DNA of 64,000 nucleotides, taken from contig NZ_JARGET010000022.1 in the NCBI RefSeq assembly GCF_029210485.1, forward strand, positions 1 through 64,000, given 5' to 3'. Position 1 is the stretch's first letter. Each line of letters begins with the position of its first letter. The DNA comes from Hoeflea sp. YIM 152468 (GTDB lineage Bacteria > Pseudomonadota > Alphaproteobacteria > Rhizobiales > Rhizobiaceae). This document shows positions 1-64,000 of the stretch, in pieces. The position numbers and the translations under genes were made by a program. Under the pieces are notes generated by a model. That model did not search any database and had not been told where the DNA came from. It saw only the letters and a program-made list of their open reading frames with translations.

Positions 1-62
1 TGAGGCCAGATTAGAAACCCAAGACTCTCCCGAAAACTGGAGGGAACTAGGGTCTCAGGTCA
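1..62 (-). mobile_element. Possible IS3-family element end (partial)
   Basis: Read on the minus strand, the sequence from 62 downward starts TGACCTGAGACC and runs into a non-coding stretch that ends at the window edge. IS3-family termini usually begin with TGA and resemble this. The TGA is also the stop codon of the transposase fragment at 60-161, as expected if one element inserted into another. No transposase frame can be seen because the window ends. This is inference from a short terminus only. Confidence 0.3.
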
Positions 63-161
63 GAACACTTCGCGCGGATTACCGTTCATCAGTAACGCGC
101 CAGCTGGAAATTCGGCGCTCTTCTCAACAAGCGAGCGCAGGTTCATCATGTCGTCGGTCAT
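60..161 (-). pseudogene. IS256-family transposase, N-terminal fragment
   Basis: A 33-codon frame begins MTDDMMNLRSLVEKSA, which I recognise as the start of IS256-family (mutator-type) transposases common in Rhizobiales. After that it departs from the family and stops, so well over 90 percent of the enzyme, including the whole DDE catalytic region, is missing. It must be inactive. It lies between a putative IS3-type end (1-62) and a GGCTCTGTTGCAAA motif (240-253), so this edge looks like several nested or deleted insertion sequences. Nothing else codes between 1 and 309. Confidence 0.5.
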
Positions 162-239
162 CGGTGGTGCCCTTCAGGTTGGTGGTAAATACGGAAGCGT
201 CCCATCGTCGCCCGAAATTCAGCTTGCGACAAAACCAAG

Positions 240-253
240 TTTGCAACAGAGCC
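240..253 (-). repeat. IS6-like terminal inverted repeat motif
   Basis: On the minus strand this reads GGCTCTGTTGCAAA, which matches the terminal repeat of IS6-family elements (IS26, IS6100). No IS6 transposase and no second end are in the window, so it is at most a solo end or the boundary of a deleted element. It lies 57 bases beyond the stop codon of the aldolase gene at 310. Confidence 0.35.
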
Positions 254-309
254 CCGTCCATACCGTGCAAAATCGAAACCGTTTTCTGGAAGTTAGACAT
301 ACAGAAAAC

Positions 310-1581
310 TTACTTCTTCAGCTTGGCCTGTTCCAGGGACCAGTACTCCATGTCGAACAAGTGCCCAGGCGTCAGCGGTGTGAAGCGTCCGTAAGATTCG
401 GCGGCAAGCATCACCCGCATCGACTGTGACGTCAGATCCGCGACGATCTTGGCTTCGCCGGCGGTTTTGCCGAACCCGACCATGCCGACATTCTCGATAT
501 GGGCCACCCTTGGCAGGCAATCAAGCATGGTCTTGGGTTCTTTCGCCTGTGCTTCCCCGGCCCGGAAATAAGCCTCGTAACGCGTGCCGTAGTTTTTCAA
601 TGCGCGGTCGATCGCCTCTGCGCTGTCTGTGCTCTTGAGCAACAGCGGGAATGGTTTGACGCGGATGACATGATCCGGCGTGACTGTGCCGCGGGTGGCA
701 AGGTCAGCCAGATCCGGATGCTCGTGAAAGGTCCTGATCGTCGGCCCGGTGCGGGCGTCGATGGCAATTGCGTCTGCAAAAACCGGTCCGGCAGCCTGCA
801 ATCGCTCCTTGAGCAAATCGATAAATCGGTGTTCCTGTGGCCCCTCGTCAGTCGGCAGAATCGCTATGCCATGACTGGCCAGATGGCGCTCGGCCATATT
901 GACGAATTCGATCATCCGGTCATAAGATTGTCGGGCGGTCTCGCCAAAGGTGAACAGGCCGTGATTGACCAGCCACAACCCCTCCGCCTCCGGATTGGCG
1001 TCGGCGATTTCCGCAGCGGCGATGGAAAGATCAAAACCCGGCATCACGTAGGGCACAACAGCCAGCCGATCACCATAAACGACACCGCAGATCTCGGCGG
1101 CGTCTGGCTGATTGACCAGAGCAAGAACCGCCGTGGCATGGGAATGGTCGACAAATTTCGCCGGCAGGAAACCGTGCAGCAGCGTTTCCAGCGATGGATT
1201 TGGCGATTGGGCATCCAACAAATTGGCCCGCAATAGCGCCACCATTTCCGGATCGCTGAGCGCACCGGCCCGGCCTCCACTGCGGATCGCGTCAAGATGC
1301 AACGCCGGAAGTCCCGGCGCCTCGATGGTTGCCAGATCCCAGCCACTGCCCTTGACGTGCATCACCTCGCCACTGGTGCCGCGCCTGGTCTTGACCGAGG
1401 TATTGCCGCCCCCGTGCAAAACCAGATCAGGATCCCCGCCGATCAGCCGTGACGTGTAGATACGTAGCGCCAGGTCACGGTCTGCCGGCTCCGCGCCGGC
1501 ATCCCTTTCCCACCGTGCCGCGTCGTCGTCGTTCCAGCGGTTTTCGGTCAGGCTCACGCTCACGGGTTCAGTCTCATACAT
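310..1581 (-). CDS. Class II aldolase of the RhaD/SDR bifunctional family, aldolase domain only
   Basis: This 423-residue protein matches the N-terminal half of bifunctional rhamnulose-1-phosphate aldolase/short-chain dehydrogenases. Visible features are the HGGGNTS phosphate/entry motif (56-62), KGSG (77-80), a likely catalytic Glu132, and zinc ligands His146, His148 and His207. It stops exactly at the usual interdomain linker (WSLEQAKLKK, then stop), so the roughly 270-residue Rossmann dehydrogenase half is missing, and insertion-sequence remnants follow. It is the last gene of the AI-2 operon and overlaps the LsrG-like gene by 8 bases. In that context it may cleave a phosphorylated AI-2 derivative to dihydroxyacetone phosphate, taking the place of LsrF; this is inference. 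The alternative is a leftover of rhamnose catabolism. Confidence 0.85.
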   Translation of the reverse strand: MYETEPVSVSLTENRWNDDDAARWERDAGAEPADRDLALRIYTSRLIGGDPDLVLHGGGNTSVKTRRGTSGEVMHVKGSGWDLATIEAPGLPALHLDAIRSGGRAGALSDPEMVALLRANLLDAQSPNPSLETLLHGFLPAKFVDHSHATAVLALVNQPDAAEICGVVYGDRLAVVPYVMPGFDLSIAAAEIADANPEAEGLWLVNHGLFTFGETARQSYDRMIEFVNMAERHLASHGIAILPTDEGPQEHRFIDLLKERLQAAGPVFADAIAIDARTGPTIRTFHEHPDLADLATRGTVTPDHVIRVKPFPLLLKSTDSAEAIDRALKNYGTRYEAYFRAGEAQAKEPKTMLDCLPRVAHIENVGMVGFGKTAGEAKIVADLTSQSMRVMLAAESYGRFTPLTPGHLFDMEYWSLEQAKLKK

Positions 1582-1879
1582 CGGTCAGATCAGACATCAT
1601 CATGCGGTAGAAAACCTTCGACCGTGGCCCGGTCATGATGTCGTCGAGCAGCGCCACGGTCTTTGCATAATGCTCTGTATTGCGATGCGCATCGACCGCG
1701 GCTTCGTCGACAAACACCTCGTAAATAGAGAACCGGGTTTCGTCATCGGGGTCCTGAAGCACGTCGAAGCGCAGGTTTCCCGGCTCCTGCCTTGTACCGT
1801 CGTAATTGATCCGGAAGGCGTCGAGAAAATCCCCGACGCGACCCGGCTTCACCTGAATATGAACGAGTTGAACCAACAT
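1574..1879 (-). CDS. lsrG: LsrG-like (4S)-4-hydroxy-5-phosphonooxypentane-2,3-dione isomerase
   Basis: A 101-residue antibiotic-biosynthesis-monooxygenase (ABM) fold protein, close to the 96 residues of E. coli LsrG. It shares with LsrG, from memory, the blocks GNLRFDVLQDP (mid-protein) and MTGPR near the C-terminus. LsrG acts on phospho-AI-2 in the cytoplasm, isomerising it on the way to degradation and ending the quorum signal. The internal ATG at 1879 is chosen because the codons upstream of it overlap the preceding gene and do not resemble the family. It starts 7 bases after the RbsD/FucU-like gene and overlaps the aldolase, so translation is probably coupled. Confidence 0.85.
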   Translation of the reverse strand: MLVQLVHIQVKPGRVGDFLDAFRINYDGTRQEPGNLRFDVLQDPDDETRFSIYEVFVDEAAVDAHRNTEHYAKTVALLDDIMTGPRSKVFYRMMMSDLTDV

Positions 1880-1886
1880 TTCCGCG

Positions 1887-2378
1887 TCACTCCACCCCGG
1901 TCTGGCCGTATTTGACGTTGAGTTCGTGACGTTCTGTCCAGCTTTCCGGCACATCGCCGCCAGTGTTGTCGAACCATTCACGGACAGGAATACCCGAAAC
2001 CAGAGCCACATTGCCCCACGGCATCCAGGCGCCGGTGCGCACAATGAACTTGGCATTGCGATAGCCGTCCTCGTGGAACCATTCGTTCGGCTTCACACCG
2101 CCCTTGGCGTCCGGGAATACGTCGGCCACGCCATTCCAGGCGTTCGGGTTGTTGGCTTTGGCATCGTCGATCATGTGGTACGCCTCGACCCACATATCCT
2201 GCCGGATGGCGCGCAGGACCGTCAGAAGGTCCGGAACACCCGGACACAGCGCCAGATCGATCACCCGATCTTCGTAAGCCATCGGATATCCGGCATCGAC
2301 CACCATCATGATGTCATCATGGCCCATCTCGGAGATCGCCTTGCCAAGCTTTACGTTGAGTACACCCTTGCGTCGCAT
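1887..2378 (-). CDS. RbsD/FucU-family sugar mutarotase
   Basis: A 163-residue member of the D-ribose pyranase/L-fucose mutarotase family. The signature EMGHDDIMMVVDAGYP places the likely catalytic His at residue 20. These small cytoplasmic proteins speed conversion between ring and open forms of sugars. RbsD and FucU are usually 140-150 residues, so this one is complete with a short extension. It sits between the ATPase and the LsrG-like gene of the AI-2 operon. Because AI-2 precursors (DPD) exist as interconverting cyclic and linear forms, it could present the right form to the kinase; no characterised Lsr operon I know carries such a gene, so that role is inference. Confidence 0.85.
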   Translation of the reverse strand: MRRKGVLNVKLGKAISEMGHDDIMMVVDAGYPMAYEDRVIDLALCPGVPDLLTVLRAIRQDMWVEAYHMIDDAKANNPNAWNGVADVFPDAKGGVKPNEWFHEDGYRNAKFIVRTGAWMPWGNVALVSGIPVREWFDNTGGDVPESWTERHELNVKYGQTGVE

Positions 2379-2411
2379 GTTATTTCCCTTTTGATATTGA
2401 TCGGTATTGGT

Positions 2412-3137
2412 TCAGGCGTGTCCCTGAACAATCAGTGAGATGATTTCGTCCTGGGTTGTCGTCGCCATGTCGCGCACTCCGGCAAGCGTGCCCAGATGCA
2501 GGATCGCCACGCGATCGCAGACCTTACGCACATGGCCCAGATCGTGACTGACCATGATGATCCCGATGCCGCTGTCGGCCAGATCGCGCACGATGGACAA
2601 AACCTCGTCGCGGGCACTGGGGCTAAGCGCCGATGTGGGTTCATCAAGAATGATGTAGCGGCTGCCGAAGGCAGTGGTGCGAGCCAGCGCGGAAACCTGC
2701 CGCTGTCCGCCAGAAAGGTGTCCGGATGGAGTGCGCACATCAAACGGCCGCACCGAAAATCCGTTGACAATTTCCTGCGCCCGTTTGCGCATTGCGCCGT
2801 AGCGCAGAAAACCAAGCGCGTTGGTCATTTCCCGCCCGAGAAAGATGTTGTGCACTACCGGCATGTCATCGAACAGGGCAAGATCCTGGTACAGCATCGC
2901 AATGCCGGCATCGCTCGCTTCGGATGAATTGCGGAACTCGTGCTTTTCGCCATCGACTTCGATGGTGCCCGCGTCGGGCGTAACCGCTCCGGCAAGCACC
3001 TTCATCAGCGTCGACTTCCCGGCACCATTGTCTCCGAGCAAACCGACAACTTCACCTGCCTCCACCGACAGGTCGATCCCCTCGATTGCGGTGACTGCAC
3101 CGTAGTGTTTGGAAATTCCGCGAAGGACTACGCTCAT
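2412..3137 (-). CDS. ABC transporter ATP-binding protein, single domain (sugar/AI-2 type)
   Basis: A 241-residue nucleotide-binding domain with Walker A GDNGAGKS (35-42), Q-loop Gln84, signature LSGGQ (141-145), Walker B YIILDE (161-166) and an H-loop in MVSHD. LsrA and RbsA have two fused domains (about 500 residues), while this has one, like FrcA-type ATPases of Rhizobiales fructose transporters. It must therefore work as a homodimer. It follows the LuxP-like binding protein gene after a strong hairpin at 3174-3197 and probably powers AI-2 import together with the single permease at 4387. Confidence 0.92.
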   Translation of the reverse strand: MSVVLRGISKHYGAVTAIEGIDLSVEAGEVVGLLGDNGAGKSTLMKVLAGAVTPDAGTIEVDGEKHEFRNSSEASDAGIAMLYQDLALFDDMPVVHNIFLGREMTNALGFLRYGAMRKRAQEIVNGFSVRPFDVRTPSGHLSGGQRQVSALARTTAFGSRYIILDEPTSALSPSARDEVLSIVRDLADSGIGIIMVSHDLGHVRKVCDRVAILHLGTLAGVRDMATTTQDEIISLIVQGHA

Positions 3138-3173
3138 GTCATGTCTTCCAGATTGCAGCTTGTATCTTGGGGT

Positions 3174-3197
3174 GCAGGGGCCGGCTCCGGCCCCTGC
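3174..3197 (-). terminator. Perfect hairpin after the LuxP-like binding-protein gene
   Basis: The 11-base arms GCAGGGGCCGG and CCGGCCCCTGC are perfectly complementary around a 2-base centre. There is no U-run after it, so it is more likely a 3' stabilising or attenuating element than a full terminator. It lies between the binding-protein stop (3220) and the ATPase start (3137) and could raise the binding protein above the ATPase. Confidence 0.6.
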
Positions 3198-3219
3198 GTG
3201 TTCTCAGCTGTGACAAGGC

Positions 3220-4356
3220 TTAGCGGTCAAGCTTTCCGGAATAGCGGAAGGCGTAATCCGTCTCGGCGTCGATCTGTTCGGCGCTCATGGTGTAATCGAT
3301 CGGCTTGATTGTCGCCGCGACCACCACCGGCACTTCTTCGCCCTCGGTGTGAGCGCGAATGGCCTCGGCAACAGACACACCCCAGTCGTCGTTCACACGA
3401 AACGCCGTCACCTTCAGGCCGCCGTCCTTGATCGACTTAAGCTCGTCGGCACCGCCGCCCCAGCCGTTGATGATGACATCATCCAGCTTGCCACGTTCGG
3501 CTGCGGCGGAAACAACGCCGAGCGCCACCGCCGTGTTGCCGGCGTGCAGCATAGTGATTTCGGGATGGCGGCTGAGCAGCGCCTGACCACCGGAGAATGC
3601 CAGTTCGCGGTCACCATTGGCCTCGAACTCATCGACCATCTTCATGTTGGAGTTGGCCGTGACGCATTCTGCAAAGTGATCGGAACGCTGGCTGTCGATC
3701 AGGCCGGGAATATAACGAACCAGCGCGAATGTGCCTTCGCCGCCGGTTTCACCGATAACCCACCTGCACAGGGCTTCAGCACCGATCGTGTGGTCGAACC
3801 CGACATGGGTGATAGGTTGGCTGTCCGTCCCCAGCGTGTCGACAAACGGGTTCACCACATTCATCACCAGCGTCGGCAATGCCTCTGCGAGGCGTGAAAT
3901 GTTGGATTTCTGCACCTGGTATTCCGAGGGTCCGATGACAACGTAATCGAAGTCGCCGGCCAGTACCTGCTCGACCTGCACACCCTGACGGTCATGCTCG
4001 TCGGGACGGATCATGAATTCCGTCACCTCGAAGGGAATTCCCATTTCCTCCAGCCGCGCCCGGGTCGAAATGTTCAGGCGCGCCCAGGCGTCCGAAGTTT
4101 CGAGGCTTGGGAACATCATCGCGATCTTCAGCGGCTTATCATAGGTCTTCGTGCTCTTGACCGTGTCAGACTGCACCCGCTGCATGAAGGCTTCCATTTT
4201 GGTGCGCTCTTCAGGCATCATCTCGTGCAGTTCAGGCAGCAGGAAGTATCCGCGTTCCTGTGCACCCGCCGGCACCTCCTGTGCGGCCAGCGGCAGCGAC
4301 ATCGCAACAAGTGCAGCGCTTGTCATCATCATGCGTCTCATGGATATGGTCTTCAT
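3220..4356 (-). CDS. LuxP-like autoinducer-2 periplasmic binding protein
   Basis: A 378-residue periplasmic binding protein with a signal peptide (1-25, AxA-type end LAAQ). It aligns by eye with Vibrio LuxP over its length: FPSLETSDAW (82-91), a VGFDH block (185-189), the NGWGGG block (297-302), FRVNDDWG (319-326) and the terminal FRYS. Remembered LuxP ligand contacts Ser79, Trp82, Asn159, Arg215, Trp289 and Arg310 appear conserved as Ser88, Trp91, Asn166, Arg224, Trp299 and Arg320. LuxP Gln77 and Asp267 correspond to Glu86 and Ala276. In Vibrio, LuxP partners the LuxQ kinase; here it is encoded with an importer, so it probably delivers AI-2 to the permease. It could instead bind a related sugar. 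Confidence 0.82.
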   Translation of the reverse strand: MKTISMRRMMMTSAALVAMSLPLAAQEVPAGAQERGYFLLPELHEMMPEERTKMEAFMQRVQSDTVKSTKTYDKPLKIAMMFPSLETSDAWARLNISTRARLEEMGIPFEVTEFMIRPDEHDRQGVQVEQVLAGDFDYVVIGPSEYQVQKSNISRLAEALPTLVMNVVNPFVDTLGTDSQPITHVGFDHTIGAEALCRWVIGETGGEGTFALVRYIPGLIDSQRSDHFAECVTANSNMKMVDEFEANGDRELAFSGGQALLSRHPEITMLHAGNTAVALGVVSAAAERGKLDDVIINGWGGGADELKSIKDGGLKVTAFRVNDDWGVSVAEAIRAHTEGEEVPVVVAATIKPIDYTMSAEQIDAETDYAFRYSGKLDR

Positions 4357-4386
4357 TTCAGTCTCCTCCCTTGGTAATTCGTTTGT

Positions 4387-5418
4387 CTATTCTTCAGTCC
4401 TCGTATTGCGGCGTGAGTAGAGACCGATGGTGATCAGGATGACGGCACCGGCTGCGACGTGCTGCCAGAAAGCTTCAAATCCGAGGATGACCACGGCATT
4501 GACGATGGTCGCCAGGAGCCATGCACCCAGCAGCGTCCCGACGATTGAGCCCCGGCCGCCAAACAGGTTGGTGCCGCCGACAATCACGGCCGCAATAGTA
4601 TTGAGCAGGATCGTGACTGCCCCCGATGCGACCACCGCATCCAGGCGTCCGGTCAACATGATGCCGCCGAGTGCTGCAATCAGACCCATGAAGACGTAGA
4701 CACCGATGCGGTAGCGAAGCACGCTGATCCCCAGCCGCTTGGCAGCCGTCGGGTTGCCGCCAACAGCATGAAGGCGGGCGCCGACCTTATGATAGGCAAA
4801 GACAAAATGAGCGATGATCACGACCGACAGTCCGAGCACCACCGGGACCGGTATGCCAAGCAGTCGTCCGCGCCCAAGCCACGTTATAGCTTCTGGGAAG
4901 GCGAAGAACACGCCGCCGCCGGCATAAACCAGAGCCAGCCCGCGAAAGATCAGTTCTGTCGACAGGGTGACGATGAAGTCGGGCATTTTCAGTTTGGTGA
5001 TCAAGACACCGTTGATCAGGCCGCAAAGCCCCCCCGTGGCGAAACCGATCAGAACCGAAAACCATAGCGGCAGGCCGAAATCCTTCAGTGCCGCGGCAAA
5101 GGCGACACTCGACAGTGTCAGGATCGCCCCGATCGACAGATCGATCCCCCGCGCAGTGATCACAGCGGTCATTCCGACTGCCAGCAGCATGATCAGCGAA
5201 GCATCGATCGAGATGGCGCGCAGATTGCCGAGCGAAAAGAACGTTGGCGCGGCGAAAGCCATGACGACGCCAATAATGACCAACATCACCGCAGGCGCCG
5301 ACAGTGGCACCCTTGTCGGCCCAAAGAGCGGTGGCAGGCTGTTTCGCCAATCTGCAACCTCAAGTTCGGCACGCAGCCGCTTGGCTGGGTCGTCACGATT
5401 TTCCTGTACCAAGCTCAA
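4387..5418 (-). CDS. ABC transporter permease, RbsC/LsrC type
   Basis: A 343-residue inner-membrane protein of the BPD_transp_2 family with about eight to ten hydrophobic segments, and the family blocks AVGMTAVITARGIDLSIG and VGGTNLFGGRGSI. LsrC and LsrD form a pair in enteric bacteria, but here only one permease gene is present, so it would work as a homodimer like RbsC. It is the first gene after the operator-promoter at 5466-5493 and is followed 30 bases later by the LuxP-like gene. Confidence 0.92.
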   Translation of the reverse strand: MSLVQENRDDPAKRLRAELEVADWRNSLPPLFGPTRVPLSAPAVMLVIIGVVMAFAAPTFFSLGNLRAISIDASLIMLLAVGMTAVITARGIDLSIGAILTLSSVAFAAALKDFGLPLWFSVLIGFATGGLCGLINGVLITKLKMPDFIVTLSTELIFRGLALVYAGGGVFFAFPEAITWLGRGRLLGIPVPVVLGLSVVIIAHFVFAYHKVGARLHAVGGNPTAAKRLGISVLRYRIGVYVFMGLIAALGGIMLTGRLDAVVASGAVTILLNTIAAVIVGGTNLFGGRGSIVGTLLGAWLLATIVNAVVILGFEAFWQHVAAGAVILITIGLYSRRNTRTEE

Positions 5419-5736
5419 GCTTTTCTCCCGAAATCAAATGATCATATATTCTCGTTCCAAACATATGAACACATTGTTCAAATGATCTGTCAAGGCATTA
5501 TTTGTTCAGGCAGTCGCACTTTCGGGCAACTTTCACCATGCCGTAACTCGGCATGGAGGGGCCGCCTTGAAATGCAAAGAACGGGCCGGCGAACCCCGGG
5601 CCGATCAACGCCACAGGAGATATCTTGAATGGCAGACAGGGACCGGGTGAAAGAATGGAATAACGCAGCGCTGGTGCACACCACGCAGGCCAGAGCGCCA
5701 AATCTAGCGCAAAAGGCCCGGCTACATGGAACAATT
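5419..5736. other. Intergenic region holding the AI-2 operon promoter and a palindrome
   Basis: These 318 bases lie between the regulator and permease genes, both on the minus strand. I see no protein. The right part has an 8-base inverted repeat, CCATGCCG/CGGCATGG, at 5536-5556 around TAACT with no T-run, possibly the regulator transcript end. The left part holds the promoter and operator listed separately, plus another TGTTCA half-site near 5502. Confidence 0.6.
5466..5493 (-). promoter_or_regulatory. Predicted SorC/LsrR-type operator overlapping the AI-2 operon promoter
   Basis: A perfect 15-base inverted repeat TGAACA-CAT-TGTTCA occupies 5466-5480. On the minus strand TTGACA (5493-5488) gives a consensus -35 element, and the -10 would fall at or just below 5470, so the palindrome sits between the two elements where a repressor would block RNA polymerase. 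SorC-family regulators (LsrR, B. subtilis DeoR) are known to favour TGAACA-type half-sites. A related block recurs upstream of the regulator and propeller genes (6850-6898). Function is inferred. Confidence 0.6.
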
Positions 5737-6669
5737 CTAGCTCATCAAAGCCTTGGCGCTCTCTTCGTCGGTGACGAAAATATCGATGAAATCGCCGCGC
5801 AGTGCCGCCCGAATGGCAGGTATCTTGTCTTGTCCGCCCGCGACCGCGATCATTTGAGGGTTCCCACGATAGCTCTTCAGCGGCAACCCTATAACCCGCT
5901 CATGCAGAGGAAAATCCAGCTCCTGGCCGTTCTCGTCGATAAAGCGGCACAACACATCGCCGACCGCCCCGCCGCGCCGCATGGCACGCACCTCAGCCGG
6001 GTGGACATAGCCGTGCCGTATGACACTGGCTTTTTCATCCACCGCGCCGATACCAACCAGAGCGTAATCCGCCCGCAATGCCATATCCAGCGTGCTTCGC
6101 ACACCGGTATCTCGCAACATGGCTTGCGCAACTTGCGGATCCTCGACAACGAGGGGTGCTGACACGAGATACATCTTGCGGTCGTTGCCAGCCAGCCGGA
6201 GGCCGTCAACATAGGCCTGAACCCCGCCTGTCATGGCGACCAGATCGATGCTCCGGTCCTGAAACAGATGGCCCAACCGATTAATCGCAAAACCAACCGT
6301 TTCGCCCCACCCGACCGCGAGAAGCCCGCCTTCATCCAACTTGTGCATCAGGATCTGTGCCGCCGCCTGACCCAACCGGTCGTTGAGCGATTCCGCTTCC
6401 AGGTGCGGAATCACACGCACTTCCTTCAGTCGAAAGCGGTTCTGAATGCTCCTTTCGATCTCGAGGCAGCCCTGTAGCGCCGAGTTGATCCGGACCTCGA
6501 TCATCCCGGTCCGCCGACCGTTTTCCAACAGCCGCGACACCTTGATCCTTGGCAGCCCAAGCATCTGACCGATCACCTGCTGGGTGAGCCCATCATGGTA
6601 ATAGTACCAGGCCACTCGGGCCAAAAGCGCGTCGTCATCGGACAAGGTGGCGAAGTCTCGTTCTTTCAT
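5737..6669 (-). CDS. SorC-family transcriptional regulator, LsrR-like
   Basis: A 310-residue regulator. Residues about 18-58 form the helix-turn-helix (GLTQQVIGQMLGLPRIKVSR) and the rest is a SorC sugar-binding domain of the LsrR/DeoR type. In E. coli, LsrR represses the lsr operon until phospho-AI-2 from LsrK releases it. The length is typical (LsrR is 317). It lies upstream of the permease on the same strand and is divergent from the propeller and kinase genes, so it can control both arms. TGAACA-type sites in both flanking regions fit autoregulation. The start has a purine-rich GAGGGG site. Confidence 0.85.
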   Translation of the reverse strand: MKERDFATLSDDDALLARVAWYYYHDGLTQQVIGQMLGLPRIKVSRLLENGRRTGMIEVRINSALQGCLEIERSIQNRFRLKEVRVIPHLEAESLNDRLGQAAAQILMHKLDEGGLLAVGWGETVGFAINRLGHLFQDRSIDLVAMTGGVQAYVDGLRLAGNDRKMYLVSAPLVVEDPQVAQAMLRDTGVRSTLDMALRADYALVGIGAVDEKASVIRHGYVHPAEVRAMRRGGAVGDVLCRFIDENGQELDFPLHERVIGLPLKSYRGNPQMIAVAGGQDKIPAIRAALRGDFIDIFVTDEESAKALMS

Positions 6670-6840
6670 TGCTGCCCCTCATGGGCGCCAGAGAGCGGCC
6701 TTGGCGCCTGCGATTCCCGCTCATCAGTACCTCAACCGCTTCGGAAAGGTAAAACTCCCCTGCCCGACACAGCCGAATGTATCCGCGTTCTCCACCCGCC
6801 AAGTTTCCGTACGCTGGTACGGGGGGAGCTTGACGAGCAG

Positions 6841-6925
6841 ATCACTGAGTGTTCATATGTTCATGATTTCAGCAAATGATCTCCGTGTAAAGTGAACAGC
6901 CGATCCTCATGAACCAATTTGTTTA
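6841..6925. promoter_or_regulatory. Divergent control region with repeated TGTTCA/TGAACA half-sites
   Basis: Between the regulator (start 6669) and the propeller gene (start 6947), TGTTCA occurs at 6850-6855 and 6858-6863, TGAACA at 6893-6898, and a degenerate palindrome TGAACCAATTTGTTTA at 6910-6925. The block from CATATG (6854) to CAAATGATCT (ending 6881) resembles the one around 5462-5488 at the permease promoter. TTTACA read on the minus strand at 6891-6886 could be the -35 of the regulator gene. I see no coding sequence in 6670-6946. Confidence 0.5.
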
Positions 6926-6946
6926 ACACCCACAGGAAGAAGAGCA

Positions 6947-8206
6947 ATGGCAAACAGCGACCTGCGTACGCCAGCCCACGCCTTGAACATGCGGCTTATC
7001 GGACATTCCGACCAGGCTGGCCGATCCGACGGAACCCAGATCATGGTCCGCGACGGATACGCCTATGTCGCCCATATTTTCTCCAAGGGGTTCAGCGTCA
7101 TTGACGTGCGTGATCCGGCCAATCCACGCACGGTCAACTTCATCGCTGCACCGGCCAATACCTGGTCGCTGCATCTTCAGGTTCACGACAACCTTTTGCT
7201 GGCGGTCCATGGCCAGGATCAGTTCAGCATTGCCGAAAGCGACGACGAGCGAAACTATTACAAGGCCGACACCCGTGATGTATCGAAGGCAATGAGCCGC
7301 GGCGAGCGCGACTATTCCGCAGGCATGGCCGTGTATGATCTGGGCGACCCGGCAAACCCGCGCCCGATCGGTTTCATGCCGGTCAATGGCCTCGGCCTTC
7401 ACCGGATCTGGTATGTCGGCGGGCGCTGGGCCTACGCTTCGGCGCAGCTTGAGGGATTTTCCGATTTTATCCTCGTCACCATCGACATGTCGGACCCCAC
7501 CAGGCCCGAAATCGTCGGAAAATTCTGGTTGCCCGGAATGAACATCGCCGCCGGCGAGACGCCGGACTGGCCGTTGAGCGAAGGCCGTTACAGCCTGCAC
7601 CACCCGATTGTTGACGGCGACACCGCCTATTGCGGCTGGCGCGACGGCTGCCTGGTCGTGGTGGATGTGGCAGACCGTGCGGCACCCAGGATGTTGGCGC
7701 AGCGCAATTGGGCACCCCCCTTTGGCGGGGGCACCCACAACTGCATGCCGCTACCCGACCGGAATCTACTGATCGTCGTGGATGAAACCGTTCTCGACGA
7801 TGAAGAGGATGGCGACAAGCCAATCTGGGTTTTCGACATTCGGGACAAAACCAACCCGATATCGATATCGACTTTCCCCAAGCCCTGCGATCGCGATTAC
7901 AAGAATGTCGGCGGCCATTTTGGACCGCACAATATCCATGAAAACCGCCCCGGCAGCTTCGTCAGTTCATCGCTGATATTCTCGACATGGCAGAATGGCG
8001 GTTTGCGGATCCATGACATCTCGAATCCATATAGCCCCAGGGAAGTTGGCGCCGTCGTGCCGCAAGCGCCGCACAAACATGTCGACCATCGTCCCGGCAG
8101 ACCCTTGGTCATCAACACCACGGATGTCTTCGTGGACAAATCCGGACTGGTCTATTTCACCGATTTCAGTGGTGGTGGATTGCATATCGCCGAGTTCGAA
8201 GGCTGA
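6947..8206 (+). CDS. LVIVD-repeat beta-propeller protein
   Basis: A 419-residue protein built of repeated blades carrying the LVIVD pattern [VI]-D-[VIL]-x-D/N-P-x-x-P: VIDVRDPANPR, VYDLGDPANPR, TIDMSDPTRPE, VVDVADRAAPR, VFDIRDKTNPI and RIHDISNPYSP. It has no signal peptide, so it is likely cytoplasmic. Metal-binding-type histidines occur in GGTHN and HFGPHNIHENRP. The molecular function of this family is not known to me. It starts behind an AGGAAGAAGAG site and is followed 28 bases later by the LsrK-like kinase, so the two form one divergent arm of the AI-2 locus. A lactonase-like or scaffold role is possible; I do not assign one. Confidence 0.85.
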   Translation: MANSDLRTPAHALNMRLIGHSDQAGRSDGTQIMVRDGYAYVAHIFSKGFSVIDVRDPANPRTVNFIAAPANTWSLHLQVHDNLLLAVHGQDQFSIAESDDERNYYKADTRDVSKAMSRGERDYSAGMAVYDLGDPANPRPIGFMPVNGLGLHRIWYVGGRWAYASAQLEGFSDFILVTIDMSDPTRPEIVGKFWLPGMNIAAGETPDWPLSEGRYSLHHPIVDGDTAYCGWRDGCLVVVDVADRAAPRMLAQRNWAPPFGGGTHNCMPLPDRNLLIVVDETVLDDEEDGDKPIWVFDIRDKTNPISISTFPKPCDRDYKNVGGHFGPHNIHENRPGSFVSSSLIFSTWQNGGLRIHDISNPYSPREVGAVVPQAPHKHVDHRPGRPLVINTTDVFVDKSGLVYFTDFSGGGLHIAEFEG

Positions 8207-8234
8207 ATTATCCGCACGCCTCAGGAGACCCCAG

Positions 8235-9800
8235 ATGCCACAGTATTATCTCGCCATCGATGCCGGCACCGGAAGCGGCCGCGCCGTGGTGTTCGACCAG
8301 ACCGGACGGCAGTGCGGCCTGGGACAACAGGAATGGACCCACGTCGAGGAAGCCAATGTGCCTGGATCGATGGCATTCGATACCGGGGCCAACTGGCCGC
8401 TATTGTGTCGCTGCGTGCGGCAGGCGCTCGAACAGGCTGATGTGCGCGCCGACGAGATCAGCGCCATCAGCACCACATCGATGCGCGAGGGCATCGTGCT
8501 TTACGATGCATCCGGATCTGAAATCTGGGGCTGTGCGAATGTCGACGGCAGGTCGACCACCGAGGTCGCCGCACTGAAAAAGCGCGATCCTGAGCTGGAG
8601 CGGGCATTTTATCGCGTCAGCGGTCAGACTTTCGCACTGGGGGCGTGGCCACGGCTTGAATGGCTGCGCAACAACCGACCGGAAATATTTGCCCGGGCTG
8701 CCCGTCTGTCGATGATCAACGACTGGATCGCAGCCCGGCTGAGCGGTGAGATTGCCGTCGAGCCATCCAATGCCGGCACGACAGGCTTGATGGATCCGAC
8801 CACCAGGCAATGGTCGGACGAGCTGATCGCCAAGGCGGGCCTTCCACGCGACATGTTTCCCGATGTTGTCGAACCCGGCTCAATGATCGGACGTGTCACC
8901 CACAAGGCTGCGGAGGAGAGCGGATTGCTGCAAGGTACCCCCGTCATCTGCGGCGGCGGGGATGTTCAGATGGGTGCTCTCGGGCTGGGCGTGTCCGGTG
9001 ACGGTGACGCGGCCATTCTCGGCGGCACCTTCTGGCAGCAGATCATCAACATTCCGGCGGGACGCACCGATCAGACAATGCGGGTGCGCATCAACCCTCA
9101 CGTGATCGGCGGTCTCAATCAGGCCGAGTGCATTTCATTCTTTGTCGGCCTGACTATGCGATGGTTCCGCGACACCTTTTGCGACGCCGAAAAAGCTGTC
9201 GCCAAGGCGCGCGGTATCGACGTCTATACCTATCTGGAGGAATTGGCCGCCGAAGTGCCAGCCGGCAGCAACGGCATTATCCCGGTGTTTTCGGATGCCA
9301 TGGATTTCGGCCAATGGTATCACGCCGCCCCGTCGTTTCTCAACATGTCGATTGAGCCGGGACACACCACACGGGCCAGCCTGTTCCGTGCGCTGGAGGA
9401 AAATGCCGCGATCGTATCCAGCATCAACCTCGAACGGGTCATCGAGTTCTCCGGCGTCAGCATCGACAAGCCGGTGGTCTTTGCCGGCGGCGCATCGAAA
9501 GGCGCGCTCTGGGGGCAGATCCTGGCGGATGTTCTGGGCCGCGAGGTCGCGCTGCCCAAGGTACGGGAAGCCACGGCGCTTGGATGCGCGGCCGTTGCCG
9601 CCTGCGGTGTCGGAGCCTATTCCACTTTGGCGGAAGCAGGCTCTGCCATGTCCGGTGTCGAGAAAATTCTGACACCCGATCCCGCCATTGCCGGTGTCTA
9701 CCGCGAAACCCGCGCCCGCTGGGAAGCCGCCTATCCTGCGCAAAAACAGCTGGCCGACAACAACGTCACCACCTCTATGTGGCGCGCTCCCGGAATTTGA
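8235..9800 (+). CDS. lsrK: Autoinducer-2 kinase, LsrK-like
   Basis: A 521-residue FGGY-family kinase that follows E. coli LsrK nearly end to end, from memory: LAIDAGTGSGRAVVFD at the N-terminus, SMREGIVLY, DPSNAGTTGL-type and GGGDVQ blocks, GGTFWQQ, the stretch SFFVGLTMRWFRD, WYHAAPSF, LFRALEENAAIVS, and the C-terminal TTSMWRAPG. LsrK phosphorylates AI-2 (DPD) in the cytoplasm, trapping it and creating the inducer of LsrR. The ATG at 8235 is chosen for its AGGAGACCC site and match to the family start. It is probably co-transcribed with the propeller gene. Confidence 0.93.
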   Translation: MPQYYLAIDAGTGSGRAVVFDQTGRQCGLGQQEWTHVEEANVPGSMAFDTGANWPLLCRCVRQALEQADVRADEISAISTTSMREGIVLYDASGSEIWGCANVDGRSTTEVAALKKRDPELERAFYRVSGQTFALGAWPRLEWLRNNRPEIFARAARLSMINDWIAARLSGEIAVEPSNAGTTGLMDPTTRQWSDELIAKAGLPRDMFPDVVEPGSMIGRVTHKAAEESGLLQGTPVICGGGDVQMGALGLGVSGDGDAAILGGTFWQQIINIPAGRTDQTMRVRINPHVIGGLNQAECISFFVGLTMRWFRDTFCDAEKAVAKARGIDVYTYLEELAAEVPAGSNGIIPVFSDAMDFGQWYHAAPSFLNMSIEPGHTTRASLFRALEENAAIVSSINLERVIEFSGVSIDKPVVFAGGASKGALWGQILADVLGREVALPKVREATALGCAAVAACGVGAYSTLAEAGSAMSGVEKILTPDPAIAGVYRETRARWEAAYPAQKQLADNNVTTSMWRAPGI

Positions 9801-10329
9801 TTGATTGCGGACAAAGTTCGGCAACAGAATCCTCCATTCTCCTCATAACCGAGTGAATCAAAGGATTTCCCGCGGCGCAACAAAAACGTTTTCAACAACA
9901 TCCGCCCTTGTGAACCTTGGATTAGCCCGAAGCGTACGTCGGCTTTCGGGCATCTGACATTAACCGCGAATGGCGGAAATGCGACAGCCGACATCTCCGA
10001 TGGCAGCGCAAACTTCGGCTTTAGCCCCAAAACAATCTCACTTCGCCATTTGCTCCAGCTTCTCCAGGTGCTCGTTGCAGGCCTGCTCAACGAGTTGGTA
10101 CAGGATAGCAGTCCGTGCGGACATTCGTCGCATAGCTGATCAAGGATAGCTGAGCGAACAAACCTGGCGTTCACTGCATCTCAGCTTCGGAAACAAGGAA
10201 AAGGTAGTAAGGTTGCATCGGAAGCTCTGATTTGCGGAGTGAATACCCCGCAATGTCTGTTGCATTTACTTGCTTCTGAAAGTAGTTATCTGATTAACCC
10301 TACAGTGTTCAGTTGATAGAAATTGCCTC
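9801..10329. other. 529-base intergenic region without recognisable gene
   Basis: Nothing coding is supported here: frames in either direction are short and lack family resemblance. There is a self-complementary GCCGAAG...CTTTCGGGC pattern around 9928-9952, and the stretch to 10060 looks like decayed sequence. The last 100 bases before the lipoprotein gene are AT-richer and probably carry its promoter. Confidence 0.4.
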
Positions 10330-11436
10330 ATGAGCAAATTGATTGTCATCGTGACCAGCTGCCTCAGTCTTGCCGCCTGTAACGTCGGTGAGGATGGTTC
10401 TCAAGAACCCGTCCGCGGCCTGAAAATCTTCGTCATTGCCGACACGGAACGGGTCAGCGTCAGACGTTTCCCGGGCGTTCTCGAACCGTCCAATCTGAAC
10501 ACGCTGTCCTTTGAGGTCGGCGGGTCGCTTTTGGACTTCGATCTCGCTGTTGGTCAACAGATCGCTGCCGGCGAGGTAGTCGCCCGCCTCGATCCGTCCT
10601 CGCTCGAACTCCAGGTGCGGTCGGCAGAGGCCGGGGTGATGCAGGCGGAAACCGTAGCCGAGAATGCCGCGGCTGCTCTTGCTCGCCAGGAAGCGCTTCT
10701 CAGTTCCGGCACAACCACCGTCGCCACTGTCGCTAACGCACGCACCGAGGCGCAGTCGGCCGCCGCCTCGCTGGTGCAGGCGCAGCAATCGCTTGCCACT
10801 GCCGAGGAAAACCTGGGCGATGCGACGCTCGTCGCGCCCTTCGACGGCATTGTGAATTCGGTCGATGTCTCACCGTTCCAGACAATCAGTTCCGGCACGC
10901 CTGTTGTTTCGCTCTACGATCCCTCGGCGTTCACCGTATCCTTTTCGGTAAGTTTCGACATCGCCGACCGGCTTGTGGTCGGCACACCGGCGAACGTCCG
11001 GCTAGCGGACCGACCGGAGATTACGCTCGATGCCCTTGTCAGCGAATTGGGCGCCCGGGCGGATGCGGTGTCGAGCTTCCCGGTCGTCGTCTCGCTGCAG
11101 GAAATCGATCCGCTCATGAAGGCAGGAATGGCCGTTGAGACGTCGATCTCATTTCCTCTTCCAGCCCAGGAAGGTTACTCCGTTCCGCTCTCGGTCATTA
11201 TCCGGGACGGCAATGCTGACAGCGTTTCGGAGGGCGAGAGGGTCTCGGCGGCTGGCATCTATGTGTATGATCCGGCCACAAGCACTGTGATCCGCCGTCA
11301 GGTCGCCGTTGGCGGCATCCGGGACAACCGGATCATCCTGCTCGACGGTGTCGCGCCCGGCGAACGGATCGCATCAGCGGGTGTGCAGTTTCTGCGCGAC
11401 GGCCAGAAGGTAAAACTCCTCGACGAGGACCGTTAG
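10330..11436 (+). CDS. RND efflux periplasmic adaptor lipoprotein (AcrA/HlyD family)
   Basis: A 368-residue membrane-fusion protein with a lipoprotein signal ending LAAC (Cys17), so it is anchored to the inner membrane from the periplasmic side. Order of domains: beta-barrel start and lipoyl half (about 35-85), a coiled-coil hairpin rich in Ala/Gln/Glu (about 95-160), second lipoyl half containing DATLVAPFDGIV (about 165-180), then beta-barrel and membrane-proximal domains. It bridges the RND pump to an outer-membrane channel. The pump gene begins 3 bases after its stop. No TolC-type gene is nearby, so it must use one encoded elsewhere. Confidence 0.92.
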   Translation: MSKLIVIVTSCLSLAACNVGEDGSQEPVRGLKIFVIADTERVSVRRFPGVLEPSNLNTLSFEVGGSLLDFDLAVGQQIAAGEVVARLDPSSLELQVRSAEAGVMQAETVAENAAAALARQEALLSSGTTTVATVANARTEAQSAAASLVQAQQSLATAEENLGDATLVAPFDGIVNSVDVSPFQTISSGTPVVSLYDPSAFTVSFSVSFDIADRLVVGTPANVRLADRPEITLDALVSELGARADAVSSFPVVVSLQEIDPLMKAGMAVETSISFPLPAQEGYSVPLSVIIRDGNADSVSEGERVSAAGIYVYDPATSTVIRRQVAVGGIRDNRIILLDGVAPGERIASAGVQFLRDGQKVKLLDEDR

Positions 11437-11439
11437 CCC

Positions 11440-14400
11440 ATGGAGGCGCTGACACAATTCGGGATGCATCGATCCCGCTTCACGGTGCTCGCAATGATCG
11501 CTGTGCTGCTGATGGGCCTTTTTGCTTATGGGGCGTTGCCAAAGCGCGAGAACCCCTCGATCACGATCCGCACAGCGATCGTCAGCGCCCAGTTTCCGGG
11601 CATGTCGCCAGAGCGGGTGGAGGATTTGCTGGCGGCTCCCCTGGAACGCGCGGCGCGCGAAATAACCGAAGTCGAAGATATCTCAACACTGATCACAACA
11701 GGCACGGTGACGCTCTGGGTGGCGATGTACGATTCCGTGTCGGGCACTGACCTCGACACAGCCTTTCAGGACTTGCGCACCCGCATGGAAGAAGAGGCAC
11801 TCACCTTGCCCGAGGGAACGCGCGGACCCTTCTTGAACACGAATTACGGGGATGTCGCCATCGCGACCATCGCCGTGACCGGCGACGGCTTTACCCTGCC
11901 CGAGATCGAGAACGCGGCGGCGGATCTGCAGCAGGGTCTCTATGACCTCGACGGCGTCACCAAGGTTACGCTGTCCGGCGAGCAGGACGAACGCATCTGG
12001 CTCGAAATCGACAGCCGTCGCCTGGCCGCAGTCGGCGTCCAGATCCCGCAGATACTTGCCGACCTTGCCGACCAGAACGTGATCCTGCCCGCCGGTGAAA
12101 TCGATGCGGGCGGACAGTCAATCGTTCTGGAAGCCAATGGCAATCTGAAATCCATCGAAGAGATCGAAAATGTGCTCACCCGTGTTTCTGGTCTGGACGG
12201 GGCAGTGCGTTTACGTGACCTGATGAATGTGCGGCGCGGGATAGTCGACCCCCCGCAGGAGCCTGTCTATTTCGACGGGGAACCTGCGGTGCTGGTCAGC
12301 GTCGAAATGGCAGATGACCGCGACATACAGAAGCTTGGGCGGGAGCTGCGCCAAGCCATTGTCGATCTGGAACAGCAACAGCCCATCGGCGTCCGCTACA
12401 ATATATCCACCTTCCAGGAAGCGAACGTCACGATTGCCGTCAATTCGGCCTTATCAAATGTCGGACAGACTTTCGTCGTTGTATTGATCGTCATGGTGAT
12501 TTTCCTGGGGCTCCGTCCGGCGATCGTCATTGCGTGCATTGTTCCCTTCACCATTATGATCGCACTCCTGCTTATGAGCCGCTTCGGCATTGATCTGGAG
12601 CAGGTCTCTATTGCCGCCGTTATCATTTCGCTCGGTCTGCTCGTCGACAATGGCCTCGTCATTGTCGACGATATCCAGAGCCGGATTGATGGTGGCGCTG
12701 CGCCCCGAGAGGCCGCGATCGGTGCCGGCGGACAATTTTTTATGCCGCTCGCTGTTGCATCGGTCACCACGGTATCGGCCTTTATTCCGATGCTGATCCT
12801 TGAGGGTAGCACCGGCGAGTTCGCCTTCTCGCTTGGCGCAGTGGTTGCCATGATGCTTGCCGGATCGTGGCTTGCGGCACATTACTTTCTGCCATTTCTG
12901 GCGGCCACTCTGCTGAGGAAGAAGAACACCTCCGGCGAGGAAGGCCGCATGGTCAGGGTATATGGCGATTTCGTGCGAAGGTGCCTGCCGCTGGGTATCC
13001 CGGTTATCCTGGCCAGCTATGGACTTGTCGTTATCGGGGGGATGGCATTTGGACTGCTCAAGTCGGAGATGTTCCCTTTGAGCGAACGCGCGGAGTTCCT
13101 GATCTATCTCGATATGCCCAAGGGCACAGCAATCACGGCCACCCGGGACGAGGCACTCTCAATTGATACCTGGCTTCGCGACCAGGGCATTAATCCTGAA
13201 ATCAAGAACACAACCACTTTCGTCGGTCACGGCGGCCCGCGCTTTTATCTGGCGCTATCACCGGCGAATACCGACCCCTCGAGTGCCTTCATCCTCGTCA
13301 ACACAACCTCCTACCAGGGCGCGGTTGAAGCGGCAGAGCGCGCGCGGGGTTATCTTTTCGAGAGCCGCCCGGCGGCGCGTGCGCGGGTGACAAGATTGTC
13401 TATGGGCGGTGGTGAATCCGGCATTGTGGAGGTTCAGATCAAAGGACCCGACGCGAATGCCATGCTCGCCGCCGCGAAAAGTGTTGAGGCCGCTTATGCT
13501 GAAGTTCCTGGCATCGTTCTCAACGAGAACGACTGGGGTAACAAGGTTATCAAGGTGGTAGTCGACGTCGCCCAGGACAAAGCCCGCGAACTCGGGGTCA
13601 CCTCGCGCGGGATATCCGATGTTCTCAACACCTATTTCAGCGGGACAACCTATTCGACTTTTCGGGACGGGCCGGACTCAATCCCCATCGTTCTCCGCGC
13701 AGAGCCGGGCTTTCGCGACAGCCTTGAGGACATTGCCAATCTTTCGATCCCGGTAGACGCAGGCCTCATCGCGCTTGACCAGATTGCGACCTTCCGTCCT
13801 CGGCTGGAATTCTCACAGCTCCGCCGCCAGAACCAGGTTCGGCAGATCGTCATTTCAGGCAAGAGTGCGATTCTGTCTGCGCGCGAGGTTGAGGAAGCGA
13901 TCCAGCCAACGCTCGAGAGCCTCGACCTGGGGCCAGACTATCAGGTCGAGATTGGCGGGGAAACGGCAGATTCCGCCGAGACGAACGCCAAACTTGCCGC
14001 AGGCATGCCCCTTGCGCTGATCGTGATGATCGCGGCTCTTGTTTTTCAGTTCAACTCTGCGCGGCGGGTCATGCTCACCTTCATGACGATTCCGCTCATC
14101 ATTATCGGCGCGCCCCTGGCGCTTTTCGTCACCGGCCAGCCATTGTCCTTTTTTGCGATCCTCGGCCTAATCTCGCTCATGGGCATCATCATCAACAATG
14201 CCATCGTCCTGATCGACCAGATCGATATCGAACGCCAGACGCTCGATCGGGACGCGGCGATTGTCGCGGCGGCACGAAAGCGCCTGCGCCCGGTACTGCT
14301 CACATCGCTCACGACGGTTCTTGGATTGCTGCCGATGGCGCTTTTTGGCGGCGCGCTTTTCGAGCCCATGGCGACGCTTATGATCGGTGGACTGCTCCTC

Positions 14401-14499
14401 GCATCACCTCTCACACTCCTTTTCGTGCCATGCGGATATCGGCTTATGTTCGCGCAGACGAGAAAGCGGGCTCTGCCCGAAATCCCACAAATAGGATGA
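11440..14499 (+). CDS. RND multidrug efflux transporter permease (AcrB type)
   Basis: A 1019-residue RND transporter with the two-fold layout of the family: TM1 near residue 12-30, a large periplasmic loop, TM2-6 around 330-480, TM7 near 520, a second loop, and TM8-12 from 850. The proton-relay helix reads SLGLLVDNGLVIVDD (about residues 395-410), with Asp-Asn where AcrB has Asp-Asp; this variant is common in alphaproteobacterial RND pumps. It expels amphipathic compounds using the proton gradient. It is co-transcribed with the adaptor. Its substrate cannot be read from sequence. Confidence 0.93.
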   Translation: MEALTQFGMHRSRFTVLAMIAVLLMGLFAYGALPKRENPSITIRTAIVSAQFPGMSPERVEDLLAAPLERAAREITEVEDISTLITTGTVTLWVAMYDSVSGTDLDTAFQDLRTRMEEEALTLPEGTRGPFLNTNYGDVAIATIAVTGDGFTLPEIENAAADLQQGLYDLDGVTKVTLSGEQDERIWLEIDSRRLAAVGVQIPQILADLADQNVILPAGEIDAGGQSIVLEANGNLKSIEEIENVLTRVSGLDGAVRLRDLMNVRRGIVDPPQEPVYFDGEPAVLVSVEMADDRDIQKLGRELRQAIVDLEQQQPIGVRYNISTFQEANVTIAVNSALSNVGQTFVVVLIVMVIFLGLRPAIVIACIVPFTIMIALLLMSRFGIDLEQVSIAAVIISLGLLVDNGLVIVDDIQSRIDGGAAPREAAIGAGGQFFMPLAVASVTTVSAFIPMLILEGSTGEFAFSLGAVVAMMLAGSWLAAHYFLPFLAATLLRKKNTSGEEGRMVRVYGDFVRRCLPLGIPVILASYGLVVIGGMAFGLLKSEMFPLSERAEFLIYLDMPKGTAITATRDEALSIDTWLRDQGINPEIKNTTTFVGHGGPRFYLALSPANTDPSSAFILVNTTSYQGAVEAAERARGYLFESRPAARARVTRLSMGGGESGIVEVQIKGPDANAMLAAAKSVEAAYAEVPGIVLNENDWGNKVIKVVVDVAQDKARELGVTSRGISDVLNTYFSGTTYSTFRDGPDSIPIVLRAEPGFRDSLEDIANLSIPVDAGLIALDQIATFRPRLEFSQLRRQNQVRQIVISGKSAILSAREVEEAIQPTLESLDLGPDYQVEIGGETADSAETNAKLAAGMPLALIVMIAALVFQFNSARRVMLTFMTIPLIIIGAPLALFVTGQPLSFFAILGLISLMGIIINNAIVLIDQIDIERQTLDRDAAIVAAARKRLRPVLLTSLTTVLGLLPMALFGGALFEPMATLMIGGLLLASPLTLLFVPCGYRLMFAQTRKRALPEIPQIG

Positions 14500-14565
14500 C
14501 TTTTTCTACGGAATAGGCGCCCAGGAAAGTGGACGAAGGGTTGGACGTGAGCGAGGTGATATGCC

Positions 14566-15069
14566 GTGAGCGATAACACTCTGAAACTATTGGAAAACAA
14601 GCTTAACGAAGCGCGTGTTGTGATGAGAGCTTATGACACCAGGGCGCAAATCGTCGGTGTCGGATATGTTTTGGCGCTGGGCATCCTCATCCCCTTTGAA
14701 AGACGGTTTCCGCGACCGGAAGACATCGCTTGGCCGGAAGTTCTCATCCTGTGGGGCGCCATCATAATACCGATAATTCTATTCGGTTATGTCGTCTATC
14801 CGCTCAGAAAATATCGACCCTTTTTGTATTCGCATTCATATGACAAAGAACCCGATTTTTTTTGCACGCCCGAGAATGTTACCTCCGTCAATTTGATGGT
14901 TCTGGATCAGGTCAGATCTGCAGATATAGAAGCCGAATTCGCTGCGGAATTGCGTCATATGGAAATGCTCAAGAGAACCAAGATGAAGCGGTTTATCCGG
15001 GCAATGAAAGGCGCGGGATTTTCTTTTTTGATGCTATTCGTGTTCCAGTTTTGGCGTTCGCTGGTTTAA
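14566..15069 (+). CDS. Three-helix membrane protein of unknown function, PycTM-like layout
   Basis: A 167-residue protein I do not recognise. It has an amphipathic N-terminal helix (1-25), hydrophobic segments at about 28-46 and 58-76, a soluble stretch of about 70 residues rich in charged residues, then a basic helix (MLKRTKMKRFIRAMKGAG) leading into a final hydrophobic segment (150-163). This arrangement recalls the transmembrane effectors of Pycsar-type immunity, but no nucleotide cyclase is adjacent. It begins 66 bases after the pump gene and may be an unrelated cargo gene. Its AT content is higher than that of its neighbours. Confidence 0.6.
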   Translation: MSDNTLKLLENKLNEARVVMRAYDTRAQIVGVGYVLALGILIPFERRFPRPEDIAWPEVLILWGAIIIPIILFGYVVYPLRKYRPFLYSHSYDKEPDFFCTPENVTSVNLMVLDQVRSADIEAEFAAELRHMEMLKRTKMKRFIRAMKGAGFSFLMLFVFQFWRSLV

Positions 15070-15436
15070 AATCAACAGTCGCGCCTCAAAGGTGTTCAAA
15101 GCATAGGTCCGCTCAACAATGCTCTCCCAACCGCATTTCCAAGATAGTGAAGTCCGGCATAAAGCACGCACCACCCCGTATCGAGCGAGAATATCGGCGG
15201 CCAATCCATCGTGTTCGTTTTGTTTGCCTCTTCGACCTCGCGGGGCTTTAGCCGGGTGAAGAATTTGAGGTCTGGTTTGGAGAAATCTAACGTTCCAACT
15301 TCGTTGGGACAAAATGGCGGCTAAGGGCCGAAGGCACCATTTTGAAAGGCCGGATCGGAAGTCTCGGTGGGGCTTCGGTAGGTTGGCTTGGGTCAGACCA
15401 TATGGAACGCGCGCCGTTGACCGCTTGGCGCCTTGA
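15070..15436. other. 367-base intergenic region without recognisable gene
   Basis: This lies between the small membrane protein and the convergent uxuB-like gene. No frame here resembles a protein family, and I see no clear terminator or repeat. Confidence 0.4.
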
Positions 15437-16930
15437 TCAATTCACCTGGGTCAAATCGGATGCTGCGGCAGCAAGGGTGTGATCCATGCCATGTTGCAGC
15501 ATCTCCGTGAGGAAGCCGGTGAGCTGATCCTGCCAGCTGTCATTGTCTGCAAGACTGGCGGGAAAAAGGCCAGGCAATTGGCTGAGCGCTGCGCAAATTC
15601 CTGCCGGTGACGAGGCGTTGCCAAGTGCCGTCTGGATTTCCGATTGTCTCGGATCGCGGAGCGGATAGTCGGTCCCGGCATCAGTCTTGCCGATGCAATA
15701 GCGCATCCACGCCGCCACCGCGAAGGCAAAGGGACGGGTGTCGCCGCCGCGTGAAAGAGTTTCGGCCGCAGGCGCACAGATGCGCTGGGGCAGCTTTTGC
15801 GTGCCGTCCATGGCGATTTGATAGGTGTCATGGGCGATCGCCGGATTGCAGAAGCGGCTGATCAGATCCCGGCGATAGCTGTCCAGATCCAATCCGGCAA
15901 GGTCGGGCAAGGTGCTGCCGGCCGCAGCAATATGTCTGTCGACAAGAGCCGCCAGATGGGGATGCGCCATCGCGTCGCGAACATGCTTGCAACCGGCGAT
16001 GAAACCGCAATAGGCCAGCATCGAATGCGCTCCGTTCAGCATCCGCAACTTCATCATCTCGTAGGGTTTGACGTCCTTGACGAACAGCGCGCCGCCCGCC
16101 TCCCATGCGGGTCTGCCGTTGCAAAACCGGTCCTCGATCACCCATTGGGAAAACGGCTCGGTCTCGATCGCGGCGAGGTCGAGGCAGCCGGTGAGCCGGA
16201 GCGCCTCGTCCTGTGTCTGCGGCGTTGCCGCCGGCGTAATCCGGTCGACCATGCTCGACGGGAAACAAACTTCGGCTTCCATCCAGTCGGCCAGATCCGG
16301 ATCGATGCGGCGGGCGAAATCCTGTACGCCCGCTCTCAGCAGGTGTCCGTTTTCCGGCAAATTGTCACAACACAAAACCGTAAACGGCGCGACGCCCCTA
16401 TCCCGGCGCAGCCGCAGGCTTTCAACGAGCAGGCCGATGGCGCCGCGCGGATGCCGCGGGTCGGAAAGATCCGGGGCTATGGAAGGGTGGTCTGGATCAA
16501 TTGCCATCGACGTGCGGTCGATGCCGTAGGCTTTTTCAGTGACAGTCAGGGTGACGATCCTGGTCTGTGGTGAAACCATCGCCCGCAGTGGTGCTGCAGG
16601 CTCGCGCGCGGCCGCAATCACCCTGTCGACGGACGCGATCACCCGTCCGCGCGATCCCGCCGCACCCCGCTCGATCAGGGTGTAAAGCCCGTTTTGAGGC
16701 TGCATCGCATCGGCAGTATCGGTGCCACGCAGGCTGACCCCGGTGATGCGCCAGTCTCCGCCCTCCGCCGTCAGGGCATCGTCGGTGTAAACCGCCTGGT
16801 GCGCCCTGTGAAAGGCGCCAGCGCCCAGATGGACGATTGCGCACCCATGCCGCGCCGGGTCATAGCCAGGCAGCCTCGCCTCGCCAGATATCTGGTCGAG
16901 CGAAGCCAGCCGTTTCGGTGCTGCGGTCAC
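15437..16930 (-). CDS. uxuB: Fructuronate reductase/mannitol dehydrogenase family
   Basis: A 497-residue polyol-specific long-chain dehydrogenase. The N-terminal Rossmann part has the family signature IVHLGAGAFHRAHQAVYTDD (31-50), and the C-terminal part has the catalytic-helix block VKPYEMMKLRMLNGAHSMLAY (about 285-306). In hexuronate degradation UxuB converts fructuronate to mannonate with NADH. It overlaps the uxuA gene by 4 bases (ATGA), so mannonate is passed directly to the next enzyme. Family members also act on mannitol, tagaturonate or arabinitol, but linkage to uxuA favours fructuronate. Confidence 0.9.
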   Translation of the reverse strand: MTAAPKRLASLDQISGEARLPGYDPARHGCAIVHLGAGAFHRAHQAVYTDDALTAEGGDWRITGVSLRGTDTADAMQPQNGLYTLIERGAAGSRGRVIASVDRVIAAAREPAAPLRAMVSPQTRIVTLTVTEKAYGIDRTSMAIDPDHPSIAPDLSDPRHPRGAIGLLVESLRLRRDRGVAPFTVLCCDNLPENGHLLRAGVQDFARRIDPDLADWMEAEVCFPSSMVDRITPAATPQTQDEALRLTGCLDLAAIETEPFSQWVIEDRFCNGRPAWEAGGALFVKDVKPYEMMKLRMLNGAHSMLAYCGFIAGCKHVRDAMAHPHLAALVDRHIAAAGSTLPDLAGLDLDSYRRDLISRFCNPAIAHDTYQIAMDGTQKLPQRICAPAAETLSRGGDTRPFAFAVAAWMRYCIGKTDAGTDYPLRDPRQSEIQTALGNASSPAGICAALSQLPGLFPASLADNDSWQDQLTGFLTEMLQHGMDHTLAAAASDLTQVN

Positions 16931-18159
16931 GGTGCAATTCCCGGAGCAATACGGTCAAGCATCGGATGCGAAAGAGCGGTCATTATTCCGCGCAACTCCG
17001 CAAGCCCCTTGAGACGGCCGATGGCTGGGTAGCCTGGCTGTGCATTGCGGGTGTGGTCGTCGAGGATATTCTGGCCATGGTCGGGCCGCATCGGAATCGA
17101 CCAATCTGATCGGCCTGCAGCGCGGCGGCGTTTTTCTTCCCGGAGGGCCGCAGCCATGACCGCCACCATATCGGAATCCCCACCCAGATGCTCCGCCTCA
17201 TAAAAGGAGCCACGGATGTCACCGGTATCGCGCTTGACGTTGCGCAAATGCATGAAATGAACCTTGTCGCCCAGCCGGTCCATCATGCCGGCAAGATCGT
17301 TGTCGGGACGCGCACCGAGTGAACCGGTGCAAAGTGTGATGCCGTTGGCCGGTGAATTCACCGCCTCGATGATTTGCCGGTAGTCCGACTCCGTCGACAT
17401 GACGCGCGGCAGGCCCAAGAGGTCAAATGGCGGGTCATCGGGATGGCAGCACATGCGCAATCCCAGCCGTTCGGCGACCGGCACGACCTCACTGAGAAAG
17501 TCGATGAAATTCCGCCGCAGTTGCTCATGCGAAACCGACTCATACTCGGCCAAATGGTCGCGCACATCGGCCAGGCTCAGGTTTGTCGCCGCGCCAGGAA
17601 GGCCGAACACCACGTTTTTTGTCAACGCCTCGCGCTCAGCATCGTTCATCGCCGCATGGTGGGCGCGTGCCTGCTCGACGATCTCTTCGGGATAATCTTT
17701 TTCCGCCCCCCGCCGCTCAAGAATGAACAGGTCGAAGGCTGCAAAAACCGAATAGTCAAAGCGCATGCAGGTGGCGCCGGAGGTCACCCGCCATGCCAGA
17801 TCGGTTCGGGTCCAGTCGAGCACCGGCATGAAGTTGTAGCAGATCGTTTCGATCCCCGCTTCGGCGAGGTGTTCGAGGCTCTTCTTGTAAGCGGCATAAT
17901 GGGCGCGCCATTCGCCTTTCTGCTTCTTGATATCTTCCGAGACCGGGAGGCTTTCGACGACTTCCCACTTCAGGCCGGACGGCGAGCCATCCTTTCGCGT
18001 CGCGACTTCGGTTTGCCGCTGTGCGATTTCCGCCGGCTCCCAGACTGCACCGGTCGGCACGTGATGCAGCGCGGTCACGACGCCTTCGACGCCGGCCTGC
18101 ACCATGTCATCGACCGACACAAGGTCCTTGGGACCAAACCAACGCCAAGTCTGCCGCAT
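16927..18159 (-). CDS. uxuA: Mannonate dehydratase
   Basis: A 410-residue TIM-barrel enzyme beginning MRQTWRWFGPKDLVSVDDM, a start I recognise as UxuA. Further family blocks are TALHHVPTGAVW (31-42), CYNFMPVLDWTRTDL (about 106-120), CCHPDDPP (about 235-242) and HFMHLRN (about 305-311); the Cys and His residues in these bind the catalytic metal. It dehydrates D-mannonate to 2-keto-3-deoxygluconate in the cytoplasm. It is the first gene of the uxuAB pair and is transcribed divergently from the GntR regulator. Confidence 0.95.
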   Translation of the reverse strand: MRQTWRWFGPKDLVSVDDMVQAGVEGVVTALHHVPTGAVWEPAEIAQRQTEVATRKDGSPSGLKWEVVESLPVSEDIKKQKGEWRAHYAAYKKSLEHLAEAGIETICYNFMPVLDWTRTDLAWRVTSGATCMRFDYSVFAAFDLFILERRGAEKDYPEEIVEQARAHHAAMNDAEREALTKNVVFGLPGAATNLSLADVRDHLAEYESVSHEQLRRNFIDFLSEVVPVAERLGLRMCCHPDDPPFDLLGLPRVMSTESDYRQIIEAVNSPANGITLCTGSLGARPDNDLAGMMDRLGDKVHFMHLRNVKRDTGDIRGSFYEAEHLGGDSDMVAVMAAALREEKRRRAAGRSDWSIPMRPDHGQNILDDHTRNAQPGYPAIGRLKGLAELRGIMTALSHPMLDRIAPGIAP

Positions 18160-18294
18160 GTAAACATCTCCCGATCACATCCAAATCGCCAATGCTGAAT
18201 TGATACGCAGCATTCCGCTTGGCTTCTAGCAGCATTTGTTGCCGTTGACTAGTATGGAAGTATGGTATAAAAGCCGGACAGGAGGTGGCCTCGA
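18160..18294. promoter_or_regulatory. Divergent promoter region between uxuA and the GntR gene
   Basis: On the plus strand TTGACT (18245-18250) and TATAAA (18266-18271) could be -35 and -10, although the 15-base gap is short. Between them TATGG occurs twice, at 18253-18257 and 18261-18265. An AGGAGG site (18279-18285) precedes the GTG start at 18295. A FadR-subfamily regulator could bind here to control both directions; this is inference. Confidence 0.4.
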
Positions 18295-19029
18295 GTGACC
18301 ATTCAGCAAAAAGCGCGGCAAGTGCTCGATCTGGGAATTGCGGTTGGACCGCAACTTTACCGGCTTTTGCGCGCGCGCATTATTCGCAACGAGATCGAGC
18401 CCGGCGTCAGGATTTCGGAATCCGAGATCGCAGCCCAATATTCGATCAGCCGCCAACCCGTTCGCGAGGCCTTCATCAAACTGGCGGAAGAAGGGCTCGT
18501 CGAAATTCGTCCGCAACGCGGCACATTCGTTCACCGGATCACCACGGCTGCGGTCATGGACGCACGCTTTGTACGCGAGGCGATCGAGGCCGACATCGCC
18601 GGATACCTGGCGACCCACGCAGACGAAGCCGTCATCAAGATGCTCCGGCAGGAGATCGAGAAGCAGAAACGCGCGCTCAACGATGTCAATGAGTTCATGG
18701 AACTCGACGACCGGTTTCACGCATTGCTGGCGGAAGCCGCGGGCAAGATCCGTGTCTGGAAAATGGTCGAAGGCCTGAAATCCCAGATGGACCGCGTGCG
18801 GCATCTGGCCATGCTGCGTTTTCCGGCCTCCAAGCTTGTGTCGCAACACAGTGCCATCGTGGAAGCGATCGCCAGCGCCGACCCCGAAGCAGCCATTGCG
18901 GCGATGCGTGGTCATCTCCGTGAAATTCTCAACGACCTGCCCGAAATAGCCGAAAGCAATCCCCAATTTTTCGAGGAGAAGCCGCAATGGCTTCTTCCGG
19001 AAGATACCAACCCAAGGAGGAATCTATGA
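18295..19029 (+). CDS. GntR-family regulator, FadR subgroup (FCD domain)
   Basis: A 244-residue regulator with a winged helix at residues 10-80 (ISESEIAAQYSISRQPVREAF, then the wing LVEIRPQRGTFV) and an all-helical FCD ligand domain (90-225). Its likely metal-site residues include Asp141 and His145 of the DDRFH block. It starts with GTG behind a good AGGAGG site. Its TGA overlaps the ATG of the TRAP binding-protein gene. By position it probably represses the uxu genes and the TRAP operon until a hexuronate or its product binds, like UxuR/ExuR. Confidence 0.88.
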   Translation: MTIQQKARQVLDLGIAVGPQLYRLLRARIIRNEIEPGVRISESEIAAQYSISRQPVREAFIKLAEEGLVEIRPQRGTFVHRITTAAVMDARFVREAIEADIAGYLATHADEAVIKMLRQEIEKQKRALNDVNEFMELDDRFHALLAEAAGKIRVWKMVEGLKSQMDRVRHLAMLRFPASKLVSQHSAIVEAIASADPEAAIAAMRGHLREILNDLPEIAESNPQFFEEKPQWLLPEDTNPRRNL

Positions 19030-20000
19030 AGATCTCGAATATCGGAAAAACACTGCTTGCCGTATGCGCCGCTGGCCTGATGGCCACGTCCGCCATGGCC
19101 GCGGAGATGACCCTGAAACTCGGTCACCTCGCCAACGAAGACAATCCCTGGCACAAGGCTTCAGTCAAATTCGGCGAGGAACTGAATTCCCTGACTGACG
19201 GCCGCATTGAGGTCCAGGTGTTTCCGAACGAATCGCTCGGCAAGGAAATCGACCTGATCAACGGCATGCAGCTCGGCACTGTCGACATGACCATCACCGG
19301 TGAAAGTCTGCAGAACTGGGCGCCGATGGCAGCACTGCTTGCCGTTCCCTATGCCTACAAGTCGATCGAGCACATGGATGAGGTCGCAGGCGGCGAGATC
19401 GGCGAACAGATCAAGGCACAGATCATTGAAAAGGTGCAGATCCGCCCGATTGCCTATTTCGCCCGCGGTCCACGTGACCTCACCTCCAACCGTCCGATCA
19501 AGTCACCCGATGATCTCAATGGTCTGAAAATGCGTGTGCCGAACGTGCCGCTTTTCGTTGATGTCTGGAAAGCTCTTGGCGCCAACCCCGGTCCGATGGC
19601 ATTTTCCGAGGTCTTTACCTCGCTGCAGAACGGAACCATCGAAGCCCAGGAAAATCCGCTGGCGCTGATCCGCTCGGCAAGTTTCAATGAAGTTCAGAAA
19701 TACGTTAACATGACCGACCACGTCCGGTCCTGGATCTATCTGACGATTGCAGAATCGACATGGAACAAGCTTTCCGAGGATGACCAGAAGGCGGTCATGC
19801 AGGCAGCCAAGGCGACGCAGGATTATGAGCGTGAGCTGTTCAATGCTTCGCTCAAGGACGATCGCGAGTTCCTGGAATCCAAAGGCATGACCTTCGTTGA
19901 AGTCGACGGATCGGCATTCCAGACGAAAGCCAAGGACGCGGTGTTGGCAAATGTGAATGACGAAATCAAACCGGTGGTCGAACAGCTGTTCGCCAAGTAA
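19026..20000 (+). CDS. TRAP transporter substrate-binding protein DctP family
   Basis: A 324-residue periplasmic protein with a signal peptide ending SAMAAE (about residue 24). It has the DctP fold: LGHLANEDNPWH near the mature N-terminus, and the ligand-clamping Arg in the MRVPNVPLFVDVWKALGANP block (about 168-187), which normally pairs with a substrate carboxylate. The start at 19026 overlaps the regulator stop and has an AAGGAGG site. The neighbours (uxuA, uxuB) suggest it binds a hexuronate such as glucuronate or galacturonate. Confidence 0.92.
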   Translation: MKISNIGKTLLAVCAAGLMATSAMAAEMTLKLGHLANEDNPWHKASVKFGEELNSLTDGRIEVQVFPNESLGKEIDLINGMQLGTVDMTITGESLQNWAPMAALLAVPYAYKSIEHMDEVAGGEIGEQIKAQIIEKVQIRPIAYFARGPRDLTSNRPIKSPDDLNGLKMRVPNVPLFVDVWKALGANPGPMAFSEVFTSLQNGTIEAQENPLALIRSASFNEVQKYVNMTDHVRSWIYLTIAESTWNKLSEDDQKAVMQAAKATQDYERELFNASLKDDREFLESKGMTFVEVDGSAFQTKAKDAVLANVNDEIKPVVEQLFAK

Positions 20001-20016
20001 CCGGACTGGAAACGGG

Positions 20017-20040
20017 GACGCCGGATCACAATCCGGCGTC
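20017..20040 (+). terminator. Perfect hairpin between TRAP binding protein and small membrane subunit genes
   Basis: The 10-base arms GACGCCGGAT and ATCCGGCGTC flank a CACA loop, 16 bases after the binding-protein stop. No T-run follows, so partial termination or mRNA protection is more likely than full termination. It matches the pattern at the ABC operons in this window. Confidence 0.6.
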
Positions 20041-20069
20041 TCACCAAAGCGCCTTGGCGGAGGGCACTC

Positions 20070-20576
20070 ATGAAGCAACTGGTATCGACAATCGTTCTGA
20101 TCAGCCGCGTCGCCACCGGAGCGGCGTTCTTGGTGTTGATGGGCGCGGTCCTCATTCAGGTCTACGCGCGTTCATTGCTCAGCAGTTCGCCGGTGTGGAC
20201 CGAGGAACTCACCCGCTTCGCCCTGCTCTATCTTGCCGCGTTCGGCGCCGGACTGTCGTTTCGAAGCGGCGACCTCGTCAACGTCGATATCGTCAGCGAA
20301 AAGCTTCCCGGGCCGTGGCCAAAGCGCCTGCGGTTCGTTGGCGCAGCCGCAACCGCTATACTTTGCGGGTTTCTGGTCGAACCCGCCTGGAAATATACAT
20401 CCATCGGCGCCATGCAGACCTCGCCGGCGCTGGGATGGCGTATGGACTTCATCCACGCCAGTTTGCTGGTGCTGATCCTGTCGTTGCTGGTCTTCTCGGC
20501 CGCCCGCGCGATATCCATTCTCACCGGCGCCTCCGATGGCTTGCCGCAGAACCGTTTCGAAGAGTTACCGCGATGA
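20070..20576 (+). CDS. TRAP transporter small membrane subunit DctQ family
   Basis: A 168-residue protein with four hydrophobic segments and the DctQ signature VYARSLLSSSPVWTEELTRF (about residues 31-50). It joins the large subunit in the inner membrane. Its stop codon overlaps the start of the large subunit (ATGA), which fits strict co-translation. Confidence 0.9.
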   Translation: MKQLVSTIVLISRVATGAAFLVLMGAVLIQVYARSLLSSSPVWTEELTRFALLYLAAFGAGLSFRSGDLVNVDIVSEKLPGPWPKRLRFVGAAATAILCGFLVEPAWKYTSIGAMQTSPALGWRMDFIHASLLVLILSLLVFSAARAISILTGASDGLPQNRFEELPR

Positions 20577-21850
20577 GCCTAGCCATTCTGATCACCGTAT
20601 TCGTCGGCGGGCTGGCGCTCGGTATCCCGGTTGCGATCACGCTCGGCCTTTCATCGGCCGCCTATCTTGTTTCGGCGGGGATCCCGCTGGTTGTGATTCC
20701 GCAGAAAATGTATGCCGGAATGGACGTCTTCGTCCTGCTTTGCATTCCAGGTTTCATTCTCGCCGGCAATCTGATGAACAATGGCGGCATTACCGAACGC
20801 ATCATCCGGTTTGCCAATGCGCTCGTCGGCTGGGCCCGTGGCGGCCTCGGTCTGACCAATGTCGCAGGCTCCATGCTGTTTGGCGGCATCTCCGGCACGG
20901 CGGTCGCCGACGCTGCCTCGATCGGCGGCATGATGATCCCCGGCATGAAGAAGGCGGGCTACCCCGCGGATTTCTCCGCCGCCGTGACCGCTGCCTCGTC
21001 CACTGTTGGCCCGATGATTCCCCCTTCAGTTCCGATGATCATCGTCGGCGCCCTATCGGGCATTTCGGTGGGGAAGATGTTTCTCGCAGGCGCGGTTCCC
21101 GGCATCCTGATGGGCCTTGCCATGATGGTGACCACCTACATCATCGCCATTCGAAAGGATTTTCCGCGCCAGCCCTGGCAGGGTCTGGGCGAACTGGGAA
21201 AATCCTTCATGGGTGCGTTCTGGGCCATCGCGATGACTGCACTGATCATTGGCGGCCTGATGACCGGCATCGCCACGCCGACCGAAACAGCCGTTGTCGC
21301 CAGCGTCTATGCCCTTCTCGTCGGCATGTTTATCTATCGCGAACTCAAATTCGCGGATGTGCCCATGATCATCATCGACAGTGCGGTCTCGTCCGCCGCC
21401 ATCCTCGCGCTGGTCGGTTTCGCCAATGTCTTTGGCTGGATCCTCGTCTCCGAACGCATACCGCAGGTCATTGCCACAGCGGTGCTGTCGGTAACCGACA
21501 ACAAATATGTGGTCATCCTGCTTATCAACATCCTGCTATTGTTTGTCGGCATGTTCATGGAGACCATTGCCGCGCTGATCATCCTGTTCGTCCCGCTGCT
21601 GGCGCTGGCCCAGAGCGTCGGCATTGACCCGCTGCACTTCGCAACCTTCGCGGTTCTCAATCTGATGATCGGGCTCACCACGCCGCCGGTCGGGGTCTGT
21701 CTGTTCGTCTGCGCCAACATCGCGCGGCTACCACTGACGCCGGTGATCAAGGCAATTGCGCCATTCCTGCTGACCAACATCCTGGTTCTTCTCCTGGTCT
21801 CCTATGTCCCGGCGATCGCCACCTGGCTTCCCTCTGTCCTGCTCGATTAG
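20573..21850 (+). CDS. TRAP transporter large membrane subunit DctM family
   Basis: A 425-residue sodium-driven permease subunit with about 12 hydrophobic segments. DctM blocks visible are PGFILAGNLMNNGGIT, the SGTAVADAASIG discontinuous-helix motif, MIPPSVPMII, and the C-terminal LTTPPVGVCLFVCANIA. The ATG at 20573 is chosen because it overlaps the DctQ stop and removes about 170 non-family residues of the longer open frame. It works with the DctP and DctQ subunits just upstream. Confidence 0.93.
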   Translation: MSLAILITVFVGGLALGIPVAITLGLSSAAYLVSAGIPLVVIPQKMYAGMDVFVLLCIPGFILAGNLMNNGGITERIIRFANALVGWARGGLGLTNVAGSMLFGGISGTAVADAASIGGMMIPGMKKAGYPADFSAAVTAASSTVGPMIPPSVPMIIVGALSGISVGKMFLAGAVPGILMGLAMMVTTYIIAIRKDFPRQPWQGLGELGKSFMGAFWAIAMTALIIGGLMTGIATPTETAVVASVYALLVGMFIYRELKFADVPMIIIDSAVSSAAILALVGFANVFGWILVSERIPQVIATAVLSVTDNKYVVILLINILLLFVGMFMETIAALIILFVPLLALAQSVGIDPLHFATFAVLNLMIGLTTPPVGVCLFVCANIARLPLTPVIKAIAPFLLTNILVLLLVSYVPAIATWLPSVLLD

Positions 21851-21859
21851 GAACAAAAA

Positions 21860-22897
21860 ATGAAAACGCGCGTCTGCAGACTCTACGACAAGCACGACAT
21901 CCGTGTGGAGATCGAAACCGTTGCTGAACCCGGTGCCGGCGAGGTGCTGGTGCAGATGGGTGCAGGCGGCATTTGCGGTTCGGATCTGCATTATTATCAC
22001 GATGGCGGCTTCGGCCCGATCCGGGTGCGCGAGCCGATCATCCTCGGTCACGAAATCGCCGGCACCGTGCGGGCGATCGGGGACGGGGTTGACAGTCTGA
22101 GCATAGGCGACCGGGTCGCCGTCAATCCGAGCCACCCGTGCGGGCATTGCAAATACTGCGCGCAAGGCCATTTCCAGCATTGCCTGGAAATGCGGTTTCT
22201 TGGGTCAGCTTTGCGGTTTCCGCATGAACAGGGCGGCTTCCGCGAATTCATGCTGGTGGCTGAACCGCAATGCGTGGCGGTAGGCGCCGGCACGACACTG
22301 GGTGAAGCGGCTTGCTCGGAACCGCTTGCGGTGTGCGTTCATGCGGCAAACAGGGCCGGCGATCTCGCCGGGAAGAAAGTCCTGGTGACCGGCGCGGGCC
22401 CGATCGGAGCACTTTGCGCAGCGGTCGCCAGACACAGGGGCGCGTCCGAGATCGTCGTCACCGACCTGCAGGAGGCGACGCTGGCTGTCGCGGAGAAAAT
22501 GGGCGCAACGCGCACCATCAACGTCGCAAGCGCCCCGGCGGCAATGGATGCCTATGCTGCCGACAAGGGCTATTTTGACGTGGTGTTCGAGTGTTCCGCC
22601 GCACAGGCTGCACTGCGCACAGCGATTGCCGCCATACGCCCCATGGGGAAAATCGTCCAGGTCGGCGTTGCCGGCGATGTTCCGATTCCGCTCAACTTTC
22701 TCGTCGGCAAGGAAATCGAGCTGATCGGCACCCATCGCTTCCATGCCGAGTTTGCTGAGGCGGTCGATTTGATCACCTCCACCGCCATCGATGTGAAGCC
22801 GATCATCACCGCGACCTTTCCACTTGATGACGCCCTGCAGGCATTCGCCGCTGCGGGCGACCGCTCACGCTCGGTGAAAGTGCAACTGGCATTCTGA
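21860..22897 (+). CDS. Zinc alcohol dehydrogenase, L-idonate 5-dehydrogenase-like
   Basis: A 345-residue medium-chain dehydrogenase. Catalytic zinc ligands are Cys38 (GGICGSDLHYYHDG), His63 and Glu64 (LGHEIAG). Four cysteines for structural zinc lie in HPCGHCKYCAQGHFQHC (about 91-107). The cofactor fold starts at VLVTGAGPIGALCAA (about 172-186). The N-terminal HYYHDGGFG block is typical of L-idonate 5-dehydrogenases, which interconvert L-idonate and 5-ketogluconate. It lies 9 bases after DctM, so it belongs to the uronate TRAP operon. L-gulonate or sorbitol are alternative substrates. Confidence 0.88.
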   Translation: MKTRVCRLYDKHDIRVEIETVAEPGAGEVLVQMGAGGICGSDLHYYHDGGFGPIRVREPIILGHEIAGTVRAIGDGVDSLSIGDRVAVNPSHPCGHCKYCAQGHFQHCLEMRFLGSALRFPHEQGGFREFMLVAEPQCVAVGAGTTLGEAACSEPLAVCVHAANRAGDLAGKKVLVTGAGPIGALCAAVARHRGASEIVVTDLQEATLAVAEKMGATRTINVASAPAAMDAYAADKGYFDVVFECSAAQAALRTAIAAIRPMGKIVQVGVAGDVPIPLNFLVGKEIELIGTHRFHAEFAEAVDLITSTAIDVKPIITATFPLDDALQAFAAAGDRSRSVKVQLAF

Positions 22898-23244
22898 AGC
22901 AGATCACTGCCAGGGAAGCAGGGCGCGGAAAAAGCGCGCGCTGTCGCCAGGTCTTCGCGAACCTGCGCCCCTTCACGATCGCTCGATATCTTCAGCGATG
23001 ACGACGCTCAAAGGCCGCCATCGCGACCGATCGGTAGCCTTGTTGTGTCCAGGCTCGTGCTCGCTGGTAATCTCAGTCTGGCAGTTGCGGCCAGGGATGG
23101 TGCCGAAGCCAACGCGACAAAGAGGCCGAGATCGGGCGTTTCCAACGTTCATATCAGCCTATGGGATGCTGCATAATATGCTACCCCATCATCTGTCGCT
23201 GAGATACCAGATGACACAGAACAACTTTTGGGATCCAAATCGCC
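22898..23244. other. 347-base intergenic region without recognisable gene
   Basis: A weak GC-rich stem (GCGCG...GCGCGC around 22923-22943) follows the dehydrogenase gene and may end the TRAP operon. The remainder shows no family-like frame. The AT-richer part near 23170-23240 probably carries the promoter of the next gene. Confidence 0.35.
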
Positions 23245-24390
23245 ATGATTGCCTCTGCTCCGTGCCTGACCTCGCTACAGACGCCCGCCTTGATTCTTGA
23301 TGAACGGAAAATGCAGCGGAATATCGGTCGTTTGGCAGACCATCTGTCGCCCAAGGGGGTGACGCTCCGGCCTCATCTGAAGACGGTGAAGTCGACCGAG
23401 ATTGCACGCAGACTGCTCACCGGCGGCTTTGGCCCGGCCACGGTATCGACCTTGGCGGAGGCCGAAGTTTTTGCAGGAATGGGCGTGCGTGACATCACCT
23501 ACGCCGTGGGGATCACGCCGCAAAAGCTGGATCGTGTGGCTGCGATCCGCGCTGGGGGATGCGATCTCACGGTCATTCTCGACAGCGTCGAGCAAGCAAG
23601 CGCAGTGGTCGAAGCCTGTCAACGGCTGGGGCAAACGATCCCGGCGCTGATCGAGCTGGATTGCGATGGTCATCGCAGCGGGGTTTGCGCTGGCGATCCG
23701 GTCTTGATCGAGATCGGCAACATTCTGCACAAAGGTGCCGAATTGCGCGGTGTGTTGACCCATGCCGGCGAAAGTTACGAAGTGTATGGCAAGCCGGCTC
23801 ACACGAAATTCGCGGAACAAGAGCGATCGGCCGCGGTCAGGGCGGCAGAGATGTTGCGCTCCGCCGGCCTGCCCTGCCCTGTAGTCAGCATCGGCTCCAC
23901 GCCCACCGCGCACGCGATTGAAAACACCGAGGGCATCACCGAGGTGCGTGCTGGAGTCTATGCCTTTTTCGACCTGGTGCAGGCCGGCATCGGGGTCTGC
24001 GACGTCGACGATATAGCCCTTTCGGTTTTGACAACCGTAATCGGGCATCAGCGCGAAAAGGGCTGGATCATCACCGATGCGGGCTGGATGGCCTTGTCAC
24101 AGGATCGCGGCACAGCCAGCCAGAAGGTCGATCAGGGATATGGGGTGGTTTGTGACCAGGCTGGGAATGTTATGACTGATTTGATCGTGATCAAAACCAA
24201 TCAGGAGCACGGCATCATCGCTTGCCGAACGGACAGCAAAGCGGCTTTACCCGACCTGCCTCTGGGCACGCTGCTGCGCATTTTGCCCAACCATGCCTGC
24301 GCCGTGGCCGCGCAATACAGTGCGTATCACGTCATCCCTTCCGAACCAGCGGCTCCTGTAAAAGTTTGGCCCCGATTTGGTGGTTGGTAG
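23245..24390 (+). CDS. Fold-type III PLP enzyme, D-threonine aldolase/D-serine dehydratase family
   Basis: A 381-residue TIM-barrel PLP enzyme of the DSD1/low-specificity D-threonine aldolase family. The PLP lysine lies in RPHLKTVKS (Lys48-53 region). Other blocks are ELDCDGHRSGV (about 139-149), VSIGSTPTA for the PLP phosphate (about 214-222), and the C-terminal metal site PNHACAVAAQY, whose His and Cys bind zinc or manganese. These enzymes cleave or dehydrate D-beta-hydroxy amino acids in the cytoplasm. It has no obvious operon partner. D-threonine, D-serine or 3-hydroxyaspartate are all possible substrates. Confidence 0.88.
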   Translation: MIASAPCLTSLQTPALILDERKMQRNIGRLADHLSPKGVTLRPHLKTVKSTEIARRLLTGGFGPATVSTLAEAEVFAGMGVRDITYAVGITPQKLDRVAAIRAGGCDLTVILDSVEQASAVVEACQRLGQTIPALIELDCDGHRSGVCAGDPVLIEIGNILHKGAELRGVLTHAGESYEVYGKPAHTKFAEQERSAAVRAAEMLRSAGLPCPVVSIGSTPTAHAIENTEGITEVRAGVYAFFDLVQAGIGVCDVDDIALSVLTTVIGHQREKGWIITDAGWMALSQDRGTASQKVDQGYGVVCDQAGNVMTDLIVIKTNQEHGIIACRTDSKAALPDLPLGTLLRILPNHACAVAAQYSAYHVIPSEPAAPVKVWPRFGGW

Positions 24391-24744
24391 GCAATCGCCA
24401 TGCTCGAACCCGGCTATCCACGACGTCGAACGGCTTGAGAAGACCGCCGGCAGCCAACAACCGTATCGCGCGAGCAAGAAGGATCGTTTGCACGCCAAAA
24501 GTGAATATGTCTGTCACAATGCTACACTTTGCCTTAGAGATTTTCTTGCAACCGAAACAGCAAGTCTTGACCTCATTCCAGCAGGACTCCATAAGCACTG
24601 TGCGGGGGCACTTCTAACTCCCCCGCGCACCAGGAGAATTGAGATCTGAAGGTCTAGGCTATTGAGACTTGATTTCGACTTGGTGACGCGTCTGGTAATT
24701 GTGCCGCAACCAAGACACAGGAATACGCTGTTCCTCAAGCGTGA
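24391..24744. other. 354-base intergenic region with one hairpin
   Basis: I see no gene here. A GC-rich imperfect hairpin pairs GTGCGGGGG (24600-24608) with CCCCCGCGCAC (24620-24630, one bulged base). There is no T-run, so a terminator role is uncertain. Confidence 0.35.
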
Positions 24745-26040
24745 TTGATAATGCAGTCTCTCAGCCGGCCCAAATTTTCGATGAAAAAATTCTTTCTGAT
24801 GCGGCGCCGAATGGATGGGCTGTTTTTTCTGCTTGCGGCCTTCATGCTGATGCTGCCAACCGACACAAGCACGGTTGTTTTCGGAACTTTCCTGGGTATC
24901 GGCATCTATCTTCTGGTGTTCAAGCCGAAGAAGTCACTGTCTCATGTGGACAAGACATATCTGGTTGTCACTCTCGGGTTTTCGGCGTCATCGCTGTTGA
25001 TAAACCTTCTCAATGGAAGCTTGCCTGGCGATCTCCGGTGGAGCTCCTATCCATTGTACTATTCGCTCGTCATACCCATTGCCATCGGCGCGGTTCTGGT
25101 GCGCGATCCGTTGCGGCAATTCGTAATTGGCACACGCGCGGCTCTTGTGGTCCTCGCCCTCTGGGCGTTGTTCGAAACCATCACGGCACCGGGTCGGTTG
25201 GGCTTCGGGTCGAATCCGGCCAATGCCGCGTTTGCGATATCATTCCTGGCAGTGGTTTCGCGGCTGAACATCCGCTCCGCCCCCTGGCTGCTTGCCAACC
25301 GGTACCTCTTCTTTTACCTGGGCTTTATCACGGTTGTTGCATCCCAGACCCGAGCCGTGCTGCCTGTGTTCCTGCTCGCCATCGCACTTGATGGTTTCCA
25401 GCTCATGCTGCGCCACCGGGGTCCGGGCTCCTGGCTTGGCAATCGCCGCAATATCGTGATCTCAGGCGTGGTGCTCGCGCTCTGTCTGAGCAGCATATGG
25501 ATCATCTATCCCAGTTATGCAGAACGCATTCAGTCTTCCATCAAGGAGATCAGCCTGGCGTTTCAACCGAAACCCTCAGATACAGTCGACGCTTTTGGCC
25601 ATTTGGGCATGTCGATACGGTTCGCGCAATGGCGGGGCGCGTTGGAGCTGATCGCCGAGAACCCAGTGCTGGGGCGGGGTGGAACCGGCATCTCGGAAGC
25701 CATCATCACGCACACTTCGCAAGACACTAGTCCAGATTTGAGAGAATATACCTTCGTGCACAATTTCATCCTCGATGAGACGATCCAGCGCGGACTTGCC
25801 GGCCTGGCGCTGCTGATAGGATATTTCGGGTTTTGCTTCGGACGCATCTACCGCTACGGCGATTCAAGCATGAGAGAGAATGTGCTGCTGATCCTGGTGC
25901 TCACGTTCAGTTTTGGCCTGCTGCATTATCTTCTGGTGATTGACCGGCACGTCATCCTCTATGCGTTTTACTTCCTGCTTCTGACCACGGCCAACCACCA
26001 GGCCGGTCGAACAGGATCTTCCATCGCAGCGGCGGGCTAA
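24745..26040 (+). CDS. O-antigen ligase/polymerase-family membrane protein
   Basis: A 431-residue inner-membrane protein with about ten hydrophobic segments and the Wzy_C pattern. A large periplasmic loop (about 255-350) contains the SIRFAQWRGALELIAENPVLGRGGTG block and a conserved YTFVHNFILD stretch. This family ligates or polymerises surface polysaccharide units (O-antigen ligase WaaL, capsule or exopolysaccharide polymerases). Starts at 24751 (residue 3 onward) or at the methionine of MKKFFLM (24781) are also possible. It stands alone among catabolic genes, so its polysaccharide partner genes must be elsewhere. Confidence 0.8.
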   Translation: MIMQSLSRPKFSMKKFFLMRRRMDGLFFLLAAFMLMLPTDTSTVVFGTFLGIGIYLLVFKPKKSLSHVDKTYLVVTLGFSASSLLINLLNGSLPGDLRWSSYPLYYSLVIPIAIGAVLVRDPLRQFVIGTRAALVVLALWALFETITAPGRLGFGSNPANAAFAISFLAVVSRLNIRSAPWLLANRYLFFYLGFITVVASQTRAVLPVFLLAIALDGFQLMLRHRGPGSWLGNRRNIVISGVVLALCLSSIWIIYPSYAERIQSSIKEISLAFQPKPSDTVDAFGHLGMSIRFAQWRGALELIAENPVLGRGGTGISEAIITHTSQDTSPDLREYTFVHNFILDETIQRGLAGLALLIGYFGFCFGRIYRYGDSSMRENVLLILVLTFSFGLLHYLLVIDRHVILYAFYFLLLTTANHQAGRTGSSIAAAG

Positions 26041-26175
26041 GTCCGGCTCAGCCGGCTTGAACGCCAGCGGCTTTTACGGCCGGTGCGGGGTGCGGGGTAC
26101 GGGCTGCACGCCACCGCGTGCCGGCCACACCCGGTCCGATCGGGACGATCTTGGACAAGGCGCCCGGTGCAAGTT

Positions 26176-28698
26176 TCAGCTTGGCAGGTACTCCTTGCTC
26201 CAGCTTTCGCTGATTTGTCCGGTTTTGAGCATGGTCTCGATGGCCTTTTCGGCATAACCGAGTTCACGCAGGATGGCACGCGTCGATGTGCCGAATTTCT
26301 CGGTCGAAGACAGCGCGAAGATGCGGCCTCTCTGGCTCCGCACCGCATAGGGATCGAGCTGGATCACCTCGTGGCCGCTGGGATGATCCCGGTAGACCGA
26401 AAATGAATAACTGCCGTTCTGCATGCCCGTCGTGCCGTCTGCTTCGTGGGTGTTTTGTGCCCGCAACGCGTCGATGTTGTCACAGATCGCACATCCGATA
26501 TCCGCCGCCCGCAGCCGTTCCACCCATTCGCTCGCCGGTTGCGACTGGAAGGCATTGGCCAGAAAGCCGGCGCGATCCTCTTCGGCGATATCGGGCAGAT
26601 CCTCGAGCCCTTCGGCATTGCGGAACCGCGGCAGATCGCTTTCATAGGCGCTGAGCAGGATATAGATGCCCGACGCTGTGCTGTAGAAACGGCTGAGCGG
26701 TCCATAGCCGTTGGCTTCGGGACCGGACGGTTCATCATACAGGCTGCGCCCGTCGTAATCGTAGCAGAACGGCACCTGCAGCAATCCGGAATTGGCGTTG
26801 AGTGAGGTCCGGCCCCGTCCGATCCGGCCGAAACGGTGCTTCTGATAGAGTGCGGTGGCAACCGCCAGCGCCCCGCCAAAGCCGCACATCACGTCGATCG
26901 TGCCGACATGGGCGTGTTCCTCCGGCCGGTCCATCGCGCCACCGAAGCGCAACATGATGCCGGTGGTGGCCTGCACCAGATCGTCATAGCCGATATAATC
27001 GGTCCGGGTTCCGCGGCGCACCCCGCTGAAGCAATCGAGCTTGCAGAACAATGCATCAGGATTGAGCTTGCGCAGGCTTTCCGCATCCAGTCCCATCCGC
27101 TTGATCTGGCTGTCGGGCGCATTCCAGACGATCACGTCCACCGTCTTGACCAGATCCTCAAACACCTTGCGGCCATGCTCCGACTTGAGATCCGCCAGGA
27201 TCGAGCGCTTGCCGCGTCCCTGGCTCAGGCCGTAGACCACCGTGTTCCAGCTGTCATAGAGCGGTGTCGCCGGATCGAGCTTGATGATCTCGGCCCCGAA
27301 CCGGGCCAGGTAACTCGCGGAATGCGGGCCCGCAATGACATTGCACAGATCAAGCACGCGAACCCCGGAGAGCCAGCCTTGCCCAGCCGCCTCTTGCGCC
27401 GCTTCTTCCGAAGGCTCGGGTATATCGGTGCGGATCTTGCGCAGGATCTTCAAGGCCTCGTCGACTTCGACCCATCGGCGCGGCGCGGGCTCGAGCGCCT
27501 CTTCGCCGCTCTCCTCCATCCAGACCACCGGGCCGGGCTGTGTCATCGGCCCGAACTCGGGATCAACCACATCGATCATCAAGCCAGACATCTCGGCATA
27601 CTCGTCATTGACCCATTCCTGCAGCCAGCGCTGCGCAGCCCCGGGAATGCCGGCCCGGCCGAACATGCGTTTCCACTCATGCGAGGTGCGGGTCATGAAC
27701 ACCTCTTTCATCCGCGCGGCGATCTTGTCGGCCCAGTCCTTGGGCATCGGGTAGACCCCGAGCGATGTGCCCGATGACCACTCCGCCTGCGGCTTGTAGG
27801 TGTCGTCTTCCTCGGTCAGACCTTCCGCGACCATCTCCTCATAAAGACCCAGCACTTGCAGGCAGCGGCGGGCATGGTTCTTGTGACTGGGGCAGACGAC
27901 GTAGAACATGCGCCCGTCCTTGCACATGTAGCTGCGGAAGAACGGATCGAGCAGTTCCTGCAGATCCTCGTAGGAGACATTCATCGGCAGGCCTTCGACC
28001 CGCCGGCGCTCGATCTCGATTTCGCGCTGAGTCAGATAGCGCGAGGGCATGTCGGAGACCTTGATCGAATTGTAGCAGAGCCCTTCCATCACGGCTGCGG
28101 CCAGCGGCACCTCGATCTGGTCGCCCAGTCCGGTGAGCTGCCGCGATTGCAGCGCCAGAACGGTTGATGATGCGGCGATTTGCGAGGCATAGGCCGACGA
28201 CAGCGGCAAGGGCGAGAAGGACGGGCTCAACCCCATCAGGACCCGGTTCAGCCCCATATCGGTAAAGACACCGGAGCTTGCGGCGATCACGCTTTCAAAG
28301 GCGCGCAGCTCACGCCGTTCCTCGTCATTGGAGGCAAAGCCGGGCAGTGAAACCGTGATCAGGTCGGGCCGCTCCTGCCGCATCGCGGCAAAGTCGATGC
28401 CGAGTCTGGCAAGCTTTCCGGGTCGGAAATTCTCGATAATGATGTCCGCCTCGGCGCACAGCGCACGTGCTTTTTCCAGCCCGTCCTCGCTCTTCAGATC
28501 AAGATTGACGATCATCTTGTTGCGCATCAGCGTCGCATTGGCAGGGCTTTGCCACATCGGTCCGTCAGGTGGATCGATGTGAATCACGGTGGCGCCCAGA
28601 TCACCCAGCAGCATCGCCACTGCCGGACCGGCGATGTACTGGCCGAAATCGACCACCTTGACCCCGGTCAGGGGCAGCTTGGAAAAGGAAGTGCGCAT
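26176..28698 (-). CDS. Tandem CaiB/BaiF family III CoA-transferase (two fused domains)
   Basis: An 840-residue protein with two copies of the family III CoA-transferase fold: domain 1 from 9 (LTGVKVVDFGQYIAGP) to about 400, domain 2 from 443 (LSGVRVLDLCNVIAGP) to the end. Family III enzymes use an Asp nucleophile. Domain 2 has a plausible one, Asp602 in GTIDVMCGFGG, while the matching position of domain 1 reads PLSSAYAS with Ser near 168, so domain 1 may be catalytically dead. Single-domain relatives are about 400 residues and interlock as dimers. The ATG at 28698 has a TGGAGGAAC site. The GMC oxidoreductase gene lies just upstream, so it may activate the product of that oxidation as a CoA thioester. 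Confidence 0.85.
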   Translation of the reverse strand: MRTSFSKLPLTGVKVVDFGQYIAGPAVAMLLGDLGATVIHIDPPDGPMWQSPANATLMRNKMIVNLDLKSEDGLEKARALCAEADIIIENFRPGKLARLGIDFAAMRQERPDLITVSLPGFASNDEERRELRAFESVIAASSGVFTDMGLNRVLMGLSPSFSPLPLSSAYASQIAASSTVLALQSRQLTGLGDQIEVPLAAAVMEGLCYNSIKVSDMPSRYLTQREIEIERRRVEGLPMNVSYEDLQELLDPFFRSYMCKDGRMFYVVCPSHKNHARRCLQVLGLYEEMVAEGLTEEDDTYKPQAEWSSGTSLGVYPMPKDWADKIAARMKEVFMTRTSHEWKRMFGRAGIPGAAQRWLQEWVNDEYAEMSGLMIDVVDPEFGPMTQPGPVVWMEESGEEALEPAPRRWVEVDEALKILRKIRTDIPEPSEEAAQEAAGQGWLSGVRVLDLCNVIAGPHSASYLARFGAEIIKLDPATPLYDSWNTVVYGLSQGRGKRSILADLKSEHGRKVFEDLVKTVDVIVWNAPDSQIKRMGLDAESLRKLNPDALFCKLDCFSGVRRGTRTDYIGYDDLVQATTGIMLRFGGAMDRPEEHAHVGTIDVMCGFGGALAVATALYQKHRFGRIGRGRTSLNANSGLLQVPFCYDYDGRSLYDEPSGPEANGYGPLSRFYSTASGIYILLSAYESDLPRFRNAEGLEDLPDIAEEDRAGFLANAFQSQPASEWVERLRAADIGCAICDNIDALRAQNTHEADGTTGMQNGSYSFSVYRDHPSGHEVIQLDPYAVRSQRGRIFALSSTEKFGTSTRAILRELGYAEKAIETMLKTGQISESWSKEYLPS

Positions 28699-28738
28699 TG
28701 TTCCTCCAGGAAACGAAAACAGGTGTCGATTGGCTGCG

Positions 28739-30415
28739 CTATTGGCCCGACAGGATCCAGCGCGCCGCTTTTTCCGCAATCATCAGGGTCGGCGAGTTGG
28801 TGTTGCCGCTGGTGATTTCCGGCATGATGCTGGCATCGACCACGCGCAAACCCGCAACCCCCTTCAGCCGCAAATGCGGATCCAGCACCGCACTCGCATC
28901 CTCTGCGCGGCCCATCTTCACGGTCCCGGCCGGATGGAAGATCGTGCTGGCGATATCGCCTGCCAGCTTGGTCAGATCCGCATCGCTCTGGTACTGGATG
29001 CCGGGCTTGTACTCTTCCGGCTGATAGGCCTGCATGGCCGGCTGCGCCATGATCTGGCGCACCTGTTTCAGGCTGTCGGCGGCGATCTTCCGGTCTTCGT
29101 CCGTGGCGAGGTAATTGGGTGAAATCTTCGGCTGATCGCGAAAGTCGGCAGACCGGATCTGCACATGGCCGCGGCTGGTCGGATTGAGGTTGCATACACT
29201 CACCGTCATGGCCGGAAAATCGTGCAGATCCTCACCAAAGGCTTCAAGGCTTAACGGCTGAACATGGTACTCGAGATTGGCGTGCGGACGGTCCGGATCC
29301 GAGCGTGTGAAGGCGCCGAGCTGGCTCGGTGACATGCTCATCGGACCGGAGCGCTTGAGCAGATATTCCAGCCCGATCACTGCCTTGCCGAATAGGTTGC
29401 TGGCAAGCGTGTTGAGGGTGCGCGTGCCGTTGACCTTGAACACCGCGCGGATCTGAAGGTGGTCCTGCAGATTGTCTCCGACCGGAGCATCGACGAGCAC
29501 CTCGATCCCAAGCGATTTCAGCAGGTGCGCGGGACCGATCCCCGACAATTGCAGGATCTGCGGCGAGTTGATCGCCCCGGCCGAAAGCACCACTTCACGG
29601 CGCGCCTTGACGTGGATTGTTTGTCCGCCGCGATGGACCAGGGCGCCGGTGCATTTCAATGCGCTGTTCAAGCCGCCGTCCGTCCCGGCTTCGACAACCA
29701 GCTTTTCGGCCTGGGCTTCGGTCCAGACCGTCAGGTTCGGCCGTGATTTTGCTGGCCGAAGAAACGCTTTCGAGGTGTTCCAGCGCCAGCCGGAGCGCTG
29801 GTTGACGTCGAAATAGCCCACGCCCGCATTGTCGCCGCTGTTGAAGTCGTCGGTCCTTGCGACCCCGGTCTCGACAGCCGCTTCGGCGAAACTCTCGAGC
29901 ACATCCCAGCGCAACCGCTGCTTTTCGATGCGCCACTCGCCGCCATGGCCATGCATGTCGGAAAACCGGCTGTTGCTCCCGGTGACAGGATCAGCGCCGT
30001 CATCCAGCTTGTAATGATCCTCATGCGCCTTGAAATCATTAAGCGCATTTTCCCAGTTCCATTCCTCTTCACCGCTTTGCCGGGCCCAATTATCATAGTC
30101 TCTGGCCTGGCCGCGCATGTAGATCATGCCGTTGATGGAGGAGCAGCCGCCAAGCGTCTTGCCGCGCGGATACCGCAGGCTGCGACCGTTGAGCCCCTTG
30201 TCGGGTTCGGTGGTGTACATCCAGTCAGCACGCGGGTTGCCGATGCAATAGAGATAGCCGACGGGAATATGGATCCAGGGATAGGTATCGGCCTTTCCGG
30301 CCTCGAGCAGAAGCACCCGGTTTGCCGGATCGACGCTCAGGCGGTTGGCCAGCAGACAGCCGGCGGAGCCTCCCCCGATCACGATGAAGTCGAATGCTCT
30401 GTCCTTGTCTGACAT
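28739..30415 (-). CDS. GMC-family FAD oxidoreductase (choline/alcohol dehydrogenase type)
   Basis: A 558-residue flavoprotein. The FAD fold is [17 protein letters not shown] (10-26). The GMC signature is [21 protein letters not shown] (about 82-102), and the second, [17 protein letters not shown], lies near 278-294. The C-terminal [10 protein letters not shown] block holds the catalytic-site His, with a second polar residue in [10 protein letters not shown]. It oxidises primary alcohols, often to aldehydes. The ATG at 30415 (GGAAGGAGC site) is preferred over the longer frame. It is followed by the CoA-transferase gene and transcribed divergently from a LysR gene. The substrate is unknown; no betaine gene is nearby, so choline is unlikely. 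Confidence 0.9.
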
Positions 30416-30621
30416 GTTGCTCCTTCCCTTCACACTCCAACCCGGAGGCCGGCCGACAGGGAAAGACACAAGACCGCCCCCTGCCACTCTGGACCGCAGT
30501 CCCAACCGGCATCGGCAAGCCTCATCGCGCTCCTCCCAGTCCGCCAATGGCCATGACCCTAGAAATGCCGGCCGCAGAAATCCAATGACAAATCGCACAT
30601 TTCGATATTAGAGTTTTTTAT

Positions 30622-31527
30622 ATGGACCGGCTTTCCAACATCAACACGCTTCTCGCCTTCGTCACCGTCGCCCGTAACGGCAGTGTTTCCAGGGCGGCAG
30701 AGATGCTGAATCTGACCCAGCCGGCGGTCAGCCACCAGATCAGGCGGCTGAGCGAGGAAACCGGGATCGTCCTGTTCCGGCGCACGGCCACCGGCCTTCA
30801 GATCACCCAGGACGGCGCTGCGATCCTGCAGAAGGCGCAGCAAGTGCTGGCGGCCATGAACGAGTTTCGCCGCAGCGCGCGTCAACAGGAAGGCCGGGTG
30901 GCCGGCCCGCTGAAGATCGGAACCATCGTTGATCCCGAGTTCATTCGGCTTGGCAGGCTGCTCAGCCAGCTCAGAGATGAATTTCCCGACATTGCGACAG
31001 AGCTGATCCATGGCGTCAGCGGCGACATTCTCCACCAGCTCAAACGCGGACGCGTCGATGCAGGGTTTTACCTCAGCGCGCCCGACGCGGTCGATCACGG
31101 TGATGAGGACGACCCCGTTCATGCGGTCAAGCTTGCGGAGTTCTCCTACCGCGTGATCGCACCGGTCGGGTGGGACAATTGGGTCGAGAATGCCGGCTGG
31201 CGGGAACTGGCGGCGCTGCCCTGGATCGGAACCCCCGACGTTTCAGTGCACAATCGCTTGCTGACCAGCATTTTCGCCGAGCAGGGCTGCACCCAGAATG
31301 TGGTGGCGCTGGTCGACCAGGAAGCATCGATGCTTGAGATGGTACGGTCCGGCGTCGGCTTGAGCCTGTGCCGGGAATCGATTGCGCTGCACCAGAGACA
31401 ATCCTTCGGGCTGGCGATCTGCAACACGGTTTCGGTGCCGGCCTGCCTGAGCATCACCACGTTGGAACGGCGCAAGGACAATCCGGTGGTTGCGGCACTG
31501 TTCAGCCTGCTGCAAAGCACCTGGTGA
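30622..31527 (+). CDS. LysR-family transcriptional regulator
   Basis: A 301-residue LysR regulator with an N-terminal helix-turn-helix (NGSVSRAAEMLNLTQPAVSHQIRRL, about 17-41) and a substrate-binding effector domain (from about 92). It is divergent from the GMC oxidoreductase/CoA-transferase operon, with 206 bases between the two starts, which is the classical layout for LysR control of the opposite operon. Start ATG at 30622. Confidence 0.92.
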   Translation: MDRLSNINTLLAFVTVARNGSVSRAAEMLNLTQPAVSHQIRRLSEETGIVLFRRTATGLQITQDGAAILQKAQQVLAAMNEFRRSARQQEGRVAGPLKIGTIVDPEFIRLGRLLSQLRDEFPDIATELIHGVSGDILHQLKRGRVDAGFYLSAPDAVDHGDEDDPVHAVKLAEFSYRVIAPVGWDNWVENAGWRELAALPWIGTPDVSVHNRLLTSIFAEQGCTQNVVALVDQEASMLEMVRSGVGLSLCRESIALHQRQSFGLAICNTVSVPACLSITTLERRKDNPVVAALFSLLQSTW

Positions 31528-31628
31528 TCTGTGTGTTTGACTGTGCCGCCTGTATCGCCCGTCATGATGTCGACGCTGCCGGGAATGCCATGGTCAAGCA
31601 TCTGGAACGGTCGCGCACGCTTGATGTG

Positions 31629-31652
31629 CAGCGGGCCGCATTCTGCCCGCTG
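31629..31652. terminator. Hairpin between convergent LysR and ApnO genes
   Basis: Arms CAGCGGGC (31629-31636) and GCCCGCTG (31645-31652) pair perfectly around an 8-base loop. It lies between two convergent genes, where a bidirectional terminator is expected. No T-run is seen. Confidence 0.4.
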
Positions 31653-31705
31653 ACGCTCTGGTCAGGTACGGATGCTGACTTGAGATGCTCAGCGGTGCGA
31701 TCAGC

Positions 31706-32533
31706 CTATGTGATGCGGCGGATACTGGCGGCGATTTCGTCGGGTTCGAAGACGCGCTTCCAGTCATCGCGCATCAGCACAGGCTTGCCGAATTCAATGG
31801 CCTTGTTGCAGGCGTCGGAAAATACTCCTTCGGTCTGGCCGAAAATCACCGCACCAAGCACATTCATGTGGCCGAGCAGGAAATCCGTTGCCGCCTGGCG
31901 GTCAACACCGCGCTCGACCACCTCGTCGATGGATTCCTTCATCACCATGAGAAGGGATGCGCAGACTGTTTCCGACAGTCCCGGCTCCAGCAGGGCCATG
32001 TGCTCGACCGACACGCGATGCGACCTCATCACCGGCGCCCAGATCACCTGCGCGATCTCCTCGCCCTTGGCATAATCGGATTCGGGGCCCTGCATCAGGG
32101 CGCTGACGATATGTTGCCTGGCCTTGACGCCGCCGAAATAGTCGCGCTTGGCGTCCAGGTCGGTTTCGTCGTTGAAGATCGGCGGGTGACAGGGGTGGGT
32201 GATGAAGTATGTCAGGTCGGGCCGCTCCGGCAGATGGCCGGCAAACGGCGCCGCTGCATCAAGCGCGATAACCATTGTCCCCGGCTTGATCTTGCTTTCG
32301 ATGCCGGCCATCACCTTGCCGATATGGGTATCGGGCACGGCCAGAATGATGGTCTCCGCGTCTTCAAGCGCCTGATCCGGCGACACCGTATCGATGTTCA
32401 GCCCGGCCTTGAGACGTTCGCAACCGGCTTCGCTGATTTCCACATGGGCAATCGTGTAGCGGGAACCGCGAAAGTTGGTCGACAGACGGTAACCCATCTT
32501 GCCCCCGGCTCCAAACAGCGCAATTTTTGTCAT
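31706..32533 (-). CDS. apnO: D-apionate oxidoisomerase-like NAD(P)-binding protein
   Basis: A 275-residue protein with an N-terminal Rossmann fold (IALFGAGGKMGYRLS, 4-18) and a helical C-terminal domain related to phosphogluconate dehydrogenases, including the THPCHPPIFND block (about 112-122). This matches my memory of ApnO, which oxidises D-apionate and shifts a hydroxymethyl group to give 3-oxo-isoapionate. The ABC transporter lies upstream on the same strand, and the ApnL, OiaK and RuBisCO-like genes lie across the divergent promoter, which strongly supports the assignment. A plain 6-phosphogluconate-type dehydrogenase is the alternative. Confidence 0.8.
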   Translation of the reverse strand: MTKIALFGAGGKMGYRLSTNFRGSRYTIAHVEISEAGCERLKAGLNIDTVSPDQALEDAETIILAVPDTHIGKVMAGIESKIKPGTMVIALDAAAPFAGHLPERPDLTYFITHPCHPPIFNDETDLDAKRDYFGGVKARQHIVSALMQGPESDYAKGEEIAQVIWAPVMRSHRVSVEHMALLEPGLSETVCASLLMVMKESIDEVVERGVDRQAATDFLLGHMNVLGAVIFGQTEGVFSDACNKAIEFGKPVLMRDDWKRVFEPDEIAASIRRIT

Positions 32534-32669
32534 GTTGTTTTACTCCTGTTTTGGTGTTTGCCACTGCCGCTCCGGGTCGAGTAGCGCGGCTTGAATTTCG
32601 GCGGCCCGTCTGTTTTTCGACCTTTGTGCGGACGCTGTCGGCAAACTGCCGGGTTTGCGGGGTGCAAAG

Positions 32670-33674
32670 TCAGCTCAATGGTTTGACCTCTGGCTCGGCG
32701 ACATCTTCGTCCTTTGCTGGGTCCGGCGAGGCGCGCTGGCCGAGAATTGGCGCGCCGCTGGCAAGGAAGAGAACCGCGAGGACAAGAAAGCCTTTCAGCA
32801 CGTTCTGGCCGGCGTAGCTCCATCCGATCAGGTTCAGCAAACCGTCCAGCAGGATGAAGAACAGGGCGCCACCCCACACACCTGCCGGGACCGCGCGGCC
32901 GCCGGTCATCAGCGTGCCGCCGATCACCACCACGGCGATGGAATCAAGCAGATAATCATTGCCCAGCTCCACATTCGGCGCCGAAAAAGAGGCGCGCAAG
33001 GCGCCAGCCAGCGCCGCAAGAACGCCGCAGGTCAAATAGACGAACACCATTGTTTTTTTGGCGTTTACCCCTGCATATTCTGCTGCGCGCCGCGCCTGAC
33101 CGACAGCCAGCATCTGGGATCCCCAGATGGTGCGTTTCAGGAACACGGAGACAAGAAGGGTAAAGAGCAGCACCATGATGGCGAATGCCGGAATGCCGAG
33201 TGGTGCCCAGTTCAGGAACCCTTTCAGCATCGGGTCGGGCGAACCTTGGAATCCCTTGGCCAGGGTGAGCGAGATCGCCGAAGCGATAAGGCTGGTGGCA
33301 AGTGTCGCGACAATGGGTGGAATGCGTACATAGAGGATGGCGATGACGCTGATCGAGGCCATGGCGAAGCCCGCTCCGACCGCTGCACCCAGGCCCAGAA
33401 TCCACGAACCTGTGACATCACCCACGGCGATCGCAATCAGGCCGCCCAGTGAGAACACCTTGGCGACCGACACGTCGATATTGCCCGGTCCGGCGCTCAT
33501 CACCAACATTTGCCCCAATCCAACCAGGACCAGATAGGGGGCAACGGTGAACGCAAGCGTGATTGTTTGCGAGCCCCCGCGGCCGGAGACGATGTAGGTC
33601 AGAACGAGCACGACGACGGCAGCCAGGAATGACCAGGTCCAGGGCGGGATGGCGTGATTTCGCACCTTGATCAT
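32670..33674 (-). CDS. Sugar ABC transporter permease (second of pair)
   Basis: A 334-residue BPD_transp_2 permease with about eight to ten hydrophobic segments. It carries the NIDVSVAKVFSLGGLIA block where most relatives have IDLSVG, and GGTLMTGGRAVPAG near the C-terminus. It overlaps the other permease gene by 4 bases, so the two probably form a heterodimer. It is followed by apnO. Likely cargo is D-apiose or D-apionate, judged from the gene neighbourhood only. Confidence 0.88.
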   Translation of the reverse strand: MIKVRNHAIPPWTWSFLAAVVVLVLTYIVSGRGGSQTITLAFTVAPYLVLVGLGQMLVMSAGPGNIDVSVAKVFSLGGLIAIAVGDVTGSWILGLGAAVGAGFAMASISVIAILYVRIPPIVATLATSLIASAISLTLAKGFQGSPDPMLKGFLNWAPLGIPAFAIMVLLFTLLVSVFLKRTIWGSQMLAVGQARRAAEYAGVNAKKTMVFVYLTCGVLAALAGALRASFSAPNVELGNDYLLDSIAVVVIGGTLMTGGRAVPAGVWGGALFFILLDGLLNLIGWSYAGQNVLKGFLVLAVLFLASGAPILGQRASPDPAKDEDVAEPEVKPLS

Positions 33675-34642
33675 CGGGTCATCCGCTCCACAACAAGCCG
33701 CCCGGCCAGAACAGCGATGACAATGAAGCCCTGAACCGCCGGCTGCAGGTTCGGCGACAGGCTGAGAAGGGTGAGCAGCACGGTGAGAAGGCCGAGCGTG
33801 ATCGCGCCGGCCAGGGTTCCCCAGGCCACAGCGCGGCCCCCGGTGAACATGCCGCCGCCCAATATCACGGCAGCCACAGTTGTCAGCGTGTATCCGGGCA
33901 CGGCGTTGACATCGCCACCACCGATTTCAGCGGTCAGCGTGATCCCGGCCAGCACGCCGAGTACGCCGACAACCGCATAGGCGAGCATCCGCGTGATGAC
34001 GAGCGAACCTCCGGACCGGACCAGTGCGACAGGGTTGCTGCCCAGACTGCGGAACCGGACACCGAGCCCGGTGCGGCGGGTCACGAACCACGTCACCGCC
34101 GTGGCCACCACCATTGTGACCAGCGGAGCCGGGATCGACAGGGGTGGCTTCCAGAACGCGTATTTGAACAGCCAGTCCGGCGCCATCCCCCCCGGGACCG
34201 GCAAGACAAACAGGCCCATACCCAGCCAGACGAATGACGCGCCCAGCGTTGCAATGAGAGAGGGCACCGAGCGAAGCTGAACGAGGGCACCCAGAAGCGC
34301 GTAGGCCAGCACAGAACCAGCCAGAGCCAACAGGCCCAGAATCGGGGTGTCCCGGAGCAGCGTGGCGACGATCGTTGTGATCATACCAACGAAAAATCCG
34401 ATACCAAGATCAATGTCGCCGATGCTCATCATCACCATTTGCGCCATCGAGGCAATGGCCAGAGCCACGATCGGGGACATGATGAGAGTGAGCCCGTTCT
34501 GCGACCAGATTCGCGGCTGGATCGTGCCGCACACCAGCAGGATCAGCATCATGGCAATGAGGGTAAGAAAACCCGGCAGCACGCGGCGGGCAAGACCCTT
34601 CGGCAGGCTAAGACGGGTTTGATCAAGGGTGGCAGTACTCAC
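33671..34642 (-). CDS. Sugar ABC transporter permease (first of pair)
   Basis: A 323-residue BPD_transp_2 permease with the MSIGDIDLGIGFFVG block and VILGGGMFTGGRAVAWGTL. The GTG start at 34642 overlaps the stop of the ATPase gene (GTGA) and has a GGGAGAA site; the longer frame upstream overlaps ATPase coding sequence in another frame and is rejected. It pairs with the permease at 32670. If the ATPase gene upstream is truly broken, this transporter may be inactive. Confidence 0.88.
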   Translation of the reverse strand: MSTATLDQTRLSLPKGLARRVLPGFLTLIAMMLILLVCGTIQPRIWSQNGLTLIMSPIVALAIASMAQMVMMSIGDIDLGIGFFVGMITTIVATLLRDTPILGLLALAGSVLAYALLGALVQLRSVPSLIATLGASFVWLGMGLFVLPVPGGMAPDWLFKYAFWKPPLSIPAPLVTMVVATAVTWFVTRRTGLGVRFRSLGSNPVALVRSGGSLVITRMLAYAVVGVLGVLAGITLTAEIGGGDVNAVPGYTLTTVAAVILGGGMFTGGRAVAWGTLAGAITLGLLTVLLTLLSLSPNLQPAVQGFIVIAVLAGRLVVERMTR

Positions 34643-36129
34643 GACCAGTTCTCCCTGGCTTCCGCGAACGACAGCGAAATGATCCGCTCGTCGGTGATCT
34701 GACTGCCGCGAAGTTCGCCGGCAATGCGATCGGCGCGCAATACGTAAGCACGATCGCAATGCCGCATCTCGGAGTTCTCGCTCGAGTACCAGAGGATCGT
34801 CCGCCCCTTCCGGGCTTCCGATTTGATCAGTTGGTAGAGCTCGGCCTTGGTATGCACATCAACACCGCGGAACGGATCATCGAGCAGGATCGTGTCGGCG
34901 TCTGACGCGAATGCGCGTGCGACGATGACCTTTTGCTGGTTTCCGCCCGAGAGGCCTGTGATGGCCGCACTGGCGCCGCCACGGATCTTCAGCCGGTCAA
35001 CCCATTCAGCGACGAGTGAAGCCTCCTTGTCCGCCTAGCGCATACCGTTACGCCCCAGGCTTGGGAGCGCAGTGATGGTCAGATTTCGGGCCACATTCCA
35101 TATCGGCAGAATGCCGGAGCGTTGCCTGTCACCAGGCACATAGGCGAGCGCCGGGCTGACCTGCACATCTGATTTGCGACGCCAAAGGCGGTCAAGAACC
35201 CGTTCCTGTCCCTGGCCTGCAATTCCAGCCAGTCCGATCACTTCACCCTTGTAGGCCACAATCTGCGTCGGCGCGCCGTCGACCGTGGCCATCGGCACGT
35301 TCACCGCAACCGGCCGCGCACCCGCAACGGAGGCATGGCCGGCCCCGTGTTCCGGCTTTTCGATGGCCACCTCGCCACCCATGGCCAGAAACAGGTCCTG
35401 TTCAGTCACACTGCCTGCGGAGTGTATTGAGACAACGGCGCCGTCCTTCATCACCGCAACCCTGTCGCAAACCGAAAGGATTTCCCGGAGACGATGGGAC
35501 ACGAGAATGATGGCATGGCCGCTCGCACGCAATTTGCGCACATAATCATACAAGTGATCGACAGCACTGCCGCTTAGGGATTCGGTTGGCTCATCAAGGA
35601 TCAGCAGGCGCAGATCATCAGCTATCGTTGCGCGTGAAATCTCCACCATCTGGCGGTCGGCAAGCGTGAGATCATCGACATAGTCTGCCGGCCTGACTCC
35701 GTGACCGGGAAAGATCTCATCCAGTCGCCCGGCTGCGCGCCGGGATGCAGGCGCGTGCCATTTGCGGTCCGGAATCCAGCTTTTGCTGGAGAGATAAACG
35801 TTCTCATAAACGGTAAGTTCGAGTGCCAGAGAGCCCTCCTGATAGGCCATCCGAACACCGGGAAACCCCTTGCCGGCCGGGCTGGTCAGCCCACCGATCC
35901 GCACCGATCCGGAGTCGATTGCATCAAGACCGCTCAGAACCCGCATGAGCGTGCTCTTGCCCGCGCCATTGTGGCCGACAACACCAAAGATCTCGCCCGC
36001 ATGCACATCAAGTGTGACACCGGAAAGCGCCCTGGTTGGTCCGTATGTCTTGACTGCGTGTCTGACCTGAACCAGGGGGTCTCGATCGGCAGTGTGTGTG
36101 TATTTTGTTGTCGTTGGATGTGTCAGCAC
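34639..36129 (-). pseudogene. Sugar ABC transporter ATPase interrupted by an in-frame amber codon
   Basis: A two-domain ATPase whose reading frame is intact except for a single TAG at 35035-35037. NBD1 has Walker A GHNGAGKST and Walker B LLILDEPTES. After the TAG the same frame continues for about 132 codons with NBD2 features LSGGNQQK and ILLDDPFRG. The full length from the GTG at 36129 would be about 496 residues, typical for the family; an ATG at 36246 would overlap the binding-protein gene. Truncation removes the NBD2 signature and Walker B, so transport should fail unless TAG is read through, is a sequencing error, or a CAG-to-TAG change is very recent. No other decay is visible. Confidence 0.85.
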
Positions 36130-36150
36130 GGCAGCTATTGCACCAATTTG

Positions 36151-36186
36151 GAAAAAAGGCGTCCGCGCCGCCAAGCTGGCGCGGAC
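36151..36186 (-). terminator. Rho-independent terminator or attenuator after the binding-protein gene
   Basis: On the minus strand the arms GTCCGCGCC (36186-36178) and GGCGCGGAC (36169-36161) pair perfectly around AGCTTGGC and are followed by GCC and a run of six T. It lies just after the binding-protein stop at 36197 and before the ATPase start, so only a fraction of transcripts should continue into the membrane components. Confidence 0.75.
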
Positions 36187-36196
36187 CCCGACCTGA

Positions 36197-37255
36197 TTAC
36201 CTGACAGGAACCGGAGGAAGCGCTGCGTCAGCCACCGTTCCGTCAATGTTGGCTTTCAGCTGCGCGTCGACAAGCTCCTGGGTCCACTGCCAGGATGCGA
36301 TCTCGTCGTCGCCGACTGCGGCAATCCACTGATCACGCGCTTCGTCGCTCACCACCACCGGCGGGAAGATCGTAATCCGGGGAACGTCCTGACCGTTGTG
36401 AATGTTGATGGCGGTGAAGAGTGCGGCAACACCCTGGCCTGGATCGGACATGACCGCGACCGACCCCGGCGCGCCATTGCCTTCGCCCCAGAATTTCAGT
36501 GCACGTCCGCTTGGCGCGAAGGCAACGACCGGGACATCGCGTCCTGCCGTCTGAAACGCCTGGACCGCGCCCAGCCCTTCACCGCACCCAATCACCCCGT
36601 CGACCTCGGGCAGGCTGGCGATGGTGCCAAGCAAGGCTTCCTGCGCCTTGGCGCTGTCACAGAATGTGAAGAACTCGCCGACGACTTTGACATCCGGATT
36701 TGCCTTCAGCAATTCGGTTTGCACACCGTACATCTCGATTTCGGGAGGCGAACCCTGCACTCCGCGGGCGATGATGACATTGCCCTTGCCGCCGATGCCG
36801 TCGATGACGGCCTGCGTCGACAAGCGTGCCCAATCGCCGAAGCTGTTGGTGACAATATGAACGCACTCGAGATCAGTCGAGCTGTCAAAGACTGCAACCA
36901 CAATTCCCATGTCACAGGCCTGCTGCAGTGTCGGATTGAGCGCCGTCGGAGACGCCGGATTGACCAGCAGAATGTCCGGCTCATCCAGCAGCAGCGCCTT
37001 GAGCTGCGCGATCTGTTCGGTAGCCGAGTTCTCGCCGGGTGCATTGGAGACCTGGAACGAGGCGATCAGGCCATCGGCCTCGGCCTTGGTCGCAGCCTCT
37101 TCAAAAGCCGTAATCATGGAACGGCGCCAGGCATTGCCCAGAAAGGCATTGCTCAAGGCGACGGTCGGCTTTTCTGCAGCGATTACCGGTGCAGACACAA
37201 GGGCCGTGGTGGCCGTCGCAACAGCAATGAGTGTTGCAGCGAATAGATTTTTCAA
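36197..37255 (-). CDS. Sugar ABC transporter periplasmic binding protein
   Basis: A 352-residue type I periplasmic binding protein. From the TTG start at 37255 it has a clean signal peptide (KNLFAATLIAVATATTALV, cleavage near VIAAEK). That start sits behind a GGGAGGAAG site, better placed than the ATG at 37291. The mature protein starts VALSNAFLGNAWR, as in sugar-binding proteins of the RbsB/YtfQ class. It is the first gene of the ABC-ApnO operon and divergent from the lactonase genes. Its ligand is probably D-apiose or an apionate-related acid; this is inference from context. Confidence 0.88.
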   Translation of the reverse strand: MKNLFAATLIAVATATTALVSAPVIAAEKPTVALSNAFLGNAWRRSMITAFEEAATKAEADGLIASFQVSNAPGENSATEQIAQLKALLLDEPDILLVNPASPTALNPTLQQACDMGIVVAVFDSSTDLECVHIVTNSFGDWARLSTQAVIDGIGGKGNVIIARGVQGSPPEIEMYGVQTELLKANPDVKVVGEFFTFCDSAKAQEALLGTIASLPEVDGVIGCGEGLGAVQAFQTAGRDVPVVAFAPSGRALKFWGEGNGAPGSVAVMSDPGQGVAALFTAINIHNGQDVPRITIFPPVVVSDEARDQWIAAVGDDEIASWQWTQELVDAQLKANIDGTVADAALPPVPVR

Positions 37256-37405
37256 GTCTCTTCCTCCCAGAATGTTGAATGACGAACCCATCCCCCGATG
37301 GACGTCATCTTATTAACAGGTTATACCAGTTTCATCTGGATGCAAGAGCGAGTCTGCGTTTTTGAGAGGCGGACAGGCACATCTGGCGCAAAAGGGAGGA
37401 TACGG
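37256..37405. promoter_or_regulatory. Divergent promoter region of the apionate genes
   Basis: The two arms start at 37255 (minus) and 37406 (plus). A near-palindrome CAGGT-TAT-ACCAG lies at 37317-37329, and its minus-strand reading contains TATAAC, a possible -10. This could be the operator of the local regulator, possibly the DeoR-family protein at 43012. The plus gene has an AAAGGGAGGA site at 37391-37400. Confidence 0.4.
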
Positions 37406-38335
37406 ATGGTAAAGGATCAACTGGACGGCGCAGGCTTTGACGTGTTTGATCCGCGCTTTTCCGCCCTGTTTGCTCCGCATATCCACGTCGAACGATTGTG
37501 GACCGGCGCGCGATGGTGCGAAGGCCCTGCCTGGTTTGCCGCCGGTCGTTATCTGCTGTGGTCGGACATCCCCAACAACCGGATGATGCGATGGGACGAA
37601 ACCGACGGCTCGACATCGGTGTTTCGCGCCCCGTCGAACAATTCCAACGGCAACACCGTCGACAGGCAAGGCCGGCTTGTCACCTGCGAGCACCTGACAC
37701 GACGGGTGACGCGCACCGAACATGATGGCTCGATCACCGTTCTCGCAGACAGGTTTGACCGCAAGCGGCTCAACTCACCCAATGATGTGGTGGTGCATTC
37801 GGACGGATCCATCTGGTTCTCCGATCCGACCTACGGCATCCTTACCGACTATGAAGGCGACATCAGCGCGCCGGAACAGACCGGCAATCATGTCTACCGG
37901 ATCGATCCCACCGACGGCTCGGTGAGCAAGATGACGGACGATTTCGTCCAGCCCAACGGGTTGGCCTTCGCGCCGGATGAAAAACAGCTCTATATCGCCG
38001 ACACCGGCGCTACTCACCTTCCCGGCGGTCCCGCCCATATTCGCCGCTTCGACGTCCGCGGCGATGGGACGCTGGGTGGCGGCGATGTCTTTGCCACCTG
38101 CACCGCGGGTTTCTTTGACGGGTTTCGCCTCGACCGCGAGGGCCGCATATGGACCAGCGCGTTTGACGGTGTGCATTGCTACCATCCCGACGGCACGCTG
38201 ATCGGCAGGATCCGGATTCCCGAAATCGTCGCCAACCTGACCTTCGGCGGCCCCAAGCGGAACCGCTTGTTCATCTGCGGCACGACTTCGCTTTACGGGG
38301 TCTATGTGTTCACCAATGGCGTCACCATGGGATGA
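37406..38335 (+). CDS. SMP-30/gluconolactonase-family lactonase
   Basis: A 309-residue six-bladed propeller of the SMP-30/regucalcin family. The metal site is built from Glu in ARWCEGPAWF (about 32-41), Asn in RLNSPNDVVV (about 118-127), and Asp in IADTGA (about 199-204). These cytoplasmic enzymes hydrolyse sugar lactones. In this cluster the natural substrate would be D-apionolactone, formed by D-apiose oxidation. It overlaps ApnL, itself a lactonase, by 4 bases, so two unrelated lactonases lie side by side. The start at 37406 is chosen for its GGGAGGA site. Confidence 0.88.
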   Translation: MVKDQLDGAGFDVFDPRFSALFAPHIHVERLWTGARWCEGPAWFAAGRYLLWSDIPNNRMMRWDETDGSTSVFRAPSNNSNGNTVDRQGRLVTCEHLTRRVTRTEHDGSITVLADRFDRKRLNSPNDVVVHSDGSIWFSDPTYGILTDYEGDISAPEQTGNHVYRIDPTDGSVSKMTDDFVQPNGLAFAPDEKQLYIADTGATHLPGGPAHIRRFDVRGDGTLGGGDVFATCTAGFFDGFRLDREGRIWTSAFDGVHCYHPDGTLIGRIRIPEIVANLTFGGPKRNRLFICGTTSLYGVYVFTNGVTMG

Positions 38336-40317
38336 TACCGGCCGTGACCGATGGAAGGCGAAGATGGAGGAACGACAGTTTGGACGCCGCAACCAGACAG
38401 ATTTTTGAAACCGGAACGACCCAGACCCGCACTGCGCCACAATCGGTGAGAGCGGGCGACCTGTCAGCCGTCATCGACCAAGGCGCCCTGCGACGGATTG
38501 CTCTGGGTCCGGTTGAGGTGGTGCGCCAGATCGATTTTCCCGTGCGCGACGAAAATTGGGCGACACTTCAGCCAGAGGTCATTTCGCAGACACTGAACCA
38601 CACCCCGGACGGATTCCGCTACGAACGCCATTTCGAGGTGGCCGATGGTGCGCTCGCCTGCCATGTCGTTTTCCAGGCCCATGCCGATGGCACCATTGTC
38701 GCCACGGGCGAAGCCGAAGCAAAGCGGGATTTCATCACCAACCGCACCGGCTTCTCGATGTTGCACCCGATCTCCGGGGTCGCAGGCCGGCCGGTCACGG
38801 TCGCAACCTCAGACGGTACCTCTCTGAGGGACACGATGCCGGAGGCCATATCCCCGGCACAACCGATCAGGAACATTGCCGGCCTCGCGTTTGACATTCA
38901 CGGGATGGCGCTCGACATCTCCTTTCAGGGCGATGTTTTCGAGATGGAAGACCAGCGCAACTGGTCGGACGCGTCCTACAAGACCTATTCCCGACCCTTG
39001 ATCGAGCCCTTCGCCTATGAAATCAGCGCCGGAACATGCGTCCGGCAGCAAATCCGGCTCCGTGTTTCCGGATCAGCGGTTGCGACAAAACCCGCCGAAG
39101 CGCCAGCAATCAAGATCGGGCCACCGCTTTCGGAGACGCTGCCGGACATGCTTCTTGCGGCACAAGGCGACTGGTTGCCGACGCAGGCTGAGACAACAAT
39201 TCTTAGGTCCGGCCAGCTTGGATCCCTGCTGTTGCGGACCACGCCGGACGCGGCCGGCCCGGACATCGAAACCGCCGCACAGATGCTGGCTGCGACGGGA
39301 GGATCGCTTGATCTCGAAATCGAGCTGGATGGCGAGAAGCCTGCCGGGCCACAACTGGATCGCGTTGTGTCAGCCTGCCGAATCCACGGCGTGAAACCGC
39401 GCAATGTCATCGCCCTGCCCTCGTCCTACCTGGCAAGCTACCAGCCTAGCGGCCGTTGGCCTGGCGGGCTTTCTCCGCTTGAGGTCCGCGAAGCCGCGCG
39501 CAAAACCTTTCCCGACGCCAGGATTGGTTGTGGCATGCTGACCAATTTCACCGAATTGAACCGCTGCCGCCCCGGGGACGCAAAAGCCCACTTCATCACC
39601 CACGGAAACTCGGCCACCGTCCACGCCGCAGACGACTGGAGTGTAATGCAGACACTCGAGACGCTTCCCGATATTTTCGCCAGCGCGCGCGGGATTGGTG
39701 GAGAACTCGGCTACCGGCTCGGACTGACAGCCATCGGCATGCGCTCAAACCCTTATGGCAATGCGGTTTCGCCGAACCCTGATCAGCTCAGGTTGACCAT
39801 GGCGACCTGGGATCCCCGCGCACGCGCCTTGTTCGGGGCAGCCTGGGCGATCGGCGCCCTGGCAAAGACCGAAGGCTTCGGCATCGAGGCAATCGCCCTT
39901 GCGGCTCCTGCCGGGCCATTTGGCGTCATCTCCCGGCGGGGAAGCGTTGCCTGCCCCTGGTACGACGATCACCCGGAGGCCGTGGTCTACCCGATGTTTC
40001 ATGCGCTGAATTTTGTTGCCGGCGGCGGCCAGCGTTTCCGCGTGTTCGGAGGCTCTGCCGAGCTGGGCGCCGTTGCCTTCGCCAGCGGCACGGCAACACG
40101 TCTGGTGATTGCCAATCTGAGTCCGGAGCAGCAACCTGTCCGTCTTGGAGAATCCGGCCGGGCGGCAATCCTTGATACCAGCAGTTTTGAAGCGGCCGTG
40201 ACTGATCCGCAGTGGTTCGCGCATGCCTGTGCGCCGCTGGCGTCAAATTCCCTATATCTCGACCCGTGGGCGATGCTGTTTGTCGAGACAGACACCGCCG
40301 AGACACCAGCAAAGTGA
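38332..40317 (+). CDS. apnL: D-apionate lactonase-like protein
   Basis: A 661-residue protein without signal peptide. I recognise the start region (LDAATRQIFETGT) and the central EDQRNWSDASYKTYSRPL block as those of ApnL, which opens D-apionolactone to D-apionate. The second half looks like a TIM barrel. The ATG at 38332 overlaps the SMP-30 stop; a TTG at 38380 with a GGAGG site upstream fits the family start better and may be the true start (645 residues). The neighbouring ApnO, OiaK and RuBisCO-like genes support the role. It is co-transcribed with those downstream genes. Confidence 0.8.
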   Translation: MIPAVTDGRRRWRNDSLDAATRQIFETGTTQTRTAPQSVRAGDLSAVIDQGALRRIALGPVEVVRQIDFPVRDENWATLQPEVISQTLNHTPDGFRYERHFEVADGALACHVVFQAHADGTIVATGEAEAKRDFITNRTGFSMLHPISGVAGRPVTVATSDGTSLRDTMPEAISPAQPIRNIAGLAFDIHGMALDISFQGDVFEMEDQRNWSDASYKTYSRPLIEPFAYEISAGTCVRQQIRLRVSGSAVATKPAEAPAIKIGPPLSETLPDMLLAAQGDWLPTQAETTILRSGQLGSLLLRTTPDAAGPDIETAAQMLAATGGSLDLEIELDGEKPAGPQLDRVVSACRIHGVKPRNVIALPSSYLASYQPSGRWPGGLSPLEVREAARKTFPDARIGCGMLTNFTELNRCRPGDAKAHFITHGNSATVHAADDWSVMQTLETLPDIFASARGIGGELGYRLGLTAIGMRSNPYGNAVSPNPDQLRLTMATWDPRARALFGAAWAIGALAKTEGFGIEAIALAAPAGPFGVISRRGSVACPWYDDHPEAVVYPMFHALNFVAGGGQRFRVFGGSAELGAVAFASGTATRLVIANLSPEQQPVRLGESGRAAILDTSSFEAAVTDPQWFAHACAPLASNSLYLDPWAMLFVETDTAETPAK

Positions 40318-40323
40318 GTGCAG

Positions 40324-41589
40324 ATGCCTGACCCAGTTCGCATAGAAGCCGATTACCTCATTGAAACAGCCTTCGACCCGGCTGAAGCAGCCGCAATCAT
40401 GGCCGGCGAACAATCGTCGGGGACCTTTGTTGCGGTGCCAGGCGAAACGCCGGAACTGAAGGCCCGCTCAGCCGCCAGGGTCGAGGCATTGCAACTCATC
40501 GATGAAACCCCTGCTCCGTCGCTTCCGGGGGCAGGCGTTCCGTCCGGGGCAAAGCCGGTCTACCGGCGTGCTTTCGTGACCCTGTCCTGGCCGATCGAGA
40601 ACATTGGCCCATCGCTGACGAATCTGGTTGCCACAATTGCCGGCAATCTGTTTGAGCTGAAAGCCTTTTCCGGCCTGCGGCTGCTGGATGTCAGGCTGCC
40701 ATCGGCATTTGCCGACAAATATGCAGGGCCGAAATTCGGGATGGAAGGCACCCGCAAGCTCTCGGGCGTTCATGGCCGCCCGATGATCGGAACCATCATC
40801 AAGCCCAGCGTCGGCTTGTCAGCCGAGGCCACCGGCGATCTGGTCGGCGTGCTCGCCGATGCAGGCATCGATTTCATCAAGGATGATGAACTGCAGGCCG
40901 ATGGTCCGGCGTGCCCGTTCGAAGACAGGGTCCTGGCCGTGATGAAAGCCGTGAACCGGGCCGCCGACAAGACCGGCAAGAAGACCATGGTGGCCTTCAA
41001 CCTCACCGGGGAAATCGACGAGATGAAGCGCCGCCATGATTTCGTTCTGAGCCACGGCGGAACCTGTGTCATGGCCAGTCTGATCTCGGTCGGCTATGCC
41101 GGCATCGTGGAGCTTGCGCGCCACACCGAATTGCCGCTGCATGCGCATCGCAACGGCTGGGGAGCGCTCACCCGTGCGCCGAGCCTTGGATGGTCGTTCA
41201 CCGCCTGGTCGAAGCTGTGGCGGCTTGCCGGCTGCGACCATCTGCATGTCAACGGCCTTGCCAACAAGTTCTCCGAACCCGATGACAGCGTGGTCGTTTC
41301 CGCCCGCTCATTACGGGATCCGCTTTTTGAAGAAGCACCGATGATCGCGGTGCCGGTGTTCTCGTCGGGCCAGACCATAAGGCAGGCAGCCGGCACCTGG
41401 GCGGCGCTGAAATCGCCAGACCTGATCTTCACCGCCGGCGGCGGCGTGGTGGCGCATCCAATGGGGGTTGCCGCAGGTGTTGAAGCGATGATTGAAGCCT
41501 GGAATGCGGCAATGTCAGACGTTGCAATCGAAACCCAGGCTGAAAACAGCCCGGCACTCGCAGCCGCCCTTGAGGCTTATCCGGCGTGA
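40324..41589 (+). CDS. RuBisCO-like protein of D-apionate catabolism (3-oxo-isoapionate-4-phosphate type)
   Basis: A 421-residue RuBisCO large-chain homologue. The carbamylated-lysine/metal motif KDDE is intact (Lys186, Asp188, Glu189). The loop IIKPSVG keeps the first RuBisCO lysine (Lys160), but the second, needed for CO2 fixation, is Ser162. Histidines of the active site fall in LHAHRNG (273-275) and DHLHVNG (306-308). It is therefore a non-photosynthetic RuBisCO-like protein. Two such enzymes are known for apionate: a decarboxylase giving L-erythrulose 1-phosphate (OiaX) and a transcarboxylase/hydrolase giving 3-phosphoglycerate and glycolate (OiaT). I cannot tell them apart by eye. A GTG at 40318 is an alternative start. 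Confidence 0.85.
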   Translation: MPDPVRIEADYLIETAFDPAEAAAIMAGEQSSGTFVAVPGETPELKARSAARVEALQLIDETPAPSLPGAGVPSGAKPVYRRAFVTLSWPIENIGPSLTNLVATIAGNLFELKAFSGLRLLDVRLPSAFADKYAGPKFGMEGTRKLSGVHGRPMIGTIIKPSVGLSAEATGDLVGVLADAGIDFIKDDELQADGPACPFEDRVLAVMKAVNRAADKTGKKTMVAFNLTGEIDEMKRRHDFVLSHGGTCVMASLISVGYAGIVELARHTELPLHAHRNGWGALTRAPSLGWSFTAWSKLWRLAGCDHLHVNGLANKFSEPDDSVVVSARSLRDPLFEEAPMIAVPVFSSGQTIRQAAGTWAALKSPDLIFTAGGGVVAHPMGVAAGVEAMIEAWNAAMSDVAIETQAENSPALAAALEAYPA

Positions 41590-42944
41590 AGGGTAACACC
41601 GTGGCAGATCCCATCCTGGCCTTTTACGGCGATGACTTCACCGGCTCCTCTGCGGTCATGGAGGTTTTGTCGTTTGCCGGTATTCCTACCGTGATGTTCC
41701 TCGCACCGCCAAACGCTGAGGAACTGGCTGCCTTTCCGGGGCTTGCGGCGATGGGAATCGCCGGAGTGGCAAGATCGCGCGATCCGAGCTGGATGGAGGA
41801 CAATCTGCCGGAGGCGTTTTCCGCCCTGGCTGATTTCGGCGCGCCAATCGTGCACTACAAGGTTTGCTCCACCTTCGATTCATCACCCAGCTGCGGCTCC
41901 ATCGGCAAGGCCATCGACATCGGCGCGCCGATTTTGGGGGGCGCCTGGCACCCGTTGATCGTCGGCGCGCCGGCAATTCGCCGCTATCAGGCCTTTGGCA
42001 ACCTGTTTGCCGGCACCGATGACGGTGTCTACCGGCTTGATCGGCATCCTGTGATGAGCCGGCATCCGGCAACCCCGATGGATGAAGCCGATCTTCGACT
42101 GCATCTGTCGCGCCAGACCGACCGAAGAATCGGCCTGGTCGATGTTGCGGGCATCAAATCCGGCCAAGCCGACCAGATGCTCTCCAAGCAGATCAAGGCC
42201 GGCGCGGAGATTGTTGCGATTGATGTTGTTGACGAACAAACACTGGCCGAGGCCGGCCGCTTGCTTTGGAACGAGGGGCGCGGTCCGGTTTTTGCGATCG
42301 GGTCTCAGGGAGTCGAATATGCACTGGTTGCGCATTTGCGTACGCTTGGGCGCATAGCTTCGACCTTCAAGCCGCCGCGGCTCTCGGCGGTGAACCAGGT
42401 TTTTTGTGTGTCGGGCTCCTGCTCCCCGATCAACAGCGCACAGATCGATGCAGCAGAGTCCCAGGGGTTCAGGATCATCGACCTTGATGCAACCCGCGCC
42501 GTTGACGGAGCCGAATGGGACCGGGCCCTGGATCAGGCGCTTCAGGCATCGCTGGCAGAGCTGTCGGACGGGCGCGACGTGATTGTCGCCACCGCACGCG
42601 GATCGGAAGCTGCGTCCAGCCGCCTCAAGGAGGCCGTCATCCGCTCGGGGAGGTCCATGGCGGCGGTCAATGATCGGATCGGTGCAGGTCTGGGGAAGCT
42701 GGTCGCCGATGTCCGGCGCAAGACACGGTTGCCGCGGGCGGTTGTCGCGGGCGGGGACACGTCGGGGCATGCGATGACCGCGCTTGGCGTAAGAGCGTTG
42801 TCGGCACTGGCTCCGATTGCGCCGGGAGCACCGCTGTGCCGCGTTCATTCGCGCAACGAGACAGTCGATGGTCTGGAAGTGACGCTCAAGGGTGGCCAGA
42901 TGGGTGCCCGGCAGTTTTTCATCACAGCGAAAACAGGGCTTTAG
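41586..42944 (+). CDS. oiaK: 3-oxo-isoapionate kinase-like, four-carbon acid sugar kinase family
   Basis: A 452-residue DUF1537-family kinase. The N-terminal substrate domain starts LAFYGDDFTGSSAVMEVL (10-27) and contains KVCSTFDSSPSCGSIG (about 93-108). The C-terminal nucleotide domain has FCVSGSCSPINSAQI and the GGDTSGHAM motif. In the D-apionate pathway OiaK makes 3-oxo-isoapionate 4-phosphate, the substrate of the adjacent RuBisCO-like protein. The GTG at 41586 overlaps the upstream stop; a GTG at 41601 is also possible. Relatives phosphorylate erythronate, threonate or oxo-tetronate, but the context favours apionate. Confidence 0.85.
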   Translation: MKGNTVADPILAFYGDDFTGSSAVMEVLSFAGIPTVMFLAPPNAEELAAFPGLAAMGIAGVARSRDPSWMEDNLPEAFSALADFGAPIVHYKVCSTFDSSPSCGSIGKAIDIGAPILGGAWHPLIVGAPAIRRYQAFGNLFAGTDDGVYRLDRHPVMSRHPATPMDEADLRLHLSRQTDRRIGLVDVAGIKSGQADQMLSKQIKAGAEIVAIDVVDEQTLAEAGRLLWNEGRGPVFAIGSQGVEYALVAHLRTLGRIASTFKPPRLSAVNQVFCVSGSCSPINSAQIDAAESQGFRIIDLDATRAVDGAEWDRALDQALQASLAELSDGRDVIVATARGSEAASSRLKEAVIRSGRSMAAVNDRIGAGLGKLVADVRRKTRLPRAVVAGGDTSGHAMTALGVRALSALAPIAPGAPLCRVHSRNETVDGLEVTLKGGQMGARQFFITAKTGL

Positions 42945-43011
42945 CCAGCCCTCTCGGGAAGTATTCCCCCCCGGCAGTTCGGTGTGCTCACTGCAATCAA
43001 CGGTGCAGAGC

Positions 43012-43785
43012 TCACTCGGCGATCAGTATCTCCACGCCGCGGCGCTCGAATTCCTTGGCGTCGGCGTCCGAGATTCCGTCATCGGTAATGAAGGAATGCA
43101 CCAGTTCCAGCGCGCCCAGACGGGTGAACGACGTGCGGTTGATCTTGGTTGAATCCGCCACCAGATAGACATGGCTTGCCGCCTTGATCATGGCTTCCTT
43201 CAGTTGCAGATCGGCAAAGCTCGGATAGGTCAGGCCCGCATCAAGCGCCACGCCAGCTGTGGCGAGGAACAGTTTTCCGGCAAAAATACTGCGGAAATAC
43301 TCAACTGATTTGTCACCGGATAACGACAGCGTCGGTGGTTTAAACTGTCCGCCGGGCATATGCACGGCAAAGCCTGGAATGGTCCCGAGGATGACCGCAA
43401 TGTTGAGCGCGTTGGTGATGACGGTGAGATTCTTGCGTCCGCCAAGGCGTGTCGCGATTTCGGTCGTTGTTGTACCGGCATCAAGAATGAGAGTTTCACC
43501 ATCCGCAACGAGATTGGCACCATAGGCGCCGATCTTGCGTTTCCTGTCCATATTGACCTGATGGTGAAGGGCAAGGCCGGGAACCTGTCCGCGCATGGCA
43601 TTGAGAAACGCGCCGCCATGTTCGCGGGTTATGTGCCCTTCCTTTTCCAGACGCTCGAGATCCTGACGTATGGTCGCTTCCGAGACCTGAAAAGCAGCAG
43701 ACAGATCACGGACGCGGGCTGACCCCTCCTCCTCAATCCACTCAAGGATACGGCGACGGCGTGGCTCGGACAGCAGTCCGGCCAT
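43012..43785 (-). CDS. DeoR-family transcriptional regulator
   Basis: A 257-residue repressor with an N-terminal helix-turn-helix (ARVRDLSAAFQVSEATIRQDLERLEKEG region, residues about 22-50) and a sugar-phosphate-sensing C-terminal domain (DAGTTTTEIA near 100). It is convergent with the oiaK gene and lies 150 bases downstream of the ABC permease gene on the same strand. It may control the ABC/isomerase/transketolase cluster, the apionate genes, or both. The longer frame to 43878 has no better ribosome-binding site. Confidence 0.9.
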   Translation of the reverse strand: MAGLLSEPRRRRILEWIEEEGSARVRDLSAAFQVSEATIRQDLERLEKEGHITREHGGAFLNAMRGQVPGLALHHQVNMDRKRKIGAYGANLVADGETLILDAGTTTTEIATRLGGRKNLTVITNALNIAVILGTIPGFAVHMPGGQFKPPTLSLSGDKSVEYFRSIFAGKLFLATAGVALDAGLTYPSFADLQLKEAMIKAASHVYLVADSTKINRTSFTRLGALELVHSFITDDGISDADAKEFERRGVEILIAE

Positions 43786-43935
43786 GGCTCCATTGCGTTC
43801 TGTATCCGGTTGTTCCTGCAAACTGCAACTCCTCGAGAGCGGGCCGTGAGTACCGCACAACCGTGATGACCACCTCACTTAGTTTCAAACCCGGGCGAGA
43901 GCAACAACTCAGCCCAACTTCGTACAATCCAGGCC

Positions 43936-45003
43936 CTATTTGCTCAAAGCCACTTCCTGGGCCAGCGCCACCCGCGCCTGTAGTCGGCTTTGCGCCTGAT
44001 CGATGACCACCGCCGCAATAATGACCAAGCCTTTGACCACCATCTGCCAGAATGACGATACCCCCATCATGACCAGACCGTCCGACAAGATACCGATCAC
44101 GAAGGCGCCGATGATCGTGCCCACAATCCGGCCACGCCCGCCTGACATCGACGTTCCGCCGAGAACCGCGGCGGCGATGGCATTGAGCTCGAAAAACTCA
44201 CCCGTGGCCGGATGAGCGGCGCGAAGCTGGGACGCAATGATCAGGCCGACGATCGCGGCCATCAGACCGGCAAACATGTAGACAAACATCTTCACCCGGT
44301 TCACCCGGACGCCGGAAAGGGCCGCACCCCGCTCATTGCCGCCTGTGGCATAGATCTGCCGCCCGAGCGGTGTTCTGCTTGCAATGTAGGATGCCCCCAG
44401 TGCGACCGCGATCAGCATCCAGATCATCACCGGCAGGCCGAGAAAATTGCCCGTGCCGATCAGCGGGAATGTGTGCGAGCCATATTCGGGGTTGCCGTTG
44501 AGATTGGGAAAGGTGCGCCCGCCTGAAAACAGGAGTGCTGCACCACGGGCGACGTACAGCATGCCGAGTGTGGCTATGAAGGGCGCAACATTAAACCTGG
44601 TTATCAAGATGCCGTTGATCCAGCCGACAAATATGCCGGCCAGACAGACAAGCGCGGCAATCTCGAAAGTGTTGAACTGGATCGACCACCCAAGCCCGAC
44701 ATCAATGCCATTGAGCACCAGCCAGCCGGCGACCATGCTGGTCAGCCCGACCACCGAGCCGACAGAGAGATCGATTCCGCCGGTGATAATGACAAAGGTC
44801 ATGCCGATCGCCAGAAACGCGTTAATCGCCACATGCTTGGAAACGAGGATGGCGTTCGCCGTGCTCAGAAAATTGGGCGCCATCACGGAGAAAAACGCAA
44901 GCACCAGCAACAGTGCGACGAAGGTGCGCGCCTTGAGCAACAGCAAGAGCCAATTGGTGTTGGATCGGGGTGTCGCCATAGCGCTCTCACTCATCAAACT
45001 CAT
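43936..45003 (-). CDS. Ribose-type ABC transporter permease
   Basis: A 355-residue RbsC-like permease with MTFVIITGGIDLSVGSVVGL and VLGGTSMSGGRGRIVGT blocks and about eight to ten hydrophobic segments. It overlaps the ATPase gene by 4 bases and completes a one-permease RbsABC-type importer with the binding protein at 47352. Likely substrate: D-apiose, from the adjacent apulose-pathway genes. Confidence 0.92.
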   Translation of the reverse strand: MSLMSESAMATPRSNTNWLLLLLKARTFVALLLVLAFFSVMAPNFLSTANAILVSKHVAINAFLAIGMTFVIITGGIDLSVGSVVGLTSMVAGWLVLNGIDVGLGWSIQFNTFEIAALVCLAGIFVGWINGILITRFNVAPFIATLGMLYVARGAALLFSGGRTFPNLNGNPEYGSHTFPLIGTGNFLGLPVMIWMLIAVALGASYIASRTPLGRQIYATGGNERGAALSGVRVNRVKMFVYMFAGLMAAIVGLIIASQLRAAHPATGEFFELNAIAAAVLGGTSMSGGRGRIVGTIIGAFVIGILSDGLVMMGVSSFWQMVVKGLVIIAAVVIDQAQSRLQARVALAQEVALSK

Positions 45004-46559
45004 GATACCAAGTCCTTGTTCCTGCTTCTGGCATTGGCCGGAGTGGCGGCAGCGATCACATCGGCAGCCTTTGCGTTTTTGCCGAATTCACCGCTGATGC
45101 GGCCATCAGCCATGACGATAATCCGGTCGGAGAGCGCCAGGACCTCCTCGAGGTCGGAGGTTACAAAAATGATTCCGATGCCTTCGGCTGCCAGATCCCG
45201 CATCTTGTGGTAGATTTCGGCCTTCGCCCCAACATCGATCCCGCGCGAGGGCTCATCCATCAACAACACCTTGGGTCCGGTCATCAGCGCCTTGCCGATG
45301 ACCACCTTCTGCTGATTGCCGCCCGACAGCGATGAAATCGGGTTGCCGGGGCTGGCAACCTTCACCGTCATCCGCTTGATGAATTCGGCAGCCCGGGCCA
45401 CCTCCTTCCGCAAATTCAGATGAAACACGGTGGTGAATTGGGAGAGCGATGACAGGGTTATGTTTTCGCGAACCGACATGATCTGGACCAGGCCGTCTCG
45501 CTTGCGGTCCTCCGGCACGAGGGCGATGCCACGGGCAATGCGGCCGGAGACGTGTTTCTCGCGCAATTCCGCGTCATCGACAAAGAACCGGCCTTTGGCC
45601 TCGGGGTGCTGCGCCATGATGCATTCGAGGAACTCGGAGCGCCCGGCGCCCATCAGCCCATAAAGGCCGAGAATCTCTCCCGCGCGCACGGTCAACGACA
45701 CGTGATCGACCATGAAACCGCCACCCATCTTGGGCAGTGCAATGTCTTCGGCGCGGAAAACTTCCTTGCCAAATTCATGAGCTATGAATTGCGAAAAATC
45801 TTTCGATTTTCCACCGATCATCGCCTGCACGATCCAGGGGATATCGACACCCTCCATCGAGCGCGAACCGGTAATCTCACCATCACGCAGAACCGTGATG
45901 TAATCGCCGACGCGGATCAGTTCCTCAAGCCGGTGCGATATGTAAACGATGCCGACGCCTTGGGCTTTGAGTTCATCGATGATGCGGAACAGCACCTCGA
46001 CTTCGGCCGCGGAAAGCGCCGAGGTCGGCTCGTCGAGAATCAGGATCTTTGCATCCTGCGCCAGCGCCTTTGCAATCTCGACAACCTGCTGCTGCCCGAT
46101 CCGGAGATGGCCAAGCGTGGTATCGGGATCAATGTCCTGCTCCAGCCGCTGCATCAGTTCGCGGGTGCGCTCTTCAACCAGAGCCTGGTCGATATCGATG
46201 CCGAAACGCAGCGGCTCGCGAGCCATGAACACGTTCTCGCTGACACTCATATCCGGGAACAGATCGAGCTCCTGAAATACAATGCCGATGCCGTTGGTCA
46301 CGGCATCATCCTTGGTCCGGAAGGTTACCGGGCGACCATTGATGTTGATCTCGCCGCTGGTCAGGGTCTCGACGCCGGCAATGACCTTCATCAGGGTGGA
46401 TTTGCCAGCGCCATTTTCTCCGACAAGCACATTGACCGCACCCATGCGGATATCGAAGTCGACATCCTTGAGCGCTACCGTGCCGGGATAGACCTTGGTG
46501 GCGCCACGGATGGTCAATCCGATCGGATGGGCTTCGCCGTTCTTCCGCGCCAATGTCAT
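45000..46559 (-). CDS. Ribose-type ABC transporter ATPase, two domains
   Basis: A 519-residue protein with two nucleotide-binding domains. NBD1 has Walker A VGENGAGKST (46-55), signature LRIGQQQ (degenerate, usual for RbsA), and Walker B ILILDEPTSA. NBD2 has a degenerate Walker A (YGLMGAGRS), signature LSGGNQQK and Walker B VLLMDEPSRGID. It overlaps both neighbouring genes by 4 bases. Unlike the ATPase at 34639, this copy is intact and could energise more than one binding protein. Confidence 0.93.
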   Translation of the reverse strand: MTLARKNGEAHPIGLTIRGATKVYPGTVALKDVDFDIRMGAVNVLVGENGAGKSTLMKVIAGVETLTSGEININGRPVTFRTKDDAVTNGIGIVFQELDLFPDMSVSENVFMAREPLRFGIDIDQALVEERTRELMQRLEQDIDPDTTLGHLRIGQQQVVEIAKALAQDAKILILDEPTSALSAAEVEVLFRIIDELKAQGVGIVYISHRLEELIRVGDYITVLRDGEITGSRSMEGVDIPWIVQAMIGGKSKDFSQFIAHEFGKEVFRAEDIALPKMGGGFMVDHVSLTVRAGEILGLYGLMGAGRSEFLECIMAQHPEAKGRFFVDDAELREKHVSGRIARGIALVPEDRKRDGLVQIMSVRENITLSSLSQFTTVFHLNLRKEVARAAEFIKRMTVKVASPGNPISSLSGGNQQKVVIGKALMTGPKVLLMDEPSRGIDVGAKAEIYHKMRDLAAEGIGIIFVTSDLEEVLALSDRIIVMADGRISGEFGKNAKAADVIAAATPANARSRNKDLVS

Positions 46560-47203
46560 GGCATGATTTCCACGCTCACCGGGGTGACGAGAATTGCATC
46601 ATCGACCTTTTTCAGCGGCACCACTCCTGTGAAAGTGACGGTGCGGCCGATCAGGTCGCCATCGGGCAGCACAACTTCGCTGGAAACTCGATCATTGAGT
46701 GCTCGACCGAGCTTGGCAAACTCGATCTGGTCACGAAAATCATCGAAATTGTAGAATGGAGCGATATCGCGCAGCGCGTTGCCGCGGATCACCGGGCCAA
46801 GCTGGATGGTCAAGTCCGCTGTTCCGTCACCGTCCACATCCAGATCTGCAACCCGTGCGCGGGTGTCGAGCTTGGCCGTGACGATCACGCCGGTGTCGGA
46901 CACTGCAAAATTCCAGGCCGCCCCCTGTCCGGAGCCGCGATTTCCGTGCTCTTTTCCAGCAGCATCCAATCCTCCCGCCGCAAGTGCCGTCTGGAAGGCC
47001 GCGTAGTTCAGCGCCTTGTCACGGATAAAGGGCCGGAGTTGTGATTCGAAGGTCTCGGCGATGCGCTGCTCGGTGCGGACGTTATCGCCGCTGGCGCCGG
47101 CAGAGATTGCCTTTTCGTCCTCGGGCAGGTTCTTGACCAGCTTGCAACCGGAAAGGCTGAATATGGTGACGGCACAAATGGCCAGGATCGTTTTGCGGGT
47201 CAT
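46556..47203 (-). CDS. DUF2291-family periplasmic lipoprotein
   Basis: A 215-residue lipoprotein with signal sequence ending SLSGC (Cys20). The body matches the DUF2291 family, including AAWNFAVSDTG and DGTADLTIQLGPVIRGNALRD. These proteins are found in RbsABC-type operons of proteobacteria, but their job is not known to me; an accessory periplasmic role next to the binding protein is plausible. The ATG at 47203 (GAGAGC site) is chosen because it starts the signal peptide. It overlaps the ATPase gene by 4 bases. Confidence 0.85.
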   Translation of the reverse strand: MTRKTILAICAVTIFSLSGCKLVKNLPEDEKAISAGASGDNVRTEQRIAETFESQLRPFIRDKALNYAAFQTALAAGGLDAAGKEHGNRGSGQGAAWNFAVSDTGVIVTAKLDTRARVADLDVDGDGTADLTIQLGPVIRGNALRDIAPFYNFDDFRDQIEFAKLGRALNDRVSSEVVLPDGDLIGRTVTFTGVVPLKKVDDAILVTPVSVEIMP

Positions 47204-47310
47204 GATGCTCTCTGGCGTAAAGATTTGAAATGCAGCACAGGGCACGGCGGGCCGGCTCGATGCCATTTCATATCCGGCCCCGACGGCCGGCAGTCGCATA
47301 AACCACAACC

Positions 47311-47332
47311 GGAGCGCGGATGCCCGCGCCCC
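47311..47332 (-). terminator. Hairpin after the RbsB-like binding-protein gene
   Basis: Arms GGAGCGCGG (47311-47319) and CCGCGCCCC (47324-47332) form a 9-pair stem with one G-U pair and a 4-base loop, 19 bases beyond the binding-protein stop. No T-run follows. It fits mRNA stabilisation or partial termination before the DUF2291 gene. Confidence 0.55.
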
Positions 47333-47351
47333 GATTGGATTGTGCAGCGCC

Positions 47352-48644
<1,293 letters not shown>

Positions 48645-50111
48645 ATGACACGGACTGTAAACCGCAAAATTTCGCTTGGCGTCGTGATCGGAAGCCGCGC
48701 CTTCTTCAGTCCGGCCCCCTGCATCGACGCGCGCGCGCAAATTCTCGCGCAACTGGAAAAGCTGGGTATCAATGCCGTCATCCTGCCGGTCGAGGCCACC
48801 GCCAACGGCGCCGTTCAATCGATCCCGGACGCCAAGCTTTATGCCGAGCACTTCAAGAAGCACCGTGACAGCATTGACGGCCTGGTGATCTGCCTGCCCA
48901 ATTTCGGCGACGAGATTGCAATCGCGGAGCTGATCAACCGCACAAAACTCAATGTGCCGATCCTGCTTCAGGCCTCCAATGACGAGTTGGACAAGGTGGA
49001 TGTGCATTCCCGCCGGGACGCGTTTTGCGGCAAACTCTCGGTGGCCAACAATTTCTGGCAATATGGCGTTGCGTTCACGGAGACGACCAACCACACCTGC
49101 GACATCGATGGCGATGAATTCCTCAGTGATCTGGATCGGTTCTCCCGCGTTTGCCGCACCGTTTATGGCTTGAGGAATGCCCGCGTCGGCGCGATTGGCG
49201 CGCGGACCGCGCCGTTCCAGACCATGCGGTTTTCAGAAAAACTGCTGCAGCAATCGGGCATCACCGTGATAACGGCAGATCTGTCCGAACTCATCGGGGC
49301 GGCGGAGGCGATCAAGGACAGCGACACTGACCTGGTCTCCGGCCTAGAGCGGATTCGCAATTATGGTCGAATTCCGGCCCATATCCGCGAAGCCCAGGTC
49401 CTCAAGCAGGCAAAATGGACACTGGCCGTCAACCGCTGGATCGATGAGAACGAATGCGATGCGTCGGCGATCCAGTGCTGGCGCTCGCTTCAGGACAATT
49501 TCGGCTGTGCCACCTGCCTGACCATGTCGATGATGGGCGAGGATCTGGCGCCCTCCGCCTGTGAAGTCGATGTGATGGGTGCGGTGTCGATGTATGCGCT
49601 GACGCTGGCCTCCAGCGCACCTGCTGCCATCCTGGACTGGAACAACAACTACGCCGACCATGTCGACAAGTGTGTCTACACCCATTGCGGCAACTTCCCC
49701 AAGAGTTTCCTGGGCACGACACCGGAAATCGGCGAGTTGGATGTGCTCGGTGAGGTCATTGGCCGCGAGAAGTGTTTTGGTGCCGTCAAGGGCAAGGTGC
49801 AGGCGGGCAACATGACCTATTTCCGGCTCTCATCCGATGACCGCAACGGTATGCTCAAGGCGTATCTGGGCGAAGGCGAATTTACCGACGATCCCTTCGG
49901 CATGGACGGTGGCATTGCCGTCACCAAGGTTGACCGGCTGCGCGAGTTGATGCGGTTTGTCAGCCAGAATGGCTTCGAGCACCATGTTGCGATGGTACGC
50001 GGACACTATGCTGACGTCGTCAATGAAGCCGTCACCCGCTATCTCGGCTGGCCCACCTATCATCACAATGGCACGCCCGAGCCTGAACTTTTCTTCCCGA
50101 ACCGCAAGTGA
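48645..50111 (+). CDS. L-fucose/arabinose isomerase-like protein, probable D-apiose isomerase
   Basis: A 488-residue protein of the fucose-isomerase-like fold. Candidate metal ligands are Glu and Asp residues in the central and C-terminal parts, including DSTVD-like CEVDVMG (about 306-312) and LDWNNNY (about 331-337), with Cys/His in CVYTHCGNFP. It is transcribed ahead of transketolase and FGGY kinase genes and divergently from the apiose-type ABC genes. D-apiose isomerase, which makes apulose, is the best fit by context; the fold is also used for fucose, arabinose and sulfoquinovose isomerases. The ATG has a GGGAGAACC site. Confidence 0.75.
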   Translation: MTRTVNRKISLGVVIGSRAFFSPAPCIDARAQILAQLEKLGINAVILPVEATANGAVQSIPDAKLYAEHFKKHRDSIDGLVICLPNFGDEIAIAELINRTKLNVPILLQASNDELDKVDVHSRRDAFCGKLSVANNFWQYGVAFTETTNHTCDIDGDEFLSDLDRFSRVCRTVYGLRNARVGAIGARTAPFQTMRFSEKLLQQSGITVITADLSELIGAAEAIKDSDTDLVSGLERIRNYGRIPAHIREAQVLKQAKWTLAVNRWIDENECDASAIQCWRSLQDNFGCATCLTMSMMGEDLAPSACEVDVMGAVSMYALTLASSAPAAILDWNNNYADHVDKCVYTHCGNFPKSFLGTTPEIGELDVLGEVIGREKCFGAVKGKVQAGNMTYFRLSSDDRNGMLKAYLGEGEFTDDPFGMDGGIAVTKVDRLRELMRFVSQNGFEHHVAMVRGHYADVVNEAVTRYLGWPTYHHNGTPEPELFFPNRK

Positions 50112-50120
50112 GACAGGCGT

Positions 50121-50954
50121 ATGACCCACGCACTGAAAACCGACAATTCTGATGCCCTGATCCGTGACAAGGCGCTGTGGATGCGGCAGCAAGCCATGAA
50201 GATGGTCTATGCCAAGCAGCTTGGTCACCTGGGCGGCGATTTTTCCGCCATCGACGTACTGGCGACGCTGTATTTCGGCGTGCTGCGCTATGATACGGCA
50301 CGGCCGGAGTGGGCTGAGCGAGACCGCTTCGTGATGTCCAAGGGCCATGCAACCGGGGCGCTTTACACGGCTTTGTGCGCAGCAGGATATTTCCCCGAGG
50401 ACTGGCTCGACACCTATATGGGCCATCACTCCAAACTCAACGGTCACCCGAACCGTCAATATCTGCCGGGCGTCGAGACCAATACCGGGCCGCTCGGTCA
50501 CGGCTTTCCGGTCGCGTTGGGGATTGCCATTTCCGGCCAGATTACCGGAGCGGATTACCGCACCTATGTGCTCACCGGGGACGGAGAACAGCAGGAAGGC
50601 TCGAACTGGGAAGCGGCAATGACCGCCGGCAGCCGCAAGGTCAAGAACCTGACGCTGATCATCGACCGCAACCGCCTGCAGCAAGGCGCACGCACCGAAG
50701 ACACCAATGGGCTCGATCCGCTCGATGACAAGTATCGCGCCTTTGGCTGGCATGTCGTCGAGATTGACGGCCATGACTATGCCCAGCTTCTCGACACGCT
50801 CGGCGCACCGGTGGCAGACCGCGAAAAGCCACTCTGCGTGATTGCCAATACGGTCAAGGGAAAGGGTGTCTCATTCATGGAAGATCAGGCGAAATGGCAT
50901 CACGGCGTGCCCAACGCCGAACAATTCGCGCAAGCAATGAAGGAACTGGTTTAA
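50121..50954 (+). CDS. aptA: Transketolase N-terminal subunit, apulose-4-phosphate transketolase type
   Basis: A 277-residue thiamine-diphosphate-binding half of a split transketolase. The TPP motif starts GDGEQQEG (153-160) and continues to the Asn of LIIDRN (about 184). His-rich blocks SKGHATGA (73-80) and GPLGHGFP (123-130) line the active site. It pairs with the C-terminal half at 50954, whose start codon shares a base with its stop. AptAB split apulose 4-phosphate, with glyceraldehyde 3-phosphate as acceptor, into xylulose 5-phosphate and dihydroxyacetone. Confidence 0.85.
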   Translation: MTHALKTDNSDALIRDKALWMRQQAMKMVYAKQLGHLGGDFSAIDVLATLYFGVLRYDTARPEWAERDRFVMSKGHATGALYTALCAAGYFPEDWLDTYMGHHSKLNGHPNRQYLPGVETNTGPLGHGFPVALGIAISGQITGADYRTYVLTGDGEQQEGSNWEAAMTAGSRKVKNLTLIIDRNRLQQGARTEDTNGLDPLDDKYRAFGWHVVEIDGHDYAQLLDTLGAPVADREKPLCVIANTVKGKGVSFMEDQAKWHHGVPNAEQFAQAMKELV

Positions 50955-51916
50955 TGGCTGTCGCTGCTGCAACCACCGCCCCGATGTTCGATTGCCGCAA
51001 GGCCTGGGCCGAGACACTTGAACAGCTTGCCGCTTCCGATGAGCGCATTGTTGTCGTGGTCAATGACTCGGTCGGCTCGTCCAATCTCGGCGGCTTTCAG
51101 ACAAGATTTCCCGACCGCACGATCAATGTCGGCATTGCCGAGCAGAACATGGTTGGCGTCGCGGCAGGGCTTGCCAACGGGGGACGCATTCCGTTCGTGT
51201 CGGCCGCATCGTGTTTTTTGACTGCGCGGGCCATGGAGCAAATCAAGGCGGATGTCGCCTATGCGGGTTTCAACGTCAAACTGGTCGGTCAGTCTTCCGG
51301 CATCGCCTATGGCGAACTTGGCGCCACGCACCATTCGATCGAGGATTTCGCATGGTTGCGGACGCTCGGTCCAATCACCGTGATCGCCCCCTGCGATGCC
51401 TGGGAGACCGCAGAGGCAGTCAAATGGGCCGCCGTCCATGAGGGGCCTGTCTATCTGCGTCTATCGCGGATGAAGGTCCCGACCCTCGATCTGCCGGGCC
51501 GCACTTTCACGCCGGGCAAGGCGGAGGTGCATAGATCAGGCACCGATGTGACCATCATTGCCAACGGCACCACGGTCCATCTTGCGATCGAAGCTGCCGA
51601 GACTTTGGCCGCGGAAGGCGTTTCCGCCCGTGTTCTCAACATGCACACGATTTCGCCGCTCGACACCGACGCGGTTACGGCGGCGGCAAAGGAAACCGGC
51701 GCGATTGTGACCGTGGAGGAAGCGCTTGATCGAGGCGGGCTCGGCGGAGCCGTTGCAGAATGCACCTCGGCGACCCATCCTGTCCCGCTCCAGCGCGTCG
51801 GCTTCCCCGGCTTCATGCCGACCGGATCGATTGCCAGTCTGTTTGAAGAGTTCGGTCTGAGCCGGGAGGGCATTGCCAGTGCGGCCCGCATCGCCATTCG
51901 CCGCAAGGGAGCCTGA
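50954..51916 (+). CDS. aptB: Transketolase C-terminal subunit, apulose-4-phosphate transketolase type
   Basis: A 320-residue protein with the pyrimidine-binding domain (8-170; GIAEQNMVGVAAGLANGG holds the catalytic Glu that activates TPP, near residue 58) and the transketolase C-terminal domain (about 185-315). The ATG is taken from TAATG at the end of aptA; the longer frame runs inside aptA and is rejected. It is the partner of the N-terminal half just upstream. A split general transketolase is the alternative, but the kinase and isomerase neighbours favour apulose. Confidence 0.85.
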   Translation: MAVAAATTAPMFDCRKAWAETLEQLAASDERIVVVVNDSVGSSNLGGFQTRFPDRTINVGIAEQNMVGVAAGLANGGRIPFVSAASCFLTARAMEQIKADVAYAGFNVKLVGQSSGIAYGELGATHHSIEDFAWLRTLGPITVIAPCDAWETAEAVKWAAVHEGPVYLRLSRMKVPTLDLPGRTFTPGKAEVHRSGTDVTIIANGTTVHLAIEAAETLAAEGVSARVLNMHTISPLDTDAVTAAAKETGAIVTVEEALDRGGLGGAVAECTSATHPVPLQRVGFPGFMPTGSIASLFEEFGLSREGIASAARIAIRRKGA

Positions 51917-51919
51917 TCC

Positions 51920-53371
51920 ATGCTTGTCCTGGCGATCGATCAGGGAACCACAAACACCAAGGCCCTGATCGTTGACGAGGCCGGACATATCCATACGCGC
52001 GCCTCGTCGCCGTCGAGCACTCACTATCCGCAGCCAGGATGGGCGGAACAGTCCGCCACGGCAATATGGGATGATACGCGTTCAGTGATCGACGCGGTTG
52101 TGGCGCAGATGAATGGCCGCAGCATCGATGCCATTGCCATATCGAACCAACGCGAAACCCTCGTGGCGTGGGATGCGGAAACCGGCAAGCCGGTCGGGCC
52201 CGCGATCTTGTGGCAATGCCGGCGTACTGCGCCCGAATGTGCAGCGCTGATATCGGCAGGGCACAACGAGACCGTGGAAGCTGCGACCGGGCTCGGCATC
52301 AATCCGCTGTTTCCAGCATCCAAACTGGCCTGGATTCTCAAAAGCCGGCCCGAAGCCCTCGGCTTGCTTGACCAGGGGCGCCTGCGGGCCGGCACTGTCG
52401 ATAGCTGGCTGCTATGGAATCTGACGGGTGGAACGGTGTTTGCCACCGACCACTCAAACGCTTCGCGAACCCAATTGTTCGACACCGAGCTATTGCAGTG
52501 GAGTGCTGAGCTGGCGGAGATTTTCGAGACGCCAACATCCTGCCTGCCTGAGCCCCGGCCTTCCGACAGCCGGTTCGGCGAGACTGCCGCCGGGGTAACC
52601 AGCCTTCCACCAGGCATCCCGATCATGGCGATGCTGGGCGACAGCCACGCAGCCCTTTACGGCCACGGCGTTCGCCGTCTTGGCACCGTCAAGGCCACCT
52701 ATGGCACCGGCTCGTCGCTGATGACGCTGACACCTCAGCGCGTGGCATCAAGCCACGGATTGTCAGGCACCATCGCCTGGACAGACAGATCCGGAACAAC
52801 CTATGCCCTTGAGGGCAACATTCTGGTGTCCGCACAAGCAGCCGCCTTTATTGCAGGCTTGCTGGGCATAGGTGATGCGGGCGCGCTTTCCGACCTGGCG
52901 CAAACCGTAGACACGGCAGACGGCGTCAGCTTCGTGCCGGCCCTGTCCGGGCTCGGCGCGCCGCATTGGAATGATCACGCGACGGGCACAGTGGCCGGCA
53001 TGACCCATGGAACAACGCCCGCGCATGTCGCCAGGGCGACATTCGAGGCGATTGCCCTCCAGATTGCCGATGTCTTCGAAGCAATGCAATCCGATATAAA
53101 CATGCAGCTTGTTGGCCTCAGGACAGATGGCGGAGCTTCGTCAAACGCGTTTTTGATGCAACTGCAATCGGACCTGCTGCAATGTCCCGTTGAAAGCGCC
53201 GTGGTTGAGGAAATCAGTGCGCTTGGCGCCGCCGCAATGGCTTTCCGCTCGCTCGGGCAAGAATGGCTGCCCGATACACGCAGCAATCGGTTTGAGCCGC
53301 GGATGACGCCTGCAACTGCAGAAACCATTCGAGCCAAGTGGAAAGAAGCCATTCGGCGCGCTTGCATCTAA
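51920..53371 (+). CDS. aplK: FGGY-family carbohydrate kinase, probable D-apulose kinase
   Basis: A 483-residue FGGY kinase. The first ATPase-fold lobe starts LAIDQGTTNTKALIVD (4-19), as in glycerol/erythritol kinases. ILWQCRRTA (about 94-102) and the Asp of GDSHAALYGHG (about 235-245) contribute to the active site, and the second lobe has LRTDGGASSNAFLMQL. It begins 3 bases after the transketolase stop. AplK phosphorylates apulose to apulose 4-phosphate for AptAB. By sequence alone glycerol or xylulose could also be substrates. Confidence 0.82.
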   Translation: MLVLAIDQGTTNTKALIVDEAGHIHTRASSPSSTHYPQPGWAEQSATAIWDDTRSVIDAVVAQMNGRSIDAIAISNQRETLVAWDAETGKPVGPAILWQCRRTAPECAALISAGHNETVEAATGLGINPLFPASKLAWILKSRPEALGLLDQGRLRAGTVDSWLLWNLTGGTVFATDHSNASRTQLFDTELLQWSAELAEIFETPTSCLPEPRPSDSRFGETAAGVTSLPPGIPIMAMLGDSHAALYGHGVRRLGTVKATYGTGSSLMTLTPQRVASSHGLSGTIAWTDRSGTTYALEGNILVSAQAAAFIAGLLGIGDAGALSDLAQTVDTADGVSFVPALSGLGAPHWNDHATGTVAGMTHGTTPAHVARATFEAIALQIADVFEAMQSDINMQLVGLRTDGGASSNAFLMQLQSDLLQCPVESAVVEEISALGAAAMAFRSLGQEWLPDTRSNRFEPRMTPATAETIRAKWKEAIRRACI

Positions 53372-53437
53372 GGCATGACGCTGTCGACTGGCTTCGATCG
53401 AGCGCTCTCACCTATAGCATGATGATTCTAAATGGTT

Positions 53438-53471
53438 CAGCGCCGCCCCTCCGATCGCAGGGGCGGCGCTG
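53438..53471. terminator. Strong hairpin between convergent kinase and TAXI-TRAP genes
   Basis: A perfect 13-base stem pairs 53438-53450 with 53459-53471 around an 8-base loop. It lies between two convergent genes. No T-run follows on either strand. The remaining bases of 53372-53634 hold no gene that I can see. Confidence 0.55.
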
Positions 53472-53634
53472 TAGGCTGTGTCGGCGGGCTCAACCAGGAT
53501 AAGGCTGGCTTCAAACGCAAGGAAGCAAACCAGATCTCGTTTCGCCTTGCCGCAGCATAGGCGATCCGTTTTCATCGCGTCATCGTTGACGGTCTGCTCG
53601 ATGCGTCCTCAGCCGGTGCAGGGAGTTTTCTTGC

Positions 53635-55827
53635 TCAATCTGCACCACGCGCCATGTCGCGCGGCCGTATGTAACCTTTCTGATAGGCATAGACAGCGAT
53701 ACCGACAGCCACGCCAACAAGATCGGTCAGCCAGCCCACATCGATCATGGTCAGCCCTCCGGCAAGCAGGATGATCCGGACCACCGAGTGGGCGCGGCCA
53801 AAAAACCAGCCCTGAACAGCCGCGGACAAGAGATAGACACCCACAACCGCGGTGGCTGCGACGTGGATGGAATCGAGCCAGCTGCCCTGCAGCAGCATCT
53901 CGTCGGACAGGTAGAACATGTAGGGCACGATGAACGCCGCCAGTCCGAACTTGAAGCTCTCGACGCTGGTTTTGAGCGGATCGGACCCGGCCAGCGCTGC
54001 CCCGGCGTAAGCTGCAAGCGCCACCGGCGGTGTGATGGCGGAAATCACCGCGAAGTAGAAGATGAAGAAATGTGCCGTCAGCGGCTCGATTCCGAGATTG
54101 ATCAGGCCCGGCGCCATGACACTTGCGGCGACGACATAGGCGGCGGTCGTTGGCATACCCATGCCAAGCACGATCGAGACAAGCATCGCAAAAACCAGCG
54201 CCAGGAACTGGCTGTGTTCGGCGAGCCCCAAAAGCACCGCGGAGAACCGCGATCCGATGCCGGTGATTGCGATGACGCCAACGATGATACCCGCCGTCGC
54301 ACAGACCGCGACCAGTTGCAGCGACATACGCGCGCCCAGTTCCAGCGCTTTGAACAATTGTTTCGGGCCCATGCGGTGCGGCGTCAGCCAGGACACCACC
54401 GCCGCCGATGCCATCGCCAGCGTACCGCAGCGGATGACTGAATAGCCCATCAGCAGAGAGCCGATCAGCACGAAGATCGGGGTGAACAGATAGACCTGTT
54501 TCAGCAACTTGCCGAATTTGGGCAGCTCGGCCCGCGGCAATCCGACCATACCGTATTTCTGCGCTGCCAGATCGACCATGAAGAAGATCGAGAGGAAGTA
54601 GATGATCGCCGGAATGATCCCGGCATAGACGATGTTGATATAGGGGATGCCGGTGATTTCGGCCATGATGAAGGCGCCAGCGCCCATGATCGGCGGCATG
54701 ATCTGGCCACCGGTCGAGGCAGCCGCCTCGACTGCTGCCGCTGTTTGCGGCTTGTAGCCGACCTTTCTCATCATCGGGATGGTCAGGCTGCCGGTGGCAA
54801 CCACATTGCCGGCGGAGGTTCCGTTGATCATCCCCATAAGGCCGGAAGCGAACACCGCCACCTTGGCCGGACCGCCGCGCTTGTGGCCGGCCGCGGCGAA
54901 GGCAAAATTGACGAAATACTCTCCAACACGGGTGGCCTGCAAGAAGGCCGCGAAAATCACGAACAGGATAATGTAGGTCGAGGAGATGGCAATCGGAGCG
55001 CTCAGGATACCGTTATCAGTAATGATGTAGGTGAAGAACCGTTTTGCGTCATAGCCGCGGTGGTACAGGATACCCGGCAGCCATGGCCCGAGAAAGGCAT
55101 AGCCGACAAACACGCTGGCAATGATGACCAGCGCCATGCCGGCCAGCCGCCGTGTCAGTTCGACCACCAGCAGCACGCAGGTGACGGCAGCCCACATGTC
55201 CGCCGGCAGCGCCATCGGGATGCCGCCGCGCAACTGCAATTGCCGGGAGAACAAGATCAGGTAGGCGATCGCGCTGAATGTCGCGACGATGAGCAACACA
55301 TCCGCCAGCGAAATCCGGTTGTTTGGCCGTTCGATGAAGAACCAGCCATGCGCCACCGCCAGGCAGCTGCCCGCGAATAGGGGAACACCGTAGTAGCGCA
55401 ATGCCCATGGCTGCCCCACCGGCACGCCGGTCTCGACAACATTGTACCAGATGGCCAACAGCATTGTGAAACCGGTGAGGATCCCGACCGCTGCGATGGC
55501 AAGAATGGCGTTGGCAACCATGTTTCGCTGACTGACCGCGTCAGCCTTGGTGGCGCTCGCCGAATAGATCATGAACCCCAGCGCCAGCCCGCCCCCGATA
55601 TGCGACAGCCGGTAGGCCCAGGTCTCCAGCGGATAGATGTTCATCACATAGAGATGGAAACTGGAGTAAACCACGCAGGCGATTGCAACCACCCACACCA
55701 GCGATCCCGTAAAGACGCGCTGGTTGAAGACGATTGGCTCTTCGTCCACATGAGACACAGCCTCCTCGAAGGACACCTCGTCCTGAACGTGGTCTTCTTT
55801 GGCTGGTTTCATTTTTGCGTCTGACAT
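53635..55827 (-). CDS. TAXI-type TRAP transporter fused 4TM-12TM permease
   Basis: A 730-residue protein that joins the small (4TM, about 35-260) and large (12TM) TRAP subunits. DctM-like blocks are NGTSAGNVVATGSLTIPMM, GGQIMPPIMGAGAFIMAEI, GMGMPTTAAYVVAA and ITPPVALAAYAGAALAGSDP. The first 35 residues are charged and cytoplasmic. The ATG at 55827 has a GGGAGCAC site; the ATG at 55848 is an alternative. It works with the TAXI binding protein at 55949, from which a terminator-like hairpin separates it. Probable cargo is a dicarboxylate such as tartrate, from the neighbouring dehydrogenase. Confidence 0.92.
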   Translation of the reverse strand: MSDAKMKPAKEDHVQDEVSFEEAVSHVDEEPIVFNQRVFTGSLVWVVAIACVVYSSFHLYVMNIYPLETWAYRLSHIGGGLALGFMIYSASATKADAVSQRNMVANAILAIAAVGILTGFTMLLAIWYNVVETGVPVGQPWALRYYGVPLFAGSCLAVAHGWFFIERPNNRISLADVLLIVATFSAIAYLILFSRQLQLRGGIPMALPADMWAAVTCVLLVVELTRRLAGMALVIIASVFVGYAFLGPWLPGILYHRGYDAKRFFTYIITDNGILSAPIAISSTYIILFVIFAAFLQATRVGEYFVNFAFAAAGHKRGGPAKVAVFASGLMGMINGTSAGNVVATGSLTIPMMRKVGYKPQTAAAVEAAASTGGQIMPPIMGAGAFIMAEITGIPYINIVYAGIIPAIIYFLSIFFMVDLAAQKYGMVGLPRAELPKFGKLLKQVYLFTPIFVLIGSLLMGYSVIRCGTLAMASAAVVSWLTPHRMGPKQLFKALELGARMSLQLVAVCATAGIIVGVIAITGIGSRFSAVLLGLAEHSQFLALVFAMLVSIVLGMGMPTTAAYVVAASVMAPGLINLGIEPLTAHFFIFYFAVISAITPPVALAAYAGAALAGSDPLKTSVESFKFGLAAFIVPYMFYLSDEMLLQGSWLDSIHVAATAVVGVYLLSAAVQGWFFGRAHSVVRIILLAGGLTMIDVGWLTDLVGVAVGIAVYAYQKGYIRPRDMARGAD

Positions 55828-55871
55828 GGCGTGTGCTCCCACAGGCATTGTTATTTGCGTCCCGGATCAAC

Positions 55872-55901
55872 AAAAAGGGCGGAATTGTGCAATCCCGCCC
55901 T
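55872..55901 (-). terminator. Rho-independent terminator after the TAXI binding-protein gene
   Basis: On the minus strand arms 55901-55890 and 55887-55876 form a 12-pair stem (one G-U pair) with a 2-base loop and are followed by five T. It should end or reduce transcription before the fused permease gene. Confidence 0.75.
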
Positions 55902-55948
55902 GCGTTTGATCTCGGAAGACCGGAAACCCGGAATCTTAGCTCAAGGCC

Positions 55949-56923
55949 TTATTTCAGGTTGTCGGCGATCTTGTAGCCGTTTTCCTCGAACCATTTTGCA
56001 GCGCCAGGGTGGAACGGCATAAAGGTGTTCTTGTCGAAATGCTCCGGCAGGGTTTCGGCTGCAGCCTTGTGGCCCTGAAGCATGCGCTCATGCTCTTCCA
56101 TCGCCAGCTTGGTGATCTCGTAGACGAGGCTGTCGGGCATGCTTTCATGGGCAATCGCGAAGTTCCAGAGAGACACAGTCTCGACTGCTTCGGGCTGGTC
56201 CTCGTAGGTGTTTGCCGGAATGGTGAAGGCCGACATGGCCGGCTCGGCTTTCAGGAACATGTTGCGCTCGTCCTCGGTCATGCTGATGAAGACGACGTCG
56301 TTTTCGACAGCAAGCTGAGTGTAGGCGCCGTTCGGAATACCCGCGGCGTAGACGAATGCGTCGATGAGCCCGTCCTTCAGCTGACTGGCGGTATCATTGG
56401 CGCCTGCATAGGAGATGTTGATCTCCATACCCGCAGTCTTGAAATAGCGCGGCCAGTAGGCAGCCGAGGTGCCGCTGGCCGGGCCAACGCCGACACGCTT
56501 GCCTTCCATGTCCTTGAAGGACTTGATGCCGGAGCTGGCCAGAACCGCAGCATGCAGCGGGGTCTGGTACATCGGGAACATCGCCCGCACCGCGGTGTGT
56601 TCAACACCCGGCATGACTTCGCTCTTGCCGACCCATGCATCGTAGGCCGGACCCATGGTGACATAGCCCATGTTTAGATCATTGGTCTGCACCAGGGTGA
56701 CGTTCTGTCCGGGGCCACCGGTGATTTCGACGCTGGAATTGACACCGAGCCTTTCGCTGATCAGGCCGGCAAAGCCGCTGCCATAGGCGAAGTAGGTGCC
56801 GCCCTGGCTCCCGGTGCCGAAAGTCAACGTCTCGGGCCAGCCGGTTTTGTCCTGGGCCACCGCCGCGGCGGCAAAGCTTCCCGCGACAGCAAGCGCAAGA
56901 ACAGTTTTTGTGATCAATTTCAT
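55949..56923 (-). CDS. TAXI-family TRAP substrate-binding protein
   Basis: A 324-residue periplasmic protein with signal peptide (1-23, ending AVAQD). The TAXI signature FGTGSQGGTYFAYGSGFAG (34-52) and the KRVGVGPASGTSAAYW block (about 143-158) bind an acidic ligand. It lies between the LysR gene and the permease on the same strand. A GGGAGGAAATG site precedes it. The ligand is inferred to be tartrate or a similar hydroxy-acid. Confidence 0.92.
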   Translation of the reverse strand: MKLITKTVLALAVAGSFAAAAVAQDKTGWPETLTFGTGSQGGTYFAYGSGFAGLISERLGVNSSVEITGGPGQNVTLVQTNDLNMGYVTMGPAYDAWVGKSEVMPGVEHTAVRAMFPMYQTPLHAAVLASSGIKSFKDMEGKRVGVGPASGTSAAYWPRYFKTAGMEINISYAGANDTASQLKDGLIDAFVYAAGIPNGAYTQLAVENDVVFISMTEDERNMFLKAEPAMSAFTIPANTYEDQPEAVETVSLWNFAIAHESMPDSLVYEITKLAMEEHERMLQGHKAAAETLPEHFDKNTFMPFHPGAAKWFEENGYKIADNLK

Positions 56924-57032
56924 GGTTCATTTCCTCCCGTAAATGCACCCTAAGGTGCCATTACCAAGACGCTACAGCCTGACGAAGCCGGCACTCAAGA
57001 AGCCAATATTATATAAATATCTTGACTAATCG

Positions 57033-57947
57033 CTAAGCCGTTGCGGCGATTGGATCAATGTTGTCCAGCAACAGTTCCATGAAGGCCTCCCGAGCCGGAT
57101 CCTTGGTATCGCGCATCCAGCAGGCTGCAAGCGCCAGTTTGTTGCGTATCGGCGTCTGGGACATTTTGAGAGGCACGAACCTGACACCGTCAACTCCCAG
57201 GCGGGACGCCCAGCGCGGCACAATGGCGATGCCCATGCCCCGGCTCACCAGATTGACAATTGTCTGCTTTTCCTCGGCAATCTGGACAACACGTGCCGAC
57301 AACCCTGCTTCGATGAAAAGCTGCATGCTCAAATCATGGCTGTGCGGTCTGGACGCGCGGTCCGGCACGATCAACGGCTGGTCGGCCAACTGGTAAACGT
57401 CCACCTCCTCGCACTCTGCCAACTCATGTCCCTCCGGGCATGCCACAACCGCCGTCTCGTGGAAAAGCGGCCGAAACTCCAGCCCTCTGTCAGGGGTTTC
57501 CGGCGGCCGCACGATGGCGATATCGAGATGTCCGGACAGGATCTTCGGCAACAGTCTGATTGTTTTCTGCTCAATGAGCCGAACAATGATTTCCGGGTGA
57601 TGGTCACGGAACTGCGGCAGCAGTTGCGGCAACAATCCGGCTGCCGCACTGTCGATCGCGCCGATACGCAGGGCAACAGCTTTCTCGTTCTTGTGATCCC
57701 GCAGTCTCGCTTCGAGCCGTTCGACGCGGGAAATGATCTCGATGGCTTCCGGAAGCAGAATACTCCCCGCCTCCGTCAGCGCCACATTACGTGTGGTCCG
57801 CGACAGCACGCGAACCCCAAGCCGGTCTTCCATCAGGCGGATCTGGCGACCGAGCGATGCCGGCAGCATTTCGAGCTGTTGTGCGGCTTTTCCGAAATGC
57901 AGCTTTTCGGCGACGGTCACGAAACAGCGCAGTTGAACAAACTCCAT
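57033..57947 (-). CDS. LysR-family regulator of the tartrate-like genes
   Basis: A 304-residue LysR regulator with a helix-turn-helix (LHFGKAAQQLEMLPASLGRQIRLMEDRLG, about 16-44) and a ligand domain (about 92-290). It is divergent from the tartrate-dehydrogenase-like gene across 147 AT-rich bases and upstream of the TAXI binding-protein gene. Agrobacterium tartrate loci have a LysR regulator (TtuA) in the same position, which supports an equivalent role here. Confidence 0.9.
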   Translation of the reverse strand: MEFVQLRCFVTVAEKLHFGKAAQQLEMLPASLGRQIRLMEDRLGVRVLSRTTRNVALTEAGSILLPEAIEIISRVERLEARLRDHKNEKAVALRIGAIDSAAAGLLPQLLPQFRDHHPEIIVRLIEQKTIRLLPKILSGHLDIAIVRPPETPDRGLEFRPLFHETAVVACPEGHELAECEEVDVYQLADQPLIVPDRASRPHSHDLSMQLFIEAGLSARVVQIAEEKQTIVNLVSRGMGIAIVPRWASRLGVDGVRFVPLKMSQTPIRNKLALAACWMRDTKDPAREAFMELLLDNIDPIAATA

Positions 57948-58094
57948 GATTTCGTTGCCTTCAATTATTTCATTTATTTATATGATCTATGCGGCATTGC
58001 TGCAACAAGCGCAACTTGCAAGATTGACGCGGCTGACGAGAACCGACCCAAACGGTGCTTGCCGCTGTTCTAAAGAGTGAAAACGGGGAATGCT

Positions 58095-59168
58095 ATGAAG
58101 ACGTATAATATTGCTGCAATACCGGCAGACGGAATTGGACCGGAAGTCATAGCAGCCGGGCTTCAGGCCATCGAAACCCTGGCCAAGCGCGACGGCAGCT
58201 TTTCCCTCAACGTGACCGAATTCGACTGGGGGTCAGACCGCTACAAGAAAACCGGCGCGCTGATGCCCGAGGACGGCACCGAGCAACTGAAGAAATTCGA
58301 CGCCATATTCTTTGGCTCCGTCGGCGCTCCAGACGTACCGGATCACGTCACACTTTGGGGATTGCGCTTGCCGATCTGCCAGGGCTTCGACCAATATGCC
58401 AACGTTCGTCCGACGCGGATTCTGCCTGGTATCAGTTCCCCGCTCGCCGGCGTGGGTCCCGGTGACCTGGATTGGGTCATCGTTCGCGAAAACTCGGAGG
58501 GCGAATATTCCGGCCATGGCGGACGTGCCCACAAGGGCATGCCGGAAGAAGTCGGCACCGAGGTCGCGATTTTCACCCGCGTCGGCGTCACCCGCATCAT
58601 GCGCTACGCCTTCAAGCTGGCGCAATCGCGCCCCCGCAAGTTCCTCACGGTCGTGACCAAATCCAATGCCCAGCGGTTCGGCATGGTGATGTGGGACGAG
58701 ATTGCCGCAGAGGTGTCCAAGGAATTCCCGGACGTCAAGTGGGACAAGATGCTTGTCGACGCCATGACCGTGCGCATGGTGAAAGATCCCAAGAGCCTCG
58801 ACACCATCGTTGCCACGAACCTTCATGCCGACATCCTGTCCGATCTTGCCGGTGCGCTTGCGGGCAGCCTCGGCGTCGCTCCGACCGCCAACATAGATCC
58901 CGAGCGGCGCTATCCGTCGATGTTCGAACCGATCCACGGCTCCGCCTTCGATATTACCGGCAAGGGCATCGCCAACCCGGTGGCAACCTTCTGGACTGCG
59001 GCGCAAATGCTCGAACATCTGGGTGAGAATGCCGCGGCTGCACGGCTGATGCGCGCAGTGGAAAAGGTCTGCGAGGACGGCATCATGACCCCTGACGTGG
59101 GCGGCACCGCTAATACACAGCAAGTCACCGACGCGGTGTGCGACGCCATTCGCGGCTCCAACATCTGA
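58095..59168 (+). CDS. ttuC: Tartrate dehydrogenase/D-malate dehydrogenase-like decarboxylating enzyme
   Basis: A 357-residue member of the isocitrate/isopropylmalate dehydrogenase family. It opens NIAAIPADGIGPEVI (4-18), has the RENSEGEYSGHGGRAHKG block (about 137-154), the catalytic Lys in TVVTKSNAQRFGMVMWD (about 190-206), metal-binding Asp residues in TNLHADILSDL (about 246-256), and the NAD site EPIHGSAFDITGKGIANPVA. This pattern matches TtuC/DmlA, which oxidise tartrate or D-malate with Mn2+ and NAD+. The following gene is a glycerate kinase, as in tartrate pathways. The ATG at 58095 is preferred to upstream alternatives. Confidence 0.88.
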   Translation: MKTYNIAAIPADGIGPEVIAAGLQAIETLAKRDGSFSLNVTEFDWGSDRYKKTGALMPEDGTEQLKKFDAIFFGSVGAPDVPDHVTLWGLRLPICQGFDQYANVRPTRILPGISSPLAGVGPGDLDWVIVRENSEGEYSGHGGRAHKGMPEEVGTEVAIFTRVGVTRIMRYAFKLAQSRPRKFLTVVTKSNAQRFGMVMWDEIAAEVSKEFPDVKWDKMLVDAMTVRMVKDPKSLDTIVATNLHADILSDLAGALAGSLGVAPTANIDPERRYPSMFEPIHGSAFDITGKGIANPVATFWTAAQMLEHLGENAAAARLMRAVEKVCEDGIMTPDVGGTANTQQVTDAVCDAIRGSNI

Positions 59169-59215
59169 ACGAGCGTATCCCGCCTGTTTTCAAACGATCA
59201 CGCGGGAGAGCCGGC

Positions 59216-60475
59216 ATGACACCACAATGCCCCGAGGCTTTCCTGCGGTCGCTGTTTGACCGCGCAGTCGAGGTCGCCGATCCGATGCGCAGCCTGGCTG
59301 AGCATCTGCCCGACCGGCCCGCCGGACGTCTGATCGTGGTCGGTGCCGGCAAGGCCAGCGCCCGGATGGCAGAAGCCGTCGAAGCCGCCTGGGGAATTCC
59401 CCAGGGGCTGGTCATCACCCGGTATGGTTATGCGCGTCCCTGTCAGGGTATCGAAATTATCGAGGCCGCACATCCGGTCCCGGATGCTGCGGGTGTTGCC
59501 GCGACCCGGAGAATGCTCGACCTGCTTGGCGGCCTTGGCCCCGATGACCTGGTGCTGGCTCTCATCTCCGGCGGCGCCTCTGCACTGCTGACCGCACCGA
59601 GTGAAGGCGTCGGCTTGACCGAAAAACAGGCGGTAAACTCGGCCTTGCTGGCTTCGGGAGCGCCGATCGGCGCCATGAATGTGGTTCGCAAGCATCTTAG
59701 TCGGGTCAAGGGCGGACAAATATCCGCCGCAGCATTTCCTGCGCAGGTTCATGCGCTGATGATCTCCGATATTCCCGGAGATGACCCGGCCTGTATCGGC
59801 TCCGGTCCGACGGTCGGAGATGCCTCGACACCCGACGACGCGCTTGCCGTTCTGAGGAAGTGGAATGTTGAGGTTCCCGATTCGGTGATCACGGCGCTGC
59901 GCAAAGGCAGCGGCGTGATTGCTCCGGGCGACGAGCGTCTGAGCACGACCAGGAACCTCATCTATGCCGCACCTGCCCAATCCCTAGCCGCTGCTGGCGA
60001 ACTGGCTCAGGCCGCGGGCTGCGATGTCCGCCTGCTTGGTGACGCACTTGAGGGCGAAGCAAGCGAAGTCGCGCGGGTGCACGCCGAACTGGCTCTGGCA
60101 ACCGCCAGGCAACGCAAGCCGGGAGACCTGCCGGTGCTGTTGCTTTCAGGCGGCGAGCTCACCGTGACACGGCGCGGCGGCGGCATTGGCGGACCGAACG
60201 CGGAGTATTGTCTGGCGTTGGCCATTGCGCTCAACGGCACAGCCGGGATTCACGCCATTGCCTGTGACACCGATGGCGTGGATGGGGCCGCTGACATTGC
60301 AGGCGCGATGATCGGCCCCGAAACGGTGGCGCAGGCCGGAAAACTGGAAATCGATCCAGAAGCTGCACTTGCAGCCAACGATGCGCACAGCTTCTTTGCC
60401 AGCATCGGCGGTCAGGTTGTAACCGGCCCTACCCTGACAAATGTAAATGATTTCAGAGCTATCCTGATCGCATAA
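59216..60475 (+). CDS. ttuD: Glycerate 2-kinase (MOFRL family)
   Basis: A 419-residue protein with N-terminal DUF4147/GckA domain (VVGAGKASARMAEAVE, about 41-56; ALISGGASALLTAPSEG, about 118-134; ISDIPGDDPACIGSGPT, about 183-199) and a C-terminal MOFRL domain (LLSGGELTVTRRGGGIGGPN, about 310-329; ACDTDGVDGAADIAGA). It phosphorylates glycerate to 2-phosphoglycerate in the cytoplasm. Older annotation calls this TtuD a hydroxypyruvate reductase. It follows the tartrate-dehydrogenase-like gene after 47 bases and would use the glycerate that this enzyme produces. Confidence 0.9.
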   Translation: MTPQCPEAFLRSLFDRAVEVADPMRSLAEHLPDRPAGRLIVVGAGKASARMAEAVEAAWGIPQGLVITRYGYARPCQGIEIIEAAHPVPDAAGVAATRRMLDLLGGLGPDDLVLALISGGASALLTAPSEGVGLTEKQAVNSALLASGAPIGAMNVVRKHLSRVKGGQISAAAFPAQVHALMISDIPGDDPACIGSGPTVGDASTPDDALAVLRKWNVEVPDSVITALRKGSGVIAPGDERLSTTRNLIYAAPAQSLAAAGELAQAAGCDVRLLGDALEGEASEVARVHAELALATARQRKPGDLPVLLLSGGELTVTRRGGGIGGPNAEYCLALAIALNGTAGIHAIACDTDGVDGAADIAGAMIGPETVAQAGKLEIDPEAALAANDAHSFFASIGGQVVTGPTLTNVNDFRAILIA

Positions 60476-60548
60476 GACCCGTCAGCTTGCGCTCTGAAGC
60501 GAGCCACGGCAAAGATCCGGATCTGCCCTGTCGACCTTATCTTTTGGC

Positions 60549-61400
60549 CTAGGCCGGCGGGGCAAATCCATAAAGACGCGCCGGATTGTCCCACATGATG
60601 TTGCTGATCAGCGTCGAACATCCGAGCGCAGCGACAAAACTCTCTACCAGGGCCGCGTAAGACAGCGGACGCCATGGGGCAACCGTGTCCGGTCCCAGAT
60701 GCCTGTCATGTGGCGGTGGATGCGGCCAGTCGCTGCCCCAAACGCAACGGTCCGGACAGACATCCAGAAACCCGCTCAGCCATTCGCTGTCGGGGTTTAC
60801 ATTGAGCGGTCTGTCAGGATGCCGATAGGGCGAGGAGAGTTTGATCCAGAGATGATCCTGCGCCATTAACCGCAGCAGCACTTTGCCGCTTTCGTCTCCC
60901 GGGCGGACTCTTCCAAAGAGACCGTAATGATCGATCACGCACGGCACACCCAGCGCGGCGATGACATCAGCCCGTGCGGCCAGGACGGACAGCGGAGCAA
61001 TGATCTCCACGTGAAATCCGTGATCCGCGGCCAGTCTTCCAACCGCCTCGAGATCATCCGTGCCTTCACCGACATTCTGTGCGGCCGGACTGTAAAGATT
61101 GACGCGCAGTCCCGAGACACCCCGGGACCGCCATTTGCGAAGTTCTGCGGCGTCCATCTCCGGCGCCGCCGTTGCCACCCCGCTGCCACGTCCATTCAGC
61201 TCATCCAGCGCCTTCAACAACACGCTGTTGTCTGTCCCGTAGAAACTGGGCTGGGTGATCACGAAATGATCGATGCCATGCGGCCTGCCCTTCTCGATCA
61301 GGGTCGCAAGCGGCGCCGGTTCCGCCAGGAATGTCCGTCCGGAGGTCTGCGAACACTCTGACTCCGGCGCCACCACATGGACGTGACTGTCACACCACAT
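60549..61400 (-). CDS. Amidohydrolase family 2 (LigI/2-pyrone-4,6-dicarboxylate lactonase-like)
   Basis: A 283-residue metal-dependent hydrolase of the amidohydrolase superfamily. The N-terminal metal motif is DSHVHV (His6, His8), later barrel ends carry HVEI (about 131) and VIDHYG (about 158-163), and the catalytic Asp lies in WGSDWPHP (about 225-232). LigI-group enzymes hydrolyse lactones or pyrones. The TRAP binding-protein gene ends 31 bases upstream, so the substrate of this enzyme is probably related to the imported acid. Exact substrate unknown. Confidence 0.85.
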   Translation of the reverse strand: MWCDSHVHVVAPESECSQTSGRTFLAEPAPLATLIEKGRPHGIDHFVITQPSFYGTDNSVLLKALDELNGRGSGVATAAPEMDAAELRKWRSRGVSGLRVNLYSPAAQNVGEGTDDLEAVGRLAADHGFHVEIIAPLSVLAARADVIAALGVPCVIDHYGLFGRVRPGDESGKVLLRLMAQDHLWIKLSSPYRHPDRPLNVNPDSEWLSGFLDVCPDRCVWGSDWPHPPPHDRHLGPDTVAPWRPLSYAALVESFVAALGCSTLISNIMWDNPARLYGFAPPA

Positions 61401-61430
61401 GAAACTGTCTCCCGACGCTTTCGGCCAAAC

Positions 61431-62429
61431 TTACTGGGACGATATTTCGGCAAGCCGCTTCATGACGTTGTCACCGACCAGCTCGCTGCCAAACTCGACC
61501 CAAACCGGCCGCATTTTTTCTTTCCACTGCGCAAGCTGCTCAGGTGTCAGCTTGTGGATCGTTTTGCCGGAGTCGCGGATCTTGGCATAGGCAGCCTCGT
61601 TTTCCTTCTCTGCGTTTTCCCAGTTGTAGGCGTTTGCAATCTCAAGCGCCTCCTCGACCGCGCTGCGGTCGGTATCTGACAGACCGTCCCACCAGGTCCT
61701 GTTGGCACCCAGAATATAGAAGGCGTACTGGTAGCCGATCTGCGTCATGTGATCGATGACCTCAACCATGCCGGCGGAATCAAGAGACATCGGTGTCGGC
61801 TCGACAGCATCGATGACCCCTTGCTGCAACGCCGAGGCGACTTCACCCCAGGCCATGCTGATGACATTGGCCCCAACCGCCTTGAAAGCCGCGATGTCGG
61901 AAGGCACCGACTGCACCCGGATCTTCACGCCGCTCATGTCCTCTGGCAGCAGGATCGGCTTGCTGCCGCGGTAGCTCAGCTCGCGCTGACCCGACAGCCA
62001 GATGGCAACCGGCTCGATGTTCTTCTTGCGCAGTTCGGGCACGAATGCCTCGCGCACAACCGGGTCGTTCCAGGCGGTGGCAACCATGTCCCTGGAGGTC
62101 AGAAGAAATGGCAACGTCAGGGCATTCAGGCCCTTGGCCAGAGGCGAGTAGATGCCGGACGTCGGCGCCACAAACGTTGCCGCGCCAAGCTGAAGCCCCT
62201 GGATCTGGGTTTTCTGGTCAAGAAGCGCGCCTGAATGGTGCACTTCCACGCCAACATCGTCACCAAGGCGCGCCTTCAGTTCCTTCGCCAGAACCTCAAA
62301 GGTCTGCCCTTTCAGGTTCAGCGCGCTGGTATCGTTGGACAGGACGATCTTATCCGCCGCCACCGCGGTGTGTGCGCCGATCAGCATCGTTGCACCGCAA
62401 ATCATGGATAATAGCGTTTTTTTCATCAT
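61431..62429 (-). CDS. TRAP transporter substrate-binding protein DctP family
   Basis: A 332-residue periplasmic protein with a signal peptide (1-24, ending AVAADK). The DctP ligand-clamp region is SGVKIRVQSVPSDIAAFKAVGANVISM (about 163-189), in which Arg168 would pair with a carboxylate. The ATG at 62429 is behind a GAGGAAGAG site. The longer open frame through the DctM gene is rejected. It is encoded after DctQ and DctM and before the amidohydrolase, so it lies late in the operon, unlike the other binding proteins in this window. Confidence 0.92.
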   Translation of the reverse strand: MMKKTLLSMICGATMLIGAHTAVAADKIVLSNDTSALNLKGQTFEVLAKELKARLGDDVGVEVHHSGALLDQKTQIQGLQLGAATFVAPTSGIYSPLAKGLNALTLPFLLTSRDMVATAWNDPVVREAFVPELRKKNIEPVAIWLSGQRELSYRGSKPILLPEDMSGVKIRVQSVPSDIAAFKAVGANVISMAWGEVASALQQGVIDAVEPTPMSLDSAGMVEVIDHMTQIGYQYAFYILGANRTWWDGLSDTDRSAVEEALEIANAYNWENAEKENEAAYAKIRDSGKTIHKLTPEQLAQWKEKMRPVWVEFGSELVGDNVMKRLAEISSQ

Positions 62430-62452
62430 CTCTTCCTCCTCAGGATTGGTTG

Positions 62453-63778
62453 TTATTCTCCGAACGCCAGGTCCGGCAGATAAAGCGACAGCTCGGGCAC
62501 AAACGTCACCAGGAACAGAACCAGCACCGTTACAGCCATCCACGGCAATGCGCCTTTGAACACTTCGAGGACCGGCTTTCCGGAAACGCCCGAAGCAACG
62601 AACAGATTGAGTCCGACCGGCGGCGTCACCAGCCCGAGCTCGATGTTGACGATGACGATGATGCCGAAATGAACCGGGTTGACGCCCATCGCCACCGCGG
62701 TGGGAAACAGCACCGGCACGAACATCAGGATCGTTGGCACACCTTCGAGAAAGAAACCGACGACCAGGAACATGACATTGACCAGAAGCAGAAACTGCCA
62801 CTGTTCCAGCCCCGCATCGATGATGAATTTGGTCACCGCCGCAGGAACGCCGATCTTGGTGATGAAGAAAGCGAAAAGCAGGGCGTTGGTGGTGATGAAG
62901 AAGATCATCCCCACCGACGGGGCGGTTTCGGAAATGGTCCGGAAAAGCTCGCGAATGCTGAGTTCCCGATAGACGAACATGCCGATCACGATCGCCAGCA
63001 GCATCGCCATCACGGCGGCTTCGGTGGAGGTGAAGATTGCACCGCCCTCTATGGCGATGGGACCGAGATCGAATGCGGGGAAGCCGTAGATACCGACAAA
63101 AATCATCACCGGCAGCATCAGCGCCGGCAGCGCACTGCGGGTTACCCGGGCCCGTTCGCGCCATGGCATCGCCTTGTGACGGGGCGCATCATAGCGCTTG
63201 GCCAGAAAGGCCGCCATGATCACCATGCCCAGCGCATAGATGAGACCGGGAACAACACCGGCCAGGAAAAGCCGGGTCACGGAAGTTTCTGTGACAAAGC
63301 CGTAGATGATCAAGGGAATCGACGGTGGAATCAGGATGCCGATGGAGCCGGCGGTCGACAGCGCGCCCAGGGCATAACGGCTCGGATATCCATCCCTGGT
63401 CAGGGCCGGATACATGATCCTGCCGATACCCGCCACCGTGGCGGGGCTTGATCCGGAAATTGCCGCAAAGAACACGCAGCTGAGGACGGTGGTGATTCCG
63501 AGGCCGCCGGTAAAGTGGCCGACAAAGGCATTGGCGAAGGCAATCAGCCGACGCACCAGCCCCCCGGTGTCCATCAAGGCGCTGGCAAAGAAAAAGAACG
63601 GCACCGCCATCAGCGAAAAATGGTCGAGATTGGCGAACGCCTTCTGGCCAATGATCGGCAGCGGGATCGGATCCAGCAACAGCGATGTGAGCATGACGGA
63701 TCCGCCAAGCGCCACGGCAACGGGCGCACCAATGGCAATAAGCGCAAAGAATGCGATGACAAGCAGAAGAATGGTCAC
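62453..63778 (-). CDS. TRAP transporter large membrane subunit DctM family
   Basis: A 441-residue permease subunit with about 12 hydrophobic segments and the DctM blocks FFFASALMDTGGLVRRLIAF, AAISGSSPATVAGIG, GILIPPSIPLIIYG and LVTPPVGLNLFVASG. It overlaps the DctQ gene by 4 bases and is 23 bases from the binding-protein gene. Confidence 0.93.
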   Translation of the reverse strand: MTILLLVIAFFALIAIGAPVAVALGGSVMLTSLLLDPIPLPIIGQKAFANLDHFSLMAVPFFFFASALMDTGGLVRRLIAFANAFVGHFTGGLGITTVLSCVFFAAISGSSPATVAGIGRIMYPALTRDGYPSRYALGALSTAGSIGILIPPSIPLIIYGFVTETSVTRLFLAGVVPGLIYALGMVIMAAFLAKRYDAPRHKAMPWRERARVTRSALPALMLPVMIFVGIYGFPAFDLGPIAIEGGAIFTSTEAAVMAMLLAIVIGMFVYRELSIRELFRTISETAPSVGMIFFITTNALLFAFFITKIGVPAAVTKFIIDAGLEQWQFLLLVNVMFLVVGFFLEGVPTILMFVPVLFPTAVAMGVNPVHFGIIVIVNIELGLVTPPVGLNLFVASGVSGKPVLEVFKGALPWMAVTVLVLFLVTFVPELSLYLPDLAFGE

Positions 63779-64000
63779 GATGCACCGTGCTCATGGGTAG
63801 GCTTGCTTTGCACGCCGATGATCAGCCGGATGATGTAGCGCAGGGCAAAAAGGCTCATCATGGTGGGCATGATCGAATAGACAATCCAGTCCTGTACGCC
63901 GGTCTCCGGCGACGCGGTGTCCATCATCTTGGCGAAACCGACATAGAGCCACCCGCACCAGGCCAGGAACACGCACAGGCCAAGCGACGCCAGAACGGCA
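63775..64000 (-). CDS. TRAP transporter small membrane subunit DctQ family, partial
   Basis: The last 74 codons of a DctQ-type protein, open to the window edge, so its start lies outside. Two hydrophobic segments are visible (VFLAWCGWLYVGF and a later IMPTMMSLFALRYIIRLIIG), the usual C-terminal hairpin of DctQ. Its stop overlaps the DctM start. Confidence 0.85.
   Translation of the reverse strand, partial: AVLASLGLCVFLAWCGWLYVGFAKMMDTASPETGVQDWIVYSIMPTMMSLFALRYIIRLIIGVQSKPTHEHGAS

Follow-up and report, generated by a model that had tools for sequence, protein, structure and literature searches.

The window analysed here is a 64,000-nucleotide stretch of Hoeflea sp. YIM 152468 (assembly GCF_029210485.1, contig NZ_JARGET010000022.1, positions 1 to 64,000, forward strand). 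It contains a nine-gene island at 310-9800, in which every named gene is an open frame. The genes and two promoter/operator-like sites are:

310..1581, minus strand: class II aldolase (Aldolase_II), corresponding to the aldolase half of RhaD-type proteins and lacking the dehydrogenase half; presumed to replace LsrF
1574..1879, minus strand: LsrG-like P-DPD isomerase with ABM fold (NF007791; best PDB match LsrG); ATG at 1879 from the sequence
1887..2378, minus strand: RbsD/FucU-type mutarotase (NCBIfam and Pfam profile scans)
2412..3137, minus strand: single-domain ABC ATPase of the importer (family scans)
3220..4356, minus strand: LuxP-family periplasmic binding protein (PDB sequence matches, alignment, tree, predicted fold)
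4387..5418, minus strand: single ABC permease, BPD_transp_2 (family scans)
5439..5493, minus strand: promoter/operator-like site of the importer operon (TTGACA and conserved repeat arms)
5737..6669, minus strand: SorC-family regulator, LsrR-like (family scan; best PDB match LsrR)
6830..6881, plus strand: promoter/operator-like site of the LVIVD-lsrK unit (TTGACG and repeat arms)
6947..8206, plus strand: LVIVD-repeat beta-propeller (PF08309)
8235..9800, plus strand: LsrK, autoinducer-2 (AI-2) kinase (curated cut-off exceeded; 5ya0 match; tree)

A preliminary description of this DNA had named LsrR-, LsrK- and LsrG-like proteins, a permease, an ATPase and a binding protein, and all of these are present as open frames. 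Family scans confirm the aldolase, the RbsD/FucU mutarotase and the LVIVD propeller, and searches of the locus agree that LsrF, a second permease and the two-domain LsrA are missing from the island. The suggestion of a distinct alphaproteobacterial type is borne out by a neighbourhood search, as the gene set recurs in ten genomes of two bacterial orders, with all nine genes in identical order and orientation at nine of the ten loci examined. The tenth locus (L151) is without the LVIVD gene and has its regulator on the lsrK strand rather than the importer strand. One copy is plasmid-borne, and we propose that the island is mobile and has moved horizontally. Several of the hosts are marine, and the Hoeflea host is a marine-type alphaproteobacterium.

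A degenerate lsr locus, i.e., a complete LsrB system from which LsrF, one permease and half of LsrA have disappeared and which captured an unrelated binding protein by chance, would also have core genes homologous to LsrB-locus genes, as observed. However, all nine genes occur together in 9/10 genomes, the single-permease, single-ATPase build is also found in the sister importers discussed below, and a match to LsrF is absent from LsrB loci too. As the gene set recurs, this explanation was set aside as highly improbable.

The kinase scores 804 bits against the LsrK model NF008187, exceeding the cut-off of 528, and matches the solved autoinducer-2 kinase 5ya0 at E 1e-188. In a kinase tree, a check proposed in the preliminary description, it falls within LsrK proper and not in the sister clade, beside the E. 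coli and Sinorhizobium LsrK (SH-aLRT 98). LsrR is both the best family (299 bits) and the best PDB match (E 9e-68) of the regulator, and LsrG is both the best family (NF007791, 118 bits) and the best PDB match (E 3.5e-25) of the isomerase. These family scores lie under the curated cut-offs, 486 for LsrR and, narrowly, 135 for LsrG, and are therefore counted against a role of the island in AI-2 uptake and breakdown. The nearest protein of solved structure is an AI-2 protein for the kinase, the regulator, the isomerase and the binding protein alike.

In 20 of the 24 LsrK loci retrieved from Rhizobiaceae, LsrACDB is accompanied by homologues of the island's kinase, regulator and LsrG. Since the LsrK/LsrR/LsrG core, usually with the aldolase, accompanies LsrACDB in Sinorhizobium-type loci, the island can be seen as the AI-2 processing core joined to another importer. 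The lsr locus on S. meliloti pSymB (CP140955.1, L178) resembles the island in its LsrK (55%), its LsrR-like regulator, an ABM protein adjoining lsrK and a class II aldolase adjoining lsrB. Unlike the island, its importer consists of two-domain LsrA, LsrC, LsrD and LsrB, and an RbsD-type or LVIVD gene is not annotated in the stretch compared. S. meliloti is reported to be without LuxS and to take up AI-2, in work of 2008 attributed to Pereira. The E. coli K-12 lsr locus (NC_000913, L015) shares LsrK, LsrR and LsrG homologues and a divergent control region with the island, but has LsrB with LsrACD, a class I LsrF, and luxS in the host. Measured against Lsr systems, the island has LsrK but not LsrB, two-domain LsrA/LsrC/LsrD or LsrF. 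E. coli LsrB gave no match at E<=1e-20 in eight island entries (seven genomes, should G015 and G1161 be identical), while LsrB was found in all three lsr genomes used as controls. LuxS was absent from all 61 genomes searched, i.e., the island host and 60 relatives.

AI-2 uptake is known to occur via LsrB importers, and AI-2 sensing via LuxP. The binding protein had been described as far closer to LuxP than to LsrB, and the PDB comparison agrees: the top four sequence matches are all LuxP (E 1.8e-47 to 4e-47), followed by a ribose-type binder (E 4.5e-13), and LsrB reaches E 0.058 at best. The predicted fold (Foldseek vs pdb) also places it in the LuxP family. In the tree it lies inside the LuxP superfamily, split from RbsB, AlsB, LsrB and TorT with 98/94 support, at a point where the tree tool warns of long branches. 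A placement among ordinary sugar binders, apart from LuxP, would have spoken against this assignment and was not observed. The island proteins form a separate clade (100/100) and fall outside that of the LuxP proteins, which is itself supported at 100/100. The best tree joins them with a clade of importers that have no Lsr genes nearby, at a support of only 77/24.9, and the alternative joining of island and LuxP is not rejected (p-AU 0.275). Judged from these trees, the Lsr-less importer clade may be as near to the island protein as LuxP is, or nearer. Because the branching order of island, LuxPQ and Lsr-less importers is uncertain, an importer-first origin is as possible as a sensor-first one.

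PMC9687752 gives Gln77, Ser79, Trp82, Asn159, Arg215, Thr266 and Arg310 as the LuxP residues that hydrogen-bond AI-2. Six of these seven are identical in all ten island proteins, including Arg215 and Arg310, and Gln77 is replaced by Glu in all ten. The acidic LuxP positions 136 and 267 have become Ser/Thr and Ala/Ser, as in the Lsr-less importers, and the two arginines are kept in both. The Lsr-less importers have Asp at 77 and mostly Ala at 159, in contrast to Glu77 and Asn159 in the island proteins. The changes at 77, 136 and 267 and the uncertain clade placement are likewise counted against a role in AI-2 uptake. True LuxP as the identity of the binding protein was set aside on account of the separate clade and residue 77.

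The island protein shares its fold and whole-length homology with Vibrio LuxP, which differs in working with the sensor LuxQ. The complete set of seven AI-2-bonding residues, a place in the LuxP-LuxQ clade and a LuxQ partner are all absent from the island. The LuxQ periplasmic domain is absent from 7/10 island genomes, Hoeflea sp. YIM 152468 included, and present in three Stappia-type genomes; in one of these three (G925) the LuxQ-domain gene lies 1.26 Mb from the island and adjoins a second LuxP-like gene. The earlier claim that LuxP is wired to an importer holds as far as a LuxP-family protein lies beside an importer, but this protein is not LuxP proper. Similarly, the second permease and two-domain LsrA are indeed absent, but not through loss, as a single permease and ATPase is the usual build of the Lsr-less importer clade (10 of 12 loci, the other two lying on cut contigs). 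The Ruegeria pomeroyi importer (NC_006569.1, L174), for example, has a LuxP-superfamily binding protein adjoining one permease and one ATPase, and in importers of this type LsrK, LsrR and LsrG are, unlike in the island, not nearby.

Such importers raise the alternative that importer and kinase serve another short 1-deoxy or dicarbonyl sugar (e.g., a pentosone or deoxypentulose from algae or a host), with AI-2 as a side substrate at most. The sister-clade importers have the same build and arginines without Lsr genes, the R. pomeroyi importer is accompanied by LacI regulators and sugar-acid genes, and LsrK-sister kinases have the island-type aldolase as a neighbour, together with a 2-hydroxyacid dehydrogenase. 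The divergence from LuxP at residues 77, 136 and 267 fits as well, as does L-xylosone, reported in PMC12921845 as an AI-2 mimic at LuxP. However, the island kinase belongs to LsrK proper and not to the sister clade, and LsrG and LsrR homologues are both retained in a core which also serves LsrB loci. We regard this alternative as unlikely.

The class II aldolase aligns with bifunctional aldolase/SDR models over their aldolase portion alone, and its residues E132, H146, H148 and H207, presumably metal ligands, are conserved in 29/29 aligned copies. The preliminary description did not include that this gene adjoins lsrB in most Sinorhizobium-type lsr loci; a full-length copy is found in 16 of 18 Sinorhizobium-like loci and on the named S. 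meliloti pSymB. In 317 Rhizobiaceae genomes, the 15 top-scoring matches to the aldolase (at least 435 bits) all come from genomes with LsrK or an LsrK-like kinase. A 435-bit match is absent from 5 of the 20 sampled LsrK genomes, among them those of L093 and L094, which have LsrB loci and the kinases nearest to that of the island, and related kinase-aldolase pairs are accompanied by other genes at L096 and L097; both findings weigh against AI-2 uptake and breakdown. At a threshold of 1e-5, E. coli LsrF matched nothing in the island or the rhizobial lsr loci searched, a set without a positive control. Judging from gene content, the class II aldolase probably replaces LsrF; by reasoning, the known LsrG product offers no obvious retro-aldol reaction, which counts against this role.

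The mutarotase scores 88.9 bits against an NCBIfam cut-off of 93, is over the cut-off in Pfam, and has H20 and D28 in common with E. coli RbsD, which we take to be catalytic residues. The LVIVD protein had no PDB match at E<=1 in a single-sequence search. Its repeat-level profile matches are to a haloalkylphosphorus hydrolase (E 0.012 and 0.028), and the best fold match of its low-confidence predicted model (pLDDT 68) is the same hydrolase, the Sphingobium phosphotriesterase 5hrm.

Conserved operator-like repeats, also absent from the preliminary description, overlap both island promoters. At the importer operon, TTGACA (5493-5488) is followed by TGTTCATATG (5471-5462) and a second arm, ATATGATCA (5447-5439). 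TTGACA is exact in 9/9 gaps compared, and in all nine the left arm lies 21-22 bases past it, within two mismatches. The LVIVD-lsrK site consists of TTGACG (6830-6835), TGTTCATATG (6850-6859) and AAATGATC (6874-6881).

Collectively, we consider it probable that this is a self-contained, horizontally moved island for AI-2 uptake and breakdown in bacteria which make no AI-2. The island likely takes up the AI-2 of other bacteria. The LuxP-family protein would bind extracellular AI-2, or a molecule very similar to it, and pass it to the importer, built from a single permease and a single ATPase. Inside the cell, ring opening may be accelerated by the RbsD-type mutarotase, and LsrK would phosphorylate the open form. 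P-AI-2 would then release the LsrR-like repressor from the repeats overlapping both promoters and be isomerised by LsrG, after which the class II aldolase would stand in for LsrF.

The same mechanism could mainly serve quenching, in which AI-2 is stripped to disturb neighbours and not for food or sensing; this overlaps with uptake and breakdown and differs in purpose. LuxS is absent, one island copy is plasmid-borne, and AI-2 removal via LsrK is reported in PMC4071575 to attenuate quorum responses. However, aldolase and mutarotase are retained although not needed for quenching alone, and regulation through an LsrR-like protein suggests that the substrate acts as inducer. We regard quenching as the main purpose as rather unlikely.

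Within the reading of AI-2 uptake and breakdown, the least certain step is that the AI-2 taken up is possibly borated. The ligand may be borated, given that the island protein retains both borate-side arginines of LuxP and that several of the hosts are marine. We tentatively consider a second kind of AI-2 importer, a LuxP-family ABC system for borated AI-2 (S-THMF-borate) in seawater, in which the mutarotase, and perhaps the LVIVD protein, would free and open the furanose inside the cell for LsrK. Mobile among alphaproteobacteria making no AI-2, it would be the marine counterpart of the LsrB system.

In the open-access literature searched, outside of which most subscription papers fall, we recognised no description of a LuxP-type importer with LsrK. 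If true, this combination of a LuxP-family importer and an LsrK core would extend AI-2 removal and eavesdropping to bacteria missed by LsrB surveys. With the island, import of borated AI-2, if it occurs at all, could be tested directly, as could the question of whether LuxP arose as part of an importer or as a sensor; under the tentative reading of a second kind of AI-2 importer, the LuxP sensor would descend from such importers. In addition, alphaproteobacterial lsr loci mostly have a class II aldolase in contrast to the LsrF of enterics, which suggests a final step in AI-2 breakdown of which we found no description, and which would be accessible in S. meliloti too.

The island at 310-9800 is filled by nine genes, seven on the minus strand and two on the plus strand:

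6669-5737, minus strand, SorC-family regulator; best family LsrR, 299 bits against a cut-off of 486
5418-4387, minus strand, permease, separated from the regulator by a 318-base gap
4356-3220, minus strand, binding protein; best solved relative LuxP
3137-2412, minus strand, single-domain ATPase
2378-1887, minus strand, RbsD/FucU protein; H20 and D28 kept
1879-1574, minus strand, LsrG-like ABM protein; best family LsrG, 118 bits against a cut-off of 135
1581-310, minus strand, class II aldolase, overlapping the ABM gene
6947-8206, plus strand, LVIVD propeller, divergent from the regulator
8235-9800, plus strand, LsrK, 804 bits against a curated cut-off of 528

The kinase, described earlier as LsrK-like, is a true LsrK by this score, and its closest solved structure is an autoinducer-2 (AI-2) kinase (E 1e-188). 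The LsrR-like and LsrG-like assignments hold for best family and closest solved relative (LsrR, E 9e-68; LsrG, E 3.5e-25), but both scores are under the cut-offs. Among solved proteins, the binding protein matched LuxP at E 1.8e-47 and LsrB only at 0.058. The LVIVD propeller has many invariant His and Asp/Glu across six copies, and phosphotriesterase is its predicted nearest fold.

Other genes of the window also deserve mention. An RND efflux permease, preceded by a membrane-fusion-like gene, directly follows lsrK (10330-14499), and a single 867-residue frame at 26176-28779 holds two CoA-transferase halves (matches 35-235 and 469-652). Two neighbouring genes at 38176-42944 encode a lactonase whose closest family is D-apionate lactonase ApnL (427 bits against a cut-off of 750) and a RuBisCO-like protein closest to the 3-oxo-isoapionate-4-phosphate decarboxylase OiaX (427 bits against 700); both are under cut-off, and the pair probably represents a branched-sugar-acid pathway.

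When named genomes were scanned with the binding protein, seven loci were obtained. Five of them held the nine genes complete and in unchanged order, namely Hoeflea sp. M_23 (L008), Stappia (L009 and L010) and Pseudotabrizicola (L011 and L012); the complete set was not present in the other two, L013 and L014. An order-wide search of 397 genomes gave a match at 1e-40 in 14, at island level in two (the window and the Stappia-type genome G925). In the family of Pseudotabrizicola, 24 of 394 genomes had a match and five reached island level, two being the named Pseudotabrizicola and the others (G1467, G1550 and G1239) being added by this search. Scores in this family were cleanly split, with islands at 690 bits or above and the next best at 273.5. 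The gene set pointed out in the preliminary description is thus a recurring one: ten genomes carry islands, the window included, and nine share one arrangement with all nine genes. The island locus of G1239 (L151) does without the LVIVD gene and has its regulator on the lsrK strand; this regulator gave a better match to E. coli LsrR than that of the window.

The G1467 copy matches that on plasmid pRA01 of Roseicitreum antarcticum. In the LsrK tree, made by a quick method with SH-aLRT support only, both Hoeflea-type kinases join the Roseicitreum kinase (Rhodobacterales; SH-aLRT 100), apart from Stappia. Additionally, nothing in the compared stretches of the nine other islands matched the window's right flank (9901-18000, including the RND genes) at the DNA level at 1e-10. 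The kinase grouping, the unmatched flank and the plasmid copy together point to horizontal transfer of the island.

Lsr in alphaproteobacteria has been reviewed (PMC3386761), and lsrB is among the genes reported in S. meliloti and Rhodobacter (PMC2561040). LsrK was found at E<=1e-100 in 25 of 394 genomes of the window's family, 23 of them over the cut-off, and 24 of these loci, the window's own being left out, were fetched. LsrA, C, D and B stand alongside LsrK, the regulator and LsrG in 18 Sinorhizobium-like loci and in L093 and L094; the remaining loci are L092 (LsrK and LsrR alone, on a short contig), the Hoeflea M_23 island, and L096 and L097, whose LsrK-like kinases score under the LsrK cut-off. 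The kinases nearest to the island's are those of L093, L094 and L092 (support 94, LsrK tree). The lsr locus on S. meliloti pSymB runs from the class II aldolase through lsrB, D, C and A to the regulator, lsrK and the gene of the ABM protein. A full-length aldolase homologue (52-56%) adjoins lsrB in 16 of the 18 Sinorhizobium-like loci; L081 has a fragment, and none was found in L087, also Sinorhizobium-like, L093 or L094. The aldolase matched at 1e-70 in 123 of 317 family genomes, and the 15 best matches (at least 435 bits) were all in genomes with LsrK or an LsrK-like kinase, the window included; five other LsrK genomes of this sample (G459, G499, G574, G598 and G635) had no match of that score. 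Most of the weaker matches (407 bits or less) lay in frames of roughly 680-940 residues, which is as long as bifunctional aldolase/dehydrogenases. Four positions, which we take to be metal ligands, are kept in all 29 aligned aldolases. LsrF is described as a class I aldolase-like enzyme (PMC2728841), and E. coli LsrF had no match at 1e-5 in any locus searched, these loci being without a positive control. The island is therefore the alphaproteobacterial lsr core joined to another importer, with the class II aldolase most likely replacing LsrF. The kinases of L096 and L097 form a sister clade of LsrK (about 40%) and are accompanied by this aldolase together with a 2-hydroxyacid dehydrogenase, the gene set of a different, unnamed pathway within the same family.

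The control regions of all islands but L151 were compared, nine in total. At the end of the regulator-permease gap stands TTGACA, without a mismatch in 9/9, and TGTTCATATG follows 21-22 bases after it with at most two mismatches in all nine. A second arm near AAATGAwC, 14 bases further, was detected in six by strict search; the window, L008 and L012 have a weaker form of it. Paired arms thus occurred in six gaps, while three or more did so in 0 of 2000 single-base shuffles, a statistic overstated as the islands are related. The word recurs in the divergent gap, as GAACATATGAACA on the opposite strand, with at most one mismatch in seven islands and four mismatches in two. Five of the six motif matches within two mismatches in the window fall inside these two gaps. 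In a dinucleotide control, three matches against 0.55 expected were equalled by 3 of 100 shuffles; the motif by itself is therefore weak, and the argument is its conservation. By eye, the lsr control regions of E. coli and of S. meliloti also show similar words, TGAACA/TGTTCA.

The binding-protein tree (51 rows, 49 different) splits a LuxP superfamily of 46 rows from RbsB, AlsB, LsrB and TorT at 98/94, with a tool warning of long branches. The superfamily contains the following clades:

low clade, 6 rows
LuxP clade, 9 rows, 8 different, support 100/100; four gammaproteobacterial and five Stappia-group rows
island clade, 10 rows, support 100/100
mid clade, 21 rows, 20 different, support 100/99

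For the last three, the best tree joins island with mid at only 77/24.9, and the AU test rejects neither island with LuxP (p-AU 0.275) nor mid with LuxP (0.14). A permease and an ATPase adjoin the binding protein in 10 of 12 mid-clade loci, the other two being on cut contigs, so one of each is usual in this clade. Homologues of LsrK, LsrR and LsrG at 1e-5 were not found in these 12 loci except for one weak FGGY match (25%), and the Ruegeria pomeroyi importer differs from the island in having LacI regulators and sugar-acid genes as neighbours. A Vibrio replicon (L175, Vibrio sp. THAF191d) also holds a mid-clade LuxP-like protein, on a long branch.

Seven residues are listed as bonding AI-2 in LuxP (Gln77, Ser79, Trp82, Asn159, Arg215, Thr266 and Arg310; PMC9687752), and ten positions were examined altogether. 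All ten island proteins keep six of the seven and have Glu in place of Gln77, while mid-clade rows have Asp77 (21/21) and seldom Asn159 (4/21). Positions 136 and 267 are Asp in LuxP but Ser/Thr and Ala/Ser, respectively, in island proteins. Both arginines are kept in all compared clades and are thus no marker for AI-2. The Stappia-group rows of the LuxP clade (L113 and L171 of G925, L106, L107 and L108) share every one of the ten residues with Vibrio LuxP. The eight best PDB matches of an AlphaFold model (pLDDT 84.7) are all LuxP chains (TM 0.89 by target length for apo-LuxP 1zhh), and LsrB is not among the 50 best structural matches shown. The protein was rightly placed near LuxP, inside its superfamily and apart from RbsB, AlsB, LsrB and TorT, but it forms its own clade; by sequence, it is part of a LuxP-superfamily importer and not LuxP proper.

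LuxS was found in 0 of 61 genomes, the window's included; the control, run on 14 genomes, matched in five, including that of E. coli. Ruegeria mobilis is reported with LsrB-type genes and without LuxS (PMC6333666). LsrB at E<=1e-20 was absent from the eight entries searched for the island genomes other than G1467, G1550 and G1239 (seven genomes if G1161 and G015, a genome of the window's genus that is probably Hoeflea sp. M_23, are the same) and present in all three lsr control genomes. Of the ten island genomes, the three of Stappia type have the LuxQ periplasmic domain and the other seven lack it. In G925, the one genome where the partner gene was looked at, it lies 1.26 Mb from the island and adjoins a second LuxP-like gene, one of those with the Vibrio-type pocket, which would be a case of LuxPQ in alphaproteobacteria. 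Stappia may therefore both sense and import via two LuxP-family proteins. In Zobellella maritima (L013, 1807-6016), the gene after LuxP encodes a protein that combines the LuxQ periplasmic part with PAS, GGDEF and EAL domains, no kinase domain being matched; this pair possibly links AI-2 to c-di-GMP.

What is shown is the genes, their relatives and the sites; the mechanism drawn from these is probable. AI-2 would be captured by the LuxP-family binding protein and imported, its ring would be opened, perhaps with the help of the RbsD-type protein, in which H20 and D28 are kept, and phosphorylation by LsrK would then lead to derepression, isomerisation and cleavage. The kept arginines and the marine hosts suggest borated AI-2 as ligand; Roseicitreum came from intertidal sediment, and the other hosts are presumably marine in origin. 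This reading is weakened as the arginines are also kept in importers probably serving other sugars. The boron of seawater is stated to favour S-THMF-borate (PMC12921845).

Rezzonico and Duffy report luxP in Vibrionales and, in a few cases, in Oceanospirillales and delta-proteobacteria; its neighbours are mostly PAS-domain regulators, and one luxP has neither LuxQ nor ABC genes nearby (PMC2561040). A 2025 survey of 267 LuxP proteins places homologues chiefly in marine categories and in certain other aquatic ones; one of its sentences states that AI-2 is bound by LsrB and LuxP 'for transport into the cell', with gene context absent there (PMC12268683). The literature searched, mostly open-access, gave no published description of this island. 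The earlier view of an AI-2 uptake locus stands in outline, with a LuxP-superfamily importer in the place assigned to LuxP. By predicted function, the island counts as a variant Lsr-type AI-2 system, while by its importer it is no member.
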